Origin: a virus
Virus record (IMG/VR): IMGVR_UViG_3300047668_000642
Span: 1 to 36,372 of that record
Direction: 5' to 3' (one strand)
Length of the DNA stretch: 36,372 nt
Shown here: positions 1 to 36,372 of the stretch, in pieces
Numbering within the stretch: the first letter of the stretch is position 1
How the letters are laid out: each line of letters starts with the position of its first letter
Position numbers and translations under genes: made by a program
The notes under the pieces: model-generated
Seen by the model: only the letters and a program-made list of their open reading frames with translations
Database searches by the model: none
What the model was told of the DNA's origin: nothing

Positions 1-1205
1 GGCCTTCTCGTGCTTCTTGTCCACGTCCAAGCCTAGCACCTTGGCGACCACGTTGCCCACCCACTGCTTGGCCTGAGTGTTCTGGCGCAGGAACTCGCCG
101 TGCGCGGCACACTGACCGACGTCACGCTGCACCGCCATCGCGTCCTTTGCGCTGATCCCGTCGAATAAGTCGGGCATGGCAAACTCTGTGGCCACGCCAA
201 CATATTCACCGTTCGGTAGCTGCACGCCTACCATTCGGCGGAATACCGCCTTCGATGCCGGCGGTGCCATATTTGACTTTCCGTCGTCTACTTTAAAAAT
301 TCCGAGCGCCTCGGTCTCCGACACGCCCAGCTTGAGCGCGTCCTCCATTGACACGCGGTTTATGACGCGCGCCGCTCTTGCTGCTCCGAGTAGGCTCCCT
401 GCCCCGCGTATGCTGTCGACGTTGGCGTCGTCGCCGTTGCCCTTGCGTATGTGGTGCACGAGAGACGCCGCGCAGTCGGTGGCGTCACACACGGCGCGCA
501 CGGCTCCCACGGCCGCGTTCATTGCGACATTATCGTTCTCGTTGATGCCGGTGGCCGAGACCCACGGATCCACTGACACCAGCCCGATCTTGTTCTCGAT
601 GATCTTGGCTGTCATGTAGCTGACCAGCTCGTTATCGACCGTGATGCCGTCGCGGTCCTGTCTGGCGAAGATTATGTTTATGTCTCGGCCCGCGTCCAGG
701 AATAACTTGCCCCGTATTTCGTCGGCCGTGACTTTGTAGTGCATCATGGCCGCCGCCACACGCCTTTGAAGTTCTTCGTATGGATCCTCCAAATTAATTA
801 CCCAGCAGTTGCACGGCTCGTGCACGGTTTCACCGAGCAGCGGCCGGCCGGTGCAAATTGCCAGCGCCTCCACGATTTGCATGGACGTCTTGCCCACGCC
901 GCCGGCGGACGCCAGCACGGACACGTTGGATCGGATGTAGTGTTGGCCATATATCCAACGCCGCGCCGGGATAGACGCCGGGTCGACTGGATCGTATGGC
1001 GTCGGGTAGCTGCGCTCTAGGCTGGCAATCTCCGCCTGCACGACCGCGACTGGCCGAGCCAACGCCAAAACCTCACGCAATTTTTCCGCGCTGGTCTCGC
1101 GTAGGAAGTCGTTGGCGTCCTTTACGCCCTCGATGCCCTGCATGTCGAACCTGACAACGTGGACGTCGGTGCTGCCGTCACCTCTTAGCACGTCTGCCAC
1201 CGCCT
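1..1205. repeat. Left copy of 1205-bp diverged direct terminal repeat
   Basis: Bases 1-1205 align without gaps to 35168-36372. I count about 40 substitutions (roughly 96.7 % identity). 38 of them fall at third codon positions of the primase-helicase gene. Only four change the protein, all conservatively (D/E at 430 and 649, M/I at 742, L/I at 1188). Sequencing errors would not respect codon position, so these are two naturally diverged alleles. Confidence 0.9.
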
Positions 1206-2058
1206 CCACGTCGAGGTCTGGGTCGGCGCAGATCGTCACGTCGGACGCACGCGGCACGGGGTATGTGGACATGCCGGCCTTGCCAAACGTGCACACGACC
1301 GTGGCCTCGTCCCCGACAGCCTGATAGACGCTGAGCGCGTCCTCTGGGCCCTCTGTAATGATGATGCAGCCGCCCTCGTGCTCGTTTCCGATGCGCATTA
1401 CGTTGCCGGCGATCACGCCGCGACTGTACTTGCTGATGCCGTTGTGCTCGCGCTTCTTGCCCTCTGGGGTCAGCAGCACCGACTGCACGCCGCAGACGTT
1501 CCCGTCTACATCGAGCGCCGGGAACATGATTGCGGGCCCGTCATACACATTCGGGTTAAACCGCGCCGAGTGCGACGCTGTATTGGCTCTCAGGCCCCTA
1601 CTGTTTAGGTAGAGAAGCGCCGGACGCACCGCGTCTATGGTGTCGCGGCTTATTGTGACGCCACGGTCCCAGATGTCTCGGGCCTTCTTCATCTTGTCGG
1701 CGCGGCTCTCGTCGTCTCTGACCAGCATTTCCTTGGCCGCCAGTCTACCCATCAGCCGGTCAAACTCTGACGGCGTGTAGGGCATCGCGTCGGAGTTTTC
1801 GAGCTCCTTGGGGCTGTCGCCGCCACGCTTGAAGCCGGATCCGATCGTCGCCTTGATCTCGTGATCTTGCAGCCCCAGCACTTTCGCCGCCGAGTGTAGC
1901 TGCGCAATTGCGCTGTCTAAGTTGGCCGGCGCCATGTGGGCGTGACGCCCCAAGCTGAATGCGGCCTTGTTTAAAATTTCGTTGCGGCTTCCCTTGATTG
2001 CCGTGACCACGTCGGTCACTGCGCTCTCCGCTACCTTGTCAAAATATCTCTCGCTCAT
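1..2058 (-). CDS. Toprim primase-helicase, left copy, 3' end cut by window edge
   Basis: A bifunctional replication protein that would lay primers and unwind DNA at the phage fork. The first 686 codons are present. The N-terminal half resembles the DUF7146 region that precedes Toprim_3 in phage primases (about residues 129-215). A Toprim domain follows, with ITEGPEDALS (E236, D240), CADPDLD (about 278-283) and KDAND (313-317). A RecA-like helicase core of the RepA/AAA_25 type comes next, with Walker A ASAGGVGKTS (383-392) and a LVSVDPW strand. No N-terminal zinc finger is visible. The ATG has AAAGGGG eight bases upstream. The reading frame runs off base 1 and matches 35168-36372, so the complete protein is 732 residues, ending at 35027. 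It heads the replication operon together with the SSB-like gene upstream. Domain assignments come from motif recognition. Confidence 0.9.
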   Translation of the reverse strand, partial: MSERYFDKVAESAVTDVVTAIKGSRNEILNKAAFSLGRHAHMAPANLDSAIAQLHSAAKVLGLQDHEIKATIGSGFKRGGDSPKELENSDAMPYTPSEFDRLMGRLAAKEMLVRDDESRADKMKKARDIWDRGVTISRDTIDAVRPALLYLNSRGLRANTASHSARFNPNVYDGPAIMFPALDVDGNVCGVQSVLLTPEGKKREHNGISKYSRGVIAGNVMRIGNEHEGGCIIITEGPEDALSVYQAVGDEATVVCTFGKAGMSTYPVPRASDVTICADPDLDVEAVADVLRGDGSTDVHVVRFDMQGIEGVKDANDFLRETSAEKLREVLALARPVAVVQAEIASLERSYPTPYDPVDPASIPARRWIYGQHYIRSNVSVLASAGGVGKTSMQIVEALAICTGRPLLGETVHEPCNCWVINLEDPYEELQRRVAAAMMHYKVTADEIRGKLFLDAGRDINIIFARQDRDGITVDNELVSYMTAKIIENKIGLVSVDPWVSATGINENDNVAMNAAVGAVRAVCDATDCAASLVHHIRKGNGDDANVDSIRGAGSLLGAARAARVINRVSMEDALKLGVSETEALGIFKVDDGKSNMAPPASKAVFRRMVGVQLPNGEYVGVATEFAMPDLFDGISAKDAMAVQRDVGQCAAHGEFLRQNTQAKQWVGNVVAKVLGLDVDKKHEKA

Positions 2059-2118
2059 TGGTCCCACCCCTTTGTTAGTTGCGCCGCCCACCGTAGCGGG
2101 CGGCATCTTGTTTTGTGT

Positions 2119-2697
2119 TTAGAAGCCGAACTCTGTGTCCGCCGCCGGAGCCGCCGCAGCGGCGGGTGCCGGAGCGACTGCGGGTGCCGCTGCCGGCGCG
2201 GGGGGCTCGGCGCCGCTCTCCGGCTTGTCGATCCAAGTGCGGATTGCGAAGCCCACGTCGTAGCTGGTGCCCTTGCCGATCACGACCGGCGTAGAGCTAG
2301 TAACTTGCACCACCGGCAGCTTGTCAGCAAATTCTGGCGCCTCCTCCGCCTTGTTGTACAGCTTGGCGATGAACTGGCCCAGTCCATACGAGTTGCCACT
2401 AAACGACGCCTCACGGCCGTCGCTGAGCCAGCACTCGACCTCGAACCCCTGCTTGTGGTTCTCAGATGGACGCGCAATTTGCTGCGCTGGGCTTGGCCAC
2501 GGCTGCCAGTCCCGCACGCCGATGTCGATGTGCAGCCAGCCGAATGTAACATTTTTTATGTCCATCGCGAAGCCACGAGACATGTCGATGGTCTCGTCTC
2601 CCGCTTCAGTCTTCACCCACCACCGGTTCTGTGGTAGGTTTGCGCGAATAAACAATGAGTTTCCAGAACCCTCTGAGCTTCCGAATGATATTGGCAT
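2119..2697 (-). CDS. Putative single-stranded DNA-binding protein
   Basis: A 192-residue protein, probably the phage ssDNA-binding protein. The first 155 residues or so look like a compact beta-rich domain. They are followed by an Ala/Pro-rich linker of about 25 residues and a tail ending DTEFGF. A flexible linker with an acidic, phenylalanine-terminated tip is the architecture of SSB and T7 gp2.5-type proteins, where the tip contacts partner enzymes. It lies between the primase-helicase and the RecE-like exonuclease, which fits the role. The ATG is preceded by AGGAG six bases upstream. No OB-fold signature can be proven by eye, so the function is inferred from tail and context. Confidence 0.6.
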   Translation of the reverse strand: MPISFGSSEGSGNSLFIRANLPQNRWWVKTEAGDETIDMSRGFAMDIKNVTFGWLHIDIGVRDWQPWPSPAQQIARPSENHKQGFEVECWLSDGREASFSGNSYGLGQFIAKLYNKAEEAPEFADKLPVVQVTSSTPVVIGKGTSYDVGFAIRTWIDKPESGAEPPAPAAAPAVAPAPAAAAAPAADTEFGF

Positions 2698-2720
2698 GTG
2701 TGTCTCCTGACGTTGATTGC

Positions 2721-3515
2721 CTAGCCGATTTGGCTGAATTGGAATGAATAGCGCGGAATTTGGATCGTTTGCAAGTCACCAAAATTGTAGCCCCACTCAT
2801 TCGTTGCTTGTGCCTTCGCAAATTTCTCGAAGGCGTATTGGCACGCAGCTCGTCCCTCGACGAGGCTATCGTGATCCAATTCGAACACACCCACGCGGTG
2901 TGGTTTTGACTTTTGCACCGCAATAAAGACGAAGCGGTCGATCTCGAAACCGGCTGCCTCCATTGTCATGCGATAATGTTGATCTTGAACGTGATACCCG
3001 AAATTGGCGCACTGCTTGGCAAAGCCGGTGGGGTCACTTGTGATAGTTGTCTTGAGGTCTATCAGCGCTCCGATGTCCCGGCGCCAGCCGTCTGGGCGGC
3101 AGCGGATCTCAATGCCGGTGCGCTCGTGCTTGGCGAACACTGACGCCTCGCAGACCAAGTCGCCGCTAAGCAGCTCGGCCGCCGCCTTGTTTGCGCGCAC
3201 GGCCTCCGCCATGTCGTGTGCCAGCAGATAGTCGCCCTCGGTGAGCAGTAGCGCGCCCGCCTCCTCCGCCTCGAGCTTGGTTTTCTTCCACGCCAACCCA
3301 CGCCGATCAGCCGCTCCCATCCATATGGTGTCGGCCAGCTCCGGCTGTAGCACGAGTGTGTGCGTGGCCGTTCCCACGTCGAATGCGGCGCTCTCTTTGC
3401 GCTCGGCGTATTTAAACGTGGCCAAGTCATCGAACGCGATTGTCTTGGTGCCCGACGCTGACAGCACGTCGGCGTGCGCGTGGTATTCCTCGTTTGTCAT
3501 GTCAAAGTTTATCAT
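2721..3515 (-). CDS. RecE/exonuclease VIII-like PD-(D/E)XK nuclease
   Basis: A 264-residue nuclease expected to resect double-stranded ends for phage recombination. It opens with the LSASGTKTI segment and GTATH (H52) typical of exonuclease VIII/DUF3799 proteins. The catalytic core follows: RPDG (140-143), then IDLKTT with D153 and K155, then H175, Q177, H180 and Y181 in a QxxxY-like helix. The start at 3515 is chosen over a longer frame to 3563 because GAGGGG lies five bases upstream and the protein then begins MINFDMTNEEY, as relatives do. It overlaps the upstream HTH gene by 14 bases. With the SSB-like neighbour it would form a recombination pair; no separate annealase was recognised. Confidence 0.85.
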   Translation of the reverse strand: MINFDMTNEEYHAHADVLSASGTKTIAFDDLATFKYAERKESAAFDVGTATHTLVLQPELADTIWMGAADRRGLAWKKTKLEAEEAGALLLTEGDYLLAHDMAEAVRANKAAAELLSGDLVCEASVFAKHERTGIEIRCRPDGWRRDIGALIDLKTTITSDPTGFAKQCANFGYHVQDQHYRMTMEAAGFEIDRFVFIAVQKSKPHRVGVFELDHDSLVEGRAACQYAFEKFAKAQATNEWGYNFGDLQTIQIPRYSFQFSQIG

Positions 3516-3792
3516 TTTGTCCCCTCGATAATATTTCTGACACTCGGCCAATGTTGACGCCAAACATAACCGCTATGTTTTGCATTGGGGTGTCTGGGTT
3601 TTCCGAAGCCCAATAGCGAATTGTGTCTTTCATCTGCTCGGTCACAAATTTTGATGTGGCCGGGGCCTTCCGAGTGTACGGCTCGCGCGTCATATATTTC
3701 AGCGCAGCATCTATGGCCACGCGCACGTCGCGGACGTCGCCCATCTCGAGAGCAGACTGTAGGATCTGCCTTGCGTGTGGAATGTCGCTCAT
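3502..3792 (-). CDS. Small helix-turn-helix protein
   Basis: A 96-residue protein of unknown function. The C-terminal part (about residues 68-90, MQNIAVMFGVNIGRVSEIL) reads as a helix-turn-helix of the kind used to recognise DNA. The N-terminal half is helical and charged with no recognised domain. The ATG lies in an ATGA overlap with the stop of the resolvase gene, with a GGAGGGGGA ribosome binding site. It is therefore translated with the recombination genes and may regulate or accompany them. A DNA-binding role is an inference from the helix pattern. Confidence 0.7.
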   Translation of the reverse strand: MSDIPHARQILQSALEMGDVRDVRVAIDAALKYMTREPYTRKAPATSKFVTEQMKDTIRYWASENPDTPMQNIAVMFGVNIGRVSEILSRGQNDKL

Positions 3793-4241
3793 ATCTTCCC
3801 CCTCCCAAATGCGGCTATTAATAATGCCTCCGCACGGTGTTCGTCCTTCTTACGTTTCAAGTGACTGCTGGCCAGCTTTGGAAAATGTGCCTGCGCCAGA
3901 CGCCGCGCGCTGTCCTTGTCGCGTGGTAGGTTCATGGACTTCTTCCACACTGCCGGCCGCACTTCGCTGTACGGATGCCCCGACAGCGCTACAGTGGTCA
4001 GCGTCTGTCCGTAGCCAAATCCCAACTTGAACACTGATACGACGCCCTGCTTGGGCATGGCCTGCTGTTTCTCGACCCATATGTGGTCGACTGGCCCCGC
4101 GCTGTTAATGATGTCGAGTAACGCCACCACGTCCACGCCGCCCTCTGAGTAGACCGGAAGGTCGTGGACCTCGTAGAAGTCATCGCCTATCAGCGCCACG
4201 CCGCCGGTGCGGTATCCGGGATCAATTCCGATCGTAATCAA
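3789..4241 (-). CDS. RuvC-like Holliday junction resolvase
   Basis: A 150-residue RNase H-fold resolvase that would cut four-way junctions in replicating or concatemeric phage DNA before packaging. Visible motifs are GIDPGYRTGG with D7, the second acidic strand HIWVEKQ with E57, and the C-terminal helix KKDEHRAEALLIAAFG supplying D133 and E138. Length is close to the RuvC core. The frame has no upstream ATG before a stop, so translation most likely starts at TTG 4241 with a GGGGG tract eight bases upstream. The start lies 20 bases inside the preceding ribbon-helix-helix gene. Confidence 0.85.
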   Translation of the reverse strand: MITIGIDPGYRTGGVALIGDDFYEVHDLPVYSEGGVDVVALLDIINSAGPVDHIWVEKQQAMPKQGVVSVFKLGFGYGQTLTTVALSGHPYSEVRPAVWKKSMNLPRDKDSARRLAQAHFPKLASSHLKRKKDEHRAEALLIAAFGRGKI

Positions 4242-4389
4242 CGTCAGCCCCCGCCTCGTCTAGCATTGCAATGACGGCCATCTCGACCAGCAGTGACACG
4301 CTCATGCGTGTGTTGCGACTGTGTTCCTTCAGTGCCAGGGCTACGTCTTCGCGTATCCTCGGGCCGATTTGCTTCAATTCTCGAGACAT
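4222..4389 (-). CDS. Ribbon-helix-helix (Arc/MetJ-like) DNA-binding protein
   Basis: A 55-residue protein with the composition of a ribbon-helix-helix repressor. A short beta strand (LKQIGPRI) is followed by helix 1 (REDVALALKEHSRN) and helix 2 beginning MSVSLLVEMAVIAML. These proteins dimerise and insert the paired strands into the major groove. The start at 4389 has GAGGAGGG immediately upstream; longer in-frame starts lack such a site. It is the first gene of the leftward recombination operon, with a CtrA-like box just upstream. It could autoregulate that operon or the divergent lysis operon. No target is known. Confidence 0.75.
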   Translation of the reverse strand: MSRELKQIGPRIREDVALALKEHSRNTRMSVSLLVEMAVIAMLDEAGADVDYDRN

Positions 4390-4403
4390 GATGCCCTCCT
4401 CTT

Positions 4404-4419
4404 CTAACGCAGTGTTAAC
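4404..4419 (-). promoter_or_regulatory. CtrA-like box upstream of recombination operon
   Basis: Read on the minus strand, the sequence is G-TTAA-CACTGCG-TTAG. This matches the alphaproteobacterial CtrA consensus TTAA-N7-TTAA at seven of eight positions, 15 bases upstream of the ATG at 4389. The first half lies in a GTTAAC hexamer seen upstream of several other genes here. Binding is inferred from the motif only. Confidence 0.45.
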
Positions 4420-4456
4420 AGCGTGTGGCGGAATGCACAAGGCCCCGTGCAAATGT

Positions 4457-4484
4457 TTTAAATTTGTTTACGATGTGGTAAAAT
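4457..4484 (+). promoter_or_regulatory. Candidate promoter of the lysis operon
   Basis: TTTAAA at 4457-4462 and TAAAAT at 4479-4484 are separated by 16 bases and sit 23 bases upstream of the first lysis-operon ATG (4508). The stretch is AT-rich within a 118-base gap between divergent operons. It is a plausible sigma-70-type promoter, not a certain one. Confidence 0.4.
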
Positions 4485-4507
4485 GCGCCACCAATAGAGG
4501 AATGCCA

Positions 4508-4741
4508 ATGGAACCGGATGTTATGTGGAGCGCACTGCTATCTATTATTGTTACGGCGATTGGTTTCTGGGTAAAATCTTGGACCGGCGAAATGGTTAGA
4601 TTGCAAATATTGCTAAACAAAACTCGCGAAGAATATATTACCAAGTCGGACAGCCTTGCGCAAATGGATCGCGTAATGAACCGCCTGGATGGACTGGACG
4701 CCAAGATTGATCGCATCCTAGAGAACGGATCTCGCAAGTGA
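4508..4741 (+). CDS. Small membrane-anchored coiled-coil protein of lysis operon
   Basis: A 77-residue protein with one hydrophobic segment near the N-terminus (about residues 6-24, MWSALLSIIVTAIGFWVKSW). It is followed by a charged helical region rich in heptad leucines and methionines ending KIDRILENGSRK. This topology, a membrane anchor with a coiled coil, recalls spanin-like or accessory lysis proteins, but no family was recognised. The start at 4508 is preferred because AGAGG lies seven bases upstream; ATG 4502 is in frame two codons earlier. The stop overlaps the GTG of the next small gene (GTGA), which implies coupled translation. Confidence 0.7.
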   Translation: MEPDVMWSALLSIIVTAIGFWVKSWTGEMVRLQILLNKTREEYITKSDSLAQMDRVMNRLDGLDAKIDRILENGSRK

Positions 4742-4911
4742 TCTGCGTGCTGGTATTTGTTGGCTGGGGCCACGCGTGGGTCGACGGCACGAACTACTTA
4801 GCGAAATATTGTCACTATGATTGCGAGGGCGGAAAAAATGGAAGCTGGTATGATAAAGTCTACCGTGTAGCTCCTAGCTACAATTGCCCAAGCAGGATTG
4901 TATTTGCATGA
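4738..4911 (+). CDS. Small cysteine-containing protein, GTG start
   Basis: A 57-residue frame starting at a GTG that overlaps the previous stop as GTGA and ending in an ATGA overlap with the next gene. It fills the gap exactly. The first 13 residues (VICVLVFVGWGHA) are hydrophobic and could be a short signal or anchor. The remainder is polar, with three further cysteines that could form disulphides in the periplasm. No family was recognised. Support comes from the overlaps at both ends and continuous frame; there is no independent ribosome binding site. Confidence 0.5.
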   Translation: MICVLVFVGWGHAWVDGTNYLAKYCHYDCEGGKNGSWYDKVYRVAPSYNCPSRIVFA

Positions 4912-5381
4912 TTGAAGTATTAGCCCTCGCCAGCGCCGTTAGCACGATTGCTGGTAGCATTAGTAGCGCCGTTAAGGCAGGCAAAGATGTGAACAGCGTA
5001 ATGCCTGCTTTCGGTAAATTAGCTAATCTTGAGGCAGAAATTGGCATTGCGGAAGCCGGCAGGCACAAAGGCCCATTGGGTAGGCTTACCTCTACTGAGG
5101 AAGAAGGCTTTGCCATCGCGCAGGCCAAGATGAAGCATAAAGAAGTTACTGACGAATTAAGGTCTATTTGTCGGCTGTATGGCCCGCCGGGGATGTGGGA
5201 AAGCGTTGTCCACGAACAGGCTCAAGCTAGGAAGCGGCGCAAGGATGCTCTTGAGGCAGAGGCCGAAAAGCGAGATCGTATTTTCTATTTTATAACTGTT
5301 ACTCTTGCAGTCTTGGTTTTTGGCTTAGGCACTGCTGGTTTGTTTTGGGGTGCGGCTATATTGGCAGAGGAGATTAAATAG
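4908..5381 (+). CDS. Lysis-operon protein with C-terminal membrane segment
   Basis: A 157-residue protein of unknown function. Residues 1-30 are Ala/Ser-rich and mildly hydrophobic. Residues 60-125 are a long charged helical stretch (KRRKDALEAEAEKRDR). Residues 125-147 (IFYFITVTLAVLVFGLGTAG) form a clear transmembrane helix, so the protein is probably tail-anchored in the inner membrane. The start at 4908 is taken from the ATGA overlap with the preceding gene; a longer frame to 4884 has no ribosome binding site. Position ahead of the holins suggests a role in timing or accessory lysis, which is inference. Confidence 0.7.
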   Translation: MIEVLALASAVSTIAGSISSAVKAGKDVNSVMPAFGKLANLEAEIGIAEAGRHKGPLGRLTSTEEEGFAIAQAKMKHKEVTDELRSICRLYGPPGMWESVVHEQAQARKRRKDALEAEAEKRDRIFYFITVTLAVLVFGLGTAGLFWGAAILAEEIK

Positions 5382-5548
5382 TGTGGTTTTTGCTCTGGAT
5401 GCAGTTTTTTAACAGCACTTTAAAGTATCACCAGCTTTCCCAGCATGACACCCAAATTGAATGCATGAAAGCGCGAGATGAAGCAAAAGTTCTCGTGACG
5501 GCAAGGACAATCATGGTACAGTGTTTTGAAGTAAAGCCGAAGGAATAG
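5381..5548 (+). CDS. Small membrane-associated protein, GTG start
   Basis: A 55-residue frame beginning with GTG at 5381, sharing one base with the preceding TAG, with AGAGGAGAT seven bases upstream. It opens with a very hydrophobic aromatic segment (VWFLLWMQFF) and continues as a polar helical stretch with two cysteines. It ends four bases before the next ATG, whose ribosome binding site AAGGA lies within its last codons. It resembles the small anchored proteins that often precede phage holins, but no family is recognised. The tight packing and strong Shine-Dalgarno make it a likely real gene. Confidence 0.6.
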   Translation: MWFLLWMQFFNSTLKYHQLSQHDTQIECMKARDEAKVLVTARTIMVQCFEVKPKE

Positions 5549-5551
5549 CCA

Positions 5552-5803
5552 ATGGCACACACGATACTTGACGATTATAAAGTTTTACCGCGACTGATGA
5601 TGTTCGCGGTCACAATACTGAGTTACCAGACGGTACACTGGTTTATGTCTTTACCTGACCCCAGCGTAGCGCAGTCAGGGCTTGTATCAGTCTGTATGGG
5701 CGCGCTCACGGGCTGCTTTGGTATCTGGATGGGTAAGGAGTCAAAGAGCAGCGTCACGACCACCGGTTCAACGTCAAAGGTCGAATATGAGGTGGGCAAA
5801 TGA
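5552..5803 (+). CDS. Holin-like two-TM membrane protein
   Basis: An 83-residue protein with two predicted transmembrane helices (about residues 12-31 and 42-60) separated by a short loop (SLPDPSVAQSG), and a polar C-terminus. Size and topology fit a class II holin or its regulator. It directly precedes a GTA-type holin and the endolysin, with an ATGA overlap to the holin at 5800, and has AAGGA upstream of its ATG. Two candidate holins in series may be a holin/antiholin or pinholin pair; sequence alone cannot tell which. Confidence 0.65.
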   Translation: MAHTILDDYKVLPRLMMFAVTILSYQTVHWFMSLPDPSVAQSGLVSVCMGALTGCFGIWMGKESKSSVTTTGSTSKVEYEVGK

Positions 5804-6201
5804 GTATTTTAAGCGCGCTGATCGGTCCAGCAACTGAGCTGGCCGGAAAATTCATACAAGACAAGGATCAGGCCGCACGGCTGGCGCATGATCTAAGCAC
5901 GATGGCCGACAAGCACTCGCAGCAGGCCATGCTGGCGCAGATAGAGGTCAACAAGGCCGAAGCAGCCAGCGGTTCAGTGTTCAAGGGCGGATGGCGTCCG
6001 TTTATTGGCTGGGTGTGTGGCGTCGCGTTTGCGTATCACTTCGTGCTACAGCCGTTCATTGTATTCGTGGTCGCGGCCGCCGGCATAGCAATACCAGAGC
6101 TTCCAACGTTTGACATGGGTAGCCTGATGACTGTTATGATGGGGATGCTGGGCCTTGGTGGCCTGCGCAGTTACGAGAAAAAACAGGGGCTGACAAAATG
6201 A
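5800..6201 (+). CDS. GTA-type 3TM holin
   Basis: A 133-residue holin that would permeabilise the inner membrane and release the endolysin. The N-terminal half is an amphipathic helical region (residues 11-57). The signature FKGGWRPFIGW (61-71) begins the membrane part, followed by hydrophobic stretches at about 68-98 and 107-121 (MTVMMGMLGLGGLRS). This is the recognisable pattern of the GTA_holin_3TM family, common in alphaproteobacterial phages and gene transfer agents. It overlaps the neighbouring genes by ATGA at both ends, so holin and endolysin are translationally coupled. Confidence 0.85.
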   Translation: MSILSALIGPATELAGKFIQDKDQAARLAHDLSTMADKHSQQAMLAQIEVNKAEAASGSVFKGGWRPFIGWVCGVAFAYHFVLQPFIVFVVAAAGIAIPELPTFDMGSLMTVMMGMLGLGGLRSYEKKQGLTK

Positions 6202-6821
6202 ACGAAGCTATGAAAAACCTGCAAACCAAAATCGGCGTTGGTGCTGATGGTGCGTTTGGACCCAACACGGCTAGAGCCATTGCCAAGCACTTCAGCCTGT
6301 CGCCGGAGCGTGGCGCGCATCTAATGGGTCAAGCACACCATGAGAGCGGCGGCTTTAAGCGTACCCGTGAGGGGCTGCACTACTCAACACCAGAACGGAT
6401 CATGGCTGTGTGGCCGTCGCGCTTTCCCACTGTCGAGAGCGCGATGCCCTACTCTCGCAACCCGTCTGGTTTGGCCAACAAGGTCTACTCAAACCGCATG
6501 GGCAATGGTGATGAGGCGTCTGGAGACGGTAGGCTATATTGTGGTCGTTCTTACATCCAGCTCACCGGCAAATCAAATTATCGCAGCTTTGCGTCCGACA
6601 TGGGCATACCCGAAGTTATGACCGATCCGGACCTAGTTGCCAGCACATATGCCTTTGAGGCGGCGCTGTGGTTTTTCAACAAGAATAATCTGTTTGATAT
6701 TGCCGACAAGGGCGTCAACGACAGCACAATCAAGAGTATAACCAAGCGTGTGAACGGAGGCCATCACGGTTTGGCCGACCGAATTGAGCAGACAAATGAA
6801 ATACACGGCTGGCTTAGCTAA
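6198..6821 (+). CDS. GH19 endolysin (chitinase-type lysozyme)
   Basis: A 207-residue peptidoglycan-degrading endolysin of glycoside hydrolase family 19. A short PG-binding-like motif (VGADGAFGPNTARAI, about 14-28) precedes the catalytic domain. That domain shows HHESGGF with E49, TREGLHYSTPERI with E58, the GRLYCGRSYIQLTG block (about 110-123) and VNGGHHGLADR near the end. No signal peptide is visible, so export depends on the holin encoded just upstream (ATGA overlap at 6198). The stop codon lies in the first of three tandem 9-base units that place TAA in frame three times. Confidence 0.88.
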   Translation: MNEAMKNLQTKIGVGADGAFGPNTARAIAKHFSLSPERGAHLMGQAHHESGGFKRTREGLHYSTPERIMAVWPSRFPTVESAMPYSRNPSGLANKVYSNRMGNGDEASGDGRLYCGRSYIQLTGKSNYRSFASDMGIPEVMTDPDLVASTYAFEAALWFFNKNNLFDIADKGVNDSTIKSITKRVNGGHHGLADRIEQTNEIHGWLS

Positions 6822-6840
6822 GTTAGCTAAGTTAGCTAAC
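6814..6840 (+). repeat. Three tandem 9-bp units spanning the endolysin stop
   Basis: TTAGCTAAG, TTAGCTAAG and TTAGCTAAC follow one another without spacing. The first unit contains the endolysin TAA (6819-6821). Because the unit is nine bases long, TAA recurs in the same frame at 6828 and 6837, giving a triple stop. Each unit is also a near palindrome (TTAGCTAA). Confidence 0.9.
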
Positions 6841-6841
6841 C

Positions 6842-7216
6842 TTGCAGGATCAAGCAGCAAGCGCGAATGTCGGACGGGCGGGGGAATACCTCGCCCTTAG
6901 TCGACTGAGCCTGGCGGGTTACTTCTGCACTCTGGCGCCATCGCAAGACCACGATGGGTATATACAAACGGACGCGCGCATCCTGACGCTGCAAGTCAAG
7001 ACGTCATCAAAAATCAGACACTGGAAATATCAGTTTTACACCAAGCATGGAGATGGTCGGCAACGGTCTGACGTCTACGCATTCGTGGCGCTCGACCTTG
7101 ATAAGATTTTCTTTTGCCGTGGGGATGACCCAATAATTAGAACCACTTCAACGCACCTAGACACTGAATTGTTTGGGTCGGGCAGCATGGCAAAAGTTTT
7201 AGCGTCGTTTGATTAA
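6842..7216 (+). CDS. PD-(D/E)XK endonuclease-like protein
   Basis: A 124-residue protein resembling the small PDDEXK_5-type nucleases. Conserved features are an N-terminal helix GRAGEYLALSRL with a glutamate, DHDGY supplying the aspartate, and LQVKTS giving the Q/E-x-K strand. A later strand reads YAFVALDLDKIFFCRG. It might cut host or junction DNA. The only plausible start in frame is TTG 6842, since a TAG lies three codons upstream. No Shine-Dalgarno is visible, so it may depend on reinitiation after the endolysin triple stop. It is the last gene of the lysis operon. Confidence 0.6.
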   Translation: MQDQAASANVGRAGEYLALSRLSLAGYFCTLAPSQDHDGYIQTDARILTLQVKTSSKIRHWKYQFYTKHGDGRQRSDVYAFVALDLDKIFFCRGDDPIIRTTSTHLDTELFGSGSMAKVLASFD

Positions 7217-7226
7217 ATTCGCTGGC

Positions 7227-7246
7227 AGCCGCCGCGTCTGGCGGCT
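7227..7246 (+). terminator. Candidate lysis-operon terminator hairpin
   Basis: A perfect seven-base-pair GC-rich stem (AGCCGCC/GGCGGCT) with a six-base loop starts 10 bases after the nuclease stop. There is no run of T after it, so it may act with Rho or as an RNA-stabilising end. Confidence 0.45.
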
Positions 7247-7380
7247 ACAAGCGAAATGTGGGTGGCTTTCTTCTAACACACAACCATTCGATGCCACGGG
7301 GCTTGGGCTGTTGTTGTTGGTCGCGCTGCTACCAGACTGCGCCAAACGACATGCAATCAGCGGCCACCCACACGATATAA

Positions 7381-7397
7381 TTACTATCGGATAGTAA
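7381..7397 (-). terminator. Weak AT-rich hairpin at end of leftward operon
   Basis: TTACTAT and ATAGTAA are perfectly complementary around a three-base loop, directly downstream of the stop of the leftward HTH gene (7399-7401). The stem is AT-rich, followed on the minus strand by TTATAT. The position suits a terminator, but the stem is weak. Confidence 0.3.
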
Positions 7398-7398
7398 C

Positions 7399-8154
7399 CT
7401 AGTCCCACTCGTGTTCATTTTCGATTGGAGACTTGCTGTAAACCCAGCGCCACTGGCGCTTCGTTCGTTCAGCTATGCGCACCAGCATCCGCACGCGATA
7501 CAGAGATCCCTGCTCGAACAGTTTCTCCAGGTAGTTGGATGTCCGCTGCACGTTCTGATAAATCAGATCCGACGCCTGTGTTGCCGTAAGGGCGTCTTCT
7601 GGGCCCATCAGCTTCAGCAATCTTTGGGCCTGCGCATCACCGAATTTTTTACGTCTTTCGGCCGCCGTGCGCGCGCTGGGCGACATTGGGCTTCGCTTGA
7701 TTTCCCGGTTTGACACTCGCCCCGGCGCACCGCCTTTGCGCGCCAGGTTTTCATGTTCCACCATGATGTGTCCCAGCTCAATCTCCCACCGGATATATGG
7801 ATCTGTGATGTTCTCGAGTTTAGCCTTCAGTCTGGCTTCGGGGGATCTGCTGTTACGGACTTCAGCAAATCGATCAGCGAGAGTATCTCCTGTATCCTCT
7901 GCTGAAGTCCCTGATCCAGAGCCGTCCTCGGCTCGCTCAGAATTAAGCTGCAAACTCTCTCGAGCCTCCCTATAATATGCGTGCCTCGCTCCAAATTCCC
8001 GTCCCTTTCGTTTTAGTGTGATGCCCAGTTCGTTCTTGATGCGGTGAACTGTAGACGTTGCAATGTTTAGCTTGTCGGCGATTTCGATCTGGGACATGCC
8101 CTGATCCGCCAAAATCTTTACCGCAGCGCGGTTGTATTTACTTACGGGTGTCAT
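7399..8154 (-). CDS. HTH-domain DNA-binding protein, possible phage regulator
   Basis: A 251-residue protein. Residues 5-45 hold a well-formed helix-turn-helix (AAVKILADQGMSQIEIADKLNIATSTVHRIKNELG) of the resolvase/transposase-like HTH type. The middle is charged and low-complexity. The C-terminal 80 residues (about 170-250) may form a second winged-helix-like domain (ALTATQASDLIYQNVQRTSNYLEKLFEQGSLYRVR). Two DNA-binding modules suggest a transcriptional regulator. The ATG is in an ATGA overlap with the preceding gene and has GGAGG upstream. It is the last gene of its operon. The target is unknown. Confidence 0.7.
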   Translation of the reverse strand: MTPVSKYNRAAVKILADQGMSQIEIADKLNIATSTVHRIKNELGITLKRKGREFGARHAYYREARESLQLNSERAEDGSGSGTSAEDTGDTLADRFAEVRNSRSPEARLKAKLENITDPYIRWEIELGHIMVEHENLARKGGAPGRVSNREIKRSPMSPSARTAAERRKKFGDAQAQRLLKLMGPEDALTATQASDLIYQNVQRTSNYLEKLFEQGSLYRVRMLVRIAERTKRQWRWVYSKSPIENEHEWD

Positions 8155-8333
8155 TCGTCGTCCTCCGCTTCGTCTTCCAGTGCCAGTATCGTGCCGTGGC
8201 CCGCGCAGTTATCGCACTCCTCGCTGTAGTCCTCGAAGTATCCAAACGGCACTGACGGCCCCTGCGTCACAAACCGGTCGTAAGTCATGGAGCCCGTGCC
8301 ATCACATTCTGGGCAATCAATCCTCTTTGTCAT
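8151..8333 (-). CDS. Small zinc-ribbon protein with two CxxCxGxG motifs
   Basis: A 60-residue protein with two DnaJ-type zinc-binding motifs, CPECDGTG near residues 7-14 and CDNCAGHG near 40-47, separated by about 25 residues, and an acidic tail (EDEAEDDE). The four cysteines would chelate one zinc ion, and such mini-DnaJ zinc fingers typically bind unfolded proteins or act as adaptors. AAAGGA lies upstream of the ATG. It overlaps the DUF6378-like gene upstream by 17 bases and the HTH gene downstream by ATGA. The function in the phage is unknown. Confidence 0.7.
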   Translation of the reverse strand: MTKRIDCPECDGTGSMTYDRFVTQGPSVPFGYFEDYSEECDNCAGHGTILALEDEAEDDE

Positions 8334-8616
8334 TGTCGTGTCCTTTCATTGCTAATTCTCCAGCGCAGGCAGAGTAGCCAGCCAAATCCACAAAATTATC
8401 TAAGTGGGTCTTGTTGGACTTTGCTCTTGCCAGCTTCACCATGGCCATCATCAGGCCGACGTCAACGGCGTCGACAAAGGGCGCACCGAGGTGAATATTC
8501 CAGTATGCGGCTATGGTGGAGAAGTTGTCCTCCATAGATCCGTGATCGGCTGCGCGGTCCCGCGTGACATAGTCTTTGGCGGTGTCCAAAATAGACGCTC
8601 TAGTGTGTTTTGGCAT
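8317..8616 (-). CDS. DUF6378-like small phage protein
   Basis: A 99-residue protein matching the pattern of the DUF6378 phage family. There is a DHGSMEDNFSTIAAYWNIHLG segment with an aromatic/acidic motif, a VDVGLMMAMVKLARAKSN helix, and HLDNFVDLAGYSACAGELA near the C-terminus. Family members occur widely in tailed phages; their biochemical role is not established, and a relation to MazG-like all-alpha NTP pyrophosphatases is only a possibility. GGGAGG lies seven bases before the ATG, and the start overlaps the stop of the lipoprotein gene as TGATG. Confidence 0.7.
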   Translation of the reverse strand: MPKHTRASILDTAKDYVTRDRAADHGSMEDNFSTIAAYWNIHLGAPFVDAVDVGLMMAMVKLARAKSNKTHLDNFVDLAGYSACAGELAMKGHDNDKED

Positions 8617-8759
8617 CAGAGTGCCTCCCAGTGTGTTGGACGCGCCTGCGGGCGGTCTGTGTGGCTCTCAGAGGCATCTGGGAGCGTGCACGCGACCAGC
8701 AGGGCACACAGCGCCATCGTGGTCGCGAGGATGACGTGATCTTGGACGTCAGCTTTCAT
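8616..8759 (-). CDS. Small phage lipoprotein
   Basis: A 47-residue protein with a type II (lipoprotein) signal. A short polar N-terminus is followed by a hydrophobic core (VILATTMALCALL) and a lipobox LVAC, with the lipidated cysteine at about residue 24. That leaves a mature peptide of roughly 24 residues rich in polar residues and prolines. Small phage lipoproteins include outer-membrane spanins (Rz1) and superinfection-exclusion proteins. It lies outside the lysis cassette, so exclusion or envelope modification is as likely as a spanin role. It begins in an ATGA overlap with the preceding gene and ends in TGATG. Confidence 0.65.
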   Translation of the reverse strand: MKADVQDHVILATTMALCALLVACTLPDASESHTDRPQARPTHWEAL

Positions 8760-9280
8760 TTTAAGAACCCCGCCGCGTTTTTGCACCACAGCGACCAGGA
8801 CGCGCTGACTTGGTCCGGCCGGTCGTAGATCTTGGCCACGGACACTAGGTTTTGCTTGAAGATATTGTGCATCAGGCTGCCGGCGCGCTTTGATGATATG
8901 CCGAGAAAATTTGCCATTTCTGAGGTGCGGAACGGACGGTCGCCCATCTTGTCCAGCGCGGCGTGGACCTTGCTGGCCATGCTGGCATCGCCGGTAGCCG
9001 GATCCCACGAGAACAAGTCGCACTCGGCGCGGACTGCGTCGGAAATTTCGTCGGCGTCAGACTTTTTGAGGTGGACGACGGCGTGCGTGACAAACCACGG
9101 CGTGCGGCCGCGTGGGTCGCGATCGTTATCGACCAGCGTCGCATCGAACAGGTCGCCGACTTCGATGTCGCCCATTTGGGTCAGGATCGAGTTGGGAATG
9201 TACGCCTGCTGGAAGTCATCCTGCGTAATGGCGAACGCGTAGTTCTCGCCGACGTAGGTTACTTGTATCTCTTTTTTCAT
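8756..9280 (-). CDS. OB/cold-shock-like and winged-helix protein
   Basis: A 174-residue protein with two apparent parts. The first 65 residues (KEIQVTYVGENYAFAITQ, then IPNSILTQMGDIEVGDLFDATLVDN) resemble a cold-shock or S1-like OB barrel. Residues about 110-160 (RPFRTSEMANFLGISSKRAG, then LMHNIFKQNLVSVAKIY) read as a winged helix. The combination suggests nucleic-acid binding and gene regulation; the family was not recognised. The ATG at 9280 is chosen because GGAGAG precedes it; a GTG at 9310 would add 10 residues without a ribosome binding site. It is the first gene of a five-gene operon. Confidence 0.65.
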   Translation of the reverse strand: MKKEIQVTYVGENYAFAITQDDFQQAYIPNSILTQMGDIEVGDLFDATLVDNDRDPRGRTPWFVTHAVVHLKKSDADEISDAVRAECDLFSWDPATGDASMASKVHAALDKMGDRPFRTSEMANFLGISSKRAGSLMHNIFKQNLVSVAKIYDRPDQVSASWSLWCKNAAGFLK

Positions 9281-9316
9281 TTGGTCTCTCCAATCTTGAT
9301 TGTTAGGCACTTCTCT

Positions 9317-9352
9317 AAAGGGGTAATTACTTCGTGAAGTCGTTACCCCTTT
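9317..9352. terminator. Long imperfect hairpin upstream of leftward accessory operon
   Basis: AAAGGGGTAA (9317-9326) and TTACCCCTTT (9343-9352) form a perfect 10-base-pair stem enclosing an inner ACTTC-GT-GAAGT stem. On the minus strand the outer arm ends CCCCTTTAG. It lies between the UUCG hairpin that follows the 9392 gene and the start of the 9280 gene. It may be a terminator, an operator or an RNA processing site. Confidence 0.5.
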
Positions 9353-9365
9353 ACGGAGGTGTCTG

Positions 9366-9385
9366 CGGGGAGCCGAAGCTCCCCG
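9366..9385 (-). terminator. Hairpin with UUCG loop after the 9392-9622 gene
   Basis: On the minus strand CGGGGAGC-TTCG-GCTCCCCG is a perfect eight-base-pair stem closed by the very stable UUCG tetraloop, six bases after the stop codon. There is no T-tract directly after it. Confidence 0.6.
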
Positions 9386-9391
9386 GTAGCT

Positions 9392-9622
9392 TTAGTGAGG
9401 CTCGTGGCCCCAAGACCCTCGCCCGTTAAAGGTGCCAGTTTCCGCCGCCGCGTAATACTCAGGAACTTCCGTTCCCCGGCTTGCAATCTCACCAGCGTAG
9501 TCCTTGGCAAGATTGGCATTCATGCGGCCCTTGGTGTGGCCGATTGCCCCGCAGTCAGTAGAGGCTGCGTTGCTGTACCAGATCAAAAGATCGGTAGTGG
9601 TGAAAGAAGAAAGTTTAGACAT
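9392..9622 (-). CDS. Small hypothetical protein between hairpins
   Basis: A 76-residue protein of unknown function, polar with several Gly and Thr residues, no membrane segment and no recognised motif. A strong ribosome binding site (GGGAGGG) lies six bases before its ATG. It is bracketed by two GC-rich tetraloop hairpins (9366-9385 downstream, 9646-9663 upstream), so its transcript is probably a discrete or processed unit. The internal Asn-Ala-Asn-Leu-Ala stretch gives no functional hint. Confidence 0.6.
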   Translation of the reverse strand: MSKLSSFTTTDLLIWYSNAASTDCGAIGHTKGRMNANLAKDYAGEIASRGTEVPEYYAAAETGTFNGRGSWGHEPH

Positions 9623-9645
9623 GGTGTGCCCTCCCGAGCGTTGGT

Positions 9646-9663
9646 GGGGAGCCGTAGCTCCCC
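9646..9663 (-). terminator. Hairpin after the 9670-10071 gene
   Basis: GGGGAGC-N4-GCTCCCC is a perfect seven-base-pair stem with a TACG loop on the minus strand, beginning six bases after the stop of the upstream gene. The stem sequence is identical to that of the hairpin at 9366-9385, so the two are copies. Confidence 0.6.
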
Positions 9664-9669
9664 GGTTGA

Positions 9670-10071
9670 TTAGACTGCTGCTTCATCTACCATCTCAAGG
9701 CTGATATTGTCGTTGGGTGTGCTGACGATTTTAAAGGTCTTGCCGTGGAACTTGATTTTGTCGCCATGCTCTTGCAGGAATGAATATTCCCGTTTGCGTT
9801 CGCCGGAGCTGATCATAACGCAGTTTTGAGTTGCAAAATGTAGTTTGTGGCCACGCTTTTTTGCATCTTCAACAGCTTCAAATGGGCACATGCACACATC
9901 AATGGCGCATGAAATCACGCTACCTAGAGTGTAAAAATGGTGCATTGTGCCGTAGCGTTTAGTTTCAAACGCAATAGCGATTATGTCGTTTTCCTTGTAA
10001 CCCTGCCATTCATTTTTGGCTGCAAAGATAGTGTGGGCTGGGCCTTCAAATTTGATTTCGCGTTGTGCCAT
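9670..10071 (-). CDS. Hypothetical protein behind a CtrA-box leader
   Basis: A 133-residue protein of unknown function with no membrane segment. It is rich in beta-prone stretches and contains a Cys-rich patch (CAIDVCMCPFEA, around residues 55-66). The start at 10071 is taken because AAAGGAA lies seven bases upstream and because it matches the start used by the gene at 30431, which has a nearly identical 54-base leader. A longer frame to 10137 would begin inside that leader. Its expression is therefore probably co-regulated with the gene at 30431, although the proteins are unrelated. Confidence 0.7.
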   Translation of the reverse strand: MAQREIKFEGPAHTIFAAKNEWQGYKENDIIAIAFETKRYGTMHHFYTLGSVISCAIDVCMCPFEAVEDAKKRGHKLHFATQNCVMISSGERKREYSFLQEHGDKIKFHGKTFKIVSTPNDNISLEMVDEAAV

Positions 10072-10122
10072 GTCCGTATTCCTTTGTTTGTGTCTCTCTA
10101 TATAAGTTACCCTAATGTTAAC
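10069..10122 (-). promoter_or_regulatory. Duplicated leader/promoter with CtrA-like box, copy 1
   Basis: Read leftward, it starts GTTAACATTAGGGTAAC, passes TATATA (10104-10099), and reaches a shared AGAGAGACAC stretch and AAAGGAATACGGAC before the ATG. It aligns to 30381-30433 with three substitutions and one single-base gap. TTAA-N7-GTAAC (10106-10121) is one mismatch from the CtrA box and lies just upstream of a -10-like TATATA. Confidence 0.65.
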
Positions 10123-10205
10123 ATCATACCTTTGCAAGCACTAAATGTTCACATAGGCGAAAAAATGTTATACGGTCTCCCGGTGACACATATGGAGGGT
10201 CCACA

Positions 10206-10406
10206 ATGTTAGACGACGACACCAAAGAACTCGTGCGCAATCTCAGCAGTCCGCACCGGGTGCTCAACCCCGTGGCGCTGTTTAAGTTTTGCGAGCGGGC
10301 GGCCACGATCATCCAAGATCAGGCGGCGGCGCTGCACCAGGCTGCCGCAGACACGTTAAAGGCGCAGCCCGCGAAGACTGCGCCTAAAGCGTCAACAAGA
10401 AAATAG
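10206..10406 (+). CDS. Small hypothetical rightward protein
   Basis: A 66-residue protein of unknown function. It is helical (DDTKELVRNL, later FCERAATIIQDQAAALHQAAADTL), with a basic Lys/Ala/Pro-rich tail. GGAGGG lies six bases before its ATG. It stands alone on the plus strand between two leftward blocks, divergent from the 10071 gene and convergent with the 766-residue virion protein, whose stop lies three bases beyond its own. An isolated gene of this kind is typical of accessory cargo. Confidence 0.65.
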   Translation: MLDDDTKELVRNLSSPHRVLNPVALFKFCERAATIIQDQAAALHQAAADTLKAQPAKTAPKASTRK

Positions 10407-10409
10407 CGG

Positions 10410-12710
10410 TTAGCGGGGGCCGGGCATGAACCGCAAGAGCGGGTTCATTTCCGGCAGCTCAGCGCCCTGCGCGCCGCCCATGCCGAGGCTGAGTAGTCCG
10501 CCGGTCACGTTTTGCTGGGCAAGTTGTCGCCTGTCACGCGCGCCTGCGATTAGAGGCTGAGCCTGCCTCATGCGCTGCGCCTGACGCATTAACTCCTCTG
10601 GAGACAGTCTCTGAGACAGCACCGGAGCCAGCTCTCGGCTGACTTCCTGGATGCGTTGGGCCTGACTTGGGCCGCCGATTACTGCCTGAGTAACTCCGCG
10701 CGAAACCGCAGGCAGCAAGCCTGCTTGACCAATTGTCTCCGCCATCGAGGTGCCAATCAGCTCCTTAAAGCGCGCCTCAACTGCCTGACGAATGGCCGTC
10801 TTGGAGTTTTGGGCAATTGACGCAGACATTGTCAGCGCCTGCGACGCTTGGCCGATTTTTTCCGATATGGCCTCAAAGCCTGGTTCTCCGAGAACCATCC
10901 TCATCTTGGTGGCTACGGCGCGGCTGTTCATAACTCTAAGCTGAGCCAGTGCCTCGACGACTTCCATCGTGTTGTCTTGCGTCGGGCTCATTCTGGCGTT
11001 CGCCGCGATTTCGTCAAGTCGATTGCGTAAAGCTGTTCTGACCTGTTTCAGCTCAGTCGGGCCCATCTGGTCTAAGGTGATCGACACCTCCTCGCGCGTG
11101 ATCCTCGGGTTTAGTAAATCGTTACCGAGGTCGGCCGCAATTTTCTGGTCGATGGCGTCCTTGCCGGCGGCTCTGGCTTTACCATAATCTGGGCTGACTT
11201 CGTCCATGGCCCGGCGAAGCTGTATCGCCAAAGCTGTTTTTGACCGATACCCCTCAATGTCTCCAGACCGTTTAAGCTCTTGAGCGCGGCTGTGCAGCCG
11301 TCTGGTTGTGTAGTCCAGCGTCTCAATTGTCGGAGTGCGCCACGCCACATACCCGTCAGGAGTGGATCTTACGTTAACCCCGCTGGTGCCCGAACTTAAT
11401 ATCTCGTTGGCTGTTGTTTCGCTGACCTTCGTCGGCATGACGTAGTTAAACTCCGCTCCGCCTTCGCGCAGTAGAGTTGTAGCCCCGCTCAAGTCAGACG
11501 GGTCAACCCGTTTAAAAAGATCAAGAACCACGTCTGACGCTTCGTCACCGGGGATGACTTCTGAGCTGTAAGCGCTGCCGTATGCTTCTCTTCTAGCTGT
11601 GGCGGTGTCCTTCATTATGTCGGATTTTTGCCCTATTCGTCCGGCTGTAACTTTTCCAAGCACGTCATCAAGCCGAGCGCTAAGATCGTCCGACGCCGCC
11701 GAAGCAGTCTCGCGCAAGTTTTTCTGAACGATGGACGCGCCGGGGCCAGGAGTGTTGGCCACGACATCAAGTAAATTTGTCATGTTTGGTCCGAGACCGC
11801 CAACCGCGCCGAATGGCGTGTTTGCGTTCATTGCAGCCACCGGCGCGTCAGCCTCGATGGCGTCACGCACGACCTTGGCCGCGTCTTTCTTAAACCCGAT
11901 GTCTGAGATAACTTTGCGAATTGGCAGCTGGCTAAACCAGTCAATGCCGGATGCAACAATTTCGCCAGCAAATGGGGCGACGGCTCCCAGTGGGGCGCCA
12001 AACAGTGCGCCGGTGGTCATTTCCCTTTTCGCGGTCTCTGCGCCGCCGTCGCCATATCCGGCCACGGCGCCCTCAAGAGCGCCACCCGCGCCGCCATAGG
12101 TCGCGCCTTGTAAGGCTTGTCCGGCGCGAGTTTGCGCAGTTATTAAGCTCGGGGCTCGAGCAGCTATACCAGTTGCCAGGCCGGTAGACAGTCGGGATGC
12201 GGCGGTCATCTTTGGGTTAAGAGCTGACTGCAAATCTATTGCGCTGCTGATTGTGTCGGCGCTGACCGGGGCCTGCGCCTCTCCGCCAAACATCGCACGC
12301 ATCCGCTGCATCAACGGGTCCACGGTAGTCATAGCTTCCTCAACATATCCTCGGCCAAACGGAACGCCCTTCAAAGAGGAGGCAGCCGCAGTCACGGCGG
12401 GGCCGCCAATCATATCTTGGGCTATTGACCCCTTAATGACCAAGCCAGCGTCGCCCTTGAGCTGCATTATCTGCCTGACCTTTTCGTTGTCAGATATCAC
12501 ATATCCGCTGTCTCGGTACGACAGCTCGCCCTGCGGGTTTTCAGTTACACGCCCGCCGCCCTCATATTCTGCAATAATTTTGAGACCCTCTGGTAGGTCG
12601 GACGGCCCCGCATCTTGCGAAAAATACATATCCATCAAGCGGTCTTTGTCGGCGGTCCTGCCCTCGGCTGCGGCTGCTTTGGCGAGCGCTAATATCTCTT
12701 GCTTATCCAT
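10410..12710 (-). CDS. Large internal virion (DNA ejection) protein
   Basis: A 766-residue protein, the last and largest of the virion genes. The Ala/Gly-rich region at about 190-260 (GATYGGAGGALEGAVAGYG) is a glycine-zipper-like hydrophobic segment that could insert into membrane. The rest is mainly helical, and the C-terminus ends in Pro/Gln-rich sequence. Podovirus ejection proteins such as P22 gp16 and T7 gp15/gp16 have comparable composition and occupy the same end of the structural operon. No enzymatic motif was seen. Start and previous stop overlap as TAATG, with GGGAGGG upstream. The role as ejection protein is inferred from position and composition. Confidence 0.7.
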   Translation of the reverse strand: MDKQEILALAKAAAAEGRTADKDRLMDMYFSQDAGPSDLPEGLKIIAEYEGGGRVTENPQGELSYRDSGYVISDNEKVRQIMQLKGDAGLVIKGSIAQDMIGGPAVTAAASSLKGVPFGRGYVEEAMTTVDPLMQRMRAMFGGEAQAPVSADTISSAIDLQSALNPKMTAASRLSTGLATGIAARAPSLITAQTRAGQALQGATYGGAGGALEGAVAGYGDGGAETAKREMTTGALFGAPLGAVAPFAGEIVASGIDWFSQLPIRKVISDIGFKKDAAKVVRDAIEADAPVAAMNANTPFGAVGGLGPNMTNLLDVVANTPGPGASIVQKNLRETASAASDDLSARLDDVLGKVTAGRIGQKSDIMKDTATARREAYGSAYSSEVIPGDEASDVVLDLFKRVDPSDLSGATTLLREGGAEFNYVMPTKVSETTANEILSSGTSGVNVRSTPDGYVAWRTPTIETLDYTTRRLHSRAQELKRSGDIEGYRSKTALAIQLRRAMDEVSPDYGKARAAGKDAIDQKIAADLGNDLLNPRITREEVSITLDQMGPTELKQVRTALRNRLDEIAANARMSPTQDNTMEVVEALAQLRVMNSRAVATKMRMVLGEPGFEAISEKIGQASQALTMSASIAQNSKTAIRQAVEARFKELIGTSMAETIGQAGLLPAVSRGVTQAVIGGPSQAQRIQEVSRELAPVLSQRLSPEELMRQAQRMRQAQPLIAGARDRRQLAQQNVTGGLLSLGMGGAQGAELPEMNPLLRFMPGPR

Positions 12711-13891
12711 TAACCGTTGCCCTCCCGTCGCTTTCGCTCTTGCTCAATGAAATCTGCGTCGCTGAGCGGGTCGGCGTTGCTGCTCGGTGATCCTCCAGCC
12801 CAGGCTGGACGCTCTGGCAAGCCCAAGAACATAGTAATTTTTTTTGCGTCTTCGTCGTTGGCGCCTCGGTACAGGTCTGAAATGACCGTGCGATAATGCC
12901 CCTGCACCTTGCCTAATTGAGTTTTGGTGACATCTGCGCCGGCCGCAAGGTCAACCCTTGCCAACTCTGTCTTGAGTATTTCTAGTTCTGACTGGTTTAG
13001 CGCGCCCATAGTAGCGCCGGTTGCCTTCAGTGCCTTCAAGCTGTCAAGGGCAAGAGATGAAACAACACTTTTAACAAGAGCATCAGTTTTGCCGGCTGGG
13101 GTCATCGCGATGTTTCTGGTCGCCCAAGCCCAAATTCCAGTTGTCATGGTCGGATCTTCGTCAATCATGCCTATGATGCTGTCGATATCTCTTAGCGTTG
13201 ACACCGCCGACCTTCCGCGTAGCTCATCGCTTGACTGCTTTTGTGCCGAAGCATCTAGCGCCGCCAACAATGACTTGCCATACTCCACGGTGGCAGGGTT
13301 AAGCAGTAACGCCATCGCCTGCTTCCTCTGCGCGTCAAGGTCTCCGACGCCCGCAGCACCGCCGCCCATCAGTCCCTGCAACATCTGCCGCTGAGCCTGC
13401 GCGGCCGTAGCCTTGCGCGTCATGTCGGCCTGCTCGTTGAAGCGGCTCATCATGGCGTTAATACTTCCGCCCTGCTGGCCCTGCAACGCCGCGCCGGCGT
13501 CGGACAGCCCGGCAAACGCCAGCATTCGCCTCTGCGTCTTGGACAGGCTCTCGTATGGATCGGCTGGCACCGCCGGCGCTTGTGCCGCCAGCAGCTGCTG
13601 GATCAGCGCCATGTTGTTCTGCGCCGGAGCGTTCACGGCGGGCGCTGCCGCTGGCACAACATTCGCTGGCACGTCGGGGCCGACGTCTGGCGCTGCGGGC
13701 GCAAAAGTCTCGGCGGCTTCCGCTGGTACTGTCGCGGATACTGGCGTAATCGAGGGGCCAGTCAAGAAAGCTGCCTCGTCTTCTAATGCTTGATCGCCCA
13801 CCTTGGCGTCGAATGAGCTGTTAATTCCTGCAGCCATCAGCTTGTCAATGTCTGCCTGTGTTAAGATCTTCGGTTCCATGTTATCGTCCAA
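12710..13891 (-). CDS. Probable internal virion/DNA transfer protein
   Basis: A 393-residue protein. Residues 20-110 are Ala/Pro-rich and disordered. Residues 110-200 are Gln/Met/Ala-rich helices (RQMLQGLMGGGAAGVG). The C-terminal third contains the GATMGALNQSELEILKTEL stretch seen in phage DNA-transfer proteins. It ends in an acidic/basic tail. Two starts are possible: 13891, overlapping the previous gene by 11 bases, or 13879; neither has a strong ribosome binding site. It lies between the S74-tipped protein and the 766-residue ejection protein. Function is inferred from context. Confidence 0.65.
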   Translation of the reverse strand: MDDNMEPKILTQADIDKLMAAGINSSFDAKVGDQALEDEAAFLTGPSITPVSATVPAEAAETFAPAAPDVGPDVPANVVPAAAPAVNAPAQNNMALIQQLLAAQAPAVPADPYESLSKTQRRMLAFAGLSDAGAALQGQQGGSINAMMSRFNEQADMTRKATAAQAQRQMLQGLMGGGAAGVGDLDAQRKQAMALLLNPATVEYGKSLLAALDASAQKQSSDELRGRSAVSTLRDIDSIIGMIDEDPTMTTGIWAWATRNIAMTPAGKTDALVKSVVSSLALDSLKALKATGATMGALNQSELEILKTELARVDLAAGADVTKTQLGKVQGHYRTVISDLYRGANDEDAKKITMFLGLPERPAWAGGSPSSNADPLSDADFIEQERKRREGNG

Positions 13892-15266
13892 TCCGCTTGT
13901 AGAGCTCGTCGTATTTCACGCGGCGGTATCCGTCATCACCAATGACGACTAGGTCTGGATGCGTTGCCTCGAGCTCCTGCGCCATGACGCCAAACCTTGG
14001 CTGGCCTTCATATGCTACATTTTCTCCAGCCTCGTTCCAGTCCCATGTATAGAAGTTTACGCCGGCCTGGCTGCCGACTGGTGTAATGTTTTCCTTGAGA
14101 CGTATGTCTGAGCCGCCAAATACCGCTCCAAATCCACCGCCTTGACCTACTGCTCCAGCGCCTGACAGCAAGCTGCCCACTGCCGACAACCCGCCGAACG
14201 GATCTCGCGAAGTGACGGTGCCAAGCCCTTGCGGAACGCCAGCCCCAGCCGCCAGAAGGGCGTTGAGCTGTGTGAGCGGGTAAGCCTGCTCCTGCTCGAA
14301 CGCTGCGTAGTCAGACTGGAGTTGCGCCTGCTCAAGCGCGCGCACCTGATCTCCCGCCGCCATTTGAGCCCCGAGGCCAGACATCTCCGACTGCAAACGA
14401 TCGCCGGCGAGTGCGCCCATTGCGTTCGCCGCGCGTCCTTGGATGTCTGCGGCACCGAATTGGCCCTGATAGTTGGCCGCGTTGGCCGCCTGCTCGAATT
14501 GAGCCTGCTGGATGGCAAACTGATTTGCCGCCGCCATGTTGCCGGAGCGTGCCGCCTGATCTCGTGCGGCGGCCGCTTCGCGTGCCTGCTGACCGAGTGT
14601 GTTTGCCGTCATCTGCTGGCCCGACTGCATGCCGCGCGCTTGCTGCACGTTGCCAATGTCGAACTGTCCAGACTGAAGCGCCTGAGTGTATGCCTTCTCC
14701 TGCAATCCGGCGATCAAGTCCGCCGCCTGCTTGCCGTATGCTTCGCGAGTGGCTGCCTCTGCCACGCCCTGACGTGACCCGCCAAATGCGCCGGCGGCCG
14801 TAGCCTGTGCGCCCATAGTGTTCAGCGCCTGCTCTTGGGCGCCGCCCAGCGTCTGAAGGCTGCGGTTAATTACGTTCTGAGTGTAGGGCGACATGTACTG
14901 GTCAAAGTTTGTCGTGGCCAGTTGATTGACGTCGATCTGGCCGGGAGCCATTGCCGCGTTAACCGCTCCGGCGCCCTGCATTGTCTGCGCGCCTCCGAGT
15001 TGCGCGGCCGCCATGTCAGCCGGGTTAAAGCCGGTTAGACCTTGCTGGACGCCGATCGCTTGATCGTATGTCTGGCCGCCCATGTTGAGATTACCGTATC
15101 CAGCCAGCGCCTGATTTTGCAAGTCCGACATGCCGGCGACCATTTCGCCGGTGTAGGGCGTGTAATCTTGGTCTGCGATCGCAACGCCGCGCGGCAAGAT
15201 GTTTTCGCGGATAAAATCTTCCTGCCACTGCGGCATCTTGGTTTCTTCTGTTTTGGTCGATCCCAT
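13881..15266 (-). CDS. Virion protein with C-terminal S74 chaperone domain
   Basis: A 461-residue protein. Residues 1-360 are Gln/Ala/Gly-rich and strongly helical, like podovirus ejection or tail-needle proteins. Residues 386-461 start with SDIRLKENI and contain FYTWDWNE, FGVMAQELE and RVKYDELYKRI. These are the hallmarks of the peptidase S74 intramolecular chaperone, which helps a trimer fold and then cuts itself off at the serine of SDIRLK. S74 domains usually end tail spikes, so its presence here implies that this protein also forms a trimeric folded end, possibly a tail tip. The start overlaps the GNAT-like gene stop as TGATG. Confidence 0.8.
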   Translation of the reverse strand: MGSTKTEETKMPQWQEDFIRENILPRGVAIADQDYTPYTGEMVAGMSDLQNQALAGYGNLNMGGQTYDQAIGVQQGLTGFNPADMAAAQLGGAQTMQGAGAVNAAMAPGQIDVNQLATTNFDQYMSPYTQNVINRSLQTLGGAQEQALNTMGAQATAAGAFGGSRQGVAEAATREAYGKQAADLIAGLQEKAYTQALQSGQFDIGNVQQARGMQSGQQMTANTLGQQAREAAAARDQAARSGNMAAANQFAIQQAQFEQAANAANYQGQFGAADIQGRAANAMGALAGDRLQSEMSGLGAQMAAGDQVRALEQAQLQSDYAAFEQEQAYPLTQLNALLAAGAGVPQGLGTVTSRDPFGGLSAVGSLLSGAGAVGQGGGFGAVFGGSDIRLKENITPVGSQAGVNFYTWDWNEAGENVAYEGQPRFGVMAQELEATHPDLVVIGDDGYRRVKYDELYKRIGR

Positions 15267-15709
15267 CAGGTCAGCTCCATCTCAAAGTGCGTGTACATTT
15301 CACGGAACGAGGCCGCTTCTGCGTATCTCTGAAAACCTTTGCGGCCGTCAGCTTCTATGGCGTCCAGTTTAGCTTCTTTGGCCACTTTTGTCAAAATTGC
15401 GAACACCTCTTGGCCCCACAGGTGCATCTTCTCTCCACCCATCCACTCGATCTTCATGTTTTTGCGCAGGGGCTGCTTCACAATGCACGTCACGACGGCA
15501 GCCATGGCCTTGCCGTCAACGTAAGCCAACCACAATAGGGACAGCCCGTTGCGCAAGTCATCGACAATGTGTTCAATGGTTACGTTGTGGCTCTGGCGGC
15601 GGACTGCCGGCTCCAGTAATCGGACGGCGTCGTCCAAAACGCTGTCAACTTTATCGGGCAGGATTGCCAGCAATTTGAATTGCGGTTTTATGTGTACGAC
15701 CTCACCCAT
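15266..15709 (-). CDS. GNAT-like protein (T7 gp13-type)
   Basis: A 147-residue protein resembling the acetyltransferase-like proteins encoded among tail genes of podoviruses, such as T7 gp13. The order fits a GNAT fold: LLWLAYVDGKAMAAVVTCIV (about 54-73) would form the central strands, and the C-terminal part YAEAASFREMYTHFEMEL the last helix and strand. The acetyl-CoA pyrophosphate loop is not clearly conserved, so it may be structural or assembly-related rather than an enzyme. The ATG overlaps the upstream gene by eight bases, with GAGG close before it. Confidence 0.6.
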   Translation of the reverse strand: MGEVVHIKPQFKLLAILPDKVDSVLDDAVRLLEPAVRRQSHNVTIEHIVDDLRNGLSLLWLAYVDGKAMAAVVTCIVKQPLRKNMKIEWMGGEKMHLWGQEVFAILTKVAKEAKLDAIEADGRKGFQRYAEAASFREMYTHFEMELT

Positions 15710-16355
15710 GCAGCCTCGTAATCGACAGAGTTGACGCTGGAATTGCTGGGACTGGCGACGCTGCGGCGGTGTAATTTAAAAATCCGTTGGTGCTGTCAAA
15801 CATATAGTTGACCTCAAGATAGTCGCCCGCAGCCACGGTAAAGATTTGGGTGCGAGACGTAAGAACTGTGGCGTTATTTCTGTGCAGGGCCGTTGCCAGC
15901 GCACTGTCTGGGACGTCTGTCCCGTTTATGCTGGGCCAAAAGTAAAAATGAACTGTCGCGGTAGACGTTGACGACATTTGCGCCGAAAACGCCAGAACAT
16001 ATTCGCCCGCCTCCTCGAATACAATGCGAGAGGCAGGCGTCCCCTGCGTAATGCCGGAGTTGCCTACCGGGGCGTCATAAGTTATTTTGTACGCAGTATT
16101 GGCGACTGCGGCGGTAACGTCGGCAGTCTTGATGAAGTTGGCGTGGCCATCCTCCAAGACGATCTGACGCCACGCGCCATTTTTGGAGACGACGGGATAC
16201 CCGTTTACATTATCCCACAAAATGACGCCGGGTTGAGAGGCCGACGAATATGTCTCCTTAAAGCCAAGCTGATCCAGCGCCAGCCCAAGGTAGCGACGCA
16301 TATTCTCGGCCCACTGGCTTATGTCCATAGTAATGGGTGGCAGCATCCGGCTCAT
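15702..16355 (-). CDS. Virion protein with C1q/TNF-like jelly-roll domain
   Basis: A 217-residue protein. The N-terminal 35 residues are helical (MDISQWAENMRRYLGLALDQL). The bulk (about 75-215) is beta-rich with the rhythm of a C1q/TNF-like jelly roll: IVFEEAGEYVLAFSAQM, then VHFYFWPSINGTDVP, then QIFTVAAGDYLEVNYMFD. Such domains trimerise and are used in phage tails and virion surfaces for receptor or glycan contact. The start at 16355 is fixed by an ATGA overlap with the tail-hub gene; there is no separate ribosome binding site. The fold is inferred from pattern. Confidence 0.65.
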   Translation of the reverse strand: MSRMLPPITMDISQWAENMRRYLGLALDQLGFKETYSSASQPGVILWDNVNGYPVVSKNGAWRQIVLEDGHANFIKTADVTAAVANTAYKITYDAPVGNSGITQGTPASRIVFEEAGEYVLAFSAQMSSTSTATVHFYFWPSINGTDVPDSALATALHRNNATVLTSRTQIFTVAAGDYLEVNYMFDSTNGFLNYTAAASPVPAIPASTLSITRLHG

Positions 16356-17830
16356 CTGCGGCCGCCGGCCACTGCGTCCAGTCGCATTATGCCAACGCGC
16401 CAATCCGACGCGGCATTTCCCGTAACCCGCATTCTGATCTGTCGCCCGGTAAACCGCAGGCTGGTCGGGTTGGCCATCGAAAACGGACCATAGTCGCGCT
16501 CGGTGTCCGTCGGATAGAAGCGCGTCTTAAACGTAGCGTTCACGTCACCCAGCGTTTTCTCGTCTGGGATCATCCCACGCACAGCCATAACCTGTTCGCC
16601 GACGCCAATGGCGATCGGGCCAGTCTCGGCGAATGGAGTTTGGGTTCCGTAGTTAAAGCCGATTTCCTGCTCGTACAGAGTGCCGTCGGCGGCAATCCAG
16701 AACGGCTGGCGGAAGACGCCACGGTCTACGCCGGCCGTGCGATCGATTGATCCGGTTGTCCAAATCTTCTCTGCATAATCAAAAGCAGTGTATCGGTCGC
16801 ATTCCGTGCTGCTCGCGCTGGGGTAGAACCACCAGATCTCGTTGAAGCGGCTGTTCACGACGGCGTGTACCTTAGACTTCTGGTCGTTGTTCATGTCGCT
16901 GAACACATAGTCAGCCACGTCGCATGGTAGATCCTGCACAGCTCCGCCAGAGTAAACAAAGAATGAGCGCTGGCCCATCCACACGACGCCCTCGTCGATG
17001 GACGCGGCGGCGTTGGCCGCAATCAGGCCGCAGCTGGTGCCCACCCTAGAAAACCCGTAAACGTAGGGTGGGCCCGAATATGTGGCCGTGTGGGCATCTT
17101 GATCGGTCAAGATCAGCGTCTGGCCGCGCGTGCGCAGGCCCTTGAGGATCACGCCATTCGTCTGGATCTGGATGTCGCCGGCCTCGTTTGTCGTCGCCGG
17201 CGTCCACAAGTTATTATTCTCTCTGTCTGACCAGGCGACTTTTCGAGGGTCGCCGCCGGCGCCAAATGCGAAAACAAAGCGCTCTTCCGTAACCATCATG
17301 CTGGAGCAGCCAGTAGGCGCGTTAGACAGAACGGCGGCGGGCGTGGCAGAGTTAAGTGTCCACTGGTAAATCTTGCCATCGTCAGCCGTGGTTCCAAGCA
17401 AATACTCGCCCCAATTCTCTAAGCTCCATGTGGTAGCTCGCAGAATGCTGCCAGTGTCTTCAGATGGTAGGCCATATAAGCCGTTGCCGAATGTGCTACC
17501 GCTGTAGCCAGTAAACGCCGTGGCATCCACCCGACCAGCGGTAAAGCCAGCAGGCGTAATGTCTGTCACAGCGTTGCCAGCAGTCATCGCGTAAAGTTTG
17601 TTGTGCGTACCGAAAGCCACGCGGCGGTTGTTGCCGTTGTCTTCCCACGCAACCATCGTCCGCGCCACGCCATTTATGTCAACGGTTCCGCGCTGACGCC
17701 ATCCGCCAATGGGGCGCAGTGCGCCCTCGTGCCAGCGAATTAAGTTGCCATCACGCCAGCGGCCCTGAGACTGATACTCAGTGCCGTTTCTGTATTGACC
17801 CGCTGGGATGTTGAGTGGGATTAACGGCAT
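16352..17830 (-). CDS. P22 gp10-like tail hub / stabilisation protein
   Basis: A 492-residue tail protein. It begins MPLIPLNIPAGQYRNGTEYQ and contains repeated short strand motifs typical of a beta-propeller (WEDNGNNRRVAFGTHNKLYAM, ENWGEYLLGTTADDGKIYQW, EIWWFYPSASS). It ends with a beta-sandwich-like stretch (SLRFTGRQIRMRVTG). The overall plan resembles phage P22 gp10, the hub that plugs the portal channel and carries the fibres. The start at 17830 has GGGAGAAGG just upstream; an upstream in-frame ATG at 17875 lies inside the preceding gene. The assignment rests on organisation and gene order rather than alignment. Confidence 0.7.
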   Translation of the reverse strand: MPLIPLNIPAGQYRNGTEYQSQGRWRDGNLIRWHEGALRPIGGWRQRGTVDINGVARTMVAWEDNGNNRRVAFGTHNKLYAMTAGNAVTDITPAGFTAGRVDATAFTGYSGSTFGNGLYGLPSEDTGSILRATTWSLENWGEYLLGTTADDGKIYQWTLNSATPAAVLSNAPTGCSSMMVTEERFVFAFGAGGDPRKVAWSDRENNNLWTPATTNEAGDIQIQTNGVILKGLRTRGQTLILTDQDAHTATYSGPPYVYGFSRVGTSCGLIAANAAASIDEGVVWMGQRSFFVYSGGAVQDLPCDVADYVFSDMNNDQKSKVHAVVNSRFNEIWWFYPSASSTECDRYTAFDYAEKIWTTGSIDRTAGVDRGVFRQPFWIAADGTLYEQEIGFNYGTQTPFAETGPIAIGVGEQVMAVRGMIPDEKTLGDVNATFKTRFYPTDTERDYGPFSMANPTSLRFTGRQIRMRVTGNAASDWRVGIMRLDAVAGGRR

Positions 17831-17846
17831 GTGCCTTCTCCCTATA

Positions 17847-18308
17847 TTAAGCGGGTTTCGTGGGCCAGTCGGCATCGTCTAGATTTGGAAAGTTTGCGTG
17901 GCTGGTGACATCGCGCAGCGCCTGACGATACGTTGTCATAGCCGCGTCCATAGTTACATCCGTTAATGCAAAGTAATCTGTTGCAGCCAGCAAGCCATCA
18001 CGCTTACTGCGATTAGACGAAGCAACTCCATCGTCCCACGCTTGTGTCTCTTCAGCGGTCTTGCTTGATGTAGTCCATCCAAGGGTCCACGCACCGTCCA
18101 CCAATGAAGGCGCGGCGTCTTGCGCTACATTCTGAGTGCGCTCATTAATGCTTGGCATATCCGCAAACGTCACTGGCATAAGGCTATAACTCTCAAGCAT
18201 CTCGTCAGGGATTTGCTTGGGGAATGATGTGTTGGGATTATCACGGCGTAGTTTTCCTACGGAATAGGGGTATGTGTCTACGGCTCCGCTTGTAATTTTA
18301 ACGTGCAT
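17847..18308 (-). CDS. Tail fibre assembly chaperone-like protein
   Basis: A 153-residue protein. The C-terminal third carries the pattern of the Phage_tail_APC family: KRDGLLAATDYFALTDVTMD, then TYRQALRDV, and finally DWPTKPA. The N-terminal half looks beta-rich. Family members help fold or attach tail fibres and are usually encoded next to the fibre gene, as here, immediately after the propeller-like tail protein. The ATG has TAGGAGAT five bases upstream. Confidence 0.7.
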   Translation of the reverse strand: MHVKITSGAVDTYPYSVGKLRRDNPNTSFPKQIPDEMLESYSLMPVTFADMPSINERTQNVAQDAAPSLVDGAWTLGWTTSSKTAEETQAWDDGVASSNRSKRDGLLAATDYFALTDVTMDAAMTTYRQALRDVTSHANFPNLDDADWPTKPA

Positions 18309-18318
18309 TTAAGATCTC

Positions 18319-19698
18319 CTATAGATCGGTGAGTGTATTAGTGCTGGATACTGTATTACCACTGCCGCTTAGTGTGACGTTGGATGTAGACCCGGTGCTT
18401 AAAGAACCGCCAATATCAGAGAAAGTCAGGTAGCCTGTTGGTTCATTGTAAGATGGAATGGTAACTGTGTAACCCCCATATGTGCCAGCGGCTACACCAT
18501 CTAACGGGATCTTGAACATAATGATATTATTGTTTGAGGCGCTTGCTGTAAACCCACCCGCATAAACAAAACCGTCTGACCCAACAGTAAGCGCATCTAA
18601 TATACTTTCATAAGATGTCTTGCCAATTCGCATTGCCCACTGGAGTGTACCAGACGAGTTATACTTTATAACTACATCTTGACTATTTCCTCCGCCGTGA
18701 TTTGCAGTGACGTAAACATTTCCATCACCGTCTACTGCAATGGCCCTGCCCCCCGACTGCTGTAGTGTGGAGCCGACCTTATTTACATAAAACTTTTCCC
18801 ATACGAGCGCACCAGTGGACTTTCTTATCTTCCTAGTGTGACAAGCGTTTTCCCCGTTACTTCCATTAAAGTCCTCTGCGTAGCCACAATCATACATAAA
18901 AGACGCGTCTGAAGTTATGCTTTGGCCTTCACCAAAACCAGTGTTAGTTGTTGAGCTAGTGGAGCGGTATACTGCTTCAAGGCTTCCGTTTTCGTCAATT
19001 TTTGCTAAATCAGCAGCGTAATGTCCTACGCTTCCATTTATACCAGTAGTCATACCAACTAGAAAATTTCCACCATAACCCGGTCTAAGGCTATTGGTTT
19101 CCCAATGAGCGTATCTTATAGAATTCTGCTGGTTCCAGTTTATTGAATAAGGCCACTGGCGTGTTCCACCCAAATTAAACTTTTGGACTTGGCCTGTTTG
19201 GCGTGACCCGTCATACCCATTAAAGGCGGTAAATATGCTTTGACCTGCGGGGTAATAATCTATGCTCATATCGCCGCCACGGCTGTTGGGTCCGTAATAC
19301 CCCGATGCAGACGTATATGGGTCACCATCGTCAGTTCTTGTAAACCAAGCCGCTTCACCTGATGCCTGACCATTGGAGTACCAATAACCTCCAAGCCAGA
19401 TGTCATTGTTAAGGTCTTCACAAAGAGTGCTGGCATAAATACCTGTAGAGCCAGAACCAGAGCCGTCAGCTATCTTGTAAAAACTAGAAACTGTGCCGTC
19501 TGCATTGAACTTAATGGTTATTATATCAGCGGCATCTGAGCCTCCCGTAGCAACAAAACTACCGTCAGATTTTTCAATCACCGCTTTTAAGTAAGATGTA
19601 CCAACATTAGGCGAGGTGGGAACCATTTCTAAAGCCCAACCCTTATCACCGCCAGCACCGCCAGCCGCAAAATTAGTTAATCTACTGATATTGCTCAT
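18319..19698 (-). CDS. Beta-propeller tail protein, probable receptor-binding
   Basis: A 459-residue Gly/Ser/Thr-rich protein made of repeated propeller blades. Examples are GGRAIAVDGDGNVYVTANHG with DVVIKYNSSGTLQW, and ALTVGSDGFVYAGG with NIIMFKIPLDG, which look like SBBP-type repeats. The last 50 residues are a Ser/Thr-rich strand region. It lies among fibre genes and next to an assembly chaperone, so a receptor-contacting role is likely. The gene is visibly AT-richer than its neighbours (about 46 % GC in sampled lines), as expected for an exchanged host-range module. Only a weak ribosome binding site precedes the ATG. Confidence 0.7.
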   Translation of the reverse strand: MSNISRLTNFAAGGAGGDKGWALEMVPTSPNVGTSYLKAVIEKSDGSFVATGGSDAADIITIKFNADGTVSSFYKIADGSGSGSTGIYASTLCEDLNNDIWLGGYWYSNGQASGEAAWFTRTDDGDPYTSASGYYGPNSRGGDMSIDYYPAGQSIFTAFNGYDGSRQTGQVQKFNLGGTRQWPYSINWNQQNSIRYAHWETNSLRPGYGGNFLVGMTTGINGSVGHYAADLAKIDENGSLEAVYRSTSSTTNTGFGEGQSITSDASFMYDCGYAEDFNGSNGENACHTRKIRKSTGALVWEKFYVNKVGSTLQQSGGRAIAVDGDGNVYVTANHGGGNSQDVVIKYNSSGTLQWAMRIGKTSYESILDALTVGSDGFVYAGGFTASASNNNIIMFKIPLDGVAAGTYGGYTVTIPSYNEPTGYLTFSDIGGSLSTGSTSNVTLSGSGNTVSSTNTLTDL

Positions 19699-19703
19699 AG
19701 CAG

Positions 19704-20480
19704 TTACCCCGCCGCATCAATGGCAAGCGCACCGTACCAAATAGTCCCGCCGTCTGTCGTTGTGAAGACAAGCAGATCGGTTTCGCCAGAAGCGGGCGCA
19801 TCAGGCGCAGTAGCGCCAGCCCAATCAACGCCAGATGGATATGTGATTGTGTGTGTGCCACCCGCCGTCAGGCGAAGCATAAAGCCAAAGGCCGTTCCGC
19901 TGGCTGGTGGGTTGGTGAATGTAAAGGTTGTGGCCCCACTAGTAGTTAGAGAGAACACGTTGCCTGTTTCACAGTTAACCGCTGGGGTGGTGCCAGAGAG
20001 TGCAACATACCGCTCGTTATAGCTGTCAACGGTAAGCTCGCCAGTGATGTCCACGTCTCCAGTGTATGACGACAGGTCAACGCTGGTTAGTTTTCCGTCA
20101 AGCTGCGTCTGGATTGCAGATGTAACACCGTCAACATATCCAAGCTCCGTGGCTGTCAATGTGCCGGGAATGCCGTCCAATACGTTCAACTCTGCCGCTG
20201 TGGACGTAACTCCGTCTAAGATGTTCAACTCAGCCGTGGTGGACGTAACCCCGTCTAAAATGTTTAATTCTGCCGCTGTGGACGTAACTCCGTCTAGGAT
20301 ATTTAACTCAGCCGTGGTGACAGTGGCCCCGTCTAGGATCGCAATCTCAGTGGCGCTTACAGCCCCAAGGAGCGTATCCGTCTCGGTCCAGTTATCATTT
20401 AGTTTTGTGCCCCAGGTGTCCTCGCTCGCGCCGACTTCTGGTAGGGTAAACCCTTGGTTTGGTGTAGTGCCATCAGCCAT
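19704..20480 (-). CDS. Tail fibre protein with 13-residue repeats
   Basis: A 258-residue fibre protein. The N-terminus (TTPNQGFTLPEVGASEDTWGTKLNDN) is the common virion-attachment start of marine phage fibres. Residues about 45-100 are tandem repeats of TAAELNILDGVTS, a widespread triple-stranded shaft motif. The C-terminal half is beta-rich (GTHTITYPSGVDWAG). It probably trimerises on the tail hub. Start and previous stop overlap as TAATG. The repeats are encoded by four 39-base units at 20185-20340. Confidence 0.8.
   Translation of the reverse strand: MADGTTPNQGFTLPEVGASEDTWGTKLNDNWTETDTLLGAVSATEIAILDGATVTTAELNILDGVTSTAAELNILDGVTSTTAELNILDGVTSTAAELNVLDGIPGTLTATELGYVDGVTSAIQTQLDGKLTSVDLSSYTGDVDITGELTVDSYNERYVALSGTTPAVNCETGNVFSLTTSGATTFTFTNPPASGTAFGFMLRLTAGGTHTITYPSGVDWAGATAPDAPASGETDLLVFTTTDGGTIWYGALAIDAAG
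20185..20340 (-). repeat. Four 39-bp tandem repeats in fibre gene
   Basis: Units start at 20185, 20224, 20263 and 20302, each encoding 13 residues. Units 1 and 3 share GCCGCTGTGGAC while units 2 and 4 share GCCGTGGTG, which indicates duplication of a 78-base pair of units. The encoded repeat is a known fibre-shaft motif, so copy number could vary by slippage or recombination. Confidence 0.9.
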
Positions 20481-21112
20481 TACGCGGCCCTCTCTAAGTA
20501 ATCTGCCTCTGTCCAGCTTGTCGTCGGACTAGACGCCTCAAGCCACTTGTATCGCGCGAACACGGTCGCTGTAAAGCCAAACTGATCCGACGCCTCCATC
20601 AATCTTACGCGATTATACACTATATCAGTGGTTATTGAAATGGTCGCGCTTACAGCTCCGACCGTGTCAATAACTGCGTTCGATGTCGCCACGATAGAAA
20701 TGGTGGGAGACGCCGAAACATTTCGCGTGACTTGCGCCGTCGCGGTGGCGCTGACAGCTATAGTAGTTGAAGCGCTGCCCTCTTCGATGCTGTAGTTTTC
20801 GCCGTATATAAACGTGCCGTAAGTGTTTATACCGTAGCCGGGACGGAAGCCTGGGATCACTTCATACTTAATGGAGGATACCGACGCGATGCCGCCTAGA
20901 CTTATGTTTGCCGCCGCATCCGCAACTCTAACGGCAGTCGGAGGCGTTGCCACAACTCCGATAGACGCAGGCGCTGAAGCCACAACAACAGTAACCGCAG
21001 CCGCAGTAGCGGAAACGGCAATAGACGCAGCGGCCGCGCCCTGCGTCGTCTCCGGCTCTCCGTACAGCCCAGAGTTAAAAACCCCAGAGCCATATGTTGA
21101 GCGTAAAGCCAT
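20480..21112 (-). CDS. Ala/Val/Thr-rich virion protein of unknown role
   Basis: A 210-residue protein dominated by repeated strand-like stretches such as ASIAVSATAAAVTVVV, TTIAVSATATAQVT and SATISITTDIVYN. Between them lies an aromatic Gly/Tyr segment (GFRPGYGINTYGTFIYGENY), and the C-terminus is SWTEADYLERAA. The pattern of beta repeats suggests a fibrous or sandwich tail component. It sits between the capsid/adaptor genes and the fibre gene. Overlaps at both ends are TAATG. No family was recognised. Confidence 0.65.
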   Translation of the reverse strand: MALRSTYGSGVFNSGLYGEPETTQGAAAASIAVSATAAAVTVVVASAPASIGVVATPPTAVRVADAAANISLGGIASVSSIKYEVIPGFRPGYGINTYGTFIYGENYSIEEGSASTTIAVSATATAQVTRNVSASPTISIVATSNAVIDTVGAVSATISITTDIVYNRVRLMEASDQFGFTATVFARYKWLEASSPTTSWTEADYLERAA

Positions 21113-21498
21113 TAGCTGGCCGTGATGTCTAGGTCGCCCGTTGGGATACGGAACACGTCGCCGGCGTTAATCGCCTTGGCCGTCGTAAGCGCAGAGTGAA
21201 TAATCATGTTGCCGCTAGTGGCCGCGTCCATGACGCCGATCCATCCGATCGTGCCCCAGTTGCCGCCGGAGGCCGCAGGAAACTCAACGCCGGCAGTGTT
21301 GGATGCAACGTCGGCAGTGACGCTGAAAGTCACAGCGGTTCTGGCGTATGCAAAGCCGGACACTTCAGTGCCGGCGGTGCCGGTGTCGGTGGGGTCAGAT
21401 GTAAACAGGCCGATGTACCAAGTCGTCGGACGCGTTACAGTAGTTGTCGTAAGCAAGTATTCGAGCGTGTGCGTCTCGAATGGATTAGTCAGTGACAT
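21112..21498 (-). CDS. Conserved short virion protein (Gp80-like pattern)
   Basis: A 128-residue protein with features of a widespread phage family: WYIGLFTSDPTD, then GTEVSGFAYARTAVTF, then WGTIGWIGVMDAATSGN and a final GDVFRIPTGDLDIT. The role is unknown; proteins of this type are encoded among head-tail and tail genes and may form a structural sandwich domain. AGGAG lies six bases before the ATG. A 49-base gap separates it from the adaptor gene upstream, which may hold a weak promoter or processing site. Confidence 0.65.
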   Translation of the reverse strand: MSLTNPFETHTLEYLLTTTTVTRPTTWYIGLFTSDPTDTGTAGTEVSGFAYARTAVTFSVTADVASNTAGVEFPAASGGNWGTIGWIGVMDAATSGNMIIHSALTTAKAINAGDVFRIPTGDLDITAS

Positions 21499-21547
21499 GG
21501 ATTTCTCCTGTTAGATATATCTGGCGCGATCATACACCAATGTGGTT

Positions 21548-22168
21548 TTAATAGCCAGAGGCGCGCATCCGTAGACCAGACCGCGCGAAACGGGTCTCGT
21601 CAGACGACCTCTGAAGTGATTGTATTGCGTTTGAGTATAGCGAGGCCCACACCGATGTCCTGTTGTCATCGTTTAGGTACGGGGCGGACTGAACCAGCGC
21701 GCCGTATAGGTAGGCGTCGGGGGCGTCCTGGAGGAGCCAGTTAAATGTGTTTGTGCCGCTCAGCTCCGGCGTCTTTCCGTAATACATAAGCTGCATTGTA
21801 TATTCGGCGTCCGGCGTCGGGAATACCTCGAGCTCGTTTCCGGCGTTTGCGTAGAAGCGCGGGCGACCGCTTATGTTACTTGCGGCGGCGCGCAGCTGCA
21901 CCAAGTCGTCGATTGACGTGGGCTCAATTCGGAACGTGGTTCCCGATGTAATGCTGAAACGCAAAGTCTCCAGCCAGTCCTCCGGCGTCTGTATGTAACG
22001 ACTGTCGAGTGTGGCATCTGAACGCTGCACCATCTTGTAGTGTCGCAAGTCTCGATTGATGCTGCTCTCTGCCAGCGTGATAAAGTCAGGAATGACTGCG
22101 GTCAGATCGTCACGGTTAAGCCAGGTCGCGATTGATGCCTTTAGCTCGTCATACGTTGTAATCGCCAT
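21548..22168 (-). CDS. Head-tail adaptor (gp16-like)
   Basis: A 206-residue protein resembling phage head-to-tail adaptors that ring the portal. The N-terminal helical part reads YDELKASIATWLNRDDLTAVIPDFITLAE, typical of this group, and is followed by a beta region (FYANAGNELEVFPTPDAEYTMQLMYYGK) and helices (WLLQDAPDAYLYGALVQSAPYL). Position after the capsid gene and a short connector gene fits. Start and previous stop overlap as TAATG. Confidence is good because the N-terminal and YYGKTPEL-like motifs recur in these adaptors. Confidence 0.8.
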   Translation of the reverse strand: MAITTYDELKASIATWLNRDDLTAVIPDFITLAESSINRDLRHYKMVQRSDATLDSRYIQTPEDWLETLRFSITSGTTFRIEPTSIDDLVQLRAAASNISGRPRFYANAGNELEVFPTPDAEYTMQLMYYGKTPELSGTNTFNWLLQDAPDAYLYGALVQSAPYLNDDNRTSVWASLYSNAIQSLQRSSDETRFARSGLRMRASGY

Positions 22169-22467
22169 TAAAGTGTACCTTCTCGGGTGCGAAACGCTCG
22201 GTTCTCCGGTTGGTTAAGCCACTTCTTGAGGGCTTTCGGATCGTCTGCGATGCCTTGCTTCTTTAGCTCATAATACACGGAAAGCGGGATGGAAGCCACC
22301 TTTGGCTGGTCGCCGAATTTTCCCGACACTTCGTTGAACGAGCGCTTGTTAGCCTCAATGATTTTTGTGGTGTCCTGCACCGTCTCGACGACGTACTCGC
22401 CGTTTCCCATGACGTGCCAAAATTTGGTAATCCCGGTGGCCTCGTCTCGGCTAAAAAGTCTCTTCAT
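22168..22467 (-). CDS. Small conserved protein downstream of capsid gene
   Basis: A 99-residue protein of a type often found directly after the major capsid gene in podoviruses. It begins MKRLFSRDEATGITKFWHV, has a short strand region and ends with a helical, basic stretch (DPKALKKWLNQPENRAF). Its role is unknown; completion of heads or connector assembly is possible. The start at 22467 is preceded by GGAGGG; a longer frame would run through the hairpin at 22488-22507. It overlaps the adaptor start as TAATG. Confidence 0.7.
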   Translation of the reverse strand: MKRLFSRDEATGITKFWHVMGNGEYVVETVQDTTKIIEANKRSFNEVSGKFGDQPKVASIPLSVYYELKKQGIADDPKALKKWLNQPENRAFRTREGTL

Positions 22468-22487
22468 TTTTCCCTCCAAAGGTGAAT

Positions 22488-22507
22488 GGGGCGGCCGAAG
22501 CCGCCCC
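22488..22507 (-). terminator. Hairpin with UUCG loop behind the capsid gene
   Basis: On the minus strand GGGGCGGC-TTCG-GCCGCCCC forms a perfect eight-base-pair stem seven bases after the capsid stop and before the next ribosome binding site. It probably lowers readthrough or protects the capsid mRNA 3' end, so capsid is made in excess over downstream genes. Confidence 0.7.
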
Positions 22508-22513
22508 ACCGTA

Positions 22514-23476
22514 TTAGGCTGCGGCTATGGTCAAGTCAGCGATCAAGCCGTGAGCCGCCTCATTCGACATTTTGACGCCGGTCTCGCAGATTAACATTTT
22601 TTTGTCGGCGTCACCGGTCTTGGCAAGATCCACGGCCTGTATAGGTCGCAGTGTCGCGACTGATGCGTATTCAGGGTCGAGGCACCATGCGTCACGCTCG
22701 CGGCTAAAACGGTTCGGGACAACAGTCAGGCTACCAAAATCTGACATATAAATATCAGCAGCACCGATGATGGTGGTGGGGCCATCTGATGGCGCTTGGA
22801 AGCGCTGGGCAGCAATGCCAGTGAAGGTTGATACGACTGTCTTGTTGTATGGGCCAACCATCAGGATTGATGGGTTGCCGCCGGCAGTGTATGCCTTCTG
22901 CATCACGTTTTTGAGCATAGTCTCCGTAAAGATACGCGCCGTGCCGTCGTTACGAGCGTCTGTTCCGTCAACTGCGGTGGGGTTTGTACCGTCAGAAGCC
23001 TTGTCGACGTTGGTTGAGATCCACGCTCCCAAGCCGGCAGTTACGCGGCCGGCTGATGTCGAGCCACCAGAACGAGCTGTGTTGCCGGTGTATATTGACT
23101 CTAAATCGCGCCGCACTTCGCGGCCACGCTTGGCCAATTGGTATGCGACTTCGTCGTTGCGGCCGGCTAAATCTTGGAAGCCGAGGTTGTCCGCTATGAT
23201 CATGGTCCGGCGACGAATTTGTGTATAGTTGCCGATGCGCACTGTGGGGTTGGTGACGTCAAACGAGGCAACGTCGTCGCCGTCGATGACTGGCGTGACG
23301 TCTACGTCTGACAGGCTGTCTGTCTGCCATTCAAAGAATGTGTTGGACACGTTTTCTGCGCCGACGTTAGAAGTGAACGGCACCTCATCAGGTGCTATGT
23401 TTGAAATTACGTTAGAAAGTGACTCTCTGATGCCCTTGGCTGAGAAAGACGTGAAGGTGTTGGCAATGATGGTCAT
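22514..23476 (-). CDS. Major capsid protein (DUF5309/SU10-like family)
   Basis: A 320-residue protein, the shell subunit. It opens with the pattern of DUF5309-type phage capsid proteins: SFSAKGIRESLSNVISNIAPDEVPFTSNVG, followed by FFEWQTDSL and the helical spine YTQIRRRTMIIADNLGFQDLAGR. A P-domain-like region and KKMLICETGVKMSNEAAHGLIADLTIAAA follow at the end. Length and position next to a scaffold fit an HK97-fold protein. TAGGAG lies nine bases before the ATG, and a UUCG hairpin follows the stop. Confidence 0.85.
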   Translation of the reverse strand: MTIIANTFTSFSAKGIRESLSNVISNIAPDEVPFTSNVGAENVSNTFFEWQTDSLSDVDVTPVIDGDDVASFDVTNPTVRIGNYTQIRRRTMIIADNLGFQDLAGRNDEVAYQLAKRGREVRRDLESIYTGNTARSGGSTSAGRVTAGLGAWISTNVDKASDGTNPTAVDGTDARNDGTARIFTETMLKNVMQKAYTAGGNPSILMVGPYNKTVVSTFTGIAAQRFQAPSDGPTTIIGAADIYMSDFGSLTVVPNRFSRERDAWCLDPEYASVATLRPIQAVDLAKTGDADKKMLICETGVKMSNEAAHGLIADLTIAAA

Positions 23477-23488
23477 AGTAGTATGCTC

Positions 23489-24508
23489 CTATAGCATTAA
23501 TGCTTTGATTGCGGCTGCGGCATCGTTGACGCTGCCAGTTTTACGTGCGCGGTTTTGCGCTTCCTGTACTGAAGAGACACGTTTAGGCTGTGACTGGCGT
23601 GAACCCGACTTCAATGTCTTGGTGCGCGATTTCATAGGTTTAGCTTTAACCTCGTTGGCGCGCGTTTCTCCACGATCATATAACATCGCCTTCCTCGCTA
23701 ATTTCACAAGCGTTGCATTCGACATTCCGCTGACGTCTTGCTCGGTAAACCCCTCGTTAAGCAGGAAGTCCCGTATCTGGGTTGCTTCCTTGGCGGCGAC
23801 TTTGTTGTCACGCCACTCAGGGATAATATCAGGCAAGACATGGCGTTGCTGCTCCAGGTAGCTTTGCTGCATTTCTTGCTGCTTGTTCTGCGCAATTTGC
23901 TGCATCCGCTGCTGTTCAGCTTGGACGGCTTGCAGTTGACCCACGCGGGCCTCTTGCTGTTTCCGCCACTGACGTTCTGCCTTCGCTGCCATTACGGGGT
24001 CTGCATCATACAGAGTATCCCAATCCGGCTCCTGTTCTGCTGTCTGTTTAATGCGCTCCGCCATCGCTGGCAGTAGTTGCGCATATTCAGCACGTTCACG
24101 CTGCATCTCCTGGAACTCATGTTCTTGAGCCTTACGGCCCTCGGCGAGTTCTTGAGTTTTTCGCGTGTAGTCCTTCTGCCGAAGAAACCCGCTGCGCAGC
24201 TCTTCAATGGTTTTCTCCTCACCGTCGACCTCTATGGTCGTGGATAAATCGAGGGTTCCATATCCGTCGCCGTCATCGTCTTCATCGTCGTCCAGATCGC
24301 TCTCAGACCCCTCAACGGCAGAGTTATCAGCTTGCGCCTCATACCCGTCCTCTTGGTCGTCCAGCATTTCGGCGTCCTCCGCTTGCGCGGCGTTGGCCTC
24401 AAGCGCATCTTCGGTCGCTACGTTATCCTCTTGGGGCGTAAGCATACTTCTGATTGCATTCTGAGCGCTGTACAGGTCAGTCCCTTGCGGGGTGCTGTTA
24501 TCTGACAT
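23489..24508 (-). CDS. Capsid scaffolding protein
   Basis: A 339-residue scaffold that would guide procapsid assembly and then leave. Residues 25-100 are extremely acidic (SDLDDDEDDDGDGYG), residues 100-240 are long Gln/Glu-rich helices likely to form coiled coils, and residues 270-325 are basic (KAKPMKSRTKTLKSGSRQ). The C-terminal helix is where scaffolds bind coat protein. It directly precedes the capsid gene. AGAGGAATAAG precedes the ATG. Confidence 0.85.
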   Translation of the reverse strand: MSDNSTPQGTDLYSAQNAIRSMLTPQEDNVATEDALEANAAQAEDAEMLDDQEDGYEAQADNSAVEGSESDLDDDEDDDGDGYGTLDLSTTIEVDGEEKTIEELRSGFLRQKDYTRKTQELAEGRKAQEHEFQEMQRERAEYAQLLPAMAERIKQTAEQEPDWDTLYDADPVMAAKAERQWRKQQEARVGQLQAVQAEQQRMQQIAQNKQQEMQQSYLEQQRHVLPDIIPEWRDNKVAAKEATQIRDFLLNEGFTEQDVSGMSNATLVKLARKAMLYDRGETRANEVKAKPMKSRTKTLKSGSRQSQPKRVSSVQEAQNRARKTGSVNDAAAAIKALML

Positions 24509-24527
24509 CTCTTATTCCTCTATTATG

Positions 24528-24773
24528 CTACTTTTGTCTCTTAATTTCAATAGTAGCGTTATCAACCATCCCACGGAGAGACTGGCGAACCAGGTCAACT
24601 CCCCGAAGCCTCATGTAAACAGCCTCCCGGCCGTCGGTGTCGCTGGTGCCAGTTGCCTTGAACTGCGACCAGCAATCCGCCTCGATCTCCTCAAGAAACC
24701 GAAGCAAATCTGTGTCAGCGAGCAGGCGCTCCGCCTGCTTGCCGTCAGTGATGATTTGCTGCTTAGTCTTCAC
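24528..24773 (-). CDS. Small protein between portal and scaffold, GTG start
   Basis: An 81-residue helical charged protein of unknown role. It starts at GTG 24773 with GGAGG six bases upstream and overlaps the portal stop by 11 bases. Small proteins at this location are frequent in podoviruses and may be head assembly factors. No domain recognised. Confidence 0.65.
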   Translation of the reverse strand: MKTKQQIITDGKQAERLLADTDLLRFLEEIEADCWSQFKATGTSDTDGREAVYMRLRGVDLVRQSLRGMVDNATIEIKRQK

Positions 24774-26889
24774 GCGCGGCCTCCGTAATTATGTCTGCCT
24801 GTGCCTTCATCACTTCGCGATTGATCGCCATGTCCGCCCTGATCTGTGCGACGTCAAGTTGCGTGCCATATTTTGCCTTCAGCTCCTCGGCCTTGATGCG
24901 GATCTCAGCCTCCAGCTCGTCGCGCTTGCGATCGTCTTCCATGACCATCCTCTGGCGCCCGAGCTCGAGCTCTGCGGCCTTCTTCTGCATGTCCGCCTGT
25001 ATAGACTGAATTTGGACTTGCACGAGCTGCTCTTCGATCGTCGGCTCTTTTGGCGGCGGCGGCGGCGGCTGGAATTTCGCCGGGTCGCTCCAGAACTGCG
25101 AGGTGTCCTTGAAACCGGCCAGAGACGTCATCTCCTTCAGCGTGTTGCTCAGCTTGGAGATGTCGGTCAGCGGGTTCTGTGGGCCCATTGTCGACATTGC
25201 CTCCTTCTGCATTTCGCCGATTTGGCGCAGCATCATCATCCGCTCGGTGTCAGATCCACGCCCAAGCGCCACGTTGATTGAGACGTCCATATTCGCGTTC
25301 CAGACCCGTGGGTCCATTTCCACGAAATCGTTGTTCAAGCGAACCATGCGCGCCTTATCTTGGTGCGTGGTGATGTTGTACAATACAAGCTCGTACAAGC
25401 GCTTTATGCCCGTCTCAGCGAATACACGAGCTATCATCTCAATGTGCTGCTGTGCGGAGCTTACCGTGGCTGCCACGGCCGTTGCAGTGCTTGACTGAAG
25501 TGCGCCGGCGTCGAGGCCCATGGACGCCTTGGAGATGCCCGTGCGGGCCTCCTTGACTTCGTCCATGTACTGCAAGACCGGAAACGCCTGCTGGCCCACG
25601 AATGGCACGGTGAGCTGCTGGATGCTGCCTGGCGCCCGCTGGCGGACGATCGAGCCCATTTCTGTGTTCATGGCGTCGTCCATGTTCACCATCCCCTCGA
25701 CAACAGAAATTCTTGGGTGAATACTGAGACTTAGGCTGTCCAGAGAGTTGCGCATCACGACGGACTTGATCCGCTGGATGTCCATCACGGTGTCGGCGAC
25801 GCTCATTCCGAAGAAATCGTGCGGCTCTGGATCTGGGCACATAGTGGCGAACGGCGCCATCGCGCAGGGTTCGTTGTTTAGGATCTTGTTGCCGTCTCCG
25901 CCGGTGCAGATCTTGCGCAGCTCGGCGATGCCGTCGCCGTCGTAGTCGACGCGGATGTAGTTCTCAACGTACAGAACCTTGCGCATCGCGGGGTCGCTGC
26001 GGGAGTTCATGTCGCTGGACAGAGCCGGGTTGCGCGTGTTGCGCTCGACGTTGGTGTCCATGTCGTCGTTGGATGACGACAGCTTATAGACCTCGTCGTA
26101 GTCGTAGCCCATCGCCACCAGCTCGGACACGGTCACAATGCGGCGGTGCGCGCAGTAGTCGGCGTCCTCCACGGACTTTGCGTCACGCGAAATCAAAAAC
26201 TCCTCCGGCGGGAGGGCCTCCAGCTTCACGCGGCCGTCGGGGCGGGTGTAGGTGACGCGCAGATCGTGGACCATGGGAGGCATGATGAACTGGCCAGTCA
26301 TGGGGTCGATCTGAGGCTCGCCGACTGGCGTGCTCGCGTCGATGTCGATTTCCGCGTCGGGATCGGCCATCAGGGCCGACAGGGCGTTGTCGTCGACGCC
26401 GGTGTATTCGATCGTCTCGAAGTCGGTCTTGTCTTCCCAGTAGCACTTGAGAATGCCGACCTTGCGGACCAGCGCGTCCATGAATGCGCTGTGCATCTCC
26501 AGGAAGCCGCGATTGTCGCGGTTGATGATGTAATTCGCGTACTCCGTGGCCTGCTTGGCCGCCGGCACGTCTTCAGCGTTCTGTGGGACGTATTCGACCG
26601 TGCGATCAGATCCGTGGAACATTCGCATCAGAGACGGGATGATAGCTTGTACAGTATCCCGTACGTCCATGCTGACCACCTGGCTGCGGCCCTGCTCCTC
26701 GTCGCCAAACGGCTCGCCGCGATAGTATTGCGTTGCCGTGGCGCGGATCGGGGAGACCCAGTTGTCAATGAAGTCGATCGCGTCGTCGATTTGGCCTCCG
26801 ACAATGCCCTGCAACTCCGTGTCGTCCATGACGTCTGGGTTCAGTTCAGCCTCAAGCTCGGAGGCCATTTCGTTCAGTTCATAGTCCAT
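24763..26889 (-). CDS. Portal protein
   Basis: A 708-residue portal forming the dodecameric DNA channel and packaging motor base. Recognisable segments are WVSPIRATATQYYRGEPFG, VSMDVRDTVQAIIPSLMRMF, EYANYIINRDNRGFLEMHS (stem region) and DALVRKVGILKCYWED. There is a long C-terminal helical barrel-like region rich in Glu/Lys (KAAELELGRQRMVMEDDRKR). Length matches the large P22-type portals. The start at 26889 is used because AGAAGGG precedes it; an in-frame ATG at 26937 would place the start inside the promoter-like gap. The stop overlaps the next gene. Confidence 0.88.
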   Translation of the reverse strand: MDYELNEMASELEAELNPDVMDDTELQGIVGGQIDDAIDFIDNWVSPIRATATQYYRGEPFGDEEQGRSQVVSMDVRDTVQAIIPSLMRMFHGSDRTVEYVPQNAEDVPAAKQATEYANYIINRDNRGFLEMHSAFMDALVRKVGILKCYWEDKTDFETIEYTGVDDNALSALMADPDAEIDIDASTPVGEPQIDPMTGQFIMPPMVHDLRVTYTRPDGRVKLEALPPEEFLISRDAKSVEDADYCAHRRIVTVSELVAMGYDYDEVYKLSSSNDDMDTNVERNTRNPALSSDMNSRSDPAMRKVLYVENYIRVDYDGDGIAELRKICTGGDGNKILNNEPCAMAPFATMCPDPEPHDFFGMSVADTVMDIQRIKSVVMRNSLDSLSLSIHPRISVVEGMVNMDDAMNTEMGSIVRQRAPGSIQQLTVPFVGQQAFPVLQYMDEVKEARTGISKASMGLDAGALQSSTATAVAATVSSAQQHIEMIARVFAETGIKRLYELVLYNITTHQDKARMVRLNNDFVEMDPRVWNANMDVSINVALGRGSDTERMMMLRQIGEMQKEAMSTMGPQNPLTDISKLSNTLKEMTSLAGFKDTSQFWSDPAKFQPPPPPPKEPTIEEQLVQVQIQSIQADMQKKAAELELGRQRMVMEDDRKRDELEAEIRIKAEELKAKYGTQLDVAQIRADMAINREVMKAQADIITEAARED

Positions 26890-26969
26890 CTTGTGGCCCT
26901 TCTTGCAACGCGGTTGCGGTTGTGTTAACAACTTCATCTGTATTATGCACTAAAATGGAGGGTGTGCAC
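26890..26969. promoter_or_regulatory. Divergent promoter region, portal versus small gene
   Basis: This 80-base gap drives the portal leftward and a 46-residue gene rightward. It holds GTTAAC at 26924-26929, the hexamer seen upstream of other phage units, and TATTAT at 26941-26946 as a possible -10 for the rightward gene. No full CtrA box is present. Confidence 0.4.
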
Positions 26970-27110
26970 ATGGAAAGCGAATTAGAAGCCATACGCCGCA
27001 GCGTTGAGGCTGTTGTTATGATGCTATGGAAAAGCCAAGAGGATCTTCCAGACGAAATTGTCGAGATGATTGACGAAGTGGTAAATGAAGTTAAAGACAT
27101 CATCACTTAG
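26970..27110 (+). CDS. Tiny acidic helical protein
   Basis: A 46-residue protein that is almost entirely helix-forming and acidic (ESELEAIRRSVEAVVMMLW, then DLPDEIVEMIDEVVNEVKDI). GGAGGG lies six bases before the ATG at 26970. It is the only rightward gene in this stretch and its 3' end overlaps the convergent gene by eight bases. No family recognised; size and independence suggest an accessory or inhibitory peptide. Confidence 0.6.
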   Translation: MESELEAIRRSVEAVVMMLWKSQEDLPDEIVEMIDEVVNEVKDIIT

Positions 27111-28794
27111 CCATATACGATTGCAGTAAGCCCATTACATACCTATCAGCGCCGGGTTTACCCTGTGAATTTAAAATCTCTTTATACAAACTAGCTTCGT
27201 CAACCCATTGGTCGTCGACTAGCTGGTTTATATTTGGGTTACCCATATATGACTTGACGTCTTTTGGCTTTGCCTTGAGATCTAATATGTTTTTTTCTCT
27301 GGCAAACGAAGCGGCCTTTGGGAGTGCGCTGTCTCGCGCGCCAATAAGCCACGGCAGATCAAAGCCAAGTGTTGAGCTTGTCGTTCCAGGCTCCATTGCG
27401 AGTTCTGCATTATATGATGGGTGAAGGTCTGTTCTTTCAGAAACAGCTCCGCGCCTTGGAGTTCCAAACCTATAGCCGACACTTGCAGTGTCTGACAGCA
27501 TAAGCTCAGGCTGCGTGATCGCAAAACGAGCTGGCCCAACTTCCGGCACACCGAGTTTTTGCATTTGGCTGCTGTCAAAGAATTTTATCAAAGACGCACG
27601 GACACCGCCCTTTTGGCCAGACAACCATTCTGGAAACGCTGGAGAGCTAAAACTAGGCCGATCTTTAATCTTTGGAAATTTTTTGGCAATTGCTTCATCA
27701 ATTTTTCCGACGTTACGGGTCCAGCGAGCCGAATTTGCTCCAGTGGAAATCATGCCCCCATATACGTCAGACATATGCTTCGAAAAGTCGCCAGACCTTT
27801 CGCCCATGGGCATATAGGCAGCGATGTAATCTTCGCCGCGTTTATTAGCCTCAATCCATGCGTTTGACTTTGCCTTCATTGGGTTTGCCTCTGATGCCCA
27901 AACGCCTCGGTCAACTTGGTCCATATATCTTGGGCCGCCGTATGTTTGTTGGCCGCCGTTTCTCAATAAATAATCGTTGACCTCTTGGACAAGGTCTTGG
28001 TTTGTCGTGCGATCTCCGGTGGCGAAATACATTCTTTTATTCTTGAAGTCAGAGGGGTCAAGCATTGTTGCGTCTAGCAGCCCACCCTGCCGCTCACCAG
28101 TAGCGGTCCATAAAGCAGGCGGAGTAGCGGCTTTAATGCCGGAAAATGGTGTATAAAGTGCGGGGTCTTTTCCCTTCCCACCAGCCCGAGCCTGTGCAAA
28201 AAAATCGGAGCCTTTTACTTCAAATCTGTCGCCTGCGCGCGCCGCGCTGAGATCTCTACCTTCCCCGCCACGCTGGAACGCCTCGAGAATACCTTGGGCA
28301 TCGCCTTCGATAATAGACTTGCCACCGTACGTTAAGTCGGCTGCGAGGCCGTCGTAGTCCACGTCTGCGGCAGCCCTTGCAACGGTTTTGGCGCCTTTAG
28401 CCGCAGGGCCAAGGCCAGGCGCCACCACCGCAAACAGTGACGCCATGTCGGCGTAGCGGGCGTCGTTAACAGCTTTAAGCTGTTCTGGGCTCGCCTGATC
28501 TGGGGTGATGCCGTACATATCCATCAGATACTCGGCGGCGTTTTTGTTTAGCGCGTTGCTCGCGGTGGTCGTAAAATCTTCGTACATGCCTCGAGCGGTG
28601 CCGACTGGGTCTGCGACCGCGCTCTGGATGCCGCCCACCATGCTGTCGCCGATGGCCTGATTAACTGCCAGCGGATCCTGCCGGATAGAATTAATTAAGC
28701 CGGCTCCGCCCTCTGCGACTACCCTGGCCATGCCGAATAAGTCTTTAAGCGGGCCGCGTAGGCCCGGCACGATGTATTGCTCGATGCCTGCCAT
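27103..28794 (-). CDS. Large virion-associated protein of unknown function
   Basis: A 563-residue protein. Residues 1-150 include helical, Ala/Gly-rich stretches (MASLFAVVAPGLGPAAKGAK) like internal virion proteins. The central part has aromatic motifs (TATGERQGGLLDATML, GGPRYMDQVDRGVWASE, DYIAAYMPMGERSGDF) and the end is helical. It follows a lytic transglycosylase and precedes the portal block, so it may be injected with DNA. The C-terminal half is AT-richer than the neighbouring structural genes. No enzyme motif could be assigned with confidence. The start overlaps the transglycosylase stop as TAATG. Confidence 0.65.
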   Translation of the reverse strand: MAGIEQYIVPGLRGPLKDLFGMARVVAEGGAGLINSIRQDPLAVNQAIGDSMVGGIQSAVADPVGTARGMYEDFTTTASNALNKNAAEYLMDMYGITPDQASPEQLKAVNDARYADMASLFAVVAPGLGPAAKGAKTVARAAADVDYDGLAADLTYGGKSIIEGDAQGILEAFQRGGEGRDLSAARAGDRFEVKGSDFFAQARAGGKGKDPALYTPFSGIKAATPPALWTATGERQGGLLDATMLDPSDFKNKRMYFATGDRTTNQDLVQEVNDYLLRNGGQQTYGGPRYMDQVDRGVWASEANPMKAKSNAWIEANKRGEDYIAAYMPMGERSGDFSKHMSDVYGGMISTGANSARWTRNVGKIDEAIAKKFPKIKDRPSFSSPAFPEWLSGQKGGVRASLIKFFDSSQMQKLGVPEVGPARFAITQPELMLSDTASVGYRFGTPRRGAVSERTDLHPSYNAELAMEPGTTSSTLGFDLPWLIGARDSALPKAASFAREKNILDLKAKPKDVKSYMGNPNINQLVDDQWVDEASLYKEILNSQGKPGADRYVMGLLQSYMAK

Positions 28795-29327
28795 TAGTTG
28801 AGTAGCCCCTTCGGTCGCATCTGTGGACGCGGGGACATGGTGACGGGGTAATTGTCTCCGGTGCTCTGATTGTAATACTGGCGGACGCTGTCGACGTATT
28901 TACGGTCGTCGTTGTGCGGTAAATTATCGTATTTACGGTCGCCCCTTTTTACCGCTCCAACGCCGGCAGTGTAGGCCGCGACGGCCTGATCCACGTTGCC
29001 ATCAAATTCTACCAGCAACGCCTCCATGTAGCGGCTGGCAAACTCTTTGTTAATCTCGGGCGTGTCGAGCAACTCGATGGCGGCCTCTTCAGTCTGGTCA
29101 AAAGTGCCAAACCCCATCTCTTTGGCCACGTCAAATATATTTTTCGCGCCGCTTTTCTCGTAGCCCGGCTTCATTGCGGTCGGTATCTTAACTTGCATGA
29201 CGCCGCGCGCGCCGGTGGGGCTGACGAGATCGTTCAAGTCGCGTGTCGGACCGTCGTGGACTGGGTCTCTGCTACTTTCCTGGCGTTGGATGGCGTCAAG
29301 TAATGACTTAAAATTAAGATCTGCCAT
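28794..29327 (-). CDS. Virion lytic transglycosylase (SLT domain)
   Basis: A 177-residue peptidoglycan lyase that would open a local hole in the cell wall during DNA entry. The SLT signature is clear: AIQRQESSRDP with catalytic E17, VSPTGARGVMQVKIPTA, AAYTAGVGAV and NDDRKYVDSVRQYYNQ. There is no signal peptide, and it sits among virion genes far from the lysis cassette, which argues for a virion-associated role rather than host lysis. Overlaps with both neighbours are TAATG. Confidence 0.85.
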   Translation of the reverse strand: MADLNFKSLLDAIQRQESSRDPVHDGPTRDLNDLVSPTGARGVMQVKIPTAMKPGYEKSGAKNIFDVAKEMGFGTFDQTEEAAIELLDTPEINKEFASRYMEALLVEFDGNVDQAVAAYTAGVGAVKRGDRKYDNLPHNDDRKYVDSVRQYYNQSTGDNYPVTMSPRPQMRPKGLLN

Positions 29328-30178
29328 TAAAATTTCCCTGCTTTGATGCGCTTTGCGGTATCGTACATGCGGCGCGAGAAGCCTGGGTTTGTCTTATCCC
29401 ATTGCTGTATGAGTTTGCTACTGCCCTCGGTGGACAGCCACTGCTGATACGCGGCCTCATCTGCCTCGGGGCTGCCGGCCATTACGGCTCCGTCTGCCGT
29501 CGGAAAGAAATCGGCGGGGGCGTCTATGGCCATGCCATCCATTCTGCGCGCAAACGGCGCGTCCACGTCCGTCGCCGGCATTGTCGGCATGTCGCGACCA
29601 GTGCCTTTATACAAATCGGCAAGCATAATATTGCTGTCAGGCTGTGACATTTCCATAAACGTGCCACTTGCGTCGTATGGGCTAAATTGCGTGCTCGGAG
29701 AGGCGGGTGCTGGCATCATATTTGGGCCGGCGGACATCTGGGTGCTCATAGCCGTAAGCGGCGCCGCTGCCTGCGTGGCTCCGCGCCGACGTGGGCTAAC
29801 CCGACGCTGGGCGTTGGACAGCAGCGGCTGCTCTGCCGGCGTGTTGCCGGATCCATTAAACAGGCGGGCCAGAAGGCCGATCATTCCCGGCATCTGTCCC
29901 ATCGAGTGGCTGAAGGTGCCGGGCGTGGGGATGTTATCTGGGCGGGGGCCCTGACGGAAGTCGCTGACCTGTGGGCCAGTAGACGTGTCTGAATAGTGTG
30001 GGGCGCTGCCATAGCTGCCGGTGTGCGTGCCGCCCGGCGTAAAGCCAATGTACTCGCGGTACTTGTCGGCGGCGTCGGATCCGTCGTTTCTCTCGATCGT
30101 CTTGGCGGTGCGGTCGTAGTAGTCGCGCGTCTTCTCTTCGAAGCCGAGACCCATCTTCAAGTCGTCAAGTATTCCCAT
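29327..30178 (-). CDS. Hypothetical virion-operon protein
   Basis: A 283-residue protein, first gene of the leftward structural block. The start at 30178 (MGILDDLKMGLGFEEK) has AGAGGG nine bases upstream; the longer frame to 30259 is unsupported. Much of it is low-complexity, rich in Pro, Met, Ser and Asp, with an internal basic patch (RRVSPRRRGA). The last 60 residues form a helical end (AAYQQWLSTEG, then DTAKRIKAG). It may be a minor virion or scaffold-like protein. No family recognised. Confidence 0.6.
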   Translation of the reverse strand: MGILDDLKMGLGFEEKTRDYYDRTAKTIERNDGSDAADKYREYIGFTPGGTHTGSYGSAPHYSDTSTGPQVSDFRQGPRPDNIPTPGTFSHSMGQMPGMIGLLARLFNGSGNTPAEQPLLSNAQRRVSPRRRGATQAAAPLTAMSTQMSAGPNMMPAPASPSTQFSPYDASGTFMEMSQPDSNIMLADLYKGTGRDMPTMPATDVDAPFARRMDGMAIDAPADFFPTADGAVMAGSPEADEAAYQQWLSTEGSSKLIQQWDKTNPGFSRRMYDTAKRIKAGKF

Positions 30179-30380
30179 TTCGCGCCCTCTGCGTTCATTT
30201 CTCCCAAGAATACACCAAAACCCGTTAAATGTAACCCCGCGCACTAGGGGGAGGCCCATTGCGCGGGGGAGCCTGGAGAGCTCAGCAGCCGGGTGGGAGG
30301 GAGCCGCTAACAGGGGCAGGATAACAAAAAAGTTTACCGGGTGCCAGTTTATTACGATTTAGGGGTTGTAGTCTGTAGGT
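30179..30380. other. Intergenic region between divergent blocks
   Basis: About 200 bases upstream of the structural block, with no credible coding frame. It contains purine-rich and G-rich stretches (GGGGGAGGCCC) followed by an AT-rich part with a TTGTAG that could act as -35. The leftward structural promoter should lie here but no convincing hexamer pair was found. Confidence 0.4.
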
Positions 30381-30433
30381 GTTAACATTAGGTTAACTGT
30401 ATAGAGAGACACACACAAAGGAATACGGACATG
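30381..30433 (+). promoter_or_regulatory. Duplicated leader/promoter with perfect CtrA box, copy 2
   Basis: TTAA-CATTAGG-TTAAC (30382-30397) is an exact match to the CtrA consensus TTAA-N7-TTAAC. It is followed by TATAGA (30400-30405) as a -10 and by AGAGAGACAC and AAAGGAATACGGAC before the ATG. The element aligns to 10122-10069 with three substitutions and one gap. The spacing of box and -10 is that of a CtrA-activated promoter. Confidence 0.7.
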
Positions 30434-30811
30434 GACCAAGACAATATCAAAGAGCTTAAAGAGCAAATTGGTTTCGCGTTTGATTATGTTGAGTTTTCAG
30501 CGCTTGCCGAAGCCAGCTTAAAAACTAACGATTATGACTTATGTAATGAATATAGCGACAGAGAATTTGCTGCTTGGAACTTAGTTGCAAATCAAACGAA
30601 TGAAGCGGAGGCAATGCTAAAGAAAATTGAAGCTGATTTTGGCGATTATGTAGCAAGTGTTATTGCTGACAATGCTGGGGTCACTTGGTTTGATATTGGC
30701 GGCAAAGATTTTGACCTAGACGATTTAAGCGGAACAATTAGAGAAGCGCACTATCATAGTATGATTTTGAACTCATACGATCTCGCCGCAGAAATTGCAG
30801 AGGATAAGTAA
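30431..30811 (+). CDS. Highly acidic small protein, accessory
   Basis: A 126-residue protein of unknown function with about 28 Asp/Glu against about 9 Lys/Arg, giving a strongly negative charge. It contains clusters such as DIGGKDFDLDDLSG. No cysteine motif, signal or membrane segment. The gene is much AT-richer (about 35-40 % GC in sampled lines) than its neighbours, which suggests recent acquisition. It has its own CtrA-box promoter and is followed by a GC hairpin. Strongly acidic small phage proteins are often DNA mimics that block host nucleases, but here this is only a hypothesis. Confidence 0.7.
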   Translation: MDQDNIKELKEQIGFAFDYVEFSALAEASLKTNDYDLCNEYSDREFAAWNLVANQTNEAEAMLKKIEADFGDYVASVIADNAGVTWFDIGGKDFDLDDLSGTIREAHYHSMILNSYDLAAEIAEDK

Positions 30812-30824
30812 AGCATAACCAAAC

Positions 30825-30840
30825 GGGGGCTGCGGCCCCC
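30825..30840 (+). terminator. Hairpin after acidic protein gene
   Basis: GGGGGC-TGCG-GCCCCC forms a six-base-pair, all-GC stem 13 bases after the stop. It is followed by ACACAC rather than T residues. It likely ends or attenuates the short transcript. Confidence 0.6.
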
Positions 30841-30860
30841 ACACACAAGGGAGAGACAAC

Positions 30861-31151
30861 ATGCACACCAAACTAGAAACCACGCAGGAGGCCGTAGAGC
30901 TGGCCCTGTACCTTGCAATCACCGCAGACTGCAACGAGCTGTCAGCAAAGGCGCTTAGCCAAGCTAAAGACTTTGCCCGAGACATCACCCCGGCGGAGAT
31001 GATCGAAGCCAAGGCAAACGTGCAAAAGCAGGTCGAGGGCGAACGCTTGACGCAGGAGTTTATGGACAAAACTCTCGCGCAACTAGACGTGGACCCCTAC
31101 TACCGTCAGGCCGTGGCCGACGCGTGGGAAGCGTATAATATTAACCACTAA
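30861..31151 (+). CDS. Small helical hypothetical protein
   Basis: A 96-residue helical protein of unknown function (EAVELALYLAITADCNELSAKAL, EMIEAKANVQKQVEGERLTQEF). AAGGGAGAG precedes the ATG. It follows the acidic gene across a hairpin and ends in a four-base overlap with the convergent terminase stop. No domain recognised. Confidence 0.65.
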   Translation: MHTKLETTQEAVELALYLAITADCNELSAKALSQAKDFARDITPAEMIEAKANVQKQVEGERLTQEFMDKTLAQLDVDPYYRQAVADAWEAYNINH

Positions 31152-32569
31152 ACTACCCCACGAATACCACGCCGGAGCGGTTTATTCCACGCTCCGGTGG
31201 CCGCGCTGCCAAACGCCATAGTCGTGTGGTCATTGGCCAATGCCAAGCACAGAGCATCAGCGCGGTCCGGCGAGCGGATGCCGCGCTTTTTCATGCTCTC
31301 CTTGCTCTCCACCTGGATCTTGCCCGACGACGTAAACATATATCGAGGCCCCGCCAGCTCCGCATACAGAGCGTCGTCCTTCGGAAGTGACACGTCCATC
31401 CCCTCCAGCCACGACTTCGCCTTAAACCACAGCTCCGCGCGCAAGTTGAGATACGTCTGCTTCGCCACCGCGCGCTCCGACACGTTCAATCCCCGCGCCG
31501 GCAGGCCCAGCTCACGCAGGCGGTCCAACACGCCAGCCCCGAAGCCATTACTGTCGATGATGATCTCCGCCGGCTTACGCGACATGGGCATGTTGTCATA
31601 TTCCGCCTTCACCGCGCCAGACAGCTGCATCAGGTCCAAGTTACGCCACACAGTCATAGGATGGATCATTGGACCCTGGCGCTTGCACAGCACGCTGCTG
31701 TCGCCGCCCTGACGCGCCACGTCCAGGCCCCACACGGCCGGCGTGTCCTCGTGGACCTTCACGACGTTATTAAACGCGTGCTCAATCAACGACACCGGGA
31801 TTACCGTGTCCTCCTCGCTCGGCGGAAAATTTCCAAGCACGCGGACGTGATACGCCGGGCTGTCCTCGCCGTAGCGCTTCTTCATGTCCTCAACGAAATC
31901 CTCGGCCACGCGCGGACTGTCAACGCACGAGACGTGCATCGTGTGCCAGTCCTCCCGTAATCGCGTGTGGGTCTCGTAAAAGAAGCCAGTATTACGCGTG
32001 GGGTTTCCCGTCAGCACCGTCGTGGCGTGGACGCCCGACATCGAGCCCGAGGCAGCCTCAAACACGGCCTCCGGCACGCCGCTGGCTTCATCCGCCAACA
32101 GTAACACATGCTCGCTGTGGACGCCGGCCAAAGCCTCCGGCTGCTCCGCTCGAGACGTCCGACACGAAATAAACGTGCTCTCGGGCGCGCTCTTTAACTC
32201 AATCCGATCAGACTTGACGTCCAGCAAAGTATTAAACGGAGGCTTGAGGCGCTTGGCCACGGACTTCATCTCCGCGAAGCACGCGTCAAAGAGCTGCGCG
32301 GACGTGGGCGCCGTCACCACCGTCTTGCTCGGGTAGCGCATCAGCACATGCCAGATGGCCGCCATGGCCACGCCCGTAGACTTGCCGACGCCGTGGCCAG
32401 ACCTAACGGAGATCCGCCTAATCGCGGGGGCGGCGACCGCGTCCAACAACTCCACTTGCCACTCGTCCGGCTCGATGCCAATGACCTCGCGGGCAAAGCA
32501 TACCGGGTCGTCGCGGTAGCGCCGCATCAGTTTGACAAACGGGTTCTCGGGTTGCTTGGGGACGTTCAT
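31148..32569 (-). CDS. terL: Terminase large subunit
   Basis: A 473-residue packaging motor that translocates DNA through the portal and cuts concatemers. The ATPase shows Walker A SGHGVGKST (57-65), Walker B LLLADEA (D160, E161) and a coupling segment TTVLTGNPTR. The RNase H-like nuclease follows, with GLDVARQGGDS (D283, D290), EIIIDSNG (D339) and SPDRADALCLAL (D435, D438). The ATG has AGGAG nine bases upstream, with a GTTAAC hexamer between Shine-Dalgarno and start. The stop overlaps the convergent small gene. It is separated from the small subunit by a 316-base non-coding gap. Confidence 0.93.
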   Translation of the reverse strand: MNVPKQPENPFVKLMRRYRDDPVCFAREVIGIEPDEWQVELLDAVAAPAIRRISVRSGHGVGKSTGVAMAAIWHVLMRYPSKTVVTAPTSAQLFDACFAEMKSVAKRLKPPFNTLLDVKSDRIELKSAPESTFISCRTSRAEQPEALAGVHSEHVLLLADEASGVPEAVFEAASGSMSGVHATTVLTGNPTRNTGFFYETHTRLREDWHTMHVSCVDSPRVAEDFVEDMKKRYGEDSPAYHVRVLGNFPPSEEDTVIPVSLIEHAFNNVVKVHEDTPAVWGLDVARQGGDSSVLCKRQGPMIHPMTVWRNLDLMQLSGAVKAEYDNMPMSRKPAEIIIDSNGFGAGVLDRLRELGLPARGLNVSERAVAKQTYLNLRAELWFKAKSWLEGMDVSLPKDDALYAELAGPRYMFTSSGKIQVESKESMKKRGIRSPDRADALCLALANDHTTMAFGSAATGAWNKPLRRGIRGVV

Positions 32570-32885
32570 TTGTTAACACTCCTGTGCGTGGTGGTGTGAA
32601 ATTTTTTTCGGCGTGGGTGCGTGATTAGGTCATCAGCATTTGCACCGGCAAAATATTTGAGAGGGGGGGGTCAAAACGCGGATTTCTGTGGCGAGAAGGG
32701 CAGGGGAGAGCGGAAAAACACGGCCGGATCGACGCCGAACCGCATCCGCAATTAGAGTGATAATGGATATTATGTTAAATCTTTTCGCATCGATGCGACG
32801 TTCGCCCATGCAGGCTTGACCGCGATCGCATTCGATGGCACGCGCACACGCGTGCGCCTCACCGCCTCGATGCGTGATTTCGCGC
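32570..32885 (-). other. Palindrome-rich gap between terminase subunits, possible pac/cos/ori
   Basis: No credible gene fills these 316 bases; a 92-residue basic frame here has no ribosome binding site. Notable are GTTAAC at 32572, a run of eight G, an AT-rich patch, a perfect 14-base palindrome TCGCATCGATGCGA (32785-32798) and GCGCAC-ACGC-GTGCGC. A cis-acting site near the small-terminase gene, where pac or cos sites usually lie, is plausible. Confidence 0.5.
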
Positions 32886-33365
32886 TCACACGCCATCCGC
32901 TTCCTCGCCATCCTCTATCACCGCATCTTCGACTACCTCGCCCTCGATCACGTCGTCGGTAACGCTGTTGAGTAGCATCGCCGCCTGCGCGTGCAAGTCG
33001 TTGACGCTGATGTTGATGGCCACGTCACGCTGCCTCACGTCATACTCGGGCGACATCTTCGACGCCTTCCACTTGTACACGTCGACGCTCAGCCTGGCGC
33101 TATTCACGTTCGCCTCGATCTGGTGGATCTCGTCCGCAATCTTCTGCGCCTGCGACGCGTAGTAGTGAGCCGCCATTTCCTTGGCCTCGTCGTATCGTTG
33201 CGCCCTGCCCTCTCCGGCTGCGATCCACTTGTGGAATATGTTCCAGCCTACGCTGTAATGTTTGATGACGTCGGACGCGTTCTTGCCGTCCGCAATCAGC
33301 CCGAAGATCTCGTCCTCGCCGGCAGCTTCCAGCGCTGCCAGCTTAACCTTGCCCAGTGTTCCCAT
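32886..33365 (-). CDS. terS: Terminase small subunit
   Basis: A 159-residue DNA-recognition subunit. The N-terminal helix-turn-helix (EDEIFGLIADGKNASDVIKHYSVGWNIFHKWI, about 18-49) is followed by a long helical oligomerisation region (KEMAAHYYASQAQKIADEI) and an SSARLSVD/YKWKASKM-type segment seen in small terminases. The acidic tail (DDVIEGEVVEDAVIEDGEEAD) may contact the large subunit. AAGGAG precedes the ATG. It marks the start of the packaging module. Confidence 0.85.
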   Translation of the reverse strand: MGTLGKVKLAALEAAGEDEIFGLIADGKNASDVIKHYSVGWNIFHKWIAAGEGRAQRYDEAKEMAAHYYASQAQKIADEIHQIEANVNSARLSVDVYKWKASKMSPEYDVRQRDVAINISVNDLHAQAAMLLNSVTDDVIEGEVVEDAVIEDGEEADGV

Positions 33366-33377
33366 ATATCTCGCTCC

Positions 33378-33992
33378 TTAAAACGGTATCTCGTCGCCCA
33401 AGTCGACGTTAAATGTGTCGTTCGCCGTGCCGATGACGCGCGTCACCTTGGCCTCGGGAAACGCTTGCAACGTCTTCTCGACAAACTCGCTGCTAAAATT
33501 ATTCGCCAGCACGACTGCGGCGTCTACCATATCATACACCGTCCACTCGGGATGCTCTCGCCGTATTCCCATTGCATCGTGCAGCGCGATGCAGACAATG
33601 TGTCCGCTGGCAATCTCGATGCAGTAGGCGTGCGGACCGACCGGCTGATGTCCATTGGCAAGAGCTTCGGCCTCCAGTACGTCCCACGCCCGCATCAGCT
33701 GCCCCACGATTGCGTGTACGCCCACGACGTCGTCCGCCTCCACCTTAAACCGCAGCGCATCGTATGCAGCCTCGAAGCGGCCAGCAAGATCCGGTGACAC
33801 AAGCTCGGGCAGACTGTCGCCCCACTTCTTGGTCATGTCCCGCGCCTTCTTGTCCAACGGCATCATCTGTCCGCTGCACTGCATCGAGATCGGCGTAGTC
33901 GGTGTGCCAGTCTCAAACGTACCTCTATTGCGTATCGCGTTTGCGATCCCCTGCTTCGCTTGCCGGCTCTTCGGCTTAACTAACTTAGCCAT
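33378..33992 (-). CDS. Unknown protein with SSB-like C-terminal tip
   Basis: A 204-residue protein of unknown function. It has no recognisable domain, but its C-terminus reads NVDLGDEIPF, almost the same as the tip of bacterial SSB (DDDIPF) that binds RecO, PriA, exonuclease I and other partners. The rest is mixed alpha/beta with a basic N-terminus (KPKSRQAKQG). AAGGGGAG precedes the ATG, and GTTAACATTGGG lies just upstream. It stands between HNH-type genes and the terminase. A function in recruiting or blocking SSB partners is inference from the tip alone. Confidence 0.7.
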   Translation of the reverse strand: MAKLVKPKSRQAKQGIANAIRNRGTFETGTPTTPISMQCSGQMMPLDKKARDMTKKWGDSLPELVSPDLAGRFEAAYDALRFKVEADDVVGVHAIVGQLMRAWDVLEAEALANGHQPVGPHAYCIEIASGHIVCIALHDAMGIRREHPEWTVYDMVDAAVVLANNFSSEFVEKTLQAFPEAKVTRVIGTANDTFNVDLGDEIPF

Positions 33993-34020
33993 GAATTATC
34001 TCCCCTTCGATCCCAATGTT

Positions 34021-34164
34021 AACCACACCTAATATTTCCCTCTGCCACACACCACACCACACCACCCTATACAATAGGGGGTGGTGGTGTGGAACGTGAA
34101 ATGGCCTTATTCTCCACACCACACCACACCCACCCACACCCCTAGTGTGTAAGGTGTGGAGGTA
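34021..34164. repeat. ACACC-rich repeat and inverted repeat region
   Basis: Two tracts of short ACACC/CCACA repeats (about 34045-34066 and 34112-34140) flank GTGGTGGTGTGG. CCCTAT-ACA-ATAGGG (34065-34079) forms a hairpin core, extended by CACC/GGTG pairs. CTCCACACC (34112-34120) pairs perfectly with GGTGTGGAG (34153-34161). It separates the 34165 gene from the 33992 gene and could serve as terminator, operator array or origin. Confidence 0.7.
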
Positions 34165-34416
34165 TTAATGCAACACATCATCGACGTCACTCCTCAGTAG
34201 CTGGTCATCCATTCTCAGCAGTGCGTGCTCGATAGTCCACATCGCATTGACGAGGATGTGCGCCCTCCTCTTCCGCTCCTCCACGGTGGCCGGATATAAG
34301 AAGCCCGGCTCAAACTCTATCATGCAGGCGTCGATGTCGTCGGACCAGAGCACGGTCATAACTTGCTGCTCTGGCGGCTCGTCCTCCATCCACTCGCCGA
34401 GTTCGTGGTCCCTCAT
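34165..34416 (-). CDS. Small acidic hypothetical protein
   Basis: An 83-residue protein of unknown function, acidic at both ends (ELGEWMEDEPPE and DDQLLRSDVDDVLH), with an Arg/Lys-rich helix in the middle (EERKRRAHILVNAMW). Start and previous stop overlap as ATGA, so it is coupled to the HNH gene. A repeat-rich region follows its stop. Confidence 0.65.
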   Translation of the reverse strand: MRDHELGEWMEDEPPEQQVMTVLWSDDIDACMIEFEPGFLYPATVEERKRRAHILVNAMWTIEHALLRMDDQLLRSDVDDVLH

Positions 34417-35030
34417 AATATGCGCGCCCCCTTCGACAAGTTATCCTTGGCCCACAGTGGCTGCAAATTCGTGTAATTGAAACACTCGAGCTGCTGGCTC
34501 TCGTCTGTCAGGTCAAACGCCGCGCACGGCATGATGTGGTCTATGTGCCACTCGCCGTGGTTGTCCCACGTCATGCCGTCGGTGAACTGCGTCTCTAAGT
34601 GCTGGCGGACGTGATCTATAGTGCATCCCAGCAAGTCCATGGTCTTGTAACACTTGTCCGTTGTTGCCGCCTTTACGGCTACCTTTATCCGAGACGTCAA
34701 AGTCATGCGAATTTTGTAATGCAGGTTCTCGGCCCTAAGTCTGCGCTGGTATCTCCGCGTCGACGTGCGTGTCTTGTCCTTTGCCTTGTCGTCTCTGCTG
34801 TCATACAGTCTCTTGTTGTAGTCCAGCCTATTCTGGCGGTATTCCTCGTCGTAGTTATACATCTTGCGCTTGTACTCTCTCTGCGCCCTGTTGACCTCGT
34901 CAACATTATTATGCGACCACTTCAGGTTACTTGCCCTCTTACCGCACAGCCTCTGGCAAAACTTTTTCCGATTGCCCTTGCTTACGCTAAAGAAGTTGCA
35001 GCAATTTCTCCATTCACACGCCTTAATCAT
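34413..35030 (-). CDS. HNH endonuclease with zinc-ribbon-like N-terminus
   Basis: A 205-residue endonuclease. The N-terminal 35 residues carry a four-cysteine cluster (CEWRNCCNFF, then FCQRLCGKRA). A long basic helical region follows, and the C-terminal HNH core reads HIDHIMPCAAFDLTDE and NYTNLQPLWAKDNLSKG. Phage HNH proteins of this kind are nicking or homing-type nucleases or terminase helpers. The start at 35030 overlaps the primase-helicase stop as ATGA; a longer frame to 35060 is unsupported. It lies directly downstream of the replication gene and upstream of packaging genes. Confidence 0.8.
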   Translation of the reverse strand: MIKACEWRNCCNFFSVSKGNRKKFCQRLCGKRASNLKWSHNNVDEVNRAQREYKRKMYNYDEEYRQNRLDYNKRLYDSRDDKAKDKTRTSTRRYQRRLRAENLHYKIRMTLTSRIKVAVKAATTDKCYKTMDLLGCTIDHVRQHLETQFTDGMTWDNHGEWHIDHIMPCAAFDLTDESQQLECFNYTNLQPLWAKDNLSKGARIL

Positions 35031-36372
35031 CTTGCGCCCACCTCGTCCCCGGTGATCCACTCGCCGACGACCACGACCGGCACCTCACGCCCGGTGCGCA
35101 GATCTTTCTCGCGCTCGATGCGCAGCACGTCGGTCTCGATCCATTTTTTCACGACTGCATTTACCTTGGCCTTCTCGTGCTTCTTGTCCACGTCCAAGCC
35201 TAGCACCTTGGCGACCACGTTGCCCACCCACTGCTTGGCCTGAGTGTTCTGGCGCAGGAACTCGCCGTGCGCGGCACACTGCCCGACGTCACGCTGCACC
35301 GCCATCGCGTCCTTTGCGCTGATCCCGTCGAATAAGTCGGGCATGGCAAACTCTGTGGCCACGCCAACATATTCGCCGTTGGGTAGCTGCACGCCCACCA
35401 TTCGGCGGAATACCGCCTTCGATGCCGGCGGCGCCATATTTGACTTTCCGTCGTCTACCTTAAAAATTCCGAGCGCCTCGGTCTCGGACACGCCCAGCTT
35501 GAGCGCGTCCTCCATTGACACGCGGTTTATGACGCGCGCCGCTCTTGCTGCGCCGAGTAGGCTCCCTGCCCCGCGTATGCTGTCGACGTTGGCGTCTTCG
35601 CCGTTGCCCTTGCGTATGTGATGCACGAGGGACGCCGCACAGTCTGTTGCGTCGCACACGGCGCGCACGGCGCCCACGGCCGCGTTCATTGCGACGTTGT
35701 CGTTCTCGTTGATGCCGGTGGCTGAGACCCACGGATCCACTGACACCAAGCCGATCTTGTTTTCGATGATCTTGGCGGTCATGTAGCTGACCAGCTCGTT
35801 GTCGACTGTGATGCCCTCGCGGTCCTGTCTGGCGAAGATTATGTTTATGTCTCGGCCCGCATCCAGGAATAACTTGCCCCGTATTTCGTCGGCCGTGACC
35901 TTGTAGTGGATCATGGCCGCCGCCACACGCCTTTGAAGTTCTTCGTATGGATCCTCCAAGTTAATTACCCAGCAGTTGCACGGCTCGTGCACGGTCTCAC
36001 CGAGCAGCGGCCGGCCGGTGCAAATTGCCAGCGCCTCCACGATTTGCATGGACGTCTTACCCACGCCGCCGGCGGACGCCAGCACGGACACGTTCGAGCG
36101 GATGTAGTGTTGGCCATATATCCAGCGCCGCGCCGGTATCGACGCCGGGTCGACTGGATCGTATGGCGTCGGATAGCTGCGCTCTAGGCTGGCAATCTCC
36201 GCCTGCACGACCGCGACTGGCCGAGCCAACGCCAAAACCTCACGCAATTTTTCCGCGCTGGTCTCGCGTAGAAAGTCGTTGGCGTCCTTTACGCCCTCGA
36301 TGCCCTGCATGTCGAACCTGACAACGTGGACGTCGGTGCTGCCGTCACCTCTTATCACGTCTGCCACCGCCT
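35027..36372 (-). CDS. Toprim primase-helicase, right copy, 5' end cut by window edge
   Basis: The same gene as 1-2058, seen from the other end: it carries the final 448 codons or so and the true stop (35027-35029). The helicase core is complete: Walker A ASAGGVGKTS, the LVSVDPW strand, LVHHIRKG, then a winged-helix-like C-terminal region ending EWITGDEVGAR. It differs from the left copy at about 40 sites, only four of which alter the protein. The stop overlaps the ATG of the HNH gene as ATGA. Joined to the left copy, the protein is 732 residues. Confidence 0.9.
   Translation of the reverse strand, partial: AVADVIRGDGSTDVHVVRFDMQGIEGVKDANDFLRETSAEKLREVLALARPVAVVQAEIASLERSYPTPYDPVDPASIPARRWIYGQHYIRSNVSVLASAGGVGKTSMQIVEALAICTGRPLLGETVHEPCNCWVINLEDPYEELQRRVAAAMIHYKVTADEIRGKLFLDAGRDINIIFARQDREGITVDNELVSYMTAKIIENKIGLVSVDPWVSATGINENDNVAMNAAVGAVRAVCDATDCAASLVHHIRKGNGEDANVDSIRGAGSLLGAARAARVINRVSMEDALKLGVSETEALGIFKVDDGKSNMAPPASKAVFRRMVGVQLPNGEYVGVATEFAMPDLFDGISAKDAMAVQRDVGQCAAHGEFLRQNTQAKQWVGNVVAKVLGLDVDKKHEKAKVNAVVKKWIETDVLRIEREKDLRTGREVPVVVVGEWITGDEVGAR
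35168..36372. repeat. Right copy of 1205-bp diverged direct terminal repeat
   Basis: Aligns without gaps to bases 1-1205 (about 40 substitutions, 38 at third codon positions). It implies a circular map of about 35,167 bp. Confidence 0.9.

Follow-up and report, generated by a model that had tools for sequence, protein, structure and literature searches.

A 'CtrA box' in the promoters of uncultivated podovirus-like phages is probably the operator of a phage-encoded Arc-like repressor

Arc, encoded by Salmonella phage P22 and a member of the MetJ/Arc superfamily of ribbon-helix-helix (RHH) proteins, acts as dimers on half-sites spaced by roughly one helical turn (11 bp) in the promoter Pant, between the -35 and the -10. 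Aca proteins, which carry an HTH, are autoregulated repressors of phage accessory promoters and are encoded beside their targets. Phage promoters can also be controlled by a regulator of the host: for three phages, EMSA binding of CtrA and effects on reporters have been documented, and lytic deferment has been proposed (Mascolo et al. 2022; PMC9437464). The sites of these published phages are clustered in a gap or in a terminal repeat (PMC9437464). CtrA control of phage promoters is, then, of an already known kind.

Here, we describe a promoter site of an uncultivated phage that matches the CtrA consensus exactly and that is probably read by a repressor of the phage itself. Mechanistically, the nearest parallel is P22 Arc: the protein proposed here is likewise phage-encoded and about 55 aa long, with an RHH fold assigned by profile and by structural model. 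In contrast to the P22 system, the half-sites in the window come close to perfect palindromes (TGTTAACA), the sites are present at at least three promoters (the repressor's own included), and the downstream genes are small, swappable, and family-less and do not encode an antirepressor. Other small viral or plasmid RHH regulators, e.g. SvtR (PDB 2KEL, protein 56B of an archaeal rudivirus), ORF E73, and the CopG-type repressors, are comparable in kind but belong to different hosts.

The window (the whole stretch of DNA that was analysed) has 36,372 bp, is an entire IMG/VR virus record, and derives from a group of uncultivated podovirus-like phages. It encodes structural and lysis proteins (portal, scaffold, major head protein, terminase subunits, DNA ejection protein, holin, and endolysin) and proteins of replication and recombination (RuvC-like resolvase, exonuclease VIII-like protein, and primase/helicase). 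The nearest named phages—uncultivated Manatee Spring phages and Sinorhizobium phage phiM5—are distant (43–50% identity for the portal, 51–57% for TerL), and IMG/VR holds many close relatives. No DNA match to the stretch 15000–32600 was found in the phage database, and Rfam and tRNA scans gave no match. To look for the host, the portal alignment was used in a prophage search of 84,980 genomes; the only hits were six stray MAG contigs from mixed taxa, and no host emerged. Within the early region, a gene for a 192-aa protein (2119–2697, minus strand), with neither a PHROG nor a Pfam match, is 69–89% identical in 20/20 relatives and conserved above most early genes.

The site in question, which we designate candidate operator O1 (30381–30397, plus strand), is GTTAACATTAGGTTAAC, i.e. 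two palindromic GTTAAC half-sites that flank the spacer ATTAG and lie 11 bp apart. It is a genuine, strongly conserved control site in a phage promoter. A preliminary description of this DNA had reported an exact CtrA consensus at 30382–30397, and both position and match are correct: TTAACATTAGGTTAAC occupies these positions, nested in GTTAACATTAGGTTAAC, and because the latter is palindromic, TTAA-N7-TTAAC is matched on both strands. Equally accurate were the accounts of TATAGA (30400–30405, plus strand), which begins two bases past the box, of the ATG at 30431, 34 nt past it, and of an AT-rich acidic gene behind it. This first gene of the O1 unit (30431–30811, plus strand; 39% GC) encodes a 126-aa protein with a pI of 4.05 and of no known family; the second (30861–31151, plus strand) encodes a 96-aa protein, also of no known family, with homologues in 7/20 relatives. 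The candidate -35 is TTGTAG (30366–30371, plus strand), with its TTG beginning 15 nt ahead of the box. The -10 is ambiguous: one candidate, suggested by spacing, is TAGGTT (30389–30394, plus strand), which falls within the operator, 17 nt downstream of TTGTAG, and reads TATGTT or TAAGTT, equally spaced, in relatives, and the alternative is TATAGA, which is conserved in relatives too.

Searching IMG/VR for exact copies of the 17-mer yielded 59 stretches; the majority come from this phage group and carry the box in this same promoter, ahead of differing genes. Selection by the exact 17-mer was avoided by taking the best 80 TerL relatives and matching the box fuzzily. Most of those whose sequence extends across the promoter carry GTTAAC-N5-GTTAAC at the corresponding position; at the threshold used, no box was found in some of the more distant TerL relatives. 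The spacer varies among these TerL-linked relatives (ATTAG, ATTAT, ACTAT, TTAAT, TTAAC, AATTT, and others), and hence it is the half-sites and their 11-bp distance that are conserved, not the spacer. The idea that a conserved ATTAG marks a specific 17-mer was ruled out by the same variation; in the window's own clade, the sequence context suggests that the spacer is probably held in part by the overlapping -10.

Twenty relatives contain about two to six boxes per genome, mainly at gene starts, and their consensus consists of two 8-bp palindromes, TGTTAACA, 11 bp apart, the half-site being extended by T before and A after in 34–43 of 62 non-redundant sites. Palindromic half-sites are what a dimeric RHH protein would be expected to read. 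Three half-sites in 11-bp register are present in G010, G011, and G012. A TTG precedes the box by 10 nt in 17/62 sites and by 15 nt in 10/62, and these preferred spacings, of which O1 has the latter, place the box between the -35 and the -10 or on the -10.

The genes behind the box promoters are anything but constant. At the position of 30431–30811, many relatives have unrelated small genes instead; some 60 clusters of small proteins unrelated to one another are encoded directly behind box promoters in relatives, and of ten such genes searched against Pfam, none (0/10) had a family, which together suggest that the operator marks swappable accessory genes. The interval 30431–31151 and its equivalents look like a hotspot of gene swapping downstream of a promoter that stays constant, possibly for anti-host or anti-defence genes.

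The gene that covaries with the box lies at 4222–4389 on the minus strand and encodes a 55-aa protein (MSRELKQIGPRIRED...), the proposed repressor of O1 and of the two further operators (O2 and O3) described below. Several lines of evidence indicate that its product has the RHH fold. The protein matches PHROG 3180 ('Arc-like repressor') at E=0.0012, a modest match for a single protein, and Pfam RHH_3 is matched by 10/13 family members (best 9e-06), with the window's single sequence falling below the Pfam cut-off. A family profile matched only two PDB sequences, 2kel and 4aai, both viral RHH proteins, though over the helices only and weakly (E 0.08 and 1). The AlphaFold model has two helices (mean pLDDT 84) and an N-terminal strand of low confidence, unresolved in the monomer. 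The best Foldseek matches of this model in the PDB, namely ORF56, Arc, CopG, and CopASO, all have E > 1, owing to the shortness of the 55-aa chain and to its being modelled without a dimer partner. In sequence, the protein has very little similarity to P22 Arc itself, and a search of the phage database found no homologue of it.

In 18 aligned members, the strand LKQIGPR is invariant and the rest of the protein varies; one of the search patterns for members selected for LKQIGPR, and 13 members were found also by LKQ. A distant clade (G021/G023; 43–47% identity) has MKQLGSR instead, with K, Q, G, and R being kept, and by analogy with Arc the residues of this strand would contact DNA. The same clade keeps boxes, one of them just upstream of its diverged RHH gene.

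A box (≤3/12 mismatches within 70 nt upstream) precedes the RHH gene in 42/42 distinct gene/upstream combinations, representing 31 proteins, as compared with 7.4% of 707 other ORFs taken as a control; a box before the protein's own gene fits autoregulation, which we predict. The RHH gene is present in the window and in 18/20 relatives. The two exceptions, G005 and G012, also lack the neighbouring RuvC gene and are therefore truncated at this locus, so that every relative spanning the locus has the RHH gene. Five outgroup phages, among them phiM5, which infects a CtrA host (Sinorhizobium), have neither such an RHH gene nor TTAA-N7-TTAA.

In the window, GTTAAC-N5-GTTAAC with ≤2 mismatches occurs four times against 0.69 expected: three sites (4403, 10106, and 30381) are in promoters, and one (23745) falls within a coding region. 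For the CtrA core TTAA-N7-TTAA, three copies were counted where 0.20 are expected, a number never reached in 100 shuffles, but only the site at 30382 belongs to the conserved set; those at 5409 and 18298 have more than two mismatches to GTTAAC-N5-GTTAAC and were set aside. The candidate operator O2 (10106–10122, minus strand; GTTAACATTAGGGTAAC) has TTGCAA 15 nt upstream and a TATAGA-like sequence just downstream. It precedes a gene for a 133-aa protein of no known family (9670–10071, minus strand), which heads further minus-strand genes at 9392–9622, 8756–9280, 8317–8616, and 7399–8154, the last encoding an HTH protein; a DUF6378 family gene (8317–8616) thus sits in the region predicted to be controlled by O2. 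The candidate operator O3 (4403–4419, minus strand; GTTAACACTGCGTTAGA) is 13 nt ahead of the ATG of the RHH gene. As operators, O2 and O3 are imperfect, with one and two mismatches, respectively.

The conservation of the site, its placement in promoters, its linkage to the RHH gene, and the RHH assignment, all computed here, lead us to read O1 as the operator of the phage-encoded Arc-like repressor, with a probability of about 0.8. Binding, repression, and timing we infer as follows. One RHH dimer would occupy each palindromic TGTTAACA-like half-site, and two dimers 11 bp apart would line up along one face of the double helix, covering the region from the -35 (TTGTAG) to the -10 (TAGGTT or TATAGA) and, because of this coverage, blocking promoter opening. 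On entry of the phage, the O1 and O2 promoters would fire via the sigma-70-type RNA polymerase of the host before the repressor builds up. As the RHH protein accumulates, it would shut off O1, O2 (and with it a minus-strand, early-type operon), and, through O3, its own gene.

The alternative that the preliminary description had put forward is that phosphorylated CtrA of an alphaproteobacterial host times the gene behind O1 to the cell-cycle or motility state, in the manner of 'lytic deferment'. The proposal was a reasonable member of its class. TTAA-N7-TTAAC is exact on both strands, and EMSA and reporter assays have demonstrated CtrA control of phage promoters in vB_BsubS-Delta, phiCbK, and Cp1R7A-A1 (PMC9437464). 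The depletion of GANTC that it had pointed out is also real (3 observed in the window, 126 expected) and suggests a host with CcrM-type methylation, although as a sequence signal it is suggestive only. The window phage resembles the CtrA-regulated phages (PMC9437464) in two respects: phage promoters contain TTAA-N7-TTAA, and GANTC is probably methylated in the host. Symmetry does not separate CtrA (tandem) from a dimeric repressor, each half-site itself being palindromic.

Placement, conservation, and distribution of the boxes nevertheless speak against CtrA. In Caulobacter, promoters activated by CtrA carry the site at -35 (PMC11264516), which makes activation unlikely here: the box is not at -35 but directly before TATAGA, and it contains the other candidate -10. 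'CtrA-driven' expression, as originally envisaged, is therefore improbable. Overlap of the box with the -10 region favours repression, which CtrA, too, can exert from sites overlapping the -10 (PMC11264516), such that repression at O1 is possible for either protein. Among the 62 family sites, the CtrA core TTAA-N7-TTAA is intact in 29 and broken in 33. Mismatches fall on TTAA (eight positions) in 37/61 cases and on the outer G/C (four positions) in 24, i.e. at about equal rates, and thus the CtrA core enjoys no special protection, with the proviso that picking the sites at ≤2 mismatches limits what mismatch positions can show. The boxes covary with the RHH gene and not with a CtrA host, phiM5 having 0 GANTC and no box. 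Finally, unlike in the published CtrA phages (PMC9437464), the sites of the window phage are probably explained by a phage RHH protein and are single and dispersed (4403, 10106, and 30381), forming no dense cluster in a gap or terminal repeat. Two parts of the original interpretation stand, namely that the site is regulatory and lies in a phage promoter and that GANTC is strongly avoided, whereas CtrA as the reader is probably wrong; we consider control by CtrA unlikely.

A second alternative, which overlaps with the repressor reading, is dual use: the operator arose as a site for the phage repressor, and host CtrA binds the same half-sites in competition with it. The RHH consensus TGTTAACA-N3-TGTTAACA does contain the CtrA consensus, but relatives do not specially preserve the CtrA core and the prophage search yielded no host, and we regard dual use as improbable. 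Equally improbable is the broader notion of a shared 17-bp code, through which host CtrA would tune phage promoters and the RHH protein would occupy CtrA sites of the host as a mimic of the cell-cycle regulator. That another phage regulator binds the boxes—e.g. the 251-aa protein encoded at 7399–8154, with a predicted HTH (Pfam HTH_23)—is very improbable, since 12/20 relatives, box-rich clades among them (G007–G016 and others), yielded no homologue of this protein, and its start is not associated with any box.

With the Arc-like RHH protein as the reader of the boxes, an uncultivated, widespread group of aquatic phages gains a predicted regulator, operator code, and regulon. The proposed arrangement resembles the Aca-type repressors in that a small repressor would act on the promoter of fast-changing accessory genes and on itself. 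It differs from them in that the protein is of the RHH type and would act at distant loci. Because a perfect CtrA consensus can belong to a phage repressor, scans of phage genomes for CtrA motifs as signs of host cell-cycle control need to include a check for such a repressor. Marking, as it does, the promoters of dozens of unrelated, family-less small genes, the operator also offers a handle for the mining of phage accessory functions.

Exact copies of the 17-mer occur in unrelated contexts as well (L012, L030, and others). In the unrelated viral contigs L018, L021, L022, L032, L048, L060, and L063, the 17-mer lies within an 11-bp tandem repeat, TTAGGTTAACATTAGGTTAACA, and these copies might be true sites of a host regulator. 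No RHH gene was found in the five records searched among the unrelated 17-mer contigs (G024–G028).

The avoidance of GANTC extends to the relatives: most of G001–G020 have 0–7 copies and a few have 9–28, and in the window's clade GANTC is the lowest of 16 gapped palindromes. Sinorhizobium phage phiM5 lacks GANTC entirely against 197 expected, and MW202879 is hardly depleted (0.82). In a sister clade (G007–G013, G015, G016, and G020), where GANTC is likewise scarce, CCNGG is reduced to 0–0.01 of expectation, as compared with about 0.6 in the window's clade, a loss that looks like avoidance of a further methylase or restriction specificity.
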